A DNA stretch of 50,679 bases from Bacteroidales bacterium. GTDB lineage: Bacteria; Bacteroidota; Bacteroidia; Bacteroidales; UBA932. How positions within the stretch are numbered: the first letter of the stretch is position 1; every line of letters starts with the position of its first letter. Positions 1 through 50,679 of this stretch are shown piece by piece. The position numbers and the translations under genes are program-made. The notes beneath the pieces were generated by a model, which saw only the letters and a program-made list of their open reading frames with translations, was not told where the DNA came from and searched no databases. The stretch covers positions 1 to 50,679 of the forward strand of contig JAQVBQ010000010.1 of NCBI GenBank assembly GCA_028690215.1, read 5' to 3'.

Positions 1-701
1 CCGGAATAACAAAAAGATCTCAGGCCAGGTTGATAAGTTCTTTAAAGTCGTTCTACAGTTTTCTGGAGGAGAGTGGGCAGTGCAAAAAAAATCCTGCCGA
101 AAAACTGGAACCGCCCAAAATCCTTCAATATCTCCCGGTGGTACTGTCAGTAAAGGAGGTGTTGTCTGTTATAGACTCAGTTGACAGGAGTACATATGAG
201 GGAGAGAGAAATAAGACTATATTAGAAGTTCTCTACTCTTGTGGTCTGCGTGTCAGCGAGGTGGTAAACCTGAAGATTTCCGACCTCTTTTTGCAGGAAA
301 GATTTATCAGGGTAATGGGTAAGGGGAGCAAAGAGAGACTTGTACCACTTGGAGACCCTGCAGCAGATGCATTAGTAATCTATTTGTCAATTAGGGGAAG
401 ATTGCCACTGAAACGGGGGTGTGAAGATGTCGTTTTCCTAAATAGGAGAGGAGGTAAGCTCTCCCGGCAGATGATATTTCTGATTGTTAAGAGTCAGGCA
501 GAAATTGCCGGTATAACTAAAGAGATATCCCCACATACATTCCGTCACTCTTTTGCAACACATCTTGTTGAAAACGGTGCTGATTTGCGTGTTGTACAAC
601 AGATGCTCGGTCATGAAAGCATTCTCACGACAGAGATCTATACACATGTGGATAGTGAAAAATGGCGTGAAGGCATTTTAAGGTGCCATCCACGACGTTA
701 A
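1..701 (+). CDS. xerD: Tyrosine site-specific recombinase XerD (5' end outside window)
   Basis: The reading frame is open from base 3 with recombinase-like residues (GITKRSQARL) before any start codon, so the true start lies upstream and the N-terminal part of the core-binding domain is missing. The catalytic domain is complete. It shows the first Arg in CGLRVSE, the Lys in GKGSKERLVPLG, HTFRHS (His-x-x-Arg), LGHES, and the nucleophilic Tyr in TEIYTHVD. The C-terminus (WREGILRCHPRR) resembles Bacteroidota XerD. In this family XerC and XerD resolve chromosome dimers at dif in the cytoplasm. The assignment to XerD rather than XerC or another Xer-like integrase rests on these similarities. It converges on guaA with a 27-base gap. 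No mobile-element genes lie beside it in the window, which favours the housekeeping role. Confidence 0.8.
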   Translation, partial: GITKRSQARLISSLKSFYSFLEESGQCKKNPAEKLEPPKILQYLPVVLSVKEVLSVIDSVDRSTYEGERNKTILEVLYSCGLRVSEVVNLKISDLFLQERFIRVMGKGSKERLVPLGDPAADALVIYLSIRGRLPLKRGCEDVVFLNRRGGKLSRQMIFLIVKSQAEIAGITKEISPHTFRHSFATHLVENGADLRVVQQMLGHESILTTEIYTHVDSEKWREGILRCHPRR

Positions 702-728
702 ACTTTCAGATAGGAATCGATACAGGTA

Positions 729-2258
729 TTATTCCCACTCAATTGTTGCAGGTGGTTTTGAAGAGATGTCATAGACAACCCTGTTCACCCCTTTAACCCT
801 GTTTATAATCTCATTTGAAACATCGGCCAAAAACTCGTATGGCAGATGAACCCAGTCAGCAGTCATGCCATCGGTAGATGTAACGGCCCTCAGTGCTATG
901 GTGTATTCGTATGTTCTCTCGTCACCCATGACTCCTACACTTTTTACAGGAAGAAGTATTGTTGCCGCCTGCCATACATCATTATAAAGTCCTGCCTTTC
1001 TGAGTCCTTCAATAAAATAGTGGTCAGCCTCCTTTAGAATGTCTAGTTTCTCAGAAGTAACCTCGCCCAATACCCTTATACCGAGTCCCGGACCTGGGAA
1101 AGGATGTCTGGAAATGAGCTCGTCTTTAATTCCAAGAGTCCTTCCTACTTTACGAACCTCGTCTTTAAACAGAGATCTCAGAGGTTCTACAACCTTGAGT
1201 TTCATATAGTCAGGAAGCCCACCCACGTTGTGGTGTGACTTGATTGTTGAGCTGGGGCCATTCACTGAGGTTGACTCAATTACATCAGGGTAGATTGTGC
1301 CCTGAGCCAGCCATTTTGCGTTTTCTACTTTATGTGATTCAGCATCAAATACCTCTATGAAAGCATTACCGATAGCCTTTCTTTTTTTCTCGGGATCTGT
1401 AACGCCTTTAAGAGCAGAGAGGAATCTTTCGGAGGCATCCACTCCGGTTACATTTAATCCCATATTTTTGTATGAGGCAAGGACCGATGTGAATTCATCC
1501 TTTCTCAATAAACCATTATCAACAAATATGCAGTGAAGGTTGCTTCCGATAGCTTTGTTCATAAGTACGGCTGCAACAGTGGAATCCACTCCGCCTGAGA
1601 GACCTAATATAACATGTTCGTCTCCGATTTTTTGCTTCAGAGTCTCAATTGTGTTCTCAATAAATGAGTCGGGTGTCCAGTCGCCTTTACATCCGCAAAT
1701 ATTCTTTACGAAGTTCCCGAGCATTTCGGATCCCATCTCAGTATGGTAAACTTCAGGGTGGAACTGTACAGCATATGTCTCTTCTCCTTTGATTCTGAAT
1801 GCGGCATTTGAAATACTTCCAGTCGATGCAATTGCTACCGAATTGTCGGGAAGGGCTGAGATGGTGTCTCCGTGGGACATCCATACCTGTCTGTTTGATG
1901 GTATGTTATTAAACAAAGGACATTGGGTATCTTCTATTGAGAGCATTGCTCTCCCGTATTCTCTTGAAAAAGAGCGGTTGACCTCGCCTCCGAATTTTTG
2001 TGCTAGATATTGCGCTCCGTAGCAAATCGCCAGTAGAGGTAACTTACCCTTGATATAAGACAGATCAATCTGGGGAGCTTGCGGGTCTCGGACAGAAAAA
2101 GGACTACCGGATAAAATAACCCCTTTTACGCTTTGGTCAATTTCGGGAATCTTGTTATAAGGGTATATCTCACAATAGACATTGTGTTCTCTTACCCTCC
2201 TTCCAATGAGCTGAGTAACCTGAGAGCCAAAGTCAAGTATAATGATTTTTTCTGTCAT
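729..2258 (-). CDS. guaA: GMP synthase (glutamine-hydrolysing)
   Basis: This cytoplasmic enzyme converts XMP, ATP and glutamine to GMP, the last step of guanine nucleotide synthesis. The protein is 509 residues, normal for the family. The N-terminal class I glutamine amidotransferase domain has its nucleophile in LAICYGAQ (Cys79) and the catalytic His-Glu in QFHPEVYHT. The ATP-pyrophosphatase domain carries the P-loop LSGGVDS, and the C-terminal dimerisation domain ends in PPATIEWE. I chose the ATG at 2258 ([13 protein letters not shown]) because family members begin just before the ILDFGSQ strand. The frame stays open upstream to 2459, but that extension would run through both divergent promoters and into typA. 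Confidence is high. Confidence 0.97.
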
Positions 2259-2288
2259 AAGGGAATATTTTTCGTAAATTGTAACCTG

Positions 2289-2296
2289 CAAAAGTA
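2289..2296 (-). promoter_or_regulatory. Predicted guaA promoter (-7 box)
   Basis: On the minus strand this reads TACTTTTG, matching the Bacteroidota -7 consensus TAnnTTTG. It lies 30 bases before the guaA ATG and predicts a leader of about 24 bases. No good -33 element was seen. It is back to back with the typA promoter. Confidence 0.5.
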
Positions 2297-2306
2297 AATA
2301 AAATAT

Positions 2307-2314
2307 TACTTTTG
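2307..2314 (+). promoter_or_regulatory. Predicted typA promoter (-7 box)
   Basis: TACTTTTG matches the Bacteroidota -7 consensus exactly. It ends only 11 bases before the typA ATG, so the predicted leader is about 4-6 bases. A TTG at 2279-2281 is 25 bases upstream, longer than the usual spacing for a -33 element, so the upstream half is uncertain. Confidence 0.55.
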
Positions 2315-2325
2315 CGCCCTGAATT

Positions 2326-4122
2326 ATGCAAAAAATAAGAAATATTGCCATCATTGCCCACGTGGACCATGGCAAAACTACACTGGTAGACAGAATGATA
2401 CACCATGCCAAGCTCTCTAGGGAGGTTGAAAAAATGGGTGATCTGATTTTGGACAACAACGATCTTGAAAGGGAGAGGGGAATAACAATTCTGGCAAAAA
2501 ACGTCTCGGTTCCATATAAAGATTATAAAATCAACATTATTGACACTCCCGGACACGCAGATTTCGGTGGTGAGGTTGAAAGAGTGCTTAACATGGCAGA
2601 CGGTGTTTTGCTATTGGTTGATGCTTTTGAGGGAACAATGCCACAGACAAGGTTTGTGCTTCAGAAAGCTATTGAAATGGGGAAAAAACCCATTGTCGTG
2701 ATTAATAAGGTTGATAAACCTAACTGTAGACCTGATGTAGTAAATGAACAGGTTTTTGATCTGATGTTCAGTCTCAATGCCACAGAGGAGCAGTTGGATT
2801 TCAAGACAGTGTACGGTAGTGCAAAACAGGGCTGGATGTCTACTGACTGGAAAAATGAGACCACAGACATAACTGCACTTTTTGATACAATCCTTACCGA
2901 GATTCCTGAACCCGAAATGTTGGAGGGAACACCTCAGATGCTGATATCCTCATTGGAGTACTCTCCATATGTAGGTCGTATTGCGGTAGGGCGTGTACGC
3001 AGAGGCTCCTTGAAGCCAGGAATGCAGATATCTCTCTGTAAGAGGGATGGAACAGTTGAAAGAAGTCGTATAAAAGATCTGATGGTTTTCAGCGGTCTTG
3101 AAAAATCTAAAACCGAAGAGGTAAAGAGCGGGGATATTTGTGCAGTTGTAGGTATAGATGGATTTGATATAGGTGATACAATAGCAGACTATGAGAATCC
3201 TGAGGCGTTACCGCCAATATCGGTGGATGAGCCGACAATGAGCATGCTTTTTACCATTAATGATTCACCGTTTTTTGGAAAAGAGGGAAAGTATGTTACT
3301 TCAAGGCATATAAAAGAGAGGCTTGACAAGGAGCTCGAGAAGAATCTTGCTCTGCGGATAAAGAACGGCCTTACTGCCGATTCATTTATCGTTAACGGCA
3401 GGGGTGTCTTACATATCTCTGTTTTGATAGAAACCATGAGGAGAGAGGGCTTTGAATTGCAGGTAGGACAGCCTAAAGTGCTTGACAAGACTATTAATGG
3501 TGTCAGGTGTGAGCCTATGGAGCATCTTACAATTGATGTCCCTGAGGAGCATGTAGGCAAGGCCATAGAGATGACTACAAGGAGAAAAGGCAGCCTGATG
3601 CACATGGAGCACAGGAATGAAAGGGTTCACCTTGATTTTGAAATACCTTCAAGAGGATTGATCGGTCTGAGAAGCAATTTGATGACAGCATCACAAGGAG
3701 AGGCGGTTGTTGCTCACAGATTCAAAGGTTATGAACCATATAAGGGAGATATTGAGAAGAGAAATAATGGCTCTCTTGTAGCTTTGGAGTCCGGTATGGC
3801 AGTTGCATATGCGATGGATAAGCTTCAGGACAGAGGAAAATTCTTTATCAACCCGGGTGAAGATATATATGCCGGTCAGGTTGTCGGTGAGCATACAAGA
3901 GCAGACGATTTGGGTATAAATATTTGTAAGACAAAGAAACTTACCAACATACGTGCCTCAGGAACAGATGATAAGGCTGTTCTGCCACCTCCTATAGTAT
4001 TCTCTCTGGAGGAGGCTCTTGAATATATTCAGGAGGATGAACTAGTGGAGGTTACACCTCACAGCATGAGGATAAGAAAAATATACCTCGACGAGACCGA
4101 GAGAAAGAGAAGAAAGGGTTGA
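2326..4122 (+). CDS. typA: Translational GTPase TypA/BipA
   Basis: This is a ribosome-associated GTPase of the elongation-factor family, linked in other bacteria to 50S assembly and stress adaptation. The protein is 598 residues, the normal length. G1 is in [12 protein letters not shown] (residues ~11-22), G3 is DTPGHADF and G4 is NKVDKP. An EF-Tu domain II-like barrel follows (around [12 protein letters not shown]), then EF-G III/V-like domains and the TypA-specific C-terminal domain ([21 protein letters not shown]). The start is fixed by the conserved [13 protein letters not shown], and the ATG sits almost on the predicted transcription start. It is divergent from guaA and followed by the DUF177-rpmF-plsX-fabH cluster, which has its own promoter. 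Confidence 0.96.
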
Positions 4123-4128
4123 TCCGGG

Positions 4129-4158
4129 TTGCTATTTTAAAAAAATAGATTATCTTTG
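4129..4158 (+). promoter_or_regulatory. Predicted promoter of the DUF177-rpmF-plsX-fabH operon
   Basis: There is a -33-like TTG at 4129-4131, then 19 bases, then the -7 box TATCTTTG at 4151-4158. Both element sequences and their spacing fit the Bacteroidota housekeeping sigma. The box ends 16 bases before the first ATG, giving a leader of about 10 bases. Confidence 0.65.
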
Positions 4159-4174
4159 CGGGCTCATTTATAAT

Positions 4175-4696
4175 ATGGGAAAAGAGCCGGATAACTTATA
4201 TACAATTCCTGTAAAGGGGTTGTCAGTCGGAAAACATCAGTACAGTTTTCTGATTGATAAAAAGTTTTTTGAAGATTTTGAAAACTCACAGATTCTTGGA
4301 GCATCTCTGAAAGTAGATGTTGATCTTGAGAGAAGTGAGACATGGATTAGGATTGTAAGTGCCATTCATGGAACTATTTCCGTTGAGTGTGACAGATGTC
4401 TGGATGAATTGGTTATTCCGTTAAAGACCGAAGCCTCTCTTTTGGTAAGGTTCGTGAAAAACGAGGATGAACCGGAAGAGGATCTGGAGACAATAACACT
4501 TGATCCTTCAGAGGTCATTTTAGACCTCAGACAGTTCTTTTACGATTATATTTGCCTCTCTATGCCTATGCAGATGGTGCATGAAGAGGGAAAATGCGAT
4601 CCGGAAATGATTGCAAGGCTTGAAAATGCGAGGGGAGAGAAACCCGTTGGGGAAAATGGCTCACCTTTTGATAGATTAAAAGATTTATTGAATTAA
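4175..4696 (+). CDS. DUF177 / YceD family protein
   Basis: This 173-residue cytoplasmic protein belongs to the YceD/DUF177 family, which is genetically tied to rpmF across bacteria and to rRNA processing or ribosome assembly in some organisms. The signature Cys pair is in VECDRCLDEL, about residues 71-77. An acidic stretch (KNEDEPEEDLE) follows, and a later Cys occurs in EGKCDP. It sits 20 bases upstream of rpmF in the classic order DUF177-rpmF-plsX-fabH. That order supports the call more strongly than the low sequence conservation does. The ATG is the first after the predicted promoter. Confidence 0.85.
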   Translation: MGKEPDNLYTIPVKGLSVGKHQYSFLIDKKFFEDFENSQILGASLKVDVDLERSETWIRIVSAIHGTISVECDRCLDELVIPLKTEASLLVRFVKNEDEPEEDLETITLDPSEVILDLRQFFYDYICLSMPMQMVHEEGKCDPEMIARLENARGEKPVGENGSPFDRLKDLLN

Positions 4697-4716
4697 TTAA
4701 GTTAAATTATTTAGAT

Positions 4717-4899
4717 ATGGCACATCCGAAACACAAGATTTCAAAAACCCGCAGGGATAAAAGAAGGACACATGATCATGCAGCGGTTCCAACACTTGCT
4801 AATTGTTCTAACTGCGGTGCCGCAGTCCTTTATCACCGTGTTTGCCCTGAATGCGGCTACTACAGAGGCCGTCTTATGGTGCAGAAAGCTACTTCGTAG
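4717..4899 (+). CDS. rpmF: 50S ribosomal protein bL32
   Basis: This is a 60-residue ribosomal protein of the large subunit. The N-terminus MAHPKHKISKTRRDKRRTHD is typical of Bacteroidota L32. Four Cys in two CxxC pairs (NCSNCG and VCPECGYYRG) form the zinc-binding form of L32, not the zinc-free paralogue. It lies 20 bases after the DUF177 gene and 9 bases before plsX, so it is probably co-transcribed with both. Confidence 0.97.
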   Translation: MAHPKHKISKTRRDKRRTHDHAAVPTLANCSNCGAAVLYHRVCPECGYYRGRLMVQKATS

Positions 4900-4908
4900 T
4901 CTTCTCTT

Positions 4909-5856
4909 ATGAGGATTGGTCTGGATATTATGGGCGGTGACTACGCTCCTTTGAATACTGTTTCAGGAGCAATAGACGTCTATTCCAAACTAAATCCCGG
5001 GACAGAATTGTACCTGTTAGGTGATCAGTTTAGGATTACCGAGATTTGTAGCCAGAAAGGCTTCGATCCCGGTAATTTTACTATTGTACACTGTTCACAG
5101 ACAATAAAAATGGACGATCATCCTGTGAAATCTTTTCAAAAGAAACAGGATTCAAGTATTGTAGTGGGCTTTAATATGCTCCGCAATGGTCAGATTGATG
5201 CCCTGGCAAGTGCCGGAAATACCGGCGCTGTATTGACAGGCTCATATCAGATTCTCAAACCTTTACCCGGAATTATGAGACCGTGTATCTCTGTTGAGAT
5301 GCCTCTTCTTAATGGCAAGAAGATGCTGATCCTGGATGTCGGTTTTAATGTGGATTCCAAGCCGGATGTCCTGTACCAGTTTGGTATACTCGGTTCGATA
5401 TATGCAAGGGCGATGATGGGAATTGAGAGGCCTAAAGTAGCACTTCTCAATGTGGGAGAGGAGGAGGAGAAGGGAAACATGGTGACAAAAGAGGCATACA
5501 AACTTATGTCGGATTCAACTGATTTTGACTTTGTCGGCAATATGGAGGCGAATCGCCTCTTCGATGGAGACATTGCCGATGTTCTTGTCACAGATGGTTT
5601 CTCTGGAAATATCTGTCTTAAACAGGCAGAAGGAATGTATAATCTTTTAAGAAAACTCAATATTAAGAATGACTTTCTTGAAGGATACAATTATGAAGAT
5701 TATGGCGGCACGCCGGTCCTGGGAGTACCGGCTCCGGTGATTATAGGCCATGGAGCATCATCTCCGTTAGCTGTCGCAAATATGATAACCAGTACCGAAA
5801 GGGCTCTGGAACGGGATTTAGTAGGGAAGTTCAAGGAGGTACTTTTAAGAAACTAA
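4909..5856 (+). CDS. plsX: Phosphate acyltransferase PlsX
   Basis: PlsX converts acyl-ACP and phosphate to acyl-phosphate, the donor used by PlsY in phosphatidic acid synthesis. It is a peripheral membrane enzyme. The 315-residue protein starts with RIGLDIMGGDYAP and contains ASAGNTGAVLTGS, ILDVGFNVDSKP, ALLNVGEEEEKGN and VTDGFSGNICLKQAEG, all typical of the family. The gene begins 9 bases after rpmF and ends 1 base before the fabH ATG, so the two lipid genes are likely translationally coupled. Confidence 0.96.
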   Translation: MRIGLDIMGGDYAPLNTVSGAIDVYSKLNPGTELYLLGDQFRITEICSQKGFDPGNFTIVHCSQTIKMDDHPVKSFQKKQDSSIVVGFNMLRNGQIDALASAGNTGAVLTGSYQILKPLPGIMRPCISVEMPLLNGKKMLILDVGFNVDSKPDVLYQFGILGSIYARAMMGIERPKVALLNVGEEEEKGNMVTKEAYKLMSDSTDFDFVGNMEANRLFDGDIADVLVTDGFSGNICLKQAEGMYNLLRKLNIKNDFLEGYNYEDYGGTPVLGVPAPVIIGHGASSPLAVANMITSTERALERDLVGKFKEVLLRN

Positions 5857-5857
5857 A

Positions 5858-6850
5858 ATGAAAGCTGTAATTAAAGGAATAGGCGGTTATATTCCTGAAT
5901 ATATACTGACAAATCAGGAACTATCCACAATGGTAGATACCACAGATGAGTGGATAATGTCAAGAATAGGGGTGAAAGAGAGACGAATCCTAAAAGAAGA
6001 TGGTCTTGGAACCTCTTATATGGGAACTCTTGCCGTAGAAAATTTGCTTAACAAAACAGGGGTCTCAAAGGATGAGATTGATATGCTGATTTGTGCCACA
6101 GTCACCCCTGATATGCTCTTTCCGGCAACTGCAAATATTATTTGTGACAAAGTGGGTATTAAAAATGCCTGGGGCTATGATATCAATGCCGGATGTTCCG
6201 GTTTTATCTTCAGTTTCACTACTGCTGCATCTTTTATAGAGTCAGGCAGGGCAAAAAAGATTATTCTTGTTACCGGAGAGAGAATGTCTTCTATAACAAA
6301 CTACCAAGACAGAACGACTTGTCCTCTGTTTGGAGATGGTGCTGTTGCAATGCTTATTGAGGCAACCGAAGATAACTCTATCGGGCTTATGGATGAGATT
6401 CTACATGTGGACGGTGTGGGAAGACAATATCTTTTCCAGAAGGCCGGAGGATCAATGTACCCGCCAACAGAAGAGACTGTCAGGAACAGGGAACACTATA
6501 TCTATCAGGACGGCCAGGTAGTATTCAAATATGCCGTAAGCCGTATGGCTGATGTCTCTGCTGAGATGATGGAGAGACATAACCTTAAAGCCTCTGACAT
6601 TGCTTTCCTCATTCCTCATCAGGCAAACCTTCGGATTATAGATGCAACTGCAAAGAGGATGGGGGTTAAGAAGGATAAGGTTCTGATCAACATAGAGAAA
6701 TTCGGTAATACTGCAGGTACCTCTATACCATTAGTCCTCTGGGATTTCGAAAAGAGATTCAAAAAAGGGGACACGCTGATTTTGTCGGCATTTGGTGCAG
6801 GATTCACCTGGGGTGCTTTATACTACAAATGGGGTTACAATCCTCAATAG
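5858..6850 (+). CDS. fabH: 3-oxoacyl-ACP synthase III (KAS III, FabH)
   Basis: FabH starts each fatty acid chain by condensing an acyl-CoA primer with malonyl-ACP. The protein is 330 residues. The catalytic Cys113 lies in DINAGCSGF, the His in IPHQANLRI and the Asn in FGNTAGTS, so the whole Cys-His-Asn triad is present. The N-terminal TDEWIMSRIGVKERR is the usual FabH signature. It follows plsX by one base and is the last gene of the cluster. A convergent nitroreductase gene begins 23 bases later. Primer specificity (branched or straight chain) cannot be read from the sequence. Confidence 0.96.
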   Translation: MKAVIKGIGGYIPEYILTNQELSTMVDTTDEWIMSRIGVKERRILKEDGLGTSYMGTLAVENLLNKTGVSKDEIDMLICATVTPDMLFPATANIICDKVGIKNAWGYDINAGCSGFIFSFTTAASFIESGRAKKIILVTGERMSSITNYQDRTTCPLFGDGAVAMLIEATEDNSIGLMDEILHVDGVGRQYLFQKAGGSMYPPTEETVRNREHYIYQDGQVVFKYAVSRMADVSAEMMERHNLKASDIAFLIPHQANLRIIDATAKRMGVKKDKVLINIEKFGNTAGTSIPLVLWDFEKRFKKGDTLILSAFGAGFTWGALYYKWGYNPQ

Positions 6851-6873
6851 TTAAAACTTTACTTAATCAGGTA

Positions 6874-7575
6874 TTACTTACAATATCCGAAAGGCATCAT
6901 GTAGATGGCCTCCTCATCTGCAGGGAGTTGAAATAGCTTTTTCAACGCTTGGTCTGAAAATGCTCCCACAGCACAAGTTCCAAGATGAAGTGCTTCAGCC
7001 TGAAGATAAACGTTTTCTGCAGAGTGCCCCAGATCCATAAAAATGTATCTCTCTTTTCCACGCGCTCCGTATTTCTTAGAGCTCTTATCATATGCATCAC
7101 TGTATAGCAAAACGGCAGGGGCCTCTCTTATCATTTTCTGATTGTATGAAGCAGTACTGGCCTCTTTTCTCAAATCCTCAGGAATTGTGCAAATAATACT
7201 GTGATCTTTTGAATTGTACTTGTAAAGACCCGGTTCTACTCCCTTAACGTTCCCTACCAATACATATATCTCCAGAGGATACAAGGCTCCTGCAGAGGGT
7301 GCGGTACGCAATCCTCCCTTTAAAGCCGGATTGCCATCTCTTTTTTCAGTAATGCCATAAGCCGACCAAAGAATCTGCGAAAGCTGCTCCATTGAAAGTT
7401 CCCTGTCCAGGAATTGCCTTCTCGAGCGTCTCTGTTGAAGGGCCTCTTCAACACTCATTGTTCCCTTTAAAGAGGGAGCTGGCAGTATGTATACCTTATC
7501 CTTTTCAGGATTGCCTGCAGGAGATTCGAGAGAAACTCCCATCATTAATATAAGTGCTGTAATAAATAGTTTCAT
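6874..7575 (-). CDS. Secreted SagB/ThcOx-type nitroreductase-family protein
   Basis: This 233-residue protein belongs to the FMN-dependent nitroreductase superfamily, closest to the SagB/ThcOx-type oxidoreductase branch. Visible motifs are the phosphate-contacting LQQRRSRRQF, LSQILWSAYGI, TAPSAGALYPLEIYVLVG, and a C-terminal MPFGYCK. It begins with a hydrophobic signal-like segment (MKLFITALILMMGVSL) ending near SPAGNPEKD, so it is probably exported. Most relatives are cytoplasmic, or act in peptide-tailoring clusters as azoline dehydrogenases. No precursor peptide or YcaO gene is nearby, so a peptide-tailoring role is not supported. The substrate is unknown. Confidence 0.8.
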   Translation of the reverse strand: MKLFITALILMMGVSLESPAGNPEKDKVYILPAPSLKGTMSVEEALQQRRSRRQFLDRELSMEQLSQILWSAYGITEKRDGNPALKGGLRTAPSAGALYPLEIYVLVGNVKGVEPGLYKYNSKDHSIICTIPEDLRKEASTASYNQKMIREAPAVLLYSDAYDKSSKKYGARGKERYIFMDLGHSAENVYLQAEALHLGTCAVGAFSDQALKKLFQLPADEEAIYMMPFGYCK

Positions 7576-7713
7576 GGTTGAGATGTTTATGTTTAATTAT
7601 ATGAAAATAGTAATTTTTAAGATTATAAGCCAATAAAAATCATTTTAAATAATAGTAAAAGGTGATACTAAATTTAAAAAGATTATTATCTTTACCCTAT
7701 AAACATTAGAATT

Positions 7714-8964
7714 ATGAAAAAGAGACAAACTATCGTATTGATCTTATTGCTGGCATTCCCGGCAATAGTTAATGCACAGACAAAAGAGATATCATATAAA
7801 TTCGGAGGATTTGTTGAATTCAAGAGTTATTTCGATGATTATAGGTCTAAAACCTCAAGATATGACCTTCAATACAAATATCCATTGTCTCCCGATTTTA
7901 ATGATGATGGTATCGATATAAATAAAAGCAATTCTTTGAATTACAGTATTGCTGCCAGCAGGTTGACATTTTCCGTATCGGGAATGAGGTTTCTGAATGC
8001 AGATGTGAATACTTATGCAGAGGCCGATTTTCTAGGTTCTGGGGAGAGTTATCTCAATATGTTCAATCTTCGTCATCTCTATATGAATTTTCAGTGGAAG
8101 AATAGCTCCCTGTTACTGGGGCAGACAAATCATCTGAACTACGTGGCAGAGGTTGCATCAAATATGGTTGGATTCGGTTCAGGATATCCTTTTAATTCTC
8201 TTAACAGGGGTATGCAGGTGAGGTATGAGACTAAACTTGCTGAAAAGATAAAGTTCCTTGCTGCAGCTGAAATGTATAGTGGTCACAAGTCTTTGGGGCC
8301 AGCCTCTGCACAGGCTCAGTCAGGTATACCTGATTTACACGCTCAGCTTAAGTTCGGAGATGCCGGCAAACTTTTCGGAGGAGTTACGTTTGGTTATAAG
8401 TTTTTTAAACCGAGGAATACAGATGTCTCTAAAAATCCTATCTCCACAACTGTATCTGCCTTTGATGTAAGTCTGTTCGCAAAGGCTGTAATCGGAAAGG
8501 GATACTCTCTAAAGCTCTGGGGTATTTACGGTGAAAATCTCTCGATGCTGAACATGCTTGGCGGTTATGGAAAAATAGAATATGCAGCTTCTGAACCACT
8601 CGACTTTGATTATACGAACTTACGTACTCTATCAACATGGGCAGAGTTTGAAACGCCTTCTTATAAAAATTTCAATCTTGGACTTTTCTATGGATATCAG
8701 AAAAATTGTGGAACAAAAGATAAGGTGGATACCTCTACTTATGGATCAAACTATCTCTATTTCTCTGATCAGAAGTTGGAGTGGTTTTCAAGAATATCAC
8801 CAAGAATAACCTATAGCTTGTCCAAAAAATTGATATTTGGTCTCGAATATAATCTTACATTTGCAAAGTGGTCAAAAAGTGTTGATGAAAACATGAAACC
8901 AATTGTCAGCTTTGATGTTAACCACAACAACAGGCTGGAATTCATGGCTAAACTTATTTTCTAA
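7714..8964 (+). CDS. Outer-membrane beta-barrel porin-like protein
   Basis: The 416-residue protein has a clear signal peptide (MKKRQTIVLILLLAFPAIVNA, cut before QTKE). The mature part is rich in alternating aromatic and polar beta-strands with frequent Gly, Tyr and Ser, and the last residue is Phe (MAKLIF), as expected for a substrate of the BAM assembly machine. The start FGGFVEFKSYFDDY resembles DcaP-like or OprO-like porins of Bacteroidota. I see no plug domain, so it is not TonB-dependent. A box TATCTTTA at 7687-7694 differs from the -7 consensus by one base and may be its promoter. The flippase gene follows after 2 bases, which suggests co-expression. The solute is unknown. Confidence 0.75.
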   Translation: MKKRQTIVLILLLAFPAIVNAQTKEISYKFGGFVEFKSYFDDYRSKTSRYDLQYKYPLSPDFNDDGIDINKSNSLNYSIAASRLTFSVSGMRFLNADVNTYAEADFLGSGESYLNMFNLRHLYMNFQWKNSSLLLGQTNHLNYVAEVASNMVGFGSGYPFNSLNRGMQVRYETKLAEKIKFLAAAEMYSGHKSLGPASAQAQSGIPDLHAQLKFGDAGKLFGGVTFGYKFFKPRNTDVSKNPISTTVSAFDVSLFAKAVIGKGYSLKLWGIYGENLSMLNMLGGYGKIEYAASEPLDFDYTNLRTLSTWAEFETPSYKNFNLGLFYGYQKNCGTKDKVDTSTYGSNYLYFSDQKLEWFSRISPRITYSLSKKLIFGLEYNLTFAKWSKSVDENMKPIVSFDVNHNNRLEFMAKLIF

Positions 8965-8966
8965 AG

Positions 8967-10343
8967 GTGAATACAGGAAGGAGCGATCTTCTTTGGAACT
9001 ATGCGGCGAGCTTTATGAGGCTTGCTTCAGCAATGATTATCCTTCCTCTTATTTTACGTTTGCTTCCGGACCAGGAGGTCGGTCTGTGGAATGTTATGAT
9101 TGGGCTCAATGCCATGATCTATCTCCTCGATTTTGGGTTTTTTCAAACCTTTTCAAGATCTGTTACATATATTTTCTCAGGAGCAAGAGAGTTGAAAGGA
9201 GAGGGGCTCGGAGCTGCCAGTGAAGACGGAAAGATAGATTACTCCCTTCTGAAAGGATCATTGTCAGCAATGAGAGTCTTTTATGCCGGTGTTGCCATAT
9301 TCCTTGTGATACTACTCTTTACCGGAGGCTATTTTTATATAGAGAAGCTGCTTGAGGGCTATTCAGGAGATGCCGAAAATGCAAGAATCGCCTGGTATCT
9401 TTATGGAATATTGCTCTCTTACCAGTTCTATACATATTATTACGACGCCCTCTTGGTCGGAAGGGGTATGATCAAGCGATCAAGGCAGATAATAGTCTTC
9501 TCTCAGTGCACCCACATCATACTTGCATCTACAATGCTTATTATGGGGTTCGGGATTATCTCAATGGTCTGTGGTCAGACACTGGCTACAATTTTGAACA
9601 GAATGCTTTCCAGACAAGCTTTTTATGACAAGGAGACCAAAGCTGAGGTCAGAAACGCCCAGCCTTCTTCATGGATAGTTATCCTGAAGACTTTATGGAA
9701 GACTGCATACAAATCTGGTTTGGCGAACCTGAGCCTAGTCTTAACAAACAAGATGCTTACTCTGATCGGAGGTCTCTTTATTCCTCTGGCAGTGTTAGGC
9801 TCTTACGGTATTACCAAGCAGCTGGCAGATCTTACATACACACTCTCGTTAATCTGGTTTATGACATTCCTGCCAAAACTGACTCAGAACAGGCTTTTGG
9901 GCAGGGAGGGTGAAGTAAAGCGCATCTATATAAAAGCGCAATACATCGCACTTGGCGTTTTTGCAGCTCTTTCTGTGGCAGTGGTGACCTTAGGTCCGTG
10001 GGCTTTGCGGATTATTAAGAGTAATACACCTTTGCTAGAGAGTGATCTGTTGGTGATACTATTTGCAGCCTCATTGTTTGAAGCTATCACTTTCCTCTCC
10101 ACATCAGTTCTGGTTAGCAAGAACACCGTACCGCATTATAAGGCCCAGATGATGACGGCGGTGGCAACAATCGCTATTCTGTTGATTGTGCTGAATTATA
10201 CAGAAGCAGGAGTAATAGCACTTATAATTGTGCCATTCTCTGTTCAGCTCATATATCAGCACTGGAAATGGACCTGCGCAGTTATAAGGGATCTTAAAGT
10301 CAGACTAGCTGACTATGACCCAAGAAAATATCTCAACTTTTAA
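8967..10343 (+). CDS. Wzx-like polysaccharide flippase / MATE-like membrane protein
   Basis: This 458-residue integral membrane protein has about 12-14 hydrophobic segments and belongs to the MOP (polysaccharide transporter/MATE) superfamily. The N-terminal pattern LLWNYAASFMRLASAMIILP followed by LLPDQEVGLWNVMIGLNAM is typical of Wzx-type lipid-linked oligosaccharide flippases. It starts with GTG at 8967, two bases after the porin stop, and I see no better ATG nearby, so translation is likely coupled. No glycosyltransferases lie beside it, so the carried glycan cannot be assigned. It ends 12 bases before the convergent DEAD-box gene. Confidence 0.75.
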   Translation: MNTGRSDLLWNYAASFMRLASAMIILPLILRLLPDQEVGLWNVMIGLNAMIYLLDFGFFQTFSRSVTYIFSGARELKGEGLGAASEDGKIDYSLLKGSLSAMRVFYAGVAIFLVILLFTGGYFYIEKLLEGYSGDAENARIAWYLYGILLSYQFYTYYYDALLVGRGMIKRSRQIIVFSQCTHIILASTMLIMGFGIISMVCGQTLATILNRMLSRQAFYDKETKAEVRNAQPSSWIVILKTLWKTAYKSGLANLSLVLTNKMLTLIGGLFIPLAVLGSYGITKQLADLTYTLSLIWFMTFLPKLTQNRLLGREGEVKRIYIKAQYIALGVFAALSVAVVTLGPWALRIIKSNTPLLESDLLVILFAASLFEAITFLSTSVLVSKNTVPHYKAQMMTAVATIAILLIVLNYTEAGVIALIIVPFSVQLIYQHWKWTCAVIRDLKVRLADYDPRKYLNF

Positions 10344-10355
10344 CAGGTAAATAGA

Positions 10356-12320
10356 CTATCTTCCTCTTCTCTCCCTACGGCTTGGTTTTCTGGAATCCTT
10401 ACCGTGAGAACTCTTTTTCCCGGATTTCCTGCCAAATTCTTCCCTCTTTCTTTCCGGCTTATCTGATCTCTCCGATCTCTCCGATCTCTTCCCGCCTTCG
10501 GGTCTCTCTCTGCGTTCAGCTCTTTCTCTGTGATCAGTCCTTTCGCCACGATCAGATCTCTCTCTGCGGTCTGGTCTTTCGCTACGTTCAGGCCTATCTC
10601 TGCGTTCGGATCTTTCACCACGATCAGATCTCTCTCTGCGTTCAAATCTTTCACCACGATCAGACCTCTCCCTGCGCTCCGGCCTATCTCCCTTAATCTG
10701 GGTGTCTGTTACCAGCTCCACCTTCAGTTTTCTTCCGCGATAGTCGGTATTATCAATAGTTTCGACAATGTATGAAGCCGAATTGGTTGTAACGGAGACG
10801 AATGACATCTCTTTGTGTATATCTATACGGCCAACACCTTTCTGACCGATTCCGCAACTTGAAAACATCCTTAGAAGATGTCTCGGAGTGATACCGGCTT
10901 TTGAACCGATACTTAGTTTTACCCAGCTGAAACCCTTTTCTGTCGGTAGATTGAAGCTGCCTTCGCCTCTTCCTTCTCCTCTGGATGACTCTTCACGGAT
11001 ATTCAGATCGGGAGCGTGTCTGTAATAGTCAAGGAAACGGTTGAATTCAATGGAAAGCATCTTCCAGATAATCTCCTCCTTGCTTACATCTTTCCACTTT
11101 TCATCTATCAAATTTATGTATTCTGCAATCTCCTCGCGTATTTCGGCATTCTTTACCTCCTCCACAAGATGGAGCATCTGACGAGTACAAACCTCTTCAC
11201 CTGTAGGTATTTTGGCCTGTCCGAATGTTTTGCCTATAATCTTTTCAATTCTGCGAATCTTGTGCTGTTCCTTACTATTAATAATTGCTATTGAGATTCC
11301 GCTCTTGTCTGCACGACCTGTTCTTCCACTTCTGTGAGTGTACTGTTCAGCTTCATCGGGCAGATTGTAGTTGATTACATGGGTCAGTTCGTTCACGTCT
11401 ATTCCCCTGGCAGCAACATCTGTTGCCACCAAGAGACTGAGATTCTTGCTCCTGAACCTTCTCATAACCTGATCACGCTGAGCTTGTGACAGTTCACCGT
11501 GAAGTGCATCAGCATTGTATCCATCCTTTATGAGTGACTCTGCTATCTCCTGAGTCTCCTGCCTGGTACGGCAGAAAATCATACCATATATGTCTGGATT
11601 ATAGTCGGCTATCCTTTTGAGAGCCAGATATCTGTCCTTGGCGTGAACAATATAGTAGTAGTGTTTTACATTTTCTGAACCGGAGTTCCTAGTACCCACT
11701 GTTACAATTTCCGGCTTGGACATATAGTTTTTTGCAATGCCCTCTATTTCAATAGGAAGTGTTGCAGAGAAGAGTAAAGTCCTTTTCTCTTCAGGTGTGC
11801 AGTCGAGTATTGCGTCAAGTTCATCCTTGAATCCCATATTGAGCATCTCGTCAGCTTCGTCAAGAATCAATGTATGGATGTTTACTACTGAGGCAACACC
11901 TCTGTTCAGCAGGTCAACCATCCTGCCCGGAGTGGCAACAATTATCTGACACCCTTTTTTTAGTGCTTTAATCTGTCCCTCTATCCCGGCACCTCCATAC
12001 ACAGCAACAACCTCGAGATTGTCTATGTATTTACCGTAATTCAAGATGTCCTGGGAGATCTGTCTGCAAAGCTCGCGTGTCGGACTTAAAATAAGAGCCT
12101 GTGTCTCTTTTGAATTTGTGTCAATTGATTGAAGCAACGGAAGTCCGAAAGCTGCAGTTTTGCCGGTACCGGTCTGTGCAAGGCAGACGACATCGTCGTT
12201 TTCGTTTATGAGTTTTGGGATTATTCTTTGCTGTACTTCCGTAGGGTTGATAAAGCCAAGATCTGTAATGGCCTTGATAAGAGTATCTTTAAGGCCGAGG
12301 CTTTGAAATTGATTTGTCAT
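10356..12320 (-). CDS. DEAD-box RNA helicase with DbpA-like domain and repetitive charged tail
   Basis: This ATP-dependent RNA helicase of 654 residues probably acts in ribosome assembly or mRNA turnover. The N-terminus has the Q motif (FQSLGLKDTL...PTEVQ), followed by AQTGTGKT, PTRELCRQ, LDEADEML (DEAD), SATLP, and HRSGRTGRA. Residues ~470-540 look like the DbpA/CsdA RRM-like RNA-binding domain (SIGSKAGITPRHLLRMFS). From about residue 545 the protein becomes an Arg/Glu/Asp/Ser low-complexity tail built from 12-residue repeats, then a Lys/Arg-rich end (KPSRRERRGR). Such tails occur on Bacteroidota CsdA/DeaD-type helicases and are expected to bind RNA or be disordered. It has its own -7 box upstream. 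Confidence 0.93.
   Translation of the reverse strand: MTNQFQSLGLKDTLIKAITDLGFINPTEVQQRIIPKLINENDDVVCLAQTGTGKTAAFGLPLLQSIDTNSKETQALILSPTRELCRQISQDILNYGKYIDNLEVVAVYGGAGIEGQIKALKKGCQIIVATPGRMVDLLNRGVASVVNIHTLILDEADEMLNMGFKDELDAILDCTPEEKRTLLFSATLPIEIEGIAKNYMSKPEIVTVGTRNSGSENVKHYYYIVHAKDRYLALKRIADYNPDIYGMIFCRTRQETQEIAESLIKDGYNADALHGELSQAQRDQVMRRFRSKNLSLLVATDVAARGIDVNELTHVINYNLPDEAEQYTHRSGRTGRADKSGISIAIINSKEQHKIRRIEKIIGKTFGQAKIPTGEEVCTRQMLHLVEEVKNAEIREEIAEYINLIDEKWKDVSKEEIIWKMLSIEFNRFLDYYRHAPDLNIREESSRGEGRGEGSFNLPTEKGFSWVKLSIGSKAGITPRHLLRMFSSCGIGQKGVGRIDIHKEMSFVSVTTNSASYIVETIDNTDYRGRKLKVELVTDTQIKGDRPERRERSDRGERFERRERSDRGERSERRDRPERSERPDRRERSDRGERTDHRERAERRERPEGGKRSERSERSDKPERKREEFGRKSGKKSSHGKDSRKPSRRERRGR
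10464..10679 (-). repeat. In-frame 36-bp tandem repeats encoding the helicase tail
   Basis: There are six degenerate units of 36 bp (12 codons), encoding variants of ERRERSDRGERF, ERRERSDRGERS, ERRDRPERSERP, DRRERSDRGERT and DHRERAERRERP. Several blocks are nearly identical at DNA level (CTTTCACCACGATCAGA recurs). The array stays in frame with the helicase gene and is a likely place for copy-number variation between strains. Confidence 0.85.
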
Positions 12321-12337
12321 TTAATATAAATAAACGG

Positions 12338-12345
12338 CAAAGGTA
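12338..12345 (-). promoter_or_regulatory. Predicted promoter of the DEAD-box helicase
   Basis: On the minus strand this reads TACCTTTG, a match to TAnnTTTG. It lies 18-25 bases before the helicase ATG at 12320, implying a leader of about 11 bases. No clear -33 partner is visible. Confidence 0.5.
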
Positions 12346-12370
12346 TTCTAAATTATTTAATATCTCACTT

Positions 12371-12502
12371 TTATTCAGCTAAAACTCCTCCTTCGTGTAA
12401 TCCGATCATAAAGCCATCTATGTTAGAAATAACCAAAAATGTAATAATTGCAAGAACAATTAATATGCTCCAGATAATAATCCGATTCGTTTTCTTTTTC
12501 AT
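12371..12502 (-). CDS. Probable 43-residue single-span membrane protein
   Basis: This short open frame fills most of the 307-base gap between the helicase and hydF. It encodes a basic start (MKKKTNR), one hydrophobic helix (IIIWSILIVLAIITFLVI), a turn (SNIDG), and a short polar end containing FMIGLHEGG. The order of positive residues, helix and short C-terminal tail fits a small inner-membrane protein with the tail outside. A perfect -7 box lies 22-29 bases upstream on the same strand, which supports expression. Small membrane proteins of this general shape are common in Bacteroidales but I cannot name a family. It could be a chance frame, but the promoter placement makes that less likely. 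Confidence 0.6.
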   Translation of the reverse strand: MKKKTNRIIIWSILIVLAIITFLVISNIDGFMIGLHEGGVLAE

Positions 12503-12523
12503 TGTATTATAGTTTAGTATATT

Positions 12524-12531
12524 CAAACATA
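12524..12531 (-). promoter_or_regulatory. Predicted promoter of the 43-residue membrane protein
   Basis: On the minus strand this reads TATGTTTG, a full match to TAnnTTTG. It ends 21 bases before the small ATG at 12502. It is divergent from the hydF promoter about 40 bases away. Confidence 0.5.
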
Positions 12532-12572
12532 AAGGTAATTCCCCTTTTTCGGGATCATAATTGGAAAATATT

Positions 12573-12580
12573 TAACTTTG
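12573..12580 (+). promoter_or_regulatory. Predicted hydF promoter (-7 box)
   Basis: TAACTTTG matches TAnnTTTG. It lies 47 bases before the hydF ATG, giving an AT-rich leader of about 40 bases. No convincing -33 element at the usual distance. Confidence 0.45.
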
Positions 12581-12627
12581 AATAGGATAATTATCTTTTT
12601 TTAAATAATATTTCCAATATTAAATAT

Positions 12628-13830
12628 ATGAGCAAGGTCAGACACATAGGTGTTTTCGGTAAGAGAAACACAGGTAAGAGTTCCTTAATCAATACAATAA
12701 CCGGCCAAAATGTGGCAATTGTATCGGATGTTCCCGGAACAACAACAGATCCTGTAAGAAAAAGGATGGAGGTATTCGGTTTAGGCCCTGTAGTATTTAT
12801 TGACACTGCCGGTATAGACGATGATGGTAAGTTAGGGGAGAAGCGTGTTGAAAAGAGCCGTTTAGTTATTAAAACAATTGATCTGGCTATACTTATCTTT
12901 ACAAATAATCAGATTGACAAATATGAGAGGGGGTTGATTAAATCTTTCAGAGATGATGAGCTGCCTTTTATAATGGTTCACAACCAGTCAGACATCGTGG
13001 CTCTCGATCCTGAACTGGCTTTGGATCTTTCGGAAAAAGAGGGGATAAATGTTCTTGAGTTTTCGTGTTCTCTTTTGGATGAGCAGGAGCAGAAAGAGGC
13101 TGTGGAAACGCTCACCTCTCTTATTATTGCGGGATTGCAGGACAGTTCACCTTCCAGAACAATTCTTGAAGGTCTTGCAGAGAAGGGTGATAAGATTGTG
13201 ATGGTTTGTCCTATAGACAGTGAGGCACCTGAAGGGAGGCTCATACTACCTCAGGTAAATGCCATAAGGGATGCTCTGGACAGAGATGCCGTGGCTGTGG
13301 TTCTCCAGCCGGAGGCTCTCGAAAAGTATATTAAAGAGGAGTCTGTAAAACCTAAATTGGTAGTGACGGACAGTCAGGTATTTGAATATGTCAGTAAAAT
13401 TGTCCCGGATGATATTCCGCTAACCGGTTTCAGCATGCTCCTTGCACGGAGCAAGGGGATTTTCCCTCATTATGTGAATGGGATTGATGCCATTAAAAAC
13501 CTTCGAAACGGAGATAGGATACTTATACTTGAATCCTGTACTCATCACAGCTCTTGTGAAGATATAGGAAGAGTCAAGATTCCGCGGCTTTTGCAGAAAA
13601 AGTGTGGAATGGAGTTCTCATTTGATGTTGTTGGGGGGCTGGATTCTTTACCGGAGAATATTTTGAAGTATTCGATGGTCATTCAGTGCGGCGGATGCAT
13701 GATAACTGACAGACAACTACAAGCTAGATTAAGACCTGCAATAAAAGCAGGAATACCTGTTGCAAATTACGGGATGGTGATTGCCTATTGTACTGGAATA
13801 TACCAGCGGGCTATTAACCCGCTGATATAG
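12628..13830 (+). CDS. hydF: [FeFe]-hydrogenase H-cluster maturation GTPase HydF
   Basis: HydF is the scaffold on which the 2Fe subcluster made by the radical-SAM enzymes HydE and HydG is assembled before transfer to hydrogenase apoprotein. The 400-residue protein has an N-terminal Era-like GTPase domain (G1 GKRNTGKSS at ~11-19, G2/G3 region PGTTTDP and DTAGIDD), a dimerisation domain, and a C-terminal FeS domain. The cluster motif is C304-T-H306, 46 residues, then Q353-C354-G-G-C357. Family members commonly have His where Gln353 stands. No hydE, hydG or hydrogenase gene lies in this window, and the flanks are unrelated genes on the other strand. Confidence 0.93.
   Translation: MSKVRHIGVFGKRNTGKSSLINTITGQNVAIVSDVPGTTTDPVRKRMEVFGLGPVVFIDTAGIDDDGKLGEKRVEKSRLVIKTIDLAILIFTNNQIDKYERGLIKSFRDDELPFIMVHNQSDIVALDPELALDLSEKEGINVLEFSCSLLDEQEQKEAVETLTSLIIAGLQDSSPSRTILEGLAEKGDKIVMVCPIDSEAPEGRLILPQVNAIRDALDRDAVAVVLQPEALEKYIKEESVKPKLVVTDSQVFEYVSKIVPDDIPLTGFSMLLARSKGIFPHYVNGIDAIKNLRNGDRILILESCTHHSSCEDIGRVKIPRLLQKKCGMEFSFDVVGGLDSLPENILKYSMVIQCGGCMITDRQLQARLRPAIKAGIPVANYGMVIAYCTGIYQRAINPLI
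13804..13824. terminator. Possible bidirectional hairpin at the hydF 3' end
   Basis: CAGCGGG (13804-13810) and CCCGCTG (13818-13824) form a perfect 7-bp GC-rich stem with a 7-base loop, ending six bases before the hydF stop. It lies between the convergent hydF and haem-protein genes. There is no strong T tract on either side, so its role as an intrinsic terminator is uncertain. Confidence 0.35.
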
Positions 13831-13834
13831 TAAT

Positions 13835-14269
13835 CTATTGGTGGAGTTTGTTCCATTCAAGCAGAATCTCTCTCTCTTTACCATTCACCCTTGACCCTGG
13901 TCTTATGATAGAGTAGGAGATTGGTGGCATGTCGTGAGCAACTATCACACTGTCCACTCTTGATGCAGTTTCGTTTGTTATTTTTCCTGCAGAGAGGATT
14001 GATTCATAATATGGTTGCAAATTAATACTAGCAAATCCTTTTTTTGAGTCATTCTTGATTTTATTGCCAATTAATGGAAGTTTGCTGTACCAGGGAAGCT
14101 TAGGATTGCTTCCATGGCAAACCATGCATCCTGAGTTGTCAATTATGGCAATGGTTTTTCCCTGAAAGGAAAGATCATCTACGGGTTCATGATCAATAGC
14201 TCTGAAAGTAATTATCAGTGTAGCTGCGAGTATCAGCACCCCGATGATTGTCTTTGAAAGTATGCTCAT
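13835..14269 (-). CDS. Membrane-anchored haem-binding domain protein (CxxCH)
   Basis: This 144-residue protein has one N-terminal hydrophobic segment (TIIGVLILAATLIITF) that acts as a signal or membrane anchor. A single c-type haem motif, CMVCHG, follows at about residue 48. The remainder (PKLPWYSKLPLIG, then HDMPPISYSIIRPGSRVN and LLEWNKLHQ) resembles the haem-binding domain proteins of Bacteroidota, in which distal Met residues can be axial ligands. It follows the FMN-binding gene by 9 bases on the same strand, so the two probably form an extracytoplasmic redox pair. It is convergent with hydF (4-base gap). Confidence 0.75.
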   Translation of the reverse strand: MSILSKTIIGVLILAATLIITFRAIDHEPVDDLSFQGKTIAIIDNSGCMVCHGSNPKLPWYSKLPLIGNKIKNDSKKGFASINLQPYYESILSAGKITNETASRVDSVIVAHDMPPISYSIIRPGSRVNGKEREILLEWNKLHQ

Positions 14270-14278
14270 ATCTTAAGT

Positions 14279-14794
14279 TTAGTTTTTAGCTGCCTTGTTG
14301 AGTATTATCTCTACATTCTTCGATATTGCGGTAGCAGAAAAAGTTGCGCCTGAATAACTGTCTGCAGATGCTCTTTTCTTTGCTGCATCAGAAACTTTAA
14401 GCCCATTCCATGTGTTGAAAAAGTTTTGTCTTTCAAGCTTTTTCAGATAGGCTGTTGTTTCCCAATTGCTCAATATGGCCACCTTTTTTATACTCTTGTT
14501 CTTGTCAGTTATGACTATAACCGGAGTTGTGTTGTTGTAGCCCTTGATGCCATCTGAATATGGTTTGCTTGACAAGCAGTAACCTAAAACTTTTTTGTCT
14601 GAGCTTACTATGTTGAACCAGTCTCCTTTGCTTTTCTCCACCGCTACGGCTTCGGGATAAATACTTTTAACAACATCAAGTCCTGATACCTCTTTGAATA
14701 CCGGGACATCCTTTTTGGGACCATGGTTATTTTGTGAAACTCCAGCTGTCGCCAATGCGAATGTAACAAATAATAACGATATAACCTTTTTCAT
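14279..14794 (-). CDS. Secreted FMN-binding domain protein
   Basis: The protein is 171 residues with a signal peptide (MKKVISLLFVTFALATAGVS, then QNNHGPKK). The C-terminal half matches the FMN-binding domain of RnfG/NqrC-like proteins. The motif YSGATFSATAI contains S-G-A-T-x-S, in which family members carry a Thr-linked FMN attached by ApbE. It probably shuttles electrons in the periplasm. It lies upstream of the haem-protein gene in a two-gene unit. No rnf, nqr or apbE gene is in the window, so its redox partner is unknown apart from the adjacent haem protein. Confidence 0.8.
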   Translation of the reverse strand: MKKVISLLFVTFALATAGVSQNNHGPKKDVPVFKEVSGLDVVKSIYPEAVAVEKSKGDWFNIVSSDKKVLGYCLSSKPYSDGIKGYNNTTPVIVITDKNKSIKKVAILSNWETTAYLKKLERQNFFNTWNGLKVSDAAKKRASADSYSGATFSATAISKNVEIILNKAAKN

Positions 14795-14826
14795 TTTTTT
14801 AAATTAGATGCCGATTAGACAAAGAA

Positions 14827-14853
14827 GGCCGGCAAAAGTTTACTTTTCCGGCC
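14827..14853 (-). terminator. Intrinsic terminator downstream of ppdK
   Basis: GGCCGG-C-AAAAG pairs with CTTTT-CCGGCC around a TTTA loop, with one bulged C. On the minus strand the stem is followed by TTCTTTG. It lies between the ppdK stop and the FMN-protein start, so it should separate the two transcription units. Confidence 0.65.
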
Positions 14854-14875
14854 CTCATCTTTATGCAATAATTAA

Positions 14876-17593
14876 TTATTTTGAAGCCTTGATGGCAGCC
14901 TGGGCAGCAGCAAGTCTTGCTATTGGAACACGGAAAGGAGAGCATGATACATAGTTCATGCCTGCATTATGGCAGAATTCTACAGAAGCAGGGTCGCCAC
15001 CATGTTCTCCGCAAATACCAACTTTAAGTTTTGCATTTGTATTACGGCCGCCTTTGATACCCATATCTATAAGTTTTCCTACCGATGTTGTGTCCAGAGT
15101 CTGGAAAGGATCGAAAGGCAGAATCTTCTTCTCAAGGTAGTCACCCATAAATGCTCCGATGTCATCCCTAGAGAAGCCATAAGTCATCTGAGTGAGGTCA
15201 TTGGTACCGAATGAGAAGAACTGAGCTGTGTTTGCCATCTCGTCAGCAAGAAGGGCAGCTCTTGGAATCTCGATCATAGTTCCGTAGAGATATGATAACT
15301 TAACACCTGTTCTTGCCTCAACGTCTGCATGAATCTTGTCGCAAATAACCTTCTGGTAGTCAAGCTCTTTAACAGAAACTGTAACCGGTATCATGATTTC
15401 TGGTTGTGGATTGAATCCCTCCTTAATCAACTCAGCGGTAGCCTCGAAGATAGCTTTGTACTGAGTTGCACTAACCTCAGGATATGTAATACCAAGACGT
15501 ACTCCACGGTGGCCCATCATAGGGTTAACCTCGTGCAGTGACTCACCACGAGTCTTAATATCCTCTATACTGATATTAAGTTCGCTTGCAAGCTCCTGTT
15601 GTTTTTCGTGTGTCTGTGGTACAAACTCGTGGAGAGGTGGGTCGAGAAGTCTGAAGGTTACAGGTTTTCCGTTCATAACCTTCATAGTACCTTTCACAGC
15701 CTCTTTTATGTATGGTTCAAGCTCTTTAAGGGCAACGATTCTCTCCTCTTCTGTCTTTGAAAGAATCATCTTACGAAGTTTTGCAAGAGGTTGTTCAGAG
15801 TTTTTACCATAGAACATATGTTCAATACGGAAAAGACCTATACCCTCTGCACCGAAGTTGATTGCATTCTGTGCATCGTCAGGTGTATCTGCATTTGTGC
15901 GTACTCCAAGAACACGATATTTATCAACTATATTCATGTATTCTACAAAACGAGGGTTCTCTGATGCATCCATTGTTGAGATGGCTGAATCATATACCAG
16001 ACCCTTACTTCCGTTTAGACTGAATACATCACCTTCGCTGTATGTCTTTCCTGCTACTGTGAGTTTCTTTGTCTTGAGATCGATATGAAGTGCATCGCAA
16101 CCTACGATACAGCATTTTCCCCAACCTCTGGCAACAAGTGCAGCATGAGAAGTCATACCACCTCTTGCTGTAAGAAGACCGTCAGCGGCACGCATACCCT
16201 CTACATCTTCAGGATTTGTCTCTTCACGAACAAGAATTACTTTTCTTCCCTCTTTTGCAGCCTCAACAGCAGCTTCTGCTGTAAATACTATTGTTCCTAC
16301 AGAACCACCAGGGCCTGCTGGTAAACCTTTTGCTATAACCTTAGCAGCTTTTTCAGATGCTGGGTCAAGAATAGGGTGGAGGAGTTCATCAAGTTGAACA
16401 GGAGCAACTCTCATCACTGCTGTCTTCTCGTCAATAAGTCCTTCGTGAAGCATGTCCATTGCCATATTGAGTGCAGCCAAACCGGTTCTCTTACCTACAC
16501 GGCACTGAAGCATCCAGAGTTTTCCGTCCTGGATTGTGAACTCAATGTCCTGCATGTCATGGAAGTGTCTCTCAAGATTCTTTTGAATTGAATCAAGTTC
16601 AGAGTATACTGTAGGCATCGCAGTTTCAAGAGATGCGAGGTTTTTGTTCTGATCGTTCTTTGTTGCCTCGTTAAGCGGATTAGGTGTACGAATACCTGCT
16701 ACAACATCCTCTCCCTGAGCATTGATAAGCCACTCACCATAGAATTTAGCCTCTCCGGTTGCAGGATTTCTTGAGAAAGCAACGCCTGTTGCTGAATTGT
16801 CACCCATGTTTCCGAATACCATTGCCTGAACGTTAACGGCTGTTCCCCATTCATCAGGAATACCTTCTATTCTTCTGTAAGAGATAGCACGTTTACCGTT
16901 CCATGATTTAAAGACAGCACCGATACCTCCCCAAAGTTGCTCATAAGCGTTGTCCGGGAAAGATTTGCCTAATACATCAACGATTTTCTTCTTGAAATCA
17001 TCACAGATCTGGATCAAATCTTCAGTTGTCAAGTCTGTATCACTTTTGTATCCTTTCTTAACCTTTAACTCATGAAGCATCTTGTCAAGTTGAACACGTA
17101 TACCTTTACCCTCTTCAGGTTCGATATTTTCTGCTTTCTCCATTACAACATCTGAATACATCATGATCAGACGGCGGTATGCATCATATACAAAACGAGG
17201 ATTCTGAGTTTTCTTAATCAGGCCCGGGATAGTTTCAGAACACAAACCGATGTTCAGGACTGTCTCCATCATACCTGGCATTGAGCTTCTTGCACCGGAA
17301 CGGCAAGAGACAAGAAGTGGATTTTCTTTGTCTCCGAACTTCATGTTCATAATAGCCTCAGTCTTTAACAGTGCAGCATCCACTTCAGCCTTGAGAGCTG
17401 CAGGATATTCCATGTTATTTTTGTAGAACTCGACACATGTTTCTGTAGTTATTGTAAAACCGGCAGGAACAGGAATCTCAAGTTTGCACATTTCGGCCAG
17501 GTTAGCACCCTTTCCACCGAGAAGATTTTTCATTGAGCCGTCACCTTCTGCGGTTTTTCCACCGAAAAGGTAAACTCTTTTAATGTCAGACAT
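14876..17593 (-). CDS. ppdK: Pyruvate, phosphate dikinase
   Basis: PPDK interconverts pyruvate + ATP + Pi and phosphoenolpyruvate + AMP + PPi. In fermentative anaerobes it often runs glycolytically, using pyrophosphate. The 905-residue length is normal. The N-terminal nucleotide-binding domain has GGKGANLAEM. The phosphohistidine domain has the catalytic His (~residue 483) in RGGMTSHAALVARGWG. The C-terminal TIM barrel binds pyruvate/PEP and has the conserved Cys in GICGEHGGDP. A -7 box lies 58 bases upstream and a strong hairpin lies downstream, so it is probably a single-gene unit. Confidence 0.97.
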   Translation of the reverse strand: MSDIKRVYLFGGKTAEGDGSMKNLLGGKGANLAEMCKLEIPVPAGFTITTETCVEFYKNNMEYPAALKAEVDAALLKTEAIMNMKFGDKENPLLVSCRSGARSSMPGMMETVLNIGLCSETIPGLIKKTQNPRFVYDAYRRLIMMYSDVVMEKAENIEPEEGKGIRVQLDKMLHELKVKKGYKSDTDLTTEDLIQICDDFKKKIVDVLGKSFPDNAYEQLWGGIGAVFKSWNGKRAISYRRIEGIPDEWGTAVNVQAMVFGNMGDNSATGVAFSRNPATGEAKFYGEWLINAQGEDVVAGIRTPNPLNEATKNDQNKNLASLETAMPTVYSELDSIQKNLERHFHDMQDIEFTIQDGKLWMLQCRVGKRTGLAALNMAMDMLHEGLIDEKTAVMRVAPVQLDELLHPILDPASEKAAKVIAKGLPAGPGGSVGTIVFTAEAAVEAAKEGRKVILVREETNPEDVEGMRAADGLLTARGGMTSHAALVARGWGKCCIVGCDALHIDLKTKKLTVAGKTYSEGDVFSLNGSKGLVYDSAISTMDASENPRFVEYMNIVDKYRVLGVRTNADTPDDAQNAINFGAEGIGLFRIEHMFYGKNSEQPLAKLRKMILSKTEEERIVALKELEPYIKEAVKGTMKVMNGKPVTFRLLDPPLHEFVPQTHEKQQELASELNISIEDIKTRGESLHEVNPMMGHRGVRLGITYPEVSATQYKAIFEATAELIKEGFNPQPEIMIPVTVSVKELDYQKVICDKIHADVEARTGVKLSYLYGTMIEIPRAALLADEMANTAQFFSFGTNDLTQMTYGFSRDDIGAFMGDYLEKKILPFDPFQTLDTTSVGKLIDMGIKGGRNTNAKLKVGICGEHGGDPASVEFCHNAGMNYVSCSPFRVPIARLAAAQAAIKASK

Positions 17594-17650
17594 AGTAATT
17601 AATTTCTAGATTTTATGTTTATAATTTAAAATTTTTCAAAAAATAGGGAG

Positions 17651-17658
17651 CAAATATA
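17651..17658 (-). promoter_or_regulatory. Predicted ppdK promoter (-7 box)
   Basis: On the minus strand this reads TATATTTG, matching TAnnTTTG, 58 bases before the ppdK ATG. It lies in the short gap after the phoH stop codon, so ppdK need not depend on read-through from phoH. Confidence 0.5.
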
Positions 17659-17667
17659 GTAAAATAT

Positions 17668-19011
17668 TTACAAAAGTTTTCCGGCAAGTTCTGATAGTTC
17701 ACTTCTCTCTCCCCTGACAAGATTTATATGAGCAAAAATATCCTGACCAAAAAGTTTCTCCCCAAGGTGGGTCAAACCGTTTGAATGAATGTCAAGATAC
17801 GGGGAGTCTATCTGGTGTATGTCTCCTGTAAATACTAGCTTGGTTCCCTCGCCGGCCCTGGTGATTATAGTCTTAACCTCATGAGGTGTAAGGTTCTGTG
17901 CCTCATCAATTATAAAAAACGAGTTTGAGAGGCTTCGTCCTCTGATGTATGCCAGCGGCGATATGAGCAGTTTTTCGTTCTTGAGCATCTCCTCAATTCT
18001 TACGGCCTCCCGGCTGGTTGGCTTGAAGGCTTTTGAGATAACGGCAAGATTATCATAGAGCGGAAGCATGTATGGCCCCATCTTCTCCTTCACATCTCCT
18101 GGTAAAAATCCCATCTCCTGGTTTTGAAGAGGGATAACCGGCCTTGAGAGCAGTATCTGATCAAAATCCTGCTCCTGTGCCAAAGCTGCTGCAAGAGCAA
18201 GTAGTGTCTTTCCTGTTCCTGCTGTTCCGGTGAGCGAAACAAGTTTTATGTCAGGATTGAGAAGCGCATCCAAAGCCAGGGTCTGTTCGTCATTTCTCGG
18301 GTCAATTCCGTATGCGTGTTGTCTTTTAATTCCGAAAAGGGAGTTTGTGGATTTATTATATCTTGCCAGCACATTATTGTTTCCTGTCGGATTCTTGATG
18401 GCGAAGAGCTGATTGCTTACCGGGTTCTTGATTTTAAACTCCTTGACTGAGACTCCGTCCTCCTTGTAGAAAAGCTGGTCGATTGTCTCTTTTGTTACAT
18501 TGTCAAGATGAATGACCTCTCTTTTAATGTTTTCAACCCTGTCCTCAGTTATTTTGTCTGTCAGGTAATCCTGAGCATTTATTTTAAGAGCTTTGGCTTT
18601 AAGCCTTATATTTACATCTTTTGAAACGAGCGCAACCACTCTGTCGGGGTTTTGCTCTTTTACCCACTGAGTGGTTGCCAGTATCCTGTGATCTTGTGTG
18701 TCCTCGAAAAATGACTGGAGCATCTGGTCACTGAAAGGGTGGGTCAGCTCGATTTTCAGAAGTCCCAGCCCTTCTCCGATGCGTATGCCTTTGTCAAAAA
18801 GATGGTTGTCGCTGATCTTATCCATCTCCCTGAGGAACTCTCTGGCGTTATAATTTATGGAGTCATTTCCCTTCTTGAATTTATCCAGCTCTTCAAGAAC
18901 AGTAATAGGTATCACAATGTCGTTTTCCTGGAAATTGTGTATTGCCCGGAAATCGTGCAATATGACATTTGTATCTATTATGAATATCTTGGGTAATTTG
19001 ACCTTTTTCAT
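17668..19011 (-). CDS. PhoH family protein with N-terminal PIN domain (PhoH2 type)
   Basis: The 447-residue protein fuses an N-terminal PIN-like nuclease domain (IFIIDTNVILHD at ~9-20 with further acidic residues) to a C-terminal PhoH ATPase. The Walker A motif is TGTAGTGKT (261-269) and Walker B is FFIIDEAQNL. PhoH2 proteins of this layout are reported to unwind and cut RNA in other bacteria. The gene begins 3 bases after the purL stop on the same strand, so it is probably transcribed with purL. There is no sign of a toxin-antitoxin partner upstream. Confidence 0.9.
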   Translation of the reverse strand: MKKVKLPKIFIIDTNVILHDFRAIHNFQENDIVIPITVLEELDKFKKGNDSINYNAREFLREMDKISDNHLFDKGIRIGEGLGLLKIELTHPFSDQMLQSFFEDTQDHRILATTQWVKEQNPDRVVALVSKDVNIRLKAKALKINAQDYLTDKITEDRVENIKREVIHLDNVTKETIDQLFYKEDGVSVKEFKIKNPVSNQLFAIKNPTGNNNVLARYNKSTNSLFGIKRQHAYGIDPRNDEQTLALDALLNPDIKLVSLTGTAGTGKTLLALAAALAQEQDFDQILLSRPVIPLQNQEMGFLPGDVKEKMGPYMLPLYDNLAVISKAFKPTSREAVRIEEMLKNEKLLISPLAYIRGRSLSNSFFIIDEAQNLTPHEVKTIITRAGEGTKLVFTGDIHQIDSPYLDIHSNGLTHLGEKLFGQDIFAHINLVRGERSELSELAGKLL

Positions 19012-19014
19012 AAC

Positions 19015-22000
19015 TTAATTTTTTAAAATCCACTTTCTAGCATTAACAAACATCTCCAACCAAGGTGTAACCTCGTCATCAACCCTGCTTCTTGTATAAT
19101 GGGCCCATGTCTGAGGGTATATACATCTTTCAGGGTGAGGCATCATTGCCAGGTGTCTGCCGTCACTGCTGCAGATTCCTGCAACACCTTCAGGAGAACC
19201 GTTAGGATTGGCAGGATAATCACCATAATTATATCTTACAGCTACGTTGTATTTTGAAATCTCTTGAGGGAAATAGAATTTTCCTTCACCGTGGGCTACC
19301 CAGATTCCGAGTTCTGAGCCCTTAAGTGATGAGAGCATTATTGACGGAGATTCCTCAACGGTCACACCAACGAATGCGCTTTCATACTTGTGGCTGTCGT
19401 TGTGTTTCATCTTAGGAGCTTCATTCTTTTCACCTGAGTTTATCAGACCGAGTTCTGCCATAAGCTGGCATCCGTTGCAGACTCCGAGTGACATAGTGTC
19501 TTTTCTGCTGTAGAAGTCATCTATTGCCTTACGGGCTTTCTCATTGTACATAAAAGCTCCGGCCCATCCTTTGGCAGAGCCGAGAGTGTCGGCGTTTGAG
19601 AATCCACCAACAAATACAACCATTTTTACCTCTTTGAGATCCTCCCTGCCGTTTATAAGGTCTGTCATGTGGACATCCTTAACTGCGAAGCCTGCCAGAT
19701 GCAGAGCCCATGCCATTTCGCGGTCTCCGTTCGATCCCTTTTCACGAATTATAGCAGCAACAGGCCTTGATGATGTATCCTTAACATCAGGTATTCCATA
19801 AGTTGACCTCTTTCCTGTGAAGCCCTCCGGGAATCTGTATTTGAGTGGTTGTGACTTATAGTTGGAGAATCTTGCGAAAGCAAGTTTTTCTCCTACCTGA
19901 TCTACGTCGAAAAGATAGGATGTCTTGAACCACAAATCTCTATAATAGTCAATATCCAGACTTATATCCAGTTTGTTGGCCTTTATAGTGAGAGATCTCT
20001 CGTCTGCTGTTGTGCCGATATTATATATGGTTACGCCATGACTGGCGGCAATCTCTTCGACTTTTCCAATATTTTCAGTCGAAGATTGAACTACAACTCC
20101 TGCTATTTCAGCAAAGAGAAGTTTAAGAGGATCTTTTATGTTTATTGATGATAAGTCAGCGCTGATTCCACCCTCGGTATTGGAGAAACACATCTCCAGG
20201 AGAGTTGTGACAACTCCTCCGGCAGATATATCATGGCCGGCAAGCAAAATGTCCTTTGCCACCATCTCCTGAACAGCCGAGAAGCAACTTGCGAAATAGT
20301 CAGGATTGTCAATATCCGGAACTTCGTTGCCCAATTGGTTTGTAACCTGTGCGAGTGCTGAACCGCCAAGTGCAAAGCTGTTCTCATTCAACACTGTGAA
20401 AGGAATGAGGAAAATATTACTCTCAGGTGAATTTGCAATGACAGGTCTTACAACCCTTCTGACATCCATACTCTCACCGGCTGCAGAAATGATCAATGTG
20501 CCCGGAGAGAGAACCTTACTGCCGTCAGGATATTTCTGAGTCATGGAGAGAGAGTCCTTGCCGGTAGGTATATTTATTCCCAATGCTATGGAGAAGTCGC
20601 TTGCAGCCTTAACTGCTGAGTATAGTCGGGAATCCTCACCTTCATTCCTGCAAGGCCACATCCAGTTTGCAGAGAGGGATACTCCTTTTAGTCCTTGTTT
20701 GATAGGAGTCCATACAATGTTTGTAAGGGACTCTGATATTGCCATCCTGCTGCCGGCCTCCGCATCAATCAGTGCAACTGCAGGAGCATGTCCTATTGAT
20801 GTTGCAACACCCTCTATATTGTTGTACCCGATAGCTGCGACTCCCAGATCGTTCAGCGGAAGCTGAATCTCGCCTACTGTCTGCTGATTCGCAATCAGAC
20901 CTGTAACTGAGCGGTCTACCTTGTTTGTAAGCCAATCCTTGCAGGCAACCGATTCCAGCTGCATAACCATCTCAAGATAGTATTCAATATCCTCCTCGTC
21001 ATACTCTAATGGATCCCATTTATGTGGCATGGTGACATCCTCCATGATTGTTTTGGGAGCTGACCCGAACATATCTTCCAACGCCAGATCTATAGGCGTA
21101 TCACCATTTTTGCTGTTTTTTAAAGTGAAATTCTTCCGGCCTGTAGCCTCTCCGACAACATACATCGGAGCTCTCTCTCTGGCTGCAATTCTTTCAAGTT
21201 CAGCCACATCCTTCTCCTTGATAACCAGACCCATCCTCTCCTGAGATTCGTTTCCAATAATCTCTTTTGCAGACAACGTCGGATCACCGATAGGAAGTTT
21301 GCTGATATCTATGTCCCCTCCGGTCTCCTCCACCAGCTCTGACAGACAGTTTAGATGGCCGCCGGCACCATGGTCGTGAACTGATATGATTGTGTTGTCA
21401 TCGCTCTCGGCCAGTGTACGGATTGCATTATAGACTCTTTTCTGCATCTCGGGGTTAGACCTCTGGATTGCATTTAATTCGATAGCGTTGTCATACTCTC
21501 CTGTTGCAACGGAAGAAACGGCACCGCCACCCATTCCTATGCGGTAGTTATCACCACCGAGTATTACAACCTTGTCTCCGGTTTCAGGAGTCTCTTTCTT
21601 TGAGTAGCTCTTTTTGGCAAAGCCAACGCCACCTGCAAGCATTATCACCTTGTCGTAGCCATACTCCTTGCGGTGTTCGTCATGTTCAAATGTGAGCAGT
21701 GATCCGCAAATAAGCGGTTGTCCGAATTTGTTTCCGAAATCGCTTGCTCCGTTTGAGGCTTTTATCAAAATCTCCTCGGGTGTCTGGTAAAGCCAGTTTC
21801 TGGCCTCATTACACTCCCAATACCTTCCTTCAACCTCAAATCTTGGGTATGATGTCATATATACAGCTGTGCCGGCAATTGGGAATGAGCCCATTCCTCC
21901 GGCAATCCTGTCTCTGATCTCTCCTCCGCTTCCAGTAGCTGCGCCATTGAATGGCTCGACTGTAGTAGGGAAATTGTGTGTCTCGGCTTTCAGGGATATA

Positions 22001-22722
22001 ACTGTCTCTTCGTCGCGAAGCACAAACAGGTCAGGTTTGTCTCCGCTTTTAGGGGCAAACATTGAAATATGAGGACCTTCAAGAAAAGCACAGTTGTCCT
22101 TGTATGCAGATACTATCCTGTTGGGATTCTCGATTGACGTTTTCTTTATTAGTTTGAAAAGTGTCGACTCTTTCTCTTTTCCATCTATGATAAATGTGCC
22201 GTTGAAAATCTTGTGACGGCAATGTTCCGAGTTTACCTGGGAAAATCCGAATACCTCTCCGTCAGTTAGTGAACGGCCGAGTTTTTTACTCAATCCGGTC
22301 AGATATTCTATTTCGTCATTGTTAAGAGCAAGACCCTCCTGAAGGTTATACTCTGCGATATCTGTTATATACTGTACAGGCTCAGCTTCTCTGTTTATTT
22401 TAAAAATACTGTCATCCAGATTGTTGTATATTCTTTGAAGCATCTTGTCATGAAGAGCATCCGGAGAACTTACCCTGAAAAACTCCTCAATTCTTTCGAT
22501 TCCAGCTATGTTCATGTTTTGGGTAATCTCCACAGCAGTAGTACTCCACGGAGTTATCATCTCTTTTCTGGGTCCGACAAAATAGCCTTGCAATAACTCT
22601 TCCGGCACCTCACCGGCATCACCGAAAAGCCATTTTAAAGCGTTTACACTCTCATTCGGCAGCCCCTCTTTAACTTGTACTGCTATAATGTTTTGCTGAT
22701 CATTTGAAAAGAATAGAATCAT
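19015..22722 (-). CDS. purL: Phosphoribosylformylglycinamidine synthase (large single-chain PurL)
   Basis: This enzyme converts FGAR, ATP and glutamine to FGAM in purine synthesis. At 1,235 residues it is the large fused form. It has an N-terminal PurS-like domain, two AIRS-like ATP-binding halves (SQVNSEHCRHKIF and VSLKAETHNFPT, then GGAVSSVATG), and a C-terminal glutaminase domain. The glutaminase nucleophile is Cys1082 in LGVCNGCQLM, with AHGEGKFYF and MMPHPERCIYP completing the site. The start MILFFSNDQQ is the first ATG and gives a normal length. phoH follows after 3 bases. A minus-strand -7 box lies upstream. Confidence 0.97.
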   Translation of the reverse strand: MILFFSNDQQNIIAVQVKEGLPNESVNALKWLFGDAGEVPEELLQGYFVGPRKEMITPWSTTAVEITQNMNIAGIERIEEFFRVSSPDALHDKMLQRIYNNLDDSIFKINREAEPVQYITDIAEYNLQEGLALNNDEIEYLTGLSKKLGRSLTDGEVFGFSQVNSEHCRHKIFNGTFIIDGKEKESTLFKLIKKTSIENPNRIVSAYKDNCAFLEGPHISMFAPKSGDKPDLFVLRDEETVISLKAETHNFPTTVEPFNGAATGSGGEIRDRIAGGMGSFPIAGTAVYMTSYPRFEVEGRYWECNEARNWLYQTPEEILIKASNGASDFGNKFGQPLICGSLLTFEHDEHRKEYGYDKVIMLAGGVGFAKKSYSKKETPETGDKVVILGGDNYRIGMGGGAVSSVATGEYDNAIELNAIQRSNPEMQKRVYNAIRTLAESDDNTIISVHDHGAGGHLNCLSELVEETGGDIDISKLPIGDPTLSAKEIIGNESQERMGLVIKEKDVAELERIAARERAPMYVVGEATGRKNFTLKNSKNGDTPIDLALEDMFGSAPKTIMEDVTMPHKWDPLEYDEEDIEYYLEMVMQLESVACKDWLTNKVDRSVTGLIANQQTVGEIQLPLNDLGVAAIGYNNIEGVATSIGHAPAVALIDAEAGSRMAISESLTNIVWTPIKQGLKGVSLSANWMWPCRNEGEDSRLYSAVKAASDFSIALGINIPTGKDSLSMTQKYPDGSKVLSPGTLIISAAGESMDVRRVVRPVIANSPESNIFLIPFTVLNENSFALGGSALAQVTNQLGNEVPDIDNPDYFASCFSAVQEMVAKDILLAGHDISAGGVVTTLLEMCFSNTEGGISADLSSINIKDPLKLLFAEIAGVVVQSSTENIGKVEEIAASHGVTIYNIGTTADERSLTIKANKLDISLDIDYYRDLWFKTSYLFDVDQVGEKLAFARFSNYKSQPLKYRFPEGFTGKRSTYGIPDVKDTSSRPVAAIIREKGSNGDREMAWALHLAGFAVKDVHMTDLINGREDLKEVKMVVFVGGFSNADTLGSAKGWAGAFMYNEKARKAIDDFYSRKDTMSLGVCNGCQLMAELGLINSGEKNEAPKMKHNDSHKYESAFVGVTVEESPSIMLSSLKGSELGIWVAHGEGKFYFPQEISKYNVAVRYNYGDYPANPNGSPEGVAGICSSDGRHLAMMPHPERCIYPQTWAHYTRSRVDDEVTPWLEMFVNARKWILKN

Positions 22723-22746
22723 AAGGAAAAGATGTGAAATAATCTA

Positions 22747-22754
22747 CAAAATTA
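22747..22754 (-). promoter_or_regulatory. Predicted purL promoter (-7 box)
   Basis: On the minus strand this reads TAATTTTG, matching TAnnTTTG, 25 bases before the purL ATG. The gap to folC is only 76 bases, so the divergent folC promoter must overlap this region. CAATTTTG at 22778-22785 is a one-base mismatch candidate on the plus strand. Confidence 0.45.
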
Positions 22755-22798
22755 CTCCTTTTTAAGTAATAAATTGCCAATTTTGCAAAAAACATAAT

Positions 22799-24100
22799 AT
22801 GTTCGATATAGAATCATATAATAGGGAACTTGAAGCTATTTTCACGATGTTCCCTTCATATCAGAAAATAGGCAAATTGGCCTATAAGCCGGGTCTGGAG
22901 AGCATGAAAGATTTTGATGACAAACTCGGAAATCCACATCGCAGATTCAGAACAATACATATTGCAGGCACAAACGGTAAAGGCTCCGTCTCTCATATGA
23001 TTGCAGCCGTGCTTCAGAAAGCCGGCCTGAAGACAGGCCTCTACACATCACCGCACCTGGTTGATTTCAGGGAGAGGATAAAGATAAACGGTGAGATGAT
23101 TCCGAAGGAGTTTGTCTACGATTTTCTGATTAAGTGGAAACCATACATGGAGAGTGAAAAGCCATCCTTTTTTGAGATTACCACAGCCATGGCATTTGAT
23201 TATTTTGCGAAAGAGAGTGTAGATATTGCCATTATTGAGACCGGTCTTGGCGGAAGGCTAGATTCCACAAACATTATTACTCCCTTGCTGAGCATCATTA
23301 CAAATATTGACCTGGACCATTGCGAGCACCTCGGTTTTACCTTGGGTGAGATTGCAAGGGAGAAGGCGGGAATCATAAAGCATGGTGTCCCTGTCGTGGT
23401 AGGGGAGGTGCTGCACTCCACCAGGCCCATCTTTACAAGGAAGGCAGAGGAGATGGAGTCAAAAATTCTTTTTGCACAGGAGTATAAGTTCAAAGATATT
23501 AGGGTTGCCGACTATGATCTGGATCTGAAGGGTGATTACCAGAGATTTAATTTAAGGACCGTTCTGACTTCCCTCTATGTTCTTTCTACAAATGAGAAGT
23601 TCCGCGATATAGTTCATAACAACTGGAGCGACAACATTATCCGTGAGGCATTGAAAACTGCTGCAAAGACAACCGGTCTCAGGGGAAGATGGGAGTATCT
23701 GGTCGATAATCCTCCTGTTCTGTGTGACACGGGTCATAATGCGAACGGATTGAGTGAGGTCTTTTCTCAATTGAGGTCTTTGAAGGTAAAGAGGCTTTTT
23801 ATAACTCTCGGCTTTGTTGCAGACAAGGATCTTGAGAGAGTTCTCGGTCTTATGCCGCTGGATGCATATTATTTCATAACACAGGCTCAGATTCCGAGAG
23901 CACTTGATGCAGGAATTCTTGCAGAAAAGGTTTTTAGTCTGGGTATCAAGGGAGAGGTGAAAACTTCGGTAGCGCAGGCTATCATTGATTATAGGAAAAT
24001 CAGAGAGGATGGAGACCTGCTTTTTATAGGTGGGTCAAACTTCATCGTTGCTGAGGCAATTACTTTTTTTGAAAAAAATCCTAATTTTTTTGCAGAATAA
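22799..24100 (+). CDS. folC: Folylpolyglutamate synthase / dihydrofolate synthase
   Basis: This 433-residue Mur-ligase-family enzyme adds glutamate to folate, and in most bacteria also makes dihydrofolate from dihydropteroate. The P-loop is HIAGTNGKGSVSHM (~54-67), followed by the omega-loop region GLYTSPHLVDFRERI. Further motifs are IIETGLGGRLDSTN, TNIDLDHCEHLG, AREKAGIIK and, in the C-terminal domain, DTGHNANGL. All family motifs are intact. It is divergent from purL and followed by a tRNA gene with its own promoter. Confidence 0.95.
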   Translation: MFDIESYNRELEAIFTMFPSYQKIGKLAYKPGLESMKDFDDKLGNPHRRFRTIHIAGTNGKGSVSHMIAAVLQKAGLKTGLYTSPHLVDFRERIKINGEMIPKEFVYDFLIKWKPYMESEKPSFFEITTAMAFDYFAKESVDIAIIETGLGGRLDSTNIITPLLSIITNIDLDHCEHLGFTLGEIAREKAGIIKHGVPVVVGEVLHSTRPIFTRKAEEMESKILFAQEYKFKDIRVADYDLDLKGDYQRFNLRTVLTSLYVLSTNEKFRDIVHNNWSDNIIREALKTAAKTTGLRGRWEYLVDNPPVLCDTGHNANGLSEVFSQLRSLKVKRLFITLGFVADKDLERVLGLMPLDAYYFITQAQIPRALDAGILAEKVFSLGIKGEVKTSVAQAIIDYRKIREDGDLLFIGGSNFIVAEAITFFEKNPNFFAE

Positions 24101-24119
24101 AAAAATGCATCTATCTTTG
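24089..24119 (+). promoter_or_regulatory. Predicted tRNA-Val promoter
   Basis: TTTG at 24089-24092 is followed by exactly 19 bases and then TATCTTTG at 24112-24119. Both elements match the Bacteroidota housekeeping consensus. The box ends 30 bases before the mature tRNA start. The -33 element lies inside the folC 3' end. Confidence 0.7.
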
Positions 24120-24149
24120 CAATCCCAAACGAAAACAACGGGTCCTAAA

Positions 24150-24224
24150 GGGAGCATAGCTCAGTTGGTTTAGAGCATCTGCCTTACAAGCAGAGGGTCG
24201 GGGGTTCGACTCCCTCTGCTCCCA
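24150..24224 (+). tRNA. tRNA-Val (UAC anticodon)
   Basis: A full cloverleaf is visible in 75 bases. The acceptor stem GGGAGCA pairs with TGCTCCC, D arm GCTC/GAGC, anticodon stem TCTGC/GCAGA with loop CTTACAA, and T arm GGGGG/CCCTC with loop TTCGACT. The anticodon TAC reads GUA and probably other valine codons by wobble. The discriminator base is A at 24224. CCA is not encoded (ACA follows), so it is added after transcription. Confidence 0.97.
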
Positions 24225-24241
24225 CAAAAGCGGAAAAACAG

Positions 24242-24282
24242 GGTTTTATTGAGGTCTGAAGACCAAGATAAAACCTTTTTTC
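24242..24282 (+). terminator. Intrinsic terminator of tRNA-Val
   Basis: GGTTTTAT (24242-24249) pairs with ATAAAACC (24268-24275), with an inner GGTC/GACC stem, and a run of T follows directly. It ends the tRNA transcript and isolates the sigma-factor gene downstream. Confidence 0.8.
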
Positions 24283-24321
24283 TTTTATGTTTTTTACTGA
24301 AGGTTGGAAGTAATTTATTTT

Positions 24322-24329
24322 TATCTTTG
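24322..24329 (+). promoter_or_regulatory. Predicted promoter of the ECF sigma factor
   Basis: TATCTTTG matches the -7 consensus, 23 bases before the ATG at 24353. It suggests the sigma gene is read by the housekeeping sigma. Confidence 0.5.
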
Positions 24330-24352
24330 AAAAAATAACTTCAAAACACCTG

Positions 24353-24907
24353 ATGGGGAGTACAACAACAATCATGATACCGTCGCTGGATGAGATATAC
24401 CAGAAATATCACTCTGTACTCTGTTTTTTTGCCTATAAATTCACAAGATCATATCAGGAGGCGGAAGATATTGTTCAATCAGTATTTGAGAAGATAATAG
24501 ACAAGAATCCGGAGATTCAGAATGAAAGCGCACTGAAGTCATATCTTTTCTCTTCTGTACACAATGCTTGCCTTAATATAATAAGTAAAGCGGGTGTCAG
24601 GAAAAAATACACAGACTATACTACTATTCATGAAAGCGGTATAGACAATTCAAGCTACCTGATCGAGAGGGTTGAGGCAGAGATCCTTTGGGAGGTATTC
24701 TCAAAGGTAGATGCACTTCCTTCTGAGTGTAAAAAGGTATTCAGAATGAGCTATATTGAGGATATGAGCAATCAGGAGATTGCTGATAAACTGGGGATAT
24801 CCGTCAATACTGTCAAAAGTCAGAAAGCCCGGGCCAAACAGCTGCTGAGAGACTCCCTCAAGGAGCTCTTCGTGCTTGCAATGGCAATTATTAAGTATTA
24901 CAATTAA
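24353..24907 (+). CDS. ECF RNA polymerase sigma factor (SusC/FecR-associated)
   Basis: This 184-residue sigma-70-family ECF factor has region 2 at ~15-85 (YHSVLCFFAYKFTRSYQEAEDIVQSVFEKI) and region 4 at ~120-175 (LPSECKKVFRMSYIEDMSNQEIADKLGISVNTVKS, a helix-turn-helix). It is the Bacteroidota type paired with FecR anti-sigma factors and SusC transducers. The FecR gene follows after 81 bases. By the known mechanism, ligand binding to the SusC N-terminal domain signals through FecR to release this sigma, which activates the locus. The start could instead be the ATG at 24374 (MIPSLDEIY), which would match relatives equally well. Confidence 0.92.
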   Translation: MGSTTTIMIPSLDEIYQKYHSVLCFFAYKFTRSYQEAEDIVQSVFEKIIDKNPEIQNESALKSYLFSSVHNACLNIISKAGVRKKYTDYTTIHESGIDNSSYLIERVEAEILWEVFSKVDALPSECKKVFRMSYIEDMSNQEIADKLGISVNTVKSQKARAKQLLRDSLKELFVLAMAIIKYYN

Positions 24908-24914
24908 TTTTTTT

Positions 24915-24955
24915 CAACCAATTCCACCCTTTTGCATATTCTAACTGTCCTATAT
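24915..24955 (+). promoter_or_regulatory. Possible ECF-dependent promoter before fecR
   Basis: The 81-base gap holds CAACCAATTCCACCCTTTT, then AACTGTCCTATAT. The GTC and C-rich upstream block with a T-rich run between resemble ECF-type promoters (-35 rich in A/C, -10 GTC). I know similar blocks from other sigma/FecR gaps in Bacteroidota, but I have not aligned them here. Confidence 0.35.
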
Positions 24956-24988
24956 CAAGAGGGCAAGGAACTCTTATTTTAGACTATA

Positions 24989-26164
24989 ATGAACGAAGAT
25001 CAGATTGAAAGAATCAAATCCCTGCTGACAAAAATGCTGCTGTCAGACCTGAATGATCAGGAGCGGGAAGAACTTAACCGATGGAGGAATTCATCTGTGG
25101 AGAACGAGTCTATGTTCAGGAGGCTCACTGACAAGAAATATCTTGAAGAGAGGTATAAAGATTTCCGTGAGGTTTCGAAAACACAAAACGGCATAAGGTA
25201 TAATTTCTCTTTTAATTTCAGGAATAAGTGGATAAGAAGGATTGCTGCCGTGCTCATTATCGGTGCGGCAACATTTTCATTATATCAGATAATATCTGAA
25301 ATCAAAGAGAACCACTCACATAATGAATTGCTTTCCGATAATGAAAATGAGATACAACGCGCAGTTACTTTAACAGTAGACGGAAAAACCGTTTTCAATC
25401 TCGGGGATATTTCTGAGAATACAAGGTTGGCAGGGCTTGACCTCAAGCTAGAGAGCGGGGTGCTAAGATATGCTTATGAAAAAGAGTCTCCTGTTACGGA
25501 GCACGGAACAGTCTCTATTCATGAAATTTCTGTTCCGGAAATAAAAATGTTCAAAGTAGAGCTTCCGGACGGGTCATACGTATGGCTGAATTCCGGCAGT
25601 CGTTTATCTTATCCGTCTAAGTTTGAAGAAAACTCAAGGGTTGTAACGCTTGACGGTGAGGGATACTTTGAAATAGCCAAAGATGCCTCAAAACCTTTTA
25701 TCGTTAATGGAGGAGGCATGAGTGTCCGGGTTACCGGAACCAAGTTTAATTTCAAGGCATACAGCGACGACAAAAGGCTTTCTGCAACGCTTGTGGAGGG
25801 AAAAGTGAGTGTGGGGTATCAAGATGCTTCAGGCCACGAACAAGTCTATAAAATGAAACAAGGGGAACAGTCAAATCTTAATACGAAAGATATGAAGCTG
25901 GAGGTAAAGGAGGTGAATACATCTCTTTATACCGGTTGGCTCGAGGGTTTGTATTTCTTTGATTCTCAGAAGTTGGAGGACATTATGTCTGATTTGGAAA
26001 GATGGTACGGGGTGGAAGTGACCTTCAAGGATGATGCTCTAAGGGAAAAGATTCTGTCAGGTAAGCTTTATAGGGAAGATAGTGCAGAAAAGATGCTCGA
26101 ATCGTTCGAGAAGCTGATGCCGGGACATTTTAAACGAGATGGAAAAACCGTAACAGTATATTAA
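24989..26164 (+). CDS. FecR-family anti-sigma factor
   Basis: This 391-residue inner-membrane protein has a cytoplasmic N-terminal part (~1-80) that should bind the sigma factor. One transmembrane helix (RRIAAVLIIGAATFSLYQI, ~83-101) and a periplasmic FecR domain follow, with FKVELPDGSYVWLNSGSRL, LDGEGYFEIAKDASKPF and VRVTGTKFNFKAY at ~180-255. The C-terminal ~75 residues (FFDSQKLEDIMSDLERWYGVEV...) match the DUF4974 domain. Its place between sigma and SusC, 24 bases before the receptor, fits transenvelope signalling from the SusC STN domain. Confidence 0.93.
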   Translation: MNEDQIERIKSLLTKMLLSDLNDQEREELNRWRNSSVENESMFRRLTDKKYLEERYKDFREVSKTQNGIRYNFSFNFRNKWIRRIAAVLIIGAATFSLYQIISEIKENHSHNELLSDNENEIQRAVTLTVDGKTVFNLGDISENTRLAGLDLKLESGVLRYAYEKESPVTEHGTVSIHEISVPEIKMFKVELPDGSYVWLNSGSRLSYPSKFEENSRVVTLDGEGYFEIAKDASKPFIVNGGGMSVRVTGTKFNFKAYSDDKRLSATLVEGKVSVGYQDASGHEQVYKMKQGEQSNLNTKDMKLEVKEVNTSLYTGWLEGLYFFDSQKLEDIMSDLERWYGVEVTFKDDALREKILSGKLYREDSAEKMLESFEKLMPGHFKRDGKTVTVY

Positions 26165-26188
26165 AATTACTAACTAACTTATCGTACT

Positions 26189-29100
26189 ATGAAAAAAATC
26201 GAGAGTCACAGGATCTCTTTTGTTTTCCTGTTCCTGGCCATGCTTCTGTGCATGTCAGGAACGCTCCCGGCCCAGACACAAAAGGATCTTTATAATGTAA
26301 AGCTTGACAACCTTACATTGAAGGAGGCGATGGTAAAGATAACATCGCAGAGTGGGTACTATTTTGTCTATGAAGATGCTGATATTGTGAGTGTCCCGAA
26401 AATCAGCAAGGAGTTCCGTTCCAGCAGCATTGAGCAGATAATGGCTGAATGCCTGAAGGGTACCGGACTCTCTTTTAAAATAGAGAAAAAGGTAATTTAC
26501 ATCAAGAAAGAGGGGAAAAATTCCACACCGGGTAAAGACCAAAAAAAACTATCAGCGTCGGAGGATTCTCTGTATGTCTTCGGTAAAGTGACTGATGTCA
26601 ATAATCTGCCTTTACCGGGTGCCTCCGTTGAGGTCAAGGGGGCCAAAAACAAGGGTGTGGTTGCTGATTATGATGGTAATTACAAACTCAGATTGACAGA
26701 TGCTACAAAAGAGAGCACTCTTGTATTCAATTTTCTCGGGATGCAGAAGCAGGAGGTGTCAATTGATGGCAGAAGAGAGATAAATGTTGCTCTGAGAGAG
26801 ATGGAAAATGAATTGGAGCAGATTGTAGTAGTAGGATACGGAGTTACCAAGAAAAAAGATATTGCGGGATCAATTGAGAACATAAGCGCATCAGAACTTG
26901 CCAAGACAAATAGCCAGAACTTTCAAAAGGCTATTCAAGGGAAGATGTCAGGCGTGCAGATAACCTCTTCTTCGGGAATTCCCGGCTCATCTTTTTCTAT
27001 AAATATCCGAGGCAGAGGTTCTATAAATGCTGATACTCAGCCATTGTATATAGTTGATGGTGTGCAAATTACAAATGGTGCGCAAAATACCAACATCCTT
27101 ACCAACGCTGACGTGATGGCCGGTTTAAACCCGGACGATATTGAATCCATAAGCGTCCTGAAGGATGGTGCATCTGCGTCTATTTATGGAGCCCAGGCTG
27201 CAAACGGTGTTGTAATCATAACTACAAAGAAAGGTGCGTCAGGAAAGACTCGGGTATCTATAAACGCCACAACCGGAATTCAGGAGATTGCAAGGAAGGT
27301 TCCGGTGATGTCGGGGCCTCAGTGGGCACAATTCGCTCTGCTTGAATACAAGAATTATGATTTGTATAACGGTACAAATAAGTATCAGGATCAGCTTGAG
27401 CTTTTCAAGAGTTTCGGATGGGGAGACGACGGATACTCAAATGCACCGACAACAGATTGGTATGATGAGATTTTCCGTAAGGCGGTAGTCAATAACTACC
27501 AGATTAATCTCTCCGGAGGAACAGAAAAGACAAAATTTTACCTCTCTGCCGGATATAACAAGACTGATGGTATCATCAAACAGACAGGTTTCAACAGAAA
27601 ATCTGCAAGGTTAAATTTAAGTCACGAAATAGCACCATGGCTTACAATTAACACTAATAACACCTTCAGCGGAACTGTACATAACCAGTCTTCGGTCGTA
27701 GGAGCTGCAAATCCGGCCAGAACAGCAATGTTCCTTCTTCCGGGTGTCTCTCCGCGTGATGAAAACGGAGAGTATTATTCAGATCTGACATACGGTTATT
27801 TTTTGTACAATATTCCACAGATGCTGGAACTTAACGAGTATGTGGGAAAAACACACAATCTGCTATCTGCCAACGATCTTACAATAAAGTTGGCAAAAGG
27901 GCTTGAATTCAAGAGCAGTTACAACTTTGACCTTACCTGGCTTAACGAGCATCAATTCAGTGATCCAAGAACCCGTCTGGGCTCAAGAGTAAACGGCTCA
28001 ATTTCTGCAAACGCTACCGATATTAACAAATTCCAGACAGAGCAAGTATTTACATACAATACTACTATAAATGAGAACAGATTGACTGCTGTCGCGGGAT
28101 TTTCATACAGCAGTTATCAATATCATATGATAGGTGCCGAGGCAAACGGGGTTTCCAGTCCGGATCTCAAGCTGTTGAGCAGTGCTGCAACTCCTATTGC
28201 AACTACAGAATCGTATTCGGAGTGGAAAATGGCCGGTTTTTTCGGAAGGGCGAGCTATGCGATAAGAGATAAGTACATTTTAACAGGAACCGTAAGATAC
28301 GATGGTTCTTCAAGATTCGGAACTGACAACCTGTGGGGATTGTTTCCTTCAATCTCTTTTGCGTGGAGAATGAAAGAGGAAAAATTCTTCAAAGACATTG
28401 ACTGGCTGAATGATCTTAAAATTAGGGCAAGTTATGGGGTTACAGGAAATGCGAGCATCGGAGATTATGTTTCGGCAAGGTTATATGCTGCTAACTCAGC
28501 TTATGGCGGAAGTTCCGGAATTATCCCTTCATCCATTGGAAACCAGAAACTCACATGGGAGAAAAAACACTCAAAAAATATCGGTATAACAGCAGGTATA
28601 TTCAAGGGAAGAATTAGCACAAATATCGACTTTTACAGAGATGACACAAAAGACCTGTTGTACTATAGAGTTATTCCACAAACTACAGGTTTCAGCGAGA
28701 TCCCGTCAAATATGGGAGGAGTCCGAAACCATGGTCTGGATTTACAACTTAATGTAGTCAGCTTTGACTCTGATAATTTCTCATGGGAGACATCATTTAA
28801 CCTATCATGGTGCAAGAATGAGATAACTGAACTTCAGGATGGTCTGGATGAGCTTGGTCAGTATAAGGTAGGCAAGCCTATAACATCTGAAAATGTTTAC
28901 AGGTGGGCAGGCGTCAACACCTCAGACGGAAGGCCGATGTATTACGACAAAGACGGATACATTACCTACAATCCGACTCTTGAGGACCGTGTATGGACGA
29001 AAGGTACAGACCCTACATTTTTCGGAGGCATAGACAATACTTTCAGATGGAAAAACCTCACCTTCTCGTTTTTCTTCCAATTCCAGAAAGGAGCCGTGAA

Positions 29101-29515
29101 ATATTTCAATGACAAGGCCGTTTTAATCGGCCAGGCTGCAGACAACAACCTTCTTGAGGAGATGTATAACAGTTATTGGAGCAATCCGGGAGATGTCACA
29201 TGGGTACCTAAACCTGTTCTTGACGGCGCTTATCCCGGAAATCCCATGAAGTATGATAATAACGGGGAGACTCGTATGAGTCTGATTTACGAATCCACAG
29301 ATTTCATAAAGCTGAAAAATGTAAATATAAGTTACAATCTTCCGGAGAAACTGGTTAAGAAGCTTAAACTGCAGGATGCGCAAATATTTGCTAATGGATA
29401 CAATCTGTGGACAACTACCCCGTATCAGGGATATGATCCTGAATCAGTAGGTATTGACAGAGGCGTTTACCCGCAATCCAAGAGCTACAGTATAGGTATA
29501 AAGATCAACTTTTAA
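26189..29515 (+). CDS. SusC-type TonB-dependent receptor with STN signalling domain
   Basis: The 1,108-residue outer-membrane importer has a signal peptide (MKKIESHRISFVFLFLAMLLCMSGTLPAQ). An STN domain at ~30-110 (LYNVKLDNLTLKEAMVKITS and GTGLSFKIEKKVIYI) would contact FecR. A carboxypeptidase-regulatory-like barrel-sandwich follows at ~125-205 (VFGKVTDVNNLPLPGASVEVKG), then the TonB box/plug start EQIVVVGYGVTKKKDIAGS and the SusC signature GVQITSSSGIPGSSFSINIRG. The rest is a 22-strand-type barrel ending in IGIKINF. The STN domain marks it as a transducer, consistent with the ECF/FecR pair upstream. SusD follows after 12 bases. Confidence 0.97.
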   Translation: MKKIESHRISFVFLFLAMLLCMSGTLPAQTQKDLYNVKLDNLTLKEAMVKITSQSGYYFVYEDADIVSVPKISKEFRSSSIEQIMAECLKGTGLSFKIEKKVIYIKKEGKNSTPGKDQKKLSASEDSLYVFGKVTDVNNLPLPGASVEVKGAKNKGVVADYDGNYKLRLTDATKESTLVFNFLGMQKQEVSIDGRREINVALREMENELEQIVVVGYGVTKKKDIAGSIENISASELAKTNSQNFQKAIQGKMSGVQITSSSGIPGSSFSINIRGRGSINADTQPLYIVDGVQITNGAQNTNILTNADVMAGLNPDDIESISVLKDGASASIYGAQAANGVVIITTKKGASGKTRVSINATTGIQEIARKVPVMSGPQWAQFALLEYKNYDLYNGTNKYQDQLELFKSFGWGDDGYSNAPTTDWYDEIFRKAVVNNYQINLSGGTEKTKFYLSAGYNKTDGIIKQTGFNRKSARLNLSHEIAPWLTINTNNTFSGTVHNQSSVVGAANPARTAMFLLPGVSPRDENGEYYSDLTYGYFLYNIPQMLELNEYVGKTHNLLSANDLTIKLAKGLEFKSSYNFDLTWLNEHQFSDPRTRLGSRVNGSISANATDINKFQTEQVFTYNTTINENRLTAVAGFSYSSYQYHMIGAEANGVSSPDLKLLSSAATPIATTESYSEWKMAGFFGRASYAIRDKYILTGTVRYDGSSRFGTDNLWGLFPSISFAWRMKEEKFFKDIDWLNDLKIRASYGVTGNASIGDYVSARLYAANSAYGGSSGIIPSSIGNQKLTWEKKHSKNIGITAGIFKGRISTNIDFYRDDTKDLLYYRVIPQTTGFSEIPSNMGGVRNHGLDLQLNVVSFDSDNFSWETSFNLSWCKNEITELQDGLDELGQYKVGKPITSENVYRWAGVNTSDGRPMYYDKDGYITYNPTLEDRVWTKGTDPTFFGGIDNTFRWKNLTFSFFFQFQKGAVKYFNDKAVLIGQAADNNLLEEMYNSYWSNPGDVTWVPKPVLDGAYPGNPMKYDNNGETRMSLIYESTDFIKLKNVNISYNLPEKLVKKLKLQDAQIFANGYNLWTTTPYQGYDPESVGIDRGVYPQSKSYSIGIKINF

Positions 29516-29527
29516 AAACTTCATGAA

Positions 29528-30958
29528 ATGAAAACTATAAAGCTATTTACATTAATATCACTGCTTCTGGTTTTGAATTCATGTGATTCTTTACTGGATG
29601 TTGACACGAAACACGCATTGCCGCAGGAAAAGATTAAGACCGTTGCCGGCTGCGAGAGCCTTATAATCGGGGTGTATGATCTATTGCAGGATCCTTATTA
29701 TTCAGGAAGAGACCTTATCTGTATCCCTGATGTAATGGGTGATAACTGCGAGCCATCTCCGAGTTCTACAAAATATTCGGAACAATATAATTTCCAGCCA
29801 TATTACAATATGGATATCTGGGAGTCTGCATACAAGCAGATAGGAGCTTTAAATGAAGCTATTCTTTATCTGTCAGAACTGGAGCAGACCGGGAAGGTGA
29901 AATCTCTCACCGGCGAGGCGCTTTTTCTGAGAGCCTACAACTACTTCAATCTGGCAATTATCTACAGCCGTGTTCCCGGTCATCTTGTGGACAACTTCAA
30001 TCTATGCGTACCACTATTGATAAAACCATTTTTCAATGAAGGAGGAAGCATTACCGTGCAGGCTTCAGTAAAGAGGGCTACGGTAGATGCTGTCTGGGAA
30101 CAGATATTGCTTGATCTTAACAATGCCTTTACAATGTTGGAGAACAATGACAGCGGATTACACCCATTCAGGATTTCAGCTGTTGCAGTTAAGGCTCTCC
30201 AGTCACGTGTGTTCTTGTACAAGGGCGATTGGGCAAATACAATTCTGGCTGCCGATTATGTTATTTCAAAATCTTCAGTAGGGTTATATGATGGAAAATA
30301 TACAGATATCTTCTCTGACGGAAAAGAGTCTTTATGGCAGTTGCATTATAATGTTACAGAAAATCTGGCCTCTACATCTCTTCACTCTACATACGGTACT
30401 GTTGACAACGGTGCGAGAGATGCTGAAGGTTTTGGTGACGGCACTGGTGCAGGTGATGCACAGCTCTCGGTTACAGCTGACTTTATGGATCTGATTGATC
30501 AGGAAAAGGATACAAGATTTCAGGCCCTTAGAAAGGTTCATTACTATGGCCAGGATCTTTGGTGGACAACAAAGTTTAACAGCTGGGGAGGAGTATTCGG
30601 ATTGGATGACATCCCTCTTCTGAGAATATCTGAAGTGTACCTGAACAGAGCTGAGGCTTATGCACATCAGACATCATACACATTGGCAAGGAGTGACCTG
30701 AATCTTCTGATGAACAAGAGAGGTCTTGCAAATACTGATGTTTCGAATTCAGAACTGCTGGATGAGATATTGCTACAGAGGAGAATTGAGCTTGCTTTTG
30801 AAGGTCACAGATTTTTTGATATGAAGAGACTGGGAAGGGATATCCCAAGGGCTAACGGAATGGCTGCCATACCTTACGAGGATTACCGTGTGGTTGCTCC
30901 TATAAGCACTACGGAAATGGATGTAAACAAGGAACTTGTAAATAATCCCGGATATTAA
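29528..30958 (+). CDS. SusD-family nutrient-binding surface lipoprotein
   Basis: The 476-residue protein has a lipoprotein signal (LLLVLNSC, acylated Cys19) followed by DSLLDVDTKHALPQ. The helical TPR-like scaffold typical of SusD/RagB is visible in TGEALFLRAYNYFNLAIIYSRVP and the C-terminal segment DEILLQRRIELAFEGHRFFDMKRLGRDIPR, the usual signature. SusD acts as the lid of the SusC channel and binds the nutrient at the cell surface. Aromatic residues are present, but no binding platform can be assigned from sequence. It lies between SusC and a second surface lipoprotein, all on one strand with short gaps. Confidence 0.96.
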   Translation: MKTIKLFTLISLLLVLNSCDSLLDVDTKHALPQEKIKTVAGCESLIIGVYDLLQDPYYSGRDLICIPDVMGDNCEPSPSSTKYSEQYNFQPYYNMDIWESAYKQIGALNEAILYLSELEQTGKVKSLTGEALFLRAYNYFNLAIIYSRVPGHLVDNFNLCVPLLIKPFFNEGGSITVQASVKRATVDAVWEQILLDLNNAFTMLENNDSGLHPFRISAVAVKALQSRVFLYKGDWANTILAADYVISKSSVGLYDGKYTDIFSDGKESLWQLHYNVTENLASTSLHSTYGTVDNGARDAEGFGDGTGAGDAQLSVTADFMDLIDQEKDTRFQALRKVHYYGQDLWWTTKFNSWGGVFGLDDIPLLRISEVYLNRAEAYAHQTSYTLARSDLNLLMNKRGLANTDVSNSELLDEILLQRRIELAFEGHRFFDMKRLGRDIPRANGMAAIPYEDYRVVAPISTTEMDVNKELVNNPGY

Positions 30959-30985
30959 TTATAACTCATACTTATACTCAAGAAA

Positions 30986-32029
30986 ATGAAAAAATCAATA
31001 TCAATAATAGGCAATTTATTCCTTGCTGCTATACTGCTCTTCTCTTGCCAGAAAGAGGATTGGACATACAAAGGTCCGCAGTATTATGAATTCAGCGCTT
31101 CTGCGAATAAACAGGGAACAATAAGCAATATCCTCCAGAAAGAGAATAATAAGATTGGACTGGATTCGATTTGTGTCCAGATAATCAAACCTGCTGAGGG
31201 GGATATTACAGTAAACTACGAGATTGTGAATCAACTCTTTTATCTTACTGATAAGGACAGGTACGTTGAAGAAATTCCGGAAGGGACAGATATCGCTGTT
31301 GTGGACACTGTATATACTACTGCCGTTATCGGGCGAGACTATGAGGTGCTGACATCCGACGGACATACATTCAACCAGTCGACTATGACAGGTTCTCTTG
31401 TTATACCTCAGGGTGAGTATTTCGGCTATATTCAAATCAGAATGCTGAAAAAGGCAGGAAACAGTTTTTATGTGGTGCTTAAAGATTCACCGGATACAAA
31501 GGCTAACAAGCCGACATCCATTCTCAATTATAAACTTGCTCCGGACAGGGTCTTCTATTTCCAGGAGACATTCCTCGAAGAGATCCCTGAGACATGGACT
31601 CTTCTAGACAAGGACGGAGACGGATATAACTGGAACTACTATGACGGTGCTGCCACATCAGACTCTTGGATGTCAGGTGGTGTAGGAGCTTTATCTCCTG
31701 AGAATTACCTTATTTCACCTGCAATTGAGCTAGGTAACACTACAGATGCTATTCTGCTCACTTTCGAGGTGGCAGCAGGGGACACTGATTATCCTGAGGA
31801 GAATTACAGAGTTATTATTTCTGAGAATCCTATCACACTTGCAAATTGCAGACAGGCAACAATCCTGAGGGATTGGACAGAGCTTGATGAGACCTACGGC
31901 GATTTCAAGCCTCAGACAATAGAGTTGACAGCTTACAAGGGGAAAAAGGTATATGTCGGTTTCATACATGGTAATTGTTCCGACTGCTACTACTTCCTGC
32001 TCAGGAATGTAAAAATTTATGGACAGTAA
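30986..32029 (+). CDS. Surface lipoprotein with choice-of-anchor J / cleaved-adhesin domain
   Basis: The 347-residue protein has a lipoprotein signal (LAAILLFSC, Cys21) followed by QKEDW, whose acidic residues resemble a surface-export signal of Bacteroidota lipoproteins. The N-terminal third is not recognised. The C-terminal part (~190-347) looks like a beta-jelly-roll choice-of-anchor J domain: FQETFLEEIPETWTLLDKDG, DSWMSGGVGALSPENYLISP, and the ending KVYVGFIHGNCSDCYYFLLR. This domain is known from gingipain-type adhesins and surface proteases. Its position right after SusD suggests a surface glycan- or peptide-binding accessory, taking the place of SusE/SusF. Its stop overlaps the next gene's start region. 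Confidence 0.75.
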   Translation: MKKSISIIGNLFLAAILLFSCQKEDWTYKGPQYYEFSASANKQGTISNILQKENNKIGLDSICVQIIKPAEGDITVNYEIVNQLFYLTDKDRYVEEIPEGTDIAVVDTVYTTAVIGRDYEVLTSDGHTFNQSTMTGSLVIPQGEYFGYIQIRMLKKAGNSFYVVLKDSPDTKANKPTSILNYKLAPDRVFYFQETFLEEIPETWTLLDKDGDGYNWNYYDGAATSDSWMSGGVGALSPENYLISPAIELGNTTDAILLTFEVAAGDTDYPEENYRVIISENPITLANCRQATILRDWTELDETYGDFKPQTIELTAYKGKKVYVGFIHGNCSDCYYFLLRNVKIYGQ

Positions 32030-32030
32030 T

Positions 32031-33143
32031 ATGGAAAAGAGAGTATTGGACGAAAGGCTCCGGCAGATATTTTTTGAATTGACATCAATTGACGCAACTT
32101 CAGGCAAGGAGTCGGCTGTGGCTGACTATATCATCCGCTTTGTCAATAATTTAGGTTTAAAAAGTTATAGGGATAATGCAGAAGAGTTATCCGGTGGAAA
32201 TTCAGGAAATGTTATTGTTGAAATACTGGGTGGAGGAGAATACCTGCTTGCCTCGCATATGGACACACCGAGGTCGACGGCAGGTTTGAAACATCAGTTT
32301 AAAGATGACAGAATTACTTCTGATGGGACAACTCCGTTGGGTGTGGATGATCGTGGGGGCCTCTCTTCAATACTCTTTGCTCTTGAAAAAGCGGTTGAAA
32401 ACAAAGCTCTCAAACCATGCACGCTTCTTTTTACCGTTTGTGAAGAGACAACCCTTGCCGGATCACTCTTTTTTAAGCCTGCTCCAAATCTTAAATACGG
32501 ATTTATATTCGACTCTTATATGACTCCGGGACATTTTGTTACAAGGACATGCGGAGCGATTAATTTTGAGTTGATAATAAAAGGAAAGTCATCGCATGCC
32601 GGAATCTCTCCGGAAAAGGGTATTAATGCAATCATGGTTTCGGCCGAGGCTATGACAAAATTCCCTTTCGGAAGGATTGACGAGGTGACTACTGCAAACA
32701 TCGGGAGTGTTAACGGCGGAACCAACACAAATGTAGTTTGCGATGAGGTTGTTTTGAAAGGGGAGCTCAGAACTGATTTTGTATCTCATGGTGAGGAGCT
32801 TATGGGTAAAATTCTTGCTGACTTCACAGATGTTTGTAAGAAATACGGAGCATCAATGGAGTCAAAATACTTCTGGGATTTTCTACCATATAATATCACT
32901 GATGGTGACCTGCCATTCATACATTTTTCACAAGTGGCGGAAAACCTTGGAATAGATGCAGTACCGGCTAAGTCGATGGGCGGTAGTGATGCTAACTCTC
33001 TCAATGCAAAAGGAATAAAGACCATAAATTTGGGAGTGGGGGCACAGAATCCTCATGGAAACGATGAGTTTATCCTTTATGAAGATCTTAGCAATGCATC
33101 AAAGATTGCATATCAATTACTAACAATAGAAATCAAAAAATAA
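32031..33143 (+). CDS. Cytoplasmic M20-type (PepT-like) metallopeptidase
   Basis: This di-zinc peptidase clan MH enzyme has no signal peptide, so it acts in the cytoplasm. Numbered from the ATG at 32031 (370 residues), ligands and catalytic residues are visible: SHMDTP (His76, Asp78), VDDRGG (bridging Asp ~106), CEETTLAG (catalytic Glu138 and Glu139), FDSY (Asp161), and the C-terminal NPHGNDEF. The ending GGSDANSLNAKG is typical of the PepT/M20 group. An in-frame ATG at 32019 overlaps the previous stop. I prefer 32031 because it follows that stop by one base. By context it may finish the hydrolysis of imported dipeptides or deacylate N-acyl amino acids. The specificity is not readable. Confidence 0.85.
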   Translation: MEKRVLDERLRQIFFELTSIDATSGKESAVADYIIRFVNNLGLKSYRDNAEELSGGNSGNVIVEILGGGEYLLASHMDTPRSTAGLKHQFKDDRITSDGTTPLGVDDRGGLSSILFALEKAVENKALKPCTLLFTVCEETTLAGSLFFKPAPNLKYGFIFDSYMTPGHFVTRTCGAINFELIIKGKSSHAGISPEKGINAIMVSAEAMTKFPFGRIDEVTTANIGSVNGGTNTNVVCDEVVLKGELRTDFVSHGEELMGKILADFTDVCKKYGASMESKYFWDFLPYNITDGDLPFIHFSQVAENLGIDAVPAKSMGGSDANSLNAKGIKTINLGVGAQNPHGNDEFILYEDLSNASKIAYQLLTIEIKK

Positions 33144-33144
33144 A

Positions 33145-34008
33145 ATGAACAAAATATCTAAGCTTTTTGCAATAATTCTGTTATTGCAGTTTACATCTTG
33201 TACCCAAAACGAAAAATCAGATCTGGAATATCTGCCCGAAAAAATTGACTCAAAGGGAACTTTAGTTATTGAAGGGGGTGGAGACAGAATAGAGGTGATT
33301 TTGAAAACCATTATCAAATATGGCGGGGGAGACAGCGCAAAACTTCTTGTTGTCCCTTTTGCAAGTGGCGTTGCTGAAGAGACAGGTATTAAACAGAGTG
33401 AGGAGTTCAGAAATCTCGGCTGCACTAATTCTGATTACATCTTTTGTTCAAAGGATAGTGTCGATTCTCCGGAAAGTCTTGCCAAACTGGACGGTGTAAC
33501 TGCGATATTTTTCTCAGGCGGAGATCAGGTTATTTTAAGTGATTACCTTGAGGGAACAAAATTCCTTGAGAAAATAAGGGAGATTTATAAAAACGGAGGC
33601 GTTATCAGCGGAACAAGTGCCGGTGCAGCAATCATGAGCAGGATAATGCTTACGGGAACCAGCGCCAGCGATACATCAGACATGCCGGAATTCAATTATA
33701 TAAAGGAGAAAGATGTTATAACAGCACAAGGCTTTGCATTTCTCAATAACATCATAATAGACCAGCATTTCATAACAAGAAAGAGACAGGTCAGACTGAT
33801 TAATGTACTGCTTGATAACCCGGGATACAGAGGCATAGGTATAGATGAGGAGTCTGCAATAGTGGTAAAACCTGATAATACAATGGAGGTTATCGGTACA
33901 AACAAAGTGATGGTTTTTGAACCATACAAACCTTCGGCAAAAGATAGTGGTAAGGTTAACAGTTTCAAGCTTACAATCCTATCTTCAGGCGATAAGTATA
34001 ATTTCTAA
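33145..34008 (+). CDS. Cyanophycinase (peptidase S51), probable surface lipoprotein
   Basis: Cyanophycinases are serine exopeptidases that release beta-Asp-Arg dipeptides from cyanophycin. This 287-residue protein carries the family features in order: FFSGGDQ (GGDQ at 125-128), nucleophile Ser158 in SGTSAGAAIMS, QGFAFLN, His208 in DQHFITRKRQVRL, and GIGIDEESAIVV. It starts with a lipoprotein signal (FAIILLLQFTSC, Cys19, then TQNEKSD), so it is outside the cytoplasm, perhaps on the surface. Peptidase T/E-type relatives in S51 (aspartyl dipeptidase PepE) are shorter and lack the DQHF pattern. The gene begins 1 base after the M20 gene. The actual substrate could be another beta-linked aspartyl polymer. 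Confidence 0.85.
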   Translation: MNKISKLFAIILLLQFTSCTQNEKSDLEYLPEKIDSKGTLVIEGGGDRIEVILKTIIKYGGGDSAKLLVVPFASGVAEETGIKQSEEFRNLGCTNSDYIFCSKDSVDSPESLAKLDGVTAIFFSGGDQVILSDYLEGTKFLEKIREIYKNGGVISGTSAGAAIMSRIMLTGTSASDTSDMPEFNYIKEKDVITAQGFAFLNNIIIDQHFITRKRQVRLINVLLDNPGYRGIGIDEESAIVVKPDNTMEVIGTNKVMVFEPYKPSAKDSGKVNSFKLTILSSGDKYNF

Positions 34009-34046
34009 AATTTAACTACTTTAGTATTATCTAAAACTTAAACGAA

Positions 34047-35651
34047 ATGGCGCATCTAAAGAAGATTCCACACACATTTGTCATAATCGGTTTTCTCATA
34101 CTTGTCTGTGGAATACTCACATGGTTTGTCCCGGCAGGACAATTTGAATACGAAAAAAAGGATGTTAACGGGGTAACACGAGATGTCATTGTCAACAACT
34201 CATATCATGTTGTTGAGTCATCTCCTCAGACCTGGCAGATATTCGGATCCCTTCTCGAAGGGTTTAAGAAACAGGCAGGGATTATAGCATTTGTCCTTAT
34301 TATAGGGGGAGCTTTTCAGATACTGAACAGCAGCAGGGCTATTGATTTTGGAATACTCTCGTTTCTTGAAAAATCCGGGCATCTGGAAAAGCGATGGATT
34401 TTCAGAAAGCTTGGGGTGAATAATATGGTGATTATATTGTCTATGACTATTTTCAGCCTATTCGGTGCTGTTTTCGGGATGAGTGAGGAGACTCTGGCCT
34501 TTGTGATAATATTCGTTCCTCTGGCAATTTCAATGGGCTATGACTCCATCACAGGCCTGCTGATGGTCTATGTTGCTGCTCATATGGGTTTTTCCGGAGC
34601 GATAATAAATCCGTTTACAATAGGTATAGCACAGGGATTATCCGGATTACAGCTCTTTTCCGGATTTGAGTACAGGCTGATTGTCTGGATAATAATTACA
34701 ACGCTGATTATTACAGTTACTTTGATCTATGCATCCAAGGTTAAGAAAAATCCCAGGTTCTCACCCATGTATGAATTGGATCAATATTGGAGGAATAGGG
34801 AGATGGAGGCTGTAAAGGTGGATTTTGCGACAAAAACCCCGGTTTCCGCGTGGGTTGTATTTACTATTACCACTATCATTCTTGCTCTATTTTCCTTTGA
34901 CCACCCTACCACTACAATAAGTCTGGGAGGAGCAGAGATGACATTTGTCTGTTTACCTGTTTTGACCATTTTGTTTGCAATAACAGGATTCCTTACACTC
35001 AGAAAATCCTATCTATTCTTTATACTGAATATTTTAGCATTCACAATTGTTTTTCTTGTCGTAGGAGTGTTAGGGTACGGGTGGTATCTTTCTGAGATAT
35101 CCGCACTCTTCCTGGCTATGGGAATCATATCAGGAATAGCTATGGGATCTGGGGCAAATACTATTGTCAAGGAGTTTATAGCAGGAACAAAGGATATTCT
35201 TACAGCGGCTCTGATTGTAGGCCTCGCTGGTGGTATAATACAGGTGCTGACAGAGGGTAAGATAATGGATACAATTCTCTACTCACTCTCCTCTACAATG
35301 GAGGGAACCGGTAAAGGGGCAACTGTCTCGATAATGTATTTTATCCAGACATGTATCAACATTTTCATACCTTCCGGTTCAGCAAAGGCAGCTCTCACCA
35401 TGCCGATTATGGCTCCATTTTCTGATGTTATCGGCCTTTCCAGACAGGCTACAGTAATGGCATTTCAGTTCGGGGACGGCTTCACAAACATGATTACCCC
35501 TACATCCGCTGTGCTTATTGGTGCTCTTGGAATAGCAAGAATTCCGTATGAGGTGTGGATAAAATGGTTTTGGAAAATACTGCTGGCATTCATGATTCTG
35601 GGTTTAATACTGCTTATGCCGACAGTATATATGCAACTAAATGGGTTTTAG
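34047..35651 (+). CDS. YfcC/ArcD-type inner-membrane transporter
   Basis: The 534-residue protein has about 12-13 transmembrane helices and belongs to the YfcC family within the C4-dicarboxylate/ion-transporter superfamily. Relatives are annotated as arginine/ornithine antiporters or C4-dicarboxylate carriers. The start KKIPHTFVIIGFLILVCGILTWFVPAGQFEYE, the helical-hairpin motif MSEETLAFVIIFVPLA and SGSAKAALTMPIMAPFSDVIG followed by QFGDGFTNMITPTSAVLIGAL are typical. In this operon it most likely moves an amino acid or dipeptide released outside or in the periplasm. Arginine or aspartate would fit a cyanophycinase. The exact ligand is inferred, not seen. Confidence 0.85.
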   Translation: MAHLKKIPHTFVIIGFLILVCGILTWFVPAGQFEYEKKDVNGVTRDVIVNNSYHVVESSPQTWQIFGSLLEGFKKQAGIIAFVLIIGGAFQILNSSRAIDFGILSFLEKSGHLEKRWIFRKLGVNNMVIILSMTIFSLFGAVFGMSEETLAFVIIFVPLAISMGYDSITGLLMVYVAAHMGFSGAIINPFTIGIAQGLSGLQLFSGFEYRLIVWIIITTLIITVTLIYASKVKKNPRFSPMYELDQYWRNREMEAVKVDFATKTPVSAWVVFTITTIILALFSFDHPTTTISLGGAEMTFVCLPVLTILFAITGFLTLRKSYLFFILNILAFTIVFLVVGVLGYGWYLSEISALFLAMGIISGIAMGSGANTIVKEFIAGTKDILTAALIVGLAGGIIQVLTEGKIMDTILYSLSSTMEGTGKGATVSIMYFIQTCINIFIPSGSAKAALTMPIMAPFSDVIGLSRQATVMAFQFGDGFTNMITPTSAVLIGALGIARIPYEVWIKWFWKILLAFMILGLILLMPTVYMQLNGF

Positions 35652-35715
35652 TTTATAATAGAATTAATCAACTAATTAACAAATAAATGCAGATTCATTT
35701 CTGCTAATTTTAAAG

Positions 35716-37233
35716 ATGAAAAAATTTCCTCTTTTAGCTTTAGCTTTGTCAATTTCTATTTTTGGAAGTCAAACTATGACAGCCCAGAGCAGGCAATTCA
35801 AAACTCCTGCAGAGGCAAGAGACTTCACAGAAGTCTCTAAATACGGCGAAATGGTTGAGTTTATACATCAACTTGATATCTCCTCAGACATTCTTACACT
35901 TGAAAAGATTGGAGAATCTGTAAAAGGTCGCGACCTGCTCATGCTTAAATTTTCCGGCTCAACATTTGGAGAAGATAAAGGAAAAATAAAGGTACTTATA
36001 CATGCTCAGCAGCATGGCAACGAGCAATCTGGAAAGGAGGGAGCGCTCCTTCTGGCTCAGGAGCTGATAAAGCCTGAAAATGCCTGTCTTTTCAAATATC
36101 TTGATCTTGCATTGATTCCTCAGGTCAATCCTGACGGGTCGGAGCAGAATAGTCGCCGTAACGGTAACGGTATGGATCTGAATAGAAACCATCTAATCAT
36201 GACTGAGCCGGAGGTGGTTGCTCTGCACAAGATATTTGACAAGTATCTTTTTGAGGTTACAATGGATGTTCACGAGTATTACCCCTATGGTGAGACTTGG
36301 AAGAGTTTCGGATACAGGACCAATTCTGATATCCTTATCGGGTTCAATACACATCCCACAATTCCGGAATCAATCAGACAATATCAACAGAAGAAGATAA
36401 AGCCATACTATTCTGCGTTTCTGACATCAAAGGGTGTATCAAACGCTATGTATAGTCCCGGAGGACCACCGGAGCAGGATTACATCCGTTACAGTACATT
36501 CGACATAAACGACGGACGCCAGAGCTATGGGATTCAGAATACTTTCTCTTTTATCCAGGAGGGGATGAACGGAGTTGACGCACTTGTTGATAACCTGTCG
36601 CATCGTGCACATTCACAGTTTTATGGGATGCTTGCCTTACTCAGATTTGTCTCCGAAAATCATACAGAGATGCAAGCTGTCGTAGCCAGAGAGAGGAGGC
36701 TTAAAAATATTGCAGCTACAGAAATTCCCCTTCAGATGGAGCACTTTCCGGACGGAAGTAAGCTGGAACTTCCTGTATATTCATATTCAACAAACAGAGA
36801 TTCAATCATCATTGTAAATGATTTCAGACCGATGGTAAAACCTACCCTGACAATCAGCAGACCATACGGTTATCTGATTCCGAAGAGTCATCAGGATCTC
36901 ATTGATTGGGCCTTCAGGCACGGTTTTGAGGTAAAACCTTTCAAGATGGATAAAAATACTATGTTGGAGCAAATGATTATTTCAAAAATAGATTCAATTG
37001 ATTTTGAGAGAGACACAATTGCAATTCCGCAGATTGAGGTGCGGAAGATAGAACCGAAAACGATTAATCTTGAAGAGTATATTTTTATCCCTACTTATCA
37101 GCTAAAGGGAAATATGCTCATCACGGCAATCGAGCCGCAATCGGAGCTTGGACTCGCCACATACGGCCAGTTTGCTTACCTGATGAAGGCAAACTCTACA
37201 TACCCTGTTATCAGAGTAAGGTCAAATAGATAA
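35716..37233 (+). CDS. Secreted M14 zinc carboxypeptidase
   Basis: The 505-residue protein has a signal peptide (MKKFPLLALALSISIFGSQTMTAQ). The M14 domain follows: KIGESVKGRDL, zinc ligands His100 and Glu103 (AQQHGNEQSGKE), substrate-binding NPDGSEQNSRRNG and MDLNRNH, zinc ligand His186 in MDVHEYYP, and catalytic Glu282 in FIQEGMNG. All the residues needed for catalysis are present. The C-terminal ~150 residues form an extra domain with no family I can name. It probably trims peptides in the periplasm before uptake by the neighbouring transporter. It lies 64 bases after the transporter gene and 25 before the enolase-family gene. Confidence 0.88.
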   Translation: MKKFPLLALALSISIFGSQTMTAQSRQFKTPAEARDFTEVSKYGEMVEFIHQLDISSDILTLEKIGESVKGRDLLMLKFSGSTFGEDKGKIKVLIHAQQHGNEQSGKEGALLLAQELIKPENACLFKYLDLALIPQVNPDGSEQNSRRNGNGMDLNRNHLIMTEPEVVALHKIFDKYLFEVTMDVHEYYPYGETWKSFGYRTNSDILIGFNTHPTIPESIRQYQQKKIKPYYSAFLTSKGVSNAMYSPGGPPEQDYIRYSTFDINDGRQSYGIQNTFSFIQEGMNGVDALVDNLSHRAHSQFYGMLALLRFVSENHTEMQAVVARERRLKNIAATEIPLQMEHFPDGSKLELPVYSYSTNRDSIIIVNDFRPMVKPTLTISRPYGYLIPKSHQDLIDWAFRHGFEVKPFKMDKNTMLEQMIISKIDSIDFERDTIAIPQIEVRKIEPKTINLEEYIFIPTYQLKGNMLITAIEPQSELGLATYGQFAYLMKANSTYPVIRVRSNR

Positions 37234-37258
37234 AAAGTAATCATAAATAATTATTACC

Positions 37259-38362
37259 ATGAAAATTGAGAGAATTGAAATACGCCATACAAAAATGGAC
37301 CTTGTTACCCCATTTACAACATCAATGGGAACAGAGTATGATGAAGAGCACATTATGGTCAGAGTTGATGCTGAAGGTGTGACAGGTTGGGGTGAAAGCG
37401 TCGCAGAAGGAACTCCGTTCTACTCTTATGAGACAGTGCCGACAGCCTGGCACATCATGAAAGATTTTTTGATCCCTTCTATCATTGGCAAAGAGATCAA
37501 TGAGGCATCCGATGTTGTTAAAATGTATGAGAGAGTCCGCGGACACATGATGGCAAAGGCCGGTATTGAGGCCGCCATCTGGGATGCACTTGCAAAGAGT
37601 AAGGGAATCTCCTTGTCCAAACTGCTGGGAGGAACCAGAGAGAAGATAAATGTCGGTGTGAGTATCGGGATACCTTCATCGGCTGATGAATTGCTCAGAA
37701 ATATTGAGCACTTTCTTGCAGATGGTTATCAAAGAATCAAAATTAAGATAGCTCCGGGTCACGACATTGAGCTTGTGAAGGCTGTAAGAAGGGAGTATCC
37801 GGATATAATGTTCCAGGTCGATGCCAACTCTGCATACACGCTTGCAGATATAGACCTTTTCAAAAAAATGGATGATTACAATCTCTCCCTAATTGAGCAA
37901 CCGCTCGGATATGAGGATATATACGACCATTCAAAATTGCAGCGTGAAATCAAGAGCCCCATCTGCCTCGATGAGAGCATTCACTCTCTTGATGATACCA
38001 GAGCAGCAATCGAGCTGAAGAGTTGCAGGATAATAAATATCAAGCCTGGCAGGGTAGGCGGTTACACTGAATCCAAACTGATACACGACTATTGTGCCAG
38101 CATGGGTATTCCTGTATGGCACGGAGGAATGCTTGAGTCAGGTATAGGCCGAGCAGGCAATGTGGCACTTGCATCTCTTCCAAACTTCACACTCCCGGGA
38201 GACATATCTGCAAGCAAGAAGTATTATAAGGAGGACATTGTAGACCCACCATTCTTTGTGAATCCCGACGGAACAATGGACGTTCCTACAGGTCCGGGAA
38301 TAGGAGTTGAAATCAATATGAAAAATCTCGAGAAATTTACGGTAAGGAAAGAGGTGTTTTAG
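37259..38362 (+). CDS. Enolase-superfamily enzyme of the NSAR/OSBS (N-acylamino acid racemase) type
   Basis: The 367-residue protein keeps the full active site of the MLE-subgroup enolases: KxK (Lys161/Lys163 in RIKIKIAPG), metal ligands Asp188 (VDAN), Glu213 (IEQP) and Asp238 (LDES), and the second base Lys262 (NIKPGR). The stretch VWHGGMLESGIGRAGN and the ending VDPPFFVNPDGTMDVPTGPGIGV match the NSAR/o-succinylbenzoate synthase subfamily more closely than L-Ala-D/L-Glu epimerases. There are no men genes nearby, so racemisation of an N-acyl or dipeptidyl amino acid fits the peptidase context better than menaquinone synthesis. It is the last gene of the locus and its stop lies inside an inverted repeat. 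Confidence 0.85.
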   Translation: MKIERIEIRHTKMDLVTPFTTSMGTEYDEEHIMVRVDAEGVTGWGESVAEGTPFYSYETVPTAWHIMKDFLIPSIIGKEINEASDVVKMYERVRGHMMAKAGIEAAIWDALAKSKGISLSKLLGGTREKINVGVSIGIPSSADELLRNIEHFLADGYQRIKIKIAPGHDIELVKAVRREYPDIMFQVDANSAYTLADIDLFKKMDDYNLSLIEQPLGYEDIYDHSKLQREIKSPICLDESIHSLDDTRAAIELKSCRIINIKPGRVGGYTESKLIHDYCASMGIPVWHGGMLESGIGRAGNVALASLPNFTLPGDISASKKYYKEDIVDPPFFVNPDGTMDVPTGPGIGVEINMKNLEKFTVRKEVF

Positions 38363-38479
38363 TGGCACTGATTTTCTATTTGCCTGTTATACTGTCGTAT
38401 ACAAATCGATGAAATAAAAATGCCCGATATTATGTAATGAACATAGTATCGGGCATTTAGAAAAATCAGTGCCACTAAA
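38358..38479. repeat. Nested inverted repeat (18-bp outer arms, 18-bp inner hairpin)
   Basis: The outer arms are a perfect 18-bp inverted repeat, TTTAGTGGCACTGATTTT at 38358-38375 and its complement at 38462-38479. Inside is a second hairpin: AAATGCCCGATA (38418-38429) pairs with TATCGGGCATTT (38447-38458), extended through one T.G pair to TATGT/ACATA (38431-38435/38441-38445) with loop AATGA. The left arm contains the last codon and stop of the enolase-family gene. It could act as a terminator of the locus, or be a small mobile palindromic unit. No clear target-site duplication is seen. Confidence 0.9.
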
Positions 38480-38525
38480 TTTCCAGATTTGCATTATATT
38501 TGAAATTTGAATTCTTAAACTTAAA

Positions 38526-38533
38526 TATATTTG
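38526..38533 (+). promoter_or_regulatory. Predicted promoter of the 152-residue unknown gene
   Basis: TATATTTG matches TAnnTTTG and ends 7 bases before the ATG at 38541. A second copy of the same octamer is at 38495-38502 and gives a more normal leader. Either could be the active box. Confidence 0.4.
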
Positions 38534-38540
38534 AATACGT

Positions 38541-38999
38541 ATGGAAAATGCGAAAAGTAAGTACAATTTTGGTTTAATTATCTTATTAATAGTTGTTATG
38601 AGTTCCATTATCATGTATCAGCAAGGTGTGTTTAAAAAACCGTCGTTTGATGTACAGATGGCAAAAGCGGCAAAAAAACTGAACACTCAATGTCCTAAAA
38701 TGATAGACCCGGAGACGCAATTGGACAGTGCTGTTGTTTTCCGGGATTCATTGTTCCAGTACAACTACACTATGGTAAACATGGTTATGGATTCAATAGA
38801 CACTCTTGGCTTCAGGCATTATATGAAACCTAAGCTCCTGAAATTCGTCAGATATAACAATGAACTGAAGCAGTACAGAGATCACAGAGTGATTATGGAA
38901 TATATCTATCGTGATAAAAATGGCTCATTGTTGGGTAAGTTCACATTCACCCCGAAGAGATATCTGGAAGAGGACTTTTACAGGACAGGACCTTTTTAA
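38541..38999 (+). CDS. Hypothetical membrane-anchored protein (152 aa)
   Basis: I do not recognise this family with confidence. The protein has a short polar start, one hydrophobic helix (FGLIILLIVVMSSIIMYQQGVF, ~10-31), and a soluble domain of about 115 residues that should face the periplasm. That domain begins AAKKLNTQCPKMIDPETQLDSAV and ends FTFTPKRYLEEDFYRTGPF. The N-x-x-C-P-x-M-I-D-x-E-T pattern followed by an alternating beta-rich region is shared by several short secreted or anchored proteins of unknown function. It is separated from the peptide locus by the nested inverted repeat and has its own promoter boxes. Confidence 0.7.
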   Translation: MENAKSKYNFGLIILLIVVMSSIIMYQQGVFKKPSFDVQMAKAAKKLNTQCPKMIDPETQLDSAVVFRDSLFQYNYTMVNMVMDSIDTLGFRHYMKPKLLKFVRYNNELKQYRDHRVIMEYIYRDKNGSLLGKFTFTPKRYLEEDFYRTGPF

Positions 39000-39098
39000 T
39001 GTTATTTGAAAAGGAGAGAGCATAGAAAATTTCGTCATTGGATTAAACCTATTCAATCGATTTAAGTCGAAGAAGAGTATAATTTATATTACCTACCA

Positions 39099-40775
39099 AT
39101 GAGAAAAATTCTATTACTGGCTGTCCTTCTGCTGGTCTCTCTGTCTCTTCCTGCTCAGGATAAGATGCTTGACCTGCTCAAGGGTGAACTGAAGAGCCAA
39201 ATGGCGACGCTTCAGAAGGGAGAGTATCCTCCTTACTACATGAATTACAGAGTGATCGACAACTTTACCCGTACTATCCGATCTTCAATGGGTGCAACCA
39301 ACACCATCGAAGAGGAGAAACAGATCATTTTTGTACCACAAGTAAGAATCGGGAATCCCGAGTTCGACAACTTCCACGAGTCACAAAACGGTGTACAAAC
39401 AAGCAGGTTTGCAGGGCCTCCTACTATCCTCCTGCCATCAGACCTCCAGAACGGAGCTGAAGCCTTCAAGGAGATTATCCGTGAAGAGGTGAACAAACGC
39501 TACAAGTTTGCAAAGAGAGCTCTTGAGAGTGCTAAGGCTAAGAGTGGTGTTAAAGTTGAAAATGAGGACAAATCAGCAGATTTTACACCTGTAAAGGCGG
39601 AGAAGTATTTTGAACCGGCCCTCTCAGCAGATAAAATTGCTTTTGACACAGAGGCTTGGCAGAAAAAGCTTAATAAATACTCTGCACTGCTAGCAGAAAA
39701 CAAAGATGTGATTTCAGCTAATGCGACACTTAACTTCAAGATTTGGAGGAAATACTTTGTTTCAACCGAAGGGGCAGAGATAGCAGAGAATAGAGTCTAT
39801 GTGGTACTGAGCATTAAAGGTATGACTATGGCTGAAGATGGAATGGAACTTCCGTTGAACGAAAGCTATATGGCTTTTTCATTGGATGAAATTCCTTCTG
39901 ATGCAGTAATTATCAAAGATCTCAAAGCTATGTCAGCAAAGCTTTCAGAGCTAAAGGTAGCCCCTCTGGTACAGCCGTTTACAGGTCCGGCACTCCTTTC
40001 GGGTTCAGCCAGCGGTGTCTTTTTCCATGAAATATTCGGACACAGGGTTGAGGGACAAAAGATGAAAAGTGACTCAGACGGTCAAACATTCAAGAATATG
40101 GTCGGCGATTATGTTCTTCCTAAGAGTCTAAGCGTTTATATGGACCCTACAATGAAAAAATATCACGGGCACTCTCTTAATGGTTACTATATTTTTGATG
40201 ACCAAGGAGTCAGAGGAGAGAGGGTAGAGGTCGTAAAAGATGGGATACTCCGTAACTTCCTTATGACACGTACCGGTTTGAACGGTTTCCCGAAATCAAA
40301 CGGTCACTCGAGAGCTGAATTTGAGATGGATCCTACTTCACGTCAGTCAAACCTGATAGTTGAGACCAACGATTACAAGAGTGATGCAGAACTTCGCAAA
40401 TTATTGATCGAAGAGGCTAAAAAGCAGGGTAAGGAGTTTGGATACTTCTTCAAAGCTGTTACCGGTGGTTTTACCATGACAGGAAGGAGCAGCGCAAACT
40501 CTTTCAATGTCACTCCGCTTGAAGTTTACAGAATATATGTAGACGGAAGAAAGGATGAACTGGTAAGAGGCGTCGATATGATCGGAACACCATTGTCAAT
40601 GTTCTCAAATATAGAATACGCAGGAGGTGACTTTGAAATATTTACAGGTACATGCGGTGCTTCATCAGGCTATGTTCCTGTAACAGCAATATCGCCTACA
40701 ATTCTTGTAAACAAGGTAGAGCTCCAGAAAAAGGCTAAACCTACAGTAACTCCGGCACTATTGCCTCGTCCGTAA
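39099..40775 (+). CDS. Secreted TldD-like metalloprotease
   Basis: The 558-residue protein has a signal peptide (MRKILLLAVLLLVSLSLPAQ), so it works outside the cytoplasm. The zinc motif HExxxH is intact as His310-Glu-Ile-Phe-Gly-His in SGVFFHEIFGHRVEGQ. The C-terminal TldD region GGFTMTGRSSANSFNVTPLEVYRIYVDG is clear. In E. coli the cytoplasmic TldD/TldE pair cuts unfolded peptides such as microcin leaders and CcdA. The Bacteroidota form differs in being exported and longer at the N-terminus. The next gene, 24 bases on, encodes the matching TldE-like partner. Substrate unknown. Confidence 0.88.
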   Translation: MRKILLLAVLLLVSLSLPAQDKMLDLLKGELKSQMATLQKGEYPPYYMNYRVIDNFTRTIRSSMGATNTIEEEKQIIFVPQVRIGNPEFDNFHESQNGVQTSRFAGPPTILLPSDLQNGAEAFKEIIREEVNKRYKFAKRALESAKAKSGVKVENEDKSADFTPVKAEKYFEPALSADKIAFDTEAWQKKLNKYSALLAENKDVISANATLNFKIWRKYFVSTEGAEIAENRVYVVLSIKGMTMAEDGMELPLNESYMAFSLDEIPSDAVIIKDLKAMSAKLSELKVAPLVQPFTGPALLSGSASGVFFHEIFGHRVEGQKMKSDSDGQTFKNMVGDYVLPKSLSVYMDPTMKKYHGHSLNGYYIFDDQGVRGERVEVVKDGILRNFLMTRTGLNGFPKSNGHSRAEFEMDPTSRQSNLIVETNDYKSDAELRKLLIEEAKKQGKEFGYFFKAVTGGFTMTGRSSANSFNVTPLEVYRIYVDGRKDELVRGVDMIGTPLSMFSNIEYAGGDFEIFTGTCGASSGYVPVTAISPTILVNKVELQKKAKPTVTPALLPRP

Positions 40776-40799
40776 TTTATAAAAACAAAAATTTGAGAA

Positions 40800-42506
40800 A
40801 TGAAACACACAAAATCCATATTTAGAAGAATAGGCGCTTTTATTCTCATATATACTTGCCTCTCTTCAATATCTTACGGTCAGAGGAATGAATCCGTGCT
40901 TTTCAAGGCAATGCAGGATGAGATGGACCGTACAAAAAAAGAGCTTACACTGCCGAATGCCCCTGCAACACACTTTGTGGGATACACAGTAGCAGAGAAT
41001 GAATATTTATCGGTGAGCAGTACACTTGGGACAGTTACCTATACAAAAGAGAGCCCTAGAGAGAGAATTCATTCGGTCAACCTTTATGTCGGTAACAGCC
41101 AGTTTTCAAGTGACTATTCATATACCGACAATGGTATTAACCTGAATTACTTCACTACACGCGACGATAACTATGGTCAACTCCGTCGTAATTTCTGGCA
41201 GACATCGGATGTAGCATATAAGTTTGCCGTTGAGGTTTATAAGTCAAAAAAGAATGCATTAAAGACTGCTACTATAACTGAAGAGGAGAAAGCCCTGCCT
41301 GATATGTTGCCACTTACAACAACAGTTGTTTCCACTCCTGCAATTCCTGAATTTTATATGAATAAAAAAGCTTACCAGGAACTTGCATGCAAACTTTCAA
41401 AGATATTTGATAAATACCCTTCAGTTTTCGGTTCTAAGATAGATATAGATGGTATACAGACAGTTTACTATTATCTTACTACAGAAGGTACAAAGATTAA
41501 AGAGCCTGCCGGTTATGTGTCAATTCTCATAAAAGGCAGCGTGAGAAATGATCTCGGTCAGGTTGTGGATGATCAGAAAACAATCTATGCAAAAAGTTTT
41601 GACAAGCTACCGGCTGAGTCTGAGCTTATCTCTTGTGTAGAGAGTTTTGCTGAGAGACTTACATCTCTTGTAAAGGCTCCTAACATTCACGAATACTATC
41701 TAGGCCCTGTTCTCTTTGAAGAGGCAGCATCTGCAAAAATATTTGCTGACAATCTCATAGCACCATCCGGCATTGTGGCTCACAGACAACCTTTCCAGGT
41801 AGTGGCCTCAGTTGCAAGAGCAGAGAGTGTAAGTGATGCAAGAAATGTAAAACCGCTCGAAGACAGAATAGGCAAAAAGGTGATTGATAGCAGACTAAAT
41901 GTACAGAACAGAACAGATCTAACAGATTATCAAGGTATGTCATTGATAGGAAATTATACTCTCGATGCTCAAGGTATTGTTCCGGTTAAGGAGATTAAAC
42001 TAGTTGAGAATGGTATTCTTAAGTCTTTACTCAGTTCACGAGTGCCTACTAAAAAGGTTAAAGGATCAACAGGCAGCCTCAGATATGGTGTTACTCCGAG
42101 ATCTATTACCAAAGCCATAGCTCCGGGAACCCTTATAGTTTCAGCACCGGGAGGGGCTTCATCTTCAGAACTGAAGAACCAGCTTATCAACGCTGCTATT
42201 GAAGAGGGGCTTGACTATGCTTATATTGTAAGAACTTTCGCTGACGAAACAGATCAATACCTCTATAAAGTTTCTGTAAAAGATGGTTCAGAGACTCTGG
42301 TTACAGGAGCTGAGATATCACCGATTCAGTTTATCAAACTGAAAAGAGTATTAGGCGTATCAAAGGATGAGATGGCTTTCAATTATCTTTATAAAGGATC
42401 AATTCCAACTTCAATAATTGCCCCTAAATCGGTTCTTATCGAAGATATTGAGATAATGAACAAACCTATGAATGTTCAGAAAGAGTCTCCGCTTATTGCT
42501 AAATAA
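40800..42506 (+). CDS. Secreted TldE/PmbA-like partner without the zinc motif
   Basis: The 568-residue protein has a signal peptide (MKHTKSIFRRIGAFILIYTCLSSISYGQ). It shares the TldD/PmbA fold and general layout with the upstream protein. Where TldD has HEIFGH, this one reads VLFEEAASAKIFADN, so it lacks the metal site, as expected for TldE. The C-terminal half contains TDYQGMSLIGNYTLDAQGI and VTGAEISPIQFIKLKRVLGVS. It most likely forms the non-catalytic half of a TldD/TldE heterodimer in the periplasm. A strong hairpin lies downstream, before the convergent esterase gene. Confidence 0.85.
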   Translation: MKHTKSIFRRIGAFILIYTCLSSISYGQRNESVLFKAMQDEMDRTKKELTLPNAPATHFVGYTVAENEYLSVSSTLGTVTYTKESPRERIHSVNLYVGNSQFSSDYSYTDNGINLNYFTTRDDNYGQLRRNFWQTSDVAYKFAVEVYKSKKNALKTATITEEEKALPDMLPLTTTVVSTPAIPEFYMNKKAYQELACKLSKIFDKYPSVFGSKIDIDGIQTVYYYLTTEGTKIKEPAGYVSILIKGSVRNDLGQVVDDQKTIYAKSFDKLPAESELISCVESFAERLTSLVKAPNIHEYYLGPVLFEEAASAKIFADNLIAPSGIVAHRQPFQVVASVARAESVSDARNVKPLEDRIGKKVIDSRLNVQNRTDLTDYQGMSLIGNYTLDAQGIVPVKEIKLVENGILKSLLSSRVPTKKVKGSTGSLRYGVTPRSITKAIAPGTLIVSAPGGASSSELKNQLINAAIEEGLDYAYIVRTFADETDQYLYKVSVKDGSETLVTGAEISPIQFIKLKRVLGVSKDEMAFNYLYKGSIPTSIIAPKSVLIEDIEIMNKPMNVQKESPLIAK

Positions 42507-42524
42507 CTATATGCTCTAAAGTTG

Positions 42525-42566
42525 AGAGGCCCGCCCGGCATTTGCCGGACGGGCCTCTCTCTTTGT
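42525..42566. terminator. Strong bidirectional hairpin between tldE-like and esterase genes
   Basis: GAGAGGCCCG (42525-42534) pairs with CGGGCCTCTC (42551-42560), and an inner CCGGC/GCCGG stem closes on an ATTT loop. The stem is very GC-rich for this genome. It sits between two convergent genes and probably stops both transcripts, although T tracts are short. Confidence 0.75.
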
Positions 42567-42577
42567 ATATCACATTG

Positions 42578-43435
42578 CTAATATCCAAGACCTTTGTTTT
42601 CGGCCATTCTGGAGTATATGAAAAGATGCTGCTCCACAGCAAATTTCCAGTATTTCCAGGTGTGTGCACCCGGACTCATAATCAACACATGTGGAATTTT
42701 GAGCTCTTCGCACCTTTTGGCAAAGTTGAGAGTACTATTGGCATAATAATCCTGAGAGCCGCATGTTGCTAACAGAAGTTTGTCTCCGGCCTTAAATGCT
42801 GGATTTAGAAGAGTGCTGTCAAGACGTGTTGTGACAGAATTTGTCTCAAAGTTTGCACACCCTTCGCTGTATGGGCCAATTACCTGAGATAGCTGGTAAT
42901 CCTTGCGTTTTGAATCCGGAAGGTAGAGGACACCGGACATACTTCCACCGGCTCTGAATTTTGATACATCGTCAAGAAAAGTGCTTAGAGCACCATGTCC
43001 GCCCATACTCAATCCTGAGATAAAGGTCTTTTCCGGAACCAGGTCATACTCTTTGACCATCATCGGGTAGAGTTCTTTGTGGAAGAATGTCTTCCATTGC
43101 ATCTTGTTGATGTCAATATTGTTAAGGTACCAGCTATTATAAAATCCGTCAGGGGTTATTATGATAAAACCCCATTTATTACTTAGCTCCTGAATGTCTG
43201 TCTTTTTGCTCCAATCACTCCAGCATCCGCTCCAGCCGTGCAAAAGGAATAGAGCAGGAGTTCCCTTTCCGGACTCGTAGTTCCATCCGGAAGGTGTAAA
43301 TACAAGTACAGTGTCGTTAGTCTTCAGATTTGAAGAGTTAATGACATATTTTTTCTGGGCATATACGGTTGTCTGGCAGAAAAACGCGAGGCAACAAAAT
43401 ATTAGCATCGCAGGTAGAACTTTAATCTTTTTCAT
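42578..43435 (-). CDS. Secreted esterase of the D-type / feruloyl-esterase-like alpha/beta hydrolase family
   Basis: The 285-residue protein has a signal peptide (MKKIKVLPAMLIFCCLAFFCQTTVYAQ). The core is an esterase D-like alpha/beta hydrolase: LFLLHGWSGCWSDW (oxyanion region), nucleophile Ser in ISGLSMGGHGALS, Asp in CGSQDYYANS, and His in SPGAHTWKYWK. This arrangement is common in secreted carbohydrate esterases of Bacteroidota (acetylxylan or feruloyl esterases) and in S-formylglutathione hydrolases. Secretion favours the first group. No glycan-degrading genes lie beside it. Its promoter overlaps that of the divergent PgpH-like gene. Confidence 0.85.
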   Translation of the reverse strand: MKKIKVLPAMLIFCCLAFFCQTTVYAQKKYVINSSNLKTNDTVLVFTPSGWNYESGKGTPALFLLHGWSGCWSDWSKKTDIQELSNKWGFIIITPDGFYNSWYLNNIDINKMQWKTFFHKELYPMMVKEYDLVPEKTFISGLSMGGHGALSTFLDDVSKFRAGGSMSGVLYLPDSKRKDYQLSQVIGPYSEGCANFETNSVTTRLDSTLLNPAFKAGDKLLLATCGSQDYYANSTLNFAKRCEELKIPHVLIMSPGAHTWKYWKFAVEQHLFIYSRMAENKGLGY

Positions 43436-43466
43436 TTTGTTATTTGAATATCAATGTAATTTTAGT

Positions 43467-43474
43467 CAAAATTA
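43467..43474 (-). promoter_or_regulatory. Predicted esterase promoter (-7 box)
   Basis: On the minus strand this reads TAATTTTG, 32 bases before the esterase ATG. It is only 4 bases from the plus-strand -7 box of the divergent gene, so the two promoters overlap and may compete for polymerase. Confidence 0.45.
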
Positions 43475-43477
43475 GAC

Positions 43478-43485
43478 TATTTTTG
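43478..43485 (+). promoter_or_regulatory. Predicted promoter of the 7TM-HD phosphodiesterase
   Basis: TATTTTTG matches TAnnTTTG, 27 bases before the ATG at 43513, giving a leader of about 20 bases. It overlaps the divergent esterase promoter region. Confidence 0.5.
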
Positions 43486-43512
43486 TAAAGTTGTGAATCT
43501 AAAAATCAAGCA

Positions 43513-45537
43513 ATGGGAAGCATGATTGACCATATAAAACAGAATCATTTGTATATCAGTTTATTTCTGGCTGCATTGATTCTTGCATTTTTGATTCCTA
43601 ATGAGGGAAAGTTCAAATACGAATATACCAGGGGGCGTCCCTGGATGTATGAAACTCTAATAGCTCCGGTGGATTTTCCGATTCTGAAGAACGAAGCCGA
43701 ACTGAATGCGGAAAAAAACCAGAAGGCAGCTCTGCTTGTCTCTTATTACAATTGGTCCGGCAACGCTTTGAGTGTAGCTGAGGATTACTTGATGGGCAGA
43801 GAGGAGATAATGGCAAACAGACAACTCTTTGATTTCATAGACGGGTATATACAGCAGATTTATGAAAGGGGTGTCGTGGAGAATTTCCCCGATTCCAACA
43901 TTCTTGGTAAAGTCATCATCATTCAGAAAAACGGAGAGAACATAGAGACGGCTGCATCTGAGGTATATACCAGGAAACAGGCTCAGAACCTCCTTCGTTC
44001 CTCTATCTCGGGCCAATTCCCGGGATTGAATATTTCAGAGCTATTCATGGAGGCAGACCTGGACAAACTTATAGTGCCCAACCTCTCGCTTGATAAGAAT
44101 GCAACGGAGATGGCCCATAAGAACGCGATATACTATATCTCGCCGACCAAAGGAATGCTATATACCGGCCAATTGATAGTGACTAAGGGGGAGACAATTA
44201 CTGCAGACATAGAGCAGTTGCTGGACTCATATAAGGCAGAATATGAGATGACCATGGGATATACAGGCAATCTGTGGTTGTTAAAGCTGGGCCATTTTAT
44301 ATTTATTTCAGGTATTCTGGTCTTGTTTACAATCATGCTCTCGTTTCTTAAGAAAGAGGTGCTGGATGAGTCAAATAAGCTCTATTTCATGCTTCTCCAG
44401 CTTGGTCTGATAGTAGCTGTGACCTCTGTAGTGAAGGATATAAACATAGATTATCTTTATATTATTCCATTTCCGGTCTTTGCACTATACATAACATCGT
44501 TTTTCACATCCAAGATAGTTCTGCCTATCTATCTGATATTCATGCTCCCTGTAGTACTTATTGCACAGAGAGGGTATGAAATCTATTTTCTGAATGTCAT
44601 TGCCGGGGGCGTGGTTGTGTATGCCTTTAAATACTGGAACAGAGGATGGGTTCAATTCATAAATTCAATACTCGTATTTCTTGTATTGTCGCTTTCATAC
44701 CTCTCTTTCAGACTTATTGAGTATGGCTCTTTTTCAGGGTTAAATTCACAGTATTTCCTCTATTTTGTATGGAATGCAGTTCTTGTTGTTGCCGCATACC
44801 CTCTCGTTTTCCTTTTCGAGAAGATATTCGGACTACTCTCCAATCCACGACTGAGAGATCTTTCAGATACAACGAGTCCATTGTTGCAAAAACTTTCTGA
44901 AGTCGCACCTGGGACATTCCAGCATTCGCTTCAGGTTGCAAATCTTGCCGAGAGTGCGGCAAGGGATATTGGAGCCTATGCATTACTAGCGAGGGTAGGA
45001 GCCCTTTATCACGATATAGGAAAAATGGATGCCCCACAGTACTATACAGAAAATCAGATAAATACAAACTATAATCCGCATGAGAACCTTACACCTATGG
45101 AGAGTGCGCGTATTATCATAAGCCATGTTGATAAAGGTGCTGAAATGGCTAAAAAAGAGAGACTTCCACAGAATATAATTGACTTTATCCTTTCTCACCA
45201 TGGCCACTCTTGGGCCGGCTTTTTCTACAAGAAATATCTTGAGCAGGGTGGCGATCCGGCAAACAAAAGTGAGTTTACATATAAGGGTATCCTCCCTGCA
45301 TATAAGGAGCAGGTTATAGTTATGATGGCAGACGCTGTCGAGGCTGCTTCGCGTTCGGTGAAGGATTTTTCTGAAGAGAGTCTTACTGAGCTTGTCAACA
45401 GAGTCGTTGACGGGCGTGTGTCGGATGATCAGCTTTATGGAGCAGAGATATCAATCAGGGAGATTGGTAAGGTTAAGAAGGTATTTGTCCAGAAGCTTAT
45501 GCAGATGAATCATACACGAGTTTCATACAATGTTTGA
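43513..45537 (+). CDS. 7TM-HD (PgpH-type) phosphodiesterase
   Basis: The 674-residue inner-membrane protein has one N-terminal helix (~15-28), a large extracytoplasmic domain to ~residue 250, then about seven transmembrane helices (~255-450). A cytoplasmic HD domain follows, with His471 (GTFQHSLQVANLAE), His500-Asp501 (ALYHDIGKM), SHHGHSWAG and MMADAVEAASRSV. This is the 7TMR-HD architecture of PgpH, which hydrolyses cyclic di-AMP in Firmicutes. Most Bacteroidota carry one such gene. ATG choices are 43513 (MGSM) or 43522. I kept the first because it follows the promoter directly. A hairpin terminator follows the stop. Confidence 0.92.
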   Translation: MGSMIDHIKQNHLYISLFLAALILAFLIPNEGKFKYEYTRGRPWMYETLIAPVDFPILKNEAELNAEKNQKAALLVSYYNWSGNALSVAEDYLMGREEIMANRQLFDFIDGYIQQIYERGVVENFPDSNILGKVIIIQKNGENIETAASEVYTRKQAQNLLRSSISGQFPGLNISELFMEADLDKLIVPNLSLDKNATEMAHKNAIYYISPTKGMLYTGQLIVTKGETITADIEQLLDSYKAEYEMTMGYTGNLWLLKLGHFIFISGILVLFTIMLSFLKKEVLDESNKLYFMLLQLGLIVAVTSVVKDINIDYLYIIPFPVFALYITSFFTSKIVLPIYLIFMLPVVLIAQRGYEIYFLNVIAGGVVVYAFKYWNRGWVQFINSILVFLVLSLSYLSFRLIEYGSFSGLNSQYFLYFVWNAVLVVAAYPLVFLFEKIFGLLSNPRLRDLSDTTSPLLQKLSEVAPGTFQHSLQVANLAESAARDIGAYALLARVGALYHDIGKMDAPQYYTENQINTNYNPHENLTPMESARIIISHVDKGAEMAKKERLPQNIIDFILSHHGHSWAGFFYKKYLEQGGDPANKSEFTYKGILPAYKEQVIVMMADAVEAASRSVKDFSEESLTELVNRVVDGRVSDDQLYGAEISIREIGKVKKVFVQKLMQMNHTRVSYNV

Positions 45538-45547
45538 TACGGAATAA

Positions 45548-45575
45548 AAAAGGGTGGCCAGATGGTCACCCTTTT
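45548..45575. terminator. Bidirectional terminator after the 7TM-HD gene
   Basis: AAAAGGGTG (45548-45556) pairs with CACCCTTTT (45567-45575), with extra inner pairs around a short loop. The T run on one side and A run on the other make it symmetric for both convergent genes. Confidence 0.8.
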
Positions 45576-45597
45576 ATGAAAAACCTTTTCAAGGTCT

Positions 45598-46329
45598 TTA
45601 TTCAAATACAGATTCAAGCTTCTGATAAACTTTGTGCATCTTCTCTATAGCTGCCTTGCTCTTCTCAACATTCTTGCCTGCAAGCACCTCTTTAACACTT
45701 ACTGTTACATCATAAAGCTCCTTAGAGATTGTGTAATACTTAGGAGTATTATCTTTAAGACGTTTTGTAAGTTTCTCCTGAGGATATTTAGTTACAGCGT
45801 CTGCTTCTGCTATAAGTTGATCCATTACAGCTGCAACTTCGTCAAACTTGTTTTCAGGAAGCATTTTGTGATAAATTACATACAGAGTCTTGTGGTAATC
45901 ATCCATCTCTTTAACGAAAGGCTTAACAACCCTGTTCATAGCTTCATATGCTGAGTGGAACTTTTCTGCTGCAAGTAGCATAGCATCCATGTTCTTCTCC
46001 TCACATGCCTTGTAGTAACTATCAGCAACTGAGTTGAATTTTACAAGCTCACTCTTCCAAAGACCCTCTTTTTCCCTTAAAATACCAGGTAGCTTGGCAG
46101 CATTCATCTTTGCCATATTCTCCTTGATGGCAGGGATGAAACTTCTGATTGCAGCTGTGTCTTTTGCAGGATAAGCTTTATGCCACAAAGGATATATAAT
46201 CTTGTGGAAATTAGCAAGTTCAGGAACAGAAGATGATATCTCTGCCGAATGATCCTGAGTCTGTGCGTAAGATACTGTACTTCCTACCAGAAAGCACAAT
46301 ATAAATGTTATTACTGTCAGTTTTTTCAT
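45598..46329 (-). CDS. Secreted two-repeat His-containing helical protein, unknown function
   Basis: The family is not recognised. I chose the ATG at 46329 (MKKLTVITFILCFLVGSTVSYAQ, a good signal peptide, 243 residues in all). An upstream in-frame ATG at 46368 would place residues before the signal. The mature protein is all-alpha by composition and has two related halves. The first starts LANFHKIIYPLWHKAYPAKD and the second MDDYHKTLYVIYHKMLPENK, each with aromatic-His-Lys, then Tyr, then aromatic-His-Lys seven residues later, followed by a long amphipathic helix region rich in Lys and Ala. The paired His may bind a metal or haem. It is convergent with the PgpH-like gene across a terminator. 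Confidence 0.8.
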   Translation of the reverse strand: MKKLTVITFILCFLVGSTVSYAQTQDHSAEISSSVPELANFHKIIYPLWHKAYPAKDTAAIRSFIPAIKENMAKMNAAKLPGILREKEGLWKSELVKFNSVADSYYKACEEKNMDAMLLAAEKFHSAYEAMNRVVKPFVKEMDDYHKTLYVIYHKMLPENKFDEVAAVMDQLIAEADAVTKYPQEKLTKRLKDNTPKYYTISKELYDVTVSVKEVLAGKNVEKSKAAIEKMHKVYQKLESVFE

Positions 46330-46403
46330 TTGATTTAATATAAATTTTAAACAAATCACTATATGCAATAATTGTTCCGAGGTGTATTCTGGAATTATTC
46401 ACC

Positions 46404-46411
46404 TATCTTTG
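46404..46411 (+). promoter_or_regulatory. Predicted promoter of the HAD-HprK-like-exonuclease run
   Basis: TATCTTTG matches TAnnTTTG, 19 bases before the HAD ATG at 46431, giving a leader of about 13 bases. It probably drives at least the first three genes, which are spaced 15 and 1 bases apart. Confidence 0.5.
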
Positions 46412-46430
46412 TACCTCAAAACAGATATAG

Positions 46431-47093
46431 ATGACAGGGATAATTTTTGATATGGATGGCGTGATCCTTGACAGCAATCCATACCACAGGGATGCGTGGT
46501 TGAGTTTTTTAAGGAAGAGGGGAGTGATAATTGATGAACAGACTTTTATTGACAAGATATTCGGAAGCACAGGCAAAGAGGCACTTCGGCACTTTCTGGG
46601 TCAGGATCTCACAGATGAGATGCTTGGTGAATACACAAGGGCAATAGATGCCGAATTCAGAGAAAACTTTCTGAATGATCAGCATGTCGGTCCAATAAAA
46701 GACCTAAAAAAATTTCTTGACTCGGTCAAAATTGCAGGTTGCCGTATAGCATTGGCGACATCAGCTCCAAATGAGAATGTAAGTGCGGTATTTCAGAAAC
46801 TTGAGCTGAACAGCTATTTCGATATAATTGTTGATCAGTCACATATCACAAGAGGAAAACCGGATCCTGAAATATATAATCTTGCTGTGGAAAAACTGGG
46901 ATTGCCGAAGGAGCAGTGTGTGGTTCTGGAAGACTCACTTGTCGGAGTCACATCAGCATACAGGGCAGGGCTGAAGGTGATAGGCATCACCTCGACACAG
47001 CCTGAATCCGCCCTGAAAAACGTAGGTGCTTCAATATGTATTGAGGACTACACGGGATTCACATTCGAAGATGTGAAGAAAATGTTGGCGTAA
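46431..47093 (+). CDS. HAD-superfamily phosphatase / beta-phosphoglucomutase-like
   Basis: The 220-residue cytoplasmic protein is a subfamily I HAD hydrolase with a helical cap. The catalytic Asp7-x-Asp9 is in IIFDMDGVILDSNPYH, motif II in LATSAPNENV, motif III Lys in RGKPDPEIYNLA, and motif IV in VVLEDSLVGVTSAYRAGL. This matches the beta-phosphoglucomutase/PGMB-like group, but phosphosugar phosphatases look the same at this level. It is the first gene of a short run with the HprK-like ATPase (15-base gap). Confidence 0.9.
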   Translation: MTGIIFDMDGVILDSNPYHRDAWLSFLRKRGVIIDEQTFIDKIFGSTGKEALRHFLGQDLTDEMLGEYTRAIDAEFRENFLNDQHVGPIKDLKKFLDSVKIAGCRIALATSAPNENVSAVFQKLELNSYFDIIVDQSHITRGKPDPEIYNLAVEKLGLPKEQCVVLEDSLVGVTSAYRAGLKVIGITSTQPESALKNVGASICIEDYTGFTFEDVKKMLA

Positions 47094-47108
47094 GCATTTG
47101 TTTACAAA

Positions 47109-48023
47109 ATGATTGAGGAGAGATTACAGTATAAGATTGCAGACAGGGTTTTCCGGATTTTTTTTCAAAATTCCAAACTTGTCTCTGACTCTCTTCCTGA
47201 ATTCAGCCTCTTTCAAGATTTTCAAGAGAGTCCTGAATCACCCGTTCAGATTTTTTGCACATATGACTCAGAATCTATCTCATGTTTTGAGAAAGAGCCG
47301 GAAAAGAAGCTGATACATAAGTTTGAGCTTGGTGACGATTTGTGCCGATTGAGCAAACAGAGTGGACGTTACTCCTTTACTATAGAGAACCCGGACGGAA
47401 AGATTATACTTCTGTGCAAGATGGATCTTGGCTCTTCTGATGTGAATATATACATGGAAAGGGGAGAGGTAAGGCCTTCGCATTTTAAGTTCACAATCTG
47501 GACTATACTCGCCTTTACCGGAATACCCAACCATTATGCTCCTGTCCACTCGTCGGTGATTGTCTATAAGGGAAAAGCGATATTGTTCCTGGGAGAGTCC
47601 GGAACTGGAAAGAGTACTCATACAAAGCTGTGGACCAAATTAATACCCGACTCCTCACTATTAAATGATGACAGTCCGATCCTGACAATAAAAGACAATT
47701 TTCCTTTTGTCTATGGCTCTCCATGGAGCGGAAAGGGACAGTGTTACGTCAACTCGGCATACCCAGTTGCAGCTATTGTGCGTATTAAACAGAGCAAGGA
47801 AAATAAAATAGAGTTACTCTCTGGGGTAGGAGCCTTTTGTGCTCTATATCCATCATTTCCACCGGCCTTTTTTAAAGATCCATATTTTGAAAACAATATA
47901 TGTGAGTTTATCTCAGCCATAATAAAAGAAGTTCCGGTTTACACACTTCACTGCCTGCCGGATAGAGAGGCAGCATATCTGGTTTTGGATACCGTGTATA
48001 AATCTCCGAAAGAATCAATCTGA
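47109..48023 (+). CDS. HprK/PEPCK-like P-loop protein
   Basis: The 304-residue protein has an N-terminal ~130 residues without a recognisable domain, then a P-loop kinase core like HPr kinase or ATP-dependent PEP carboxykinase. The Walker A motif is FLGESGTGKSTHTK (Gly162-Thr170), a Walker B-like acidic pair follows in LLNDDSPIL, and YGSPWSGKGQCYVN follows. HprK-like proteins of this size are common in Bacteroidota and are also found in some peptide-modification clusters. No HPr, PTS genes or PqqD-like protein is in this window. The phosphoryl acceptor is unknown. The exonuclease gene begins one base after its stop. Confidence 0.75.
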   Translation: MIEERLQYKIADRVFRIFFQNSKLVSDSLPEFSLFQDFQESPESPVQIFCTYDSESISCFEKEPEKKLIHKFELGDDLCRLSKQSGRYSFTIENPDGKIILLCKMDLGSSDVNIYMERGEVRPSHFKFTIWTILAFTGIPNHYAPVHSSVIVYKGKAILFLGESGTGKSTHTKLWTKLIPDSSLLNDDSPILTIKDNFPFVYGSPWSGKGQCYVNSAYPVAAIVRIKQSKENKIELLSGVGAFCALYPSFPPAFFKDPYFENNICEFISAIIKEVPVYTLHCLPDREAAYLVLDTVYKSPKESI

Positions 48024-48024
48024 T

Positions 48025-48522
48025 ATGAAGAGTTTCGCAGCTATTGATTTCGAAACAGCCAATGAAGAGCGTACCAGCGTGTGCAGTGTGGGTGTGGTAA
48101 TCGTGCGCGATGGCGATATCGTGGATAGCTTTTATAGTCTGATCCGCCCCGAACCGGAATATTACCGCTATCATAATATGATGGTCCATGGTATAACATA
48201 TGATGATACAGTGAATGCTCCTATATTTCCACAGGTGTGGAAAAAGATTAAACCGCTGATAGAGGGTTTGCCACTGGTAGCACACAATAAATCATTTGAC
48301 GAGAATTGCCTGAAAGCATGTTTCCGTATGTACCAGTTGGATTATCCGGACTATGAATTTCATTGCACATTAAAGCAAGCAAGATCAAAAATTAAGGGAT
48401 TGCCCGACTATAAACTCAATACTGTCTCGGCATATTGCGGCTTTGTGCTGGAGAACCATCACCATGCCCTGGCTGATGCGGAAGCTTGTGCACGTATTGG
48501 GATCTCTCTTTTTTATTCGTAA
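48025..48522 (+). CDS. DnaQ-like 3'-5' exonuclease (DEDDh)
   Basis: The 165-residue protein has all five expected acidic/His positions: Asp8-x-Glu10 in FAAIDFETAN, Asp92 in NKSFDENCL, His147 and Asp151 in HHHALADAEAC. This is the DEDDh exonuclease fold of the DNA polymerase III epsilon subunit as a free-standing short protein. Such proteins act in repair or RNA trimming. Codon use differs from the neighbours: most of its Arg codons are CGT or CGC, whereas AGA/AGG dominate elsewhere, and the 5' third is GC-richer. This may mean recent transfer or high expression. Confidence 0.9.
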   Translation: MKSFAAIDFETANEERTSVCSVGVVIVRDGDIVDSFYSLIRPEPEYYRYHNMMVHGITYDDTVNAPIFPQVWKKIKPLIEGLPLVAHNKSFDENCLKACFRMYQLDYPDYEFHCTLKQARSKIKGLPDYKLNTVSAYCGFVLENHHHALADAEACARIGISLFYS

Positions 48523-48539
48523 AATTCTGATTTTTTGAC

Positions 48540-48547
48540 TATTTTTG
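48540..48547 (+). promoter_or_regulatory. -7-like box at the alpha/beta hydrolase start
   Basis: TATTTTTG matches TAnnTTTG but ends only 4 bases before the ATG at 48552. If used, the transcript would begin at or after the ATG. It is either leaderless or a chance match in AT-rich DNA. Confidence 0.3.
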
Positions 48548-48551
48548 TTTA

Positions 48552-49340
48552 ATGAAGAGTCTTCTGAGTTACAAAAACTATGTTATATCGTCTGAAAAGC
48601 CCTGGGTAGTTTTTATACATGGCATAGGAGGGGATATCCGTACATTTTCATTACAGATAAAAGCATTCAAGCCTTTTTTTAATTTGTTGTTGCCCAATTT
48701 AAGAGGGCATGGTGCTTCTACTAATATGGTAAAACCTGAATCTGGAAAATATAGCTTTAGACTTATTGCCGAAGATGTTTTTGCTCTTATGGAGAGCTTG
48801 AATATTGAAAGAGCTCACTTTATCGGATGCTCTTTTGGGGCAACATTAATACGTGAAATGCAGGATATGTATCCCGCAAAATTCATCTCTGTTGTGGTAT
48901 CCGGCTGTGTTCTTAGATTGAATGGTTTTTTCTTCTCCGCATTGAAGCTGGCAAAATTTCTTGGCCCATACGTAAACAATTATTTTCTTTTTAAAATAAT
49001 GGCCTATATAATAATGCCAAAGAAGAACCATGCAAAATCGAGAGAATTGTTTCTTAAAATTTCCAGAAATATCCCACCTTGTGAATTTATCTCTTGGATA
49101 GTTTTAATAGACGAAATAAAATACAAGTTAGACGAACTCTTCAATAAACCATTCACTTCGCCTGTTTTGCTGATCAACGGGAGTGAGGATTATACGTTTA
49201 TTCAGGATTGTATTCTTTTTTGCAAGATTAATCCAACGACTCAGATGGATATAATACCTAATTGTGGTCATCTTACAAATATTGACAGATATTGTGAATT
49301 TAACGAAAAAGCATTAAATTTTCTTATAGACAATAGCTAA
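48552..49340 (+). CDS. Alpha/beta-fold hydrolase
   Basis: This 262-residue cytoplasmic protein has the oxyanion-hole HG in VVFIHGIGGDIRTF, LLLPNLRGHGAS, the nucleophile elbow in FIGCSFGATLIREM (Ser within GCSFGA), acid LINGSEDYTF, and His in IIPNCGHLTN. The cap region (about 125-195) is hydrophobic. It resembles the BioH/proline-iminopeptidase-like group in general, but the substrate cannot be assigned. It begins an AT-rich stretch. The next gene starts 5 bases after its stop. Confidence 0.85.
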   Translation: MKSLLSYKNYVISSEKPWVVFIHGIGGDIRTFSLQIKAFKPFFNLLLPNLRGHGASTNMVKPESGKYSFRLIAEDVFALMESLNIERAHFIGCSFGATLIREMQDMYPAKFISVVVSGCVLRLNGFFFSALKLAKFLGPYVNNYFLFKIMAYIIMPKKNHAKSRELFLKISRNIPPCEFISWIVLIDEIKYKLDELFNKPFTSPVLLINGSEDYTFIQDCILFCKINPTTQMDIIPNCGHLTNIDRYCEFNEKALNFLIDNS

Positions 49341-49345
49341 ATGAA

Positions 49346-50335
49346 ATGAATGCCAAGAATAATAGTCTTGTTATTTATTTAATTATAATTATCTCTTTTT
49401 GGGGAGATACTCTTTTTTCACAAACTACTCCAAATAGTGCTAATCGAAGCTCTAATTCTCAAATTAAGTTCTCTGACCTTAACTCCTGGTATTTTATACA
49501 AGTCAAAGAGTCTTCTGTTATTGGTGGAATGACCAAAAAGCTGTATCAAATTGGGAATCCGAGAAGTTCTACCACTCCTGAAAAAAATCGAGAAAGAGAT
49601 CCTGAGTCAGATTGGGCTACTACAAATTTTTTTGCCAAGATTGGTGTGGATGTGGGTGTAACAACTGTTTCCCCTGAGAAAAAAGATAATGGGTATTGTT
49701 GCAGGATGGAGAGCACAATAAAAAGTGTCGATATTATTGGGATTAAGATAAAGGTTCTTGTTTCAGGAACTTTGTTTTTAGGTGATGTAATAGAGCCGGT
49801 TGAAAGTATAAAAGACCCTATAAAAAAATTAAACCATGGTATCTCTTTTACACAAAGGCCGAAAGCGGTACAGTTTAGCTACAAATACAAAGTAGGGCAA
49901 AACAGAAGCAGGGTTTGTTACGGCTCCTCTCCTGTGAAAGGTTCCGATAAAGGTGAGTTTTGTATGATACTCCAAAAACGCTGGGAGGATAATAAGGGAA
50001 ATGTTTATGCGAAAAGGGTTGGAGGGACCAGGTGTTTTTTCAATGACTCCGGAAACAGGTGGGTTAATGATACTACAATTACGATTCTTTATGGGGATCT
50101 TTCTAAGGAGCCTTTTTATAACCCTTCTATAATGGGCTTAATTCCTCAAATTAGTGAACTATATGTTAAAAACAGTAGAAATAAATTGGTCCCGTTAACA
50201 GAGACAGGTTGGGATAGGAATAGTGAAAATCCTACTCATTTGGTTTTATACTTTACCTCTAGTTTTGAAGGAATTAAATATACCGGTTCTCCGGGGTCGG
50301 TCCTCTGGGTTGATGATATCAGATTTATTTATTGA
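49346..50335 (+). CDS. Secreted PCMD-like (putative carbohydrate metabolism domain) protein
   Basis: The 329-residue protein has an N-terminal hydrophobic signal (NSLVIYLIIIISFWGDTLFS, then QTTP). The mature part starts FSDLNSWYFIQVKESSVIGG and ends LYFTSSFEGIKYTGSPGSVLWVDDIRFIY. The SSxxGxxxxGxxGSxLxVDDI ending is the hallmark of the PCMD domain found on Bacteroidota surface proteins. The domain's function is not established. It is not preceded by SusC/SusD here. It follows the hydrolase by 5 bases, and a small membrane protein gene begins shortly after. Confidence 0.7.
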   Translation: MNAKNNSLVIYLIIIISFWGDTLFSQTTPNSANRSSNSQIKFSDLNSWYFIQVKESSVIGGMTKKLYQIGNPRSSTTPEKNRERDPESDWATTNFFAKIGVDVGVTTVSPEKKDNGYCCRMESTIKSVDIIGIKIKVLVSGTLFLGDVIEPVESIKDPIKKLNHGISFTQRPKAVQFSYKYKVGQNRSRVCYGSSPVKGSDKGEFCMILQKRWEDNKGNVYAKRVGGTRCFFNDSGNRWVNDTTITILYGDLSKEPFYNPSIMGLIPQISELYVKNSRNKLVPLTETGWDRNSENPTHLVLYFTSSFEGIKYTGSPGSVLWVDDIRFIY

Positions 50336-50361
50336 TAAATAGATATTTTGTAATCTTATAT

Positions 50362-50568
50362 ATGAATATTAGCACATACTTCTATATTGCAAGAATAATA
50401 TTAGCCTATGTATTCTTTGTTTTCGGGTGTTATATCCTTGATAAACAGACCTTGTTTGAAGTATTATTGCCTGATTTTAATAAGGCACCAAAGTCATCAT
50501 TCTTGTTTTTCCTGATACTTTTATACATAACTGTAAATTATATTTATAAGATCATTAGTGTCCACTAA
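50362..50568 (+). CDS. Small two-helix membrane protein (68 aa)
   Basis: From the ATG at 50362 the protein has 68 residues with two hydrophobic segments, IARIILAYVFFVFGCYIL and SFLFFLILLYITVNYIY. A short charged turn (FNKAPKSS) joins them. An in-frame TTG at 50332 overlaps the upstream stop, but ATG is the more usual start. I do not recognise a family. Its stop codon lies inside a 14-bp palindrome. It is close to the PCMD-like gene and may be co-transcribed with it. It could also be a remnant of a longer membrane protein. Confidence 0.55.
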   Translation: MNISTYFYIARIILAYVFFVFGCYILDKQTLFEVLLPDFNKAPKSSFLFFLILLYITVNYIYKIISVH

Positions 50569-50634
50569 ACATTTTATTTGATCCTTGTAACAGTCAGAAT
50601 TGATGCAAAATACAACAAAAAAAGCGTGTCCACG
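50555..50634. repeat. Two GTGTCCAC-centred palindromes
   Basis: TTAGTG-TC-CACTAA (50555-50568) and CGTG-TC-CACG (50625-50634) share the core GTGTCCAC with the same TC centre and are 56 bases apart. They could be protein-binding half-sites or the end of a mobile element lying beyond the window. Neither is proved. Confidence 0.4.
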
Positions 50635-50645
50635 ATTTGAATTTT

Positions 50646-50653
50646 TACTTTTG
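50646..50653 (+). promoter_or_regulatory. -7-like box at the right edge
   Basis: TACTTTTG matches TAnnTTTG and points out of the window. The last 26 bases after it contain no complete gene. Confidence 0.35.
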
Positions 50654-50679
50654 GGAACAAAAGAAAAATCAAGCCATGC

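Follow-up and report, generated by a model that had tools for sequence, protein, structure and literature searches.

The ten-gene block and its conservation

Open reading frame calling in the window, the 50,679-nucleotide stretch of Bacteroidales DNA analyzed here, yielded a block of ten ORFs on the + strand between positions 24353 and 38362 (Table 1). Within the block the intergenic gaps range from -11 to 81 bp, and the next gene is 178 bp away. The SusC and SusD pair of a SusCD (PUL-type) locus is present, here together with an ECF sigma factor and FecR, and the Cleaved_Adhesin-domain lipoprotein is probably a surface binding protein. Among the Pfam matches of these genes there is no glycoside hydrolase, polysaccharide lyase or sulfatase, and by this measure the block does not contain the carbohydrate-active enzymes of a polysaccharide utilisation locus; for the sigma factor and M20 the NCBIfam comparison covers the best 25 matches. 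The original prediction had given this gene order and orientation and had noted the same absence, and family scans match its labels for all ten genes.

Table 1. Genes of the block, with window coordinates and the basis of each assignment
Feature	Position	Strand	Basis
ECF sigma factor	24353..24907	+	TIGR02985 137.6 bits, cut-off 126.4
FecR anti-sigma factor	24989..26164	+	FecR and FecR_C
SusC TonB-dependent transporter with STN signalling domain	26189..29515	+	TIGR04056 819.3 bits (cut-off 368.25); STN, CarbopepD_reg_2, Plug
SusD surface lipoprotein lid	29528..30958	+	SusD_RagB, SusD-like_3; Cys lipobox by eye
Lipoprotein, C-terminal Cleaved_Adhesin/choice-of-anchor J (choice_anch_J) domain	30986..32029	+	family scans; adjoins SusD in 15/16 locus-bearing genomes
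M20 PepT-like metallopeptidase, cytoplasmic (predicted), proposed beta-aspartyl dipeptidase	32019..33143	+	family scans; in 16/16 locus-bearing genomes; alternates with IadA/IaaA
S51 cyanophycinase-family serine hydrolase, exported (predicted)	33145..34008	+	TIGR02069 157.9 bits, cut-off 126.6
YfcC/DcuC-family inner-membrane carrier, proposed dipeptide or basic amino acid transporter	34047..35651	+	DcuC 322.6 bits
M14 metallocarboxypeptidase, exported (leader by eye), accessory	35716..37233	+	Peptidase_M14
N-succinylamino acid racemase / OSBS-family enzyme (NSAR), accessory	37259..38362	+	TIGR01928 377.3 bits, cut-off 200.65

Bacteroidales bacterium CF, whose genome is complete, has counterparts of all ten genes arranged in identical order, with 95-98% protein identity apart from FecR, which at 80% shows the lowest similarity within the block. 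Because of this conservation the block is not an assembly artefact. In the 16 locus-bearing genomes M20 is always present, while M14 adjoins the locus in 6 and NSAR in 5, absence meaning that none was seen within the stretch fetched around the locus. The expectation that such SusCD pairs would keep their S51 and M14 partners holds for S51 and fails for M14, which is mostly not seen.

Any S51 gene occurs in 29 of 199 genomes of the family, and a YfcC homologue (E<=1e-50) in 91 of the same 199, so that YfcC can be regarded neither as the dedicated carrier that had been proposed nor as a dedicated marker of the locus. One genome (G119) possesses YfcC with the remainder of the locus missing. This occurrence of YfcC without S51 weighs against the scheme presented below. 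Cyanophycin is a bacterial nitrogen-storage polymer. Its synthetase, CphA, was over the cut-off in none of 15 genomes (G012 being left out and G000 about 90% complete), and self-storage of cyanophycin was rejected for this reason.

The S51 and M20 enzymes

The S51 protein, the only one in the window's genome, is about 30% identical to CphB; it shares the catalytic triad and the pocket residues with CphB and CphE and is predicted to have their S51 fold. The catalytic Ser, His and Glu and pocket residues Gln101, Asp172, Gln173, Arg178, Arg180 and Arg183, listed in PMC3235067, are kept in all 37 M20-type S51 proteins. Nearly all of 54 S51 loci that lack every one of the partner genes of this locus retain them too, and the nearest solved sequence to the window's enzyme, 7uqv ('Pseudobacteroides cellulosolvens pseudo-CphB'), has the same pocket residues. 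Pseudo-CphB, a subject of work by Sharon in 2022, is reportedly without cyanophycinase activity. Because it and the partnerless enzymes retain these residues, neither they nor family membership prove S51 activity, and we rejected the pocket as such a proof. Residue 130, Arg in CphB, is Ile in the window; in the CphA-linked enzymes it is Arg in 15 of 18 and Lys in the other 3. The Arg-to-Ile change is found in all five NSAR-bearing genomes of the family, and the NSAR-bearing locus from another phylum (L096) has Arg. Both Ile130 and the nearness of pseudo-CphB weigh against the scheme. Hydrolysis of cyanophycin to beta-Asp-Arg is, from the sequence, the predicted reaction of the window's enzyme.

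Leaders and lipoboxes were assessed by eye throughout. A hydrophobic leader is visible in 35 of the 37 M20-type S51 proteins, whereas L085 and L102 show none from the start codon used, and the window's enzyme is predicted to be exported, as CphE is (PMC3235067). Cleavage at the surface, one of the two sites first suggested for a lipoprotein S51, may apply: by eye most family members are lipoproteins, but L034 and L036 have a leader that lacks the lipobox Cys.

Cyanophycin utilisation loci, which combine a cyanophycinase, an isoaspartyl dipeptidase and a transporter, are recognized by an IadA or IaaA in the locus and by the lack of a cyanophycin synthetase in the genome. The latter agrees with the CphA result above; in place of the former stands M20, which is the gene that alternates with IadA/IaaA at S51 loci, where neighbour labels are BLASTP matches at 1e-8 to single reference proteins and not curated families. 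The labels change 3 times on the YfcC tree and 5 times on the S51 tree, so that the alternation rests on few independent switches. M20 adjoins none of 18 CphA-linked S51 genes and none of 20 S51 loci taken from other families of the Bacteroidales, observations that also weigh against the scheme.

Two known systems come close to this locus. The Bacteroidetes strain L21-Spi-D4 is said, in work attributed to Ben Hania in 2017, to scavenge cyanophycin by means of a PUL-like locus with cyanophycinase genes and a transporter. This locus contains iadA (PMC10206079). It resembles ours in combining a cyanophycinase-family gene with a transporter in a PUL-like arrangement within the Bacteroidetes; unlike it, the window has M20, a single S51 in the genome, and M14 and NSAR in addition. 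The cyanophycin cluster of Flammeovirga pacifica, also cited in PMC10206079 (our L134, with L129 from a sister species), shares SusC, SusD, S51, a dipeptidase and YfcC with the window. It differs in having IaaA as the dipeptidase and, in addition, a second S51 relative, 637-639 aa long.

The nearest family to M20 among the matches listed is TIGR01883 ('PepT-like'), at 221.3 bits and thus under its cut-off of 274.25, as is the L085 protein at 272.1 bits; the starts of the L096 and L116 proteins are internal. Its nearest solved structure is the PepT-like 3gb0. This likeness, the nearness of pseudo-CphB and the parallel with RagAB, a SusCD-type complex implicated in protein and peptide uptake, are all points in favor of a different function, in which the locus would import not cyanophycin but acidic peptides, isoaspartyl ones or others, the S51 being of the PepE or pseudo-CphB type and M20 an ordinary tripeptidase. 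We know of no tie between RagAB and S51, M20 or YfcC, and we consider this function unlikely, although it is the most credible of the alternatives.

M14, NSAR and the possibility of periplasmic breakdown

M14 and NSAR had been proposed as core steps, with M14 acting after S51. Their distribution among the 16 genomes does not support this, and it is M20, not M14, that alternates with IadA/IaaA; M14 was accordingly rejected as the core dipeptidase, and both enzymes are clade-specific, accessory additions. The cyanophycin dipeptide hydrolase CphZ is annotated as M14 or AstE/AspA type (PMC10206079). The window's M14, which shows M14-type motifs (by eye), has the M14 annotation in common with it and differs in its leader (by eye), its 505 aa and its accessory place; no chain named CphZ is among the 44 PDB sequences found with M14 at E<=5.

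An Asparaginase_2 protein with a leader is encoded in G010, G077, G168 and G036, and G000 carries one too. Such a protein could cleave beta-Asp dipeptides in the periplasm, contrary to the scheme. Breakdown might then be completed there by S51 with M14 or Asparaginase_2, leaving YfcC to exchange free arginine, ornithine or the like and M20 to act on another peptide. The leader and motifs of M14 are consistent with this, as are the YfcC of L267, which adjoins a DDAH-family protein and a class-III aminotransferase, and the name of NF008611, putative basic amino acid antiporter, which YfcC matches at 362.4 bits, under the cut-off of 500. However, M14 was not found adjoining the locus in 10 of 16 genomes, nor Asparaginase_2 in 10 of 15, whereas M20 is in all 16, and periplasmic completion seems to us improbable.

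The best PDB match of NSAR is the N-acylamino acid racemase 1sja (E 2.6e-102), and racemization of N-succinylamino acids is its predicted activity; a literature search on the NSAR pathway gave no match. The TIGR01928 score would fit a bystander, the o-succinylbenzoate synthase of menaquinone synthesis; G000 has two further PF13378 matches. Against this, menD was over the cut-off in none of 15 genomes, the complete G010 included (G000 and G010 gave a weak 61-bit match), whereas in the control menD was over the cut-off in 7 of 14 genomes. Further, NSAR was not found adjoining the locus in 11 of 16 genomes, and a 62% identical NSAR adjoins M20-S51-YfcC in a Fidelibacterota MAG (L096). We rejected the menaquinone role, which is highly improbable.

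A proposed scheme for scavenging

As a whole, these results support the original prediction in part: that this SusCD locus acts on a polyamide or peptide, cyanophycin being the leading candidate, is upheld, and we think that the locus probably serves to scavenge cyanophycin from outside the cell or a beta-aspartyl polyamide resembling it. In the scheme that we infer, including each substrate, direction of transport, cell location and the place where S51 acts, the polymer or its fragments would be bound by SusD together with the adhesin-domain lipoprotein and SusC would import the substrate, its STN domain signalling to FecR and to the sigma factor. Exported S51 would release beta-Asp-X dipeptides, YfcC would move these, or freed amino acids, across the inner membrane, and M20 would cleave beta-Asp-X in the cytoplasm to Asp and X (Arg). 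For this last step the locus apparently relies on a cytoplasmic peptidase that was not expected there.

A bolder extension, which taken jointly we regard as improbable, about as much so as periplasmic completion, is that the M20s of the M20-S51-YfcC triad form a new class of cytoplasmic beta-aspartyl dipeptidases and that NSAR, in the window's clade, epimerises beta-aspartyl amino acids, because beta-Asp-X is an alpha-amino analogue of the N-succinylamino acids on which NSAR acts. A beta-aspartyl polymer, or a pool of such peptides, with D-residues or with non-arginine side chains could then be digested by the clade. The Ile130 of the five NSAR-bearing family genomes is in line with such a pool.

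According to PMC10206079, for CphA1-encoding genomes of Firmicutes and Bacteroidota the isoaspartyl dipeptidases 'remain undiscovered'. M20 does not itself close this gap in producers, because it is at none of the 18 CphA-linked S51 genes; it is a specific candidate for isoaspartyl dipeptidase activity in scavengers of several phyla. If this is correct, M20 would be a genetic marker of cyanophycin eaters in rumen and other communities, and would open a second route leading from SusCD import to free Asp and Arg.

The gene block and its conservation in the family

ORF calling and family profile scans bore out the original prediction of ten co-oriented genes running from sigma factor to racemase (see table), with intergenic gaps of -11 to 81 bp. 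The window is one entire contig of a 2.65 Mb genome (153 contigs, about 90% complete) in which there is a single match to S51, the cyanophycinase-family hydrolase.

Features of the window and their positions
Feature	Position	Strand	Basis or remark
tRNA-Val	24150-24225		upstream of block
Ten-gene block: ECF sigma, FecR, SusC with STN, SusD, Cleaved_Adhesin-domain lipoprotein, M20, S51, YfcC, M14, NSAR/OSBS-type enzyme	24353-38362	+	family profile scans
Counterpart of the site of an additional SusC/SusD pair in Bacteroidales bacterium CF	38363-38540		178 bp
Two genes with PmbA/TldD C-terminal domain	39099-42506		immediately downstream of block

Of the named genomes scanned, a set from which records very close to that of the window may be missing, Bacteroidales bacterium CF (CP006772.1) is the nearest (S51 identity 96%). 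FecR is 80% identical to its CF homologue and the other nine proteins 95-98%; at the DNA level FecR (25100-26100) shows 70-80% identity and the remaining block 83-100% per 250-base bin. Either recombination or rapid change in the anti-sigma factor may account for this. In CF an additional SusC/SusD pair on the opposite strand (L074:15356-19722) separates NSAR from the gene that follows, where the window has only a short spacer.

A search with S51 matched 29 of 199 family genomes, 16 of these at 47% identity or more. We inspected all 16 loci, among them that of the window, and a further five (L047-L051) from the 13 less similar genomes, in whose fetched stretches BLASTP found neither the M20 peptidase nor the YfcC carrier (0/5). 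M20 lies on the S51 contig in 16/16 genomes. In genome G012 a contig break falls inside S51, and the rest of S51 lies on another contig together with YfcC, M14 and NSAR; in G036 an opposite-strand gene separates S51 from M20. SusD and the lipoprotein adjoin S51 in 15 of the 16, the exception being G036. Sigma and FecR were found in 11; the contigs of L034, L037 and L044 stop before their position, L045 gave no match to either in about 2.9 kb upstream of SusC, and G036 is without both. The expectation that S51, M14, YfcC and NSAR would recur together beside SusC/SusD in relatives held for S51 and YfcC, both within all 16 loci, and failed for M14 (6/16) and NSAR (5/16). The locus is real and conserved. 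Elsewhere, L184:2378-4749 holds a further member of the enolase superfamily, with a twin-arginine-like leader, beside an NlpC/P60-looking gene (labels by eye).

At E≤1e-30, M20 matched 17 of the 199 genomes, namely the 16 and G007, which has M20 and YfcC and lacks S51. YfcC matched 91 (E≤1e-50) and is therefore not specific to the locus; S51 was absent from the 14 YfcC neighbourhoods inspected among these 91. In one genome, G119 (L255:3898-9792), the genes after YfcC look, by eye, like those found at this place in rumen relatives (L040, for example); the sigma-to-S51 block is missing and the S51 search gave no match. At L267:4603-8366 the neighbours of a YfcC homologue are a DDAH-family protein and a class-III aminotransferase, a hint that the transport may be related to arginine.

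Alternation of known and candidate dipeptidase genes beside S51

Pooling gave 140 loci, 138 with an S51 ORF and 133 after removal of 99% duplicates. YfcC lies within 7 kb in 51 of these, and the adjoining known or candidate dipeptidase is M20 in 35, IadA in 9, IaaA in 3 and none in 5. M20 never accompanies IadA there, and occurs with IaaA once (L096), with IaaA on the other strand (Fisher p = 1e-6 for the alternation, computed on related rows). The 82 loci without YfcC include M20 in two (L037, L110), both on contigs ending at or near S51, and the 18 loci linked to cyanophycin synthetase (CphA) have M20 in 0, IadA in 4, IaaA in 6 and YfcC in 0.

Along the 49-row YfcC tree the M20 label changes three times, and along the 76-row S51 tree five times. 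In the midpoint-rooted YfcC tree the window's clade of 20 M20-type rows is nested in a 27-row Bacteroidota clade (support 100/100), within which branching is partly weak; its seven remaining rows comprise six of IadA type and one without a dipeptidase. In the S51 tree, whose deep branches are weak, the 21 M20-type rows of the window's clade group in a separate clade (100/99) that excludes the IadA-type rows. Together, alternation and trees fit a single pathway in which one dipeptidase has been swapped for another; M20 would then have the activity of IadA.

Related loci beyond the family

In the 80 top-ranking loci out of at least 580 confirmed in named genomes, an M20-S51-YfcC triad without SusCD recurs in Ignavibacteriota, Calditrichota, KSB1, Elusimicrobiota, Fidelibacterota and one Bacteroidota MAG (L093). 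In this set a TonB-dependent receptor follows the triad in at least 11 cases, and an RpiR-type regulator and a Por secretion tail protein are often present. The gene order is S51, M14, IadA, YfcC in Acidobacteriota (L131, L132) and SusC, SusD, S51, IaaA, YfcC in Flammeovirga (L129, L134). A recurrent long ORF lies near a TonB-dependent receptor downstream of S51 in L085, L087, L090, L095, L096, L097, L102, L116 and L127; its representative (L116:14934-16850) has no Pfam match at 1e-5.

At order level, S51 (E≤1e-10) matched 85 of 393 genomes, and 20 of the 83 other than the window's own and the complete genome G010 were fetched. With both strands counted up to 9 kb from S51, these have SusD in 12, IadA in 11, YfcC in 8, CphA in 1 and M20 in none of the 20. 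The class-level search with TIGR02069 (E≤1e-30) matched 170 of 395 genomes; of 19 fetched, 12 have CphA, 9 an Asparaginase_2-type IaaA and none M20. A further S51 relative, 655-705 aa long, is present in several of the order-level loci. Such a relative (637-705 aa) stands beside IadA/IaaA-type loci in L234, L236, L237, L245, L246, L248, L129 and L134; none was seen in M20-type loci of the window's family, and the distant M20-type L090 and L116 have one.

Candidate dipeptidases and the standing of the pathway

Genome-wide scans covered 15 locus-bearing genomes, all except G012. CphA exceeded its cut-off in none, IadA in two, and Asparaginase_2 was found in five; the four Asparaginase_2 proteins read (G010, G077, G168, G036) begin with a leader. 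An arginine-deiminase-like protein is present, below cut-off, in 14. Eight of the 15 have neither known dipeptidase, so that M20 stands out as the candidate in them; within the window's genus, M20 has a competitor for this role in an Asparaginase_2 protein.

The cyanophycin utilisation locus of strain L21-Spi-D4, attributed to Ben Hania (2017), is reportedly PUL-like, and the window's locus is a variant of this published kind. Two further papers tie a TonB-dependent transporter to cyanophycin via gene neighbourhood (PMC3400609) and describe a Dyadobacter with synthase, cyanophycinase and isoaspartyl aminopeptidase genes (PMC11573002). Among the titles and abstract openings listed by searches of an open-licence library, no link between an M20 peptidase and cyanophycin was found. 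Which polymer the locus serves is the least secure part of this reading; the strongest of the new proposals is that in these loci M20 would take over the job of IadA or IaaA.
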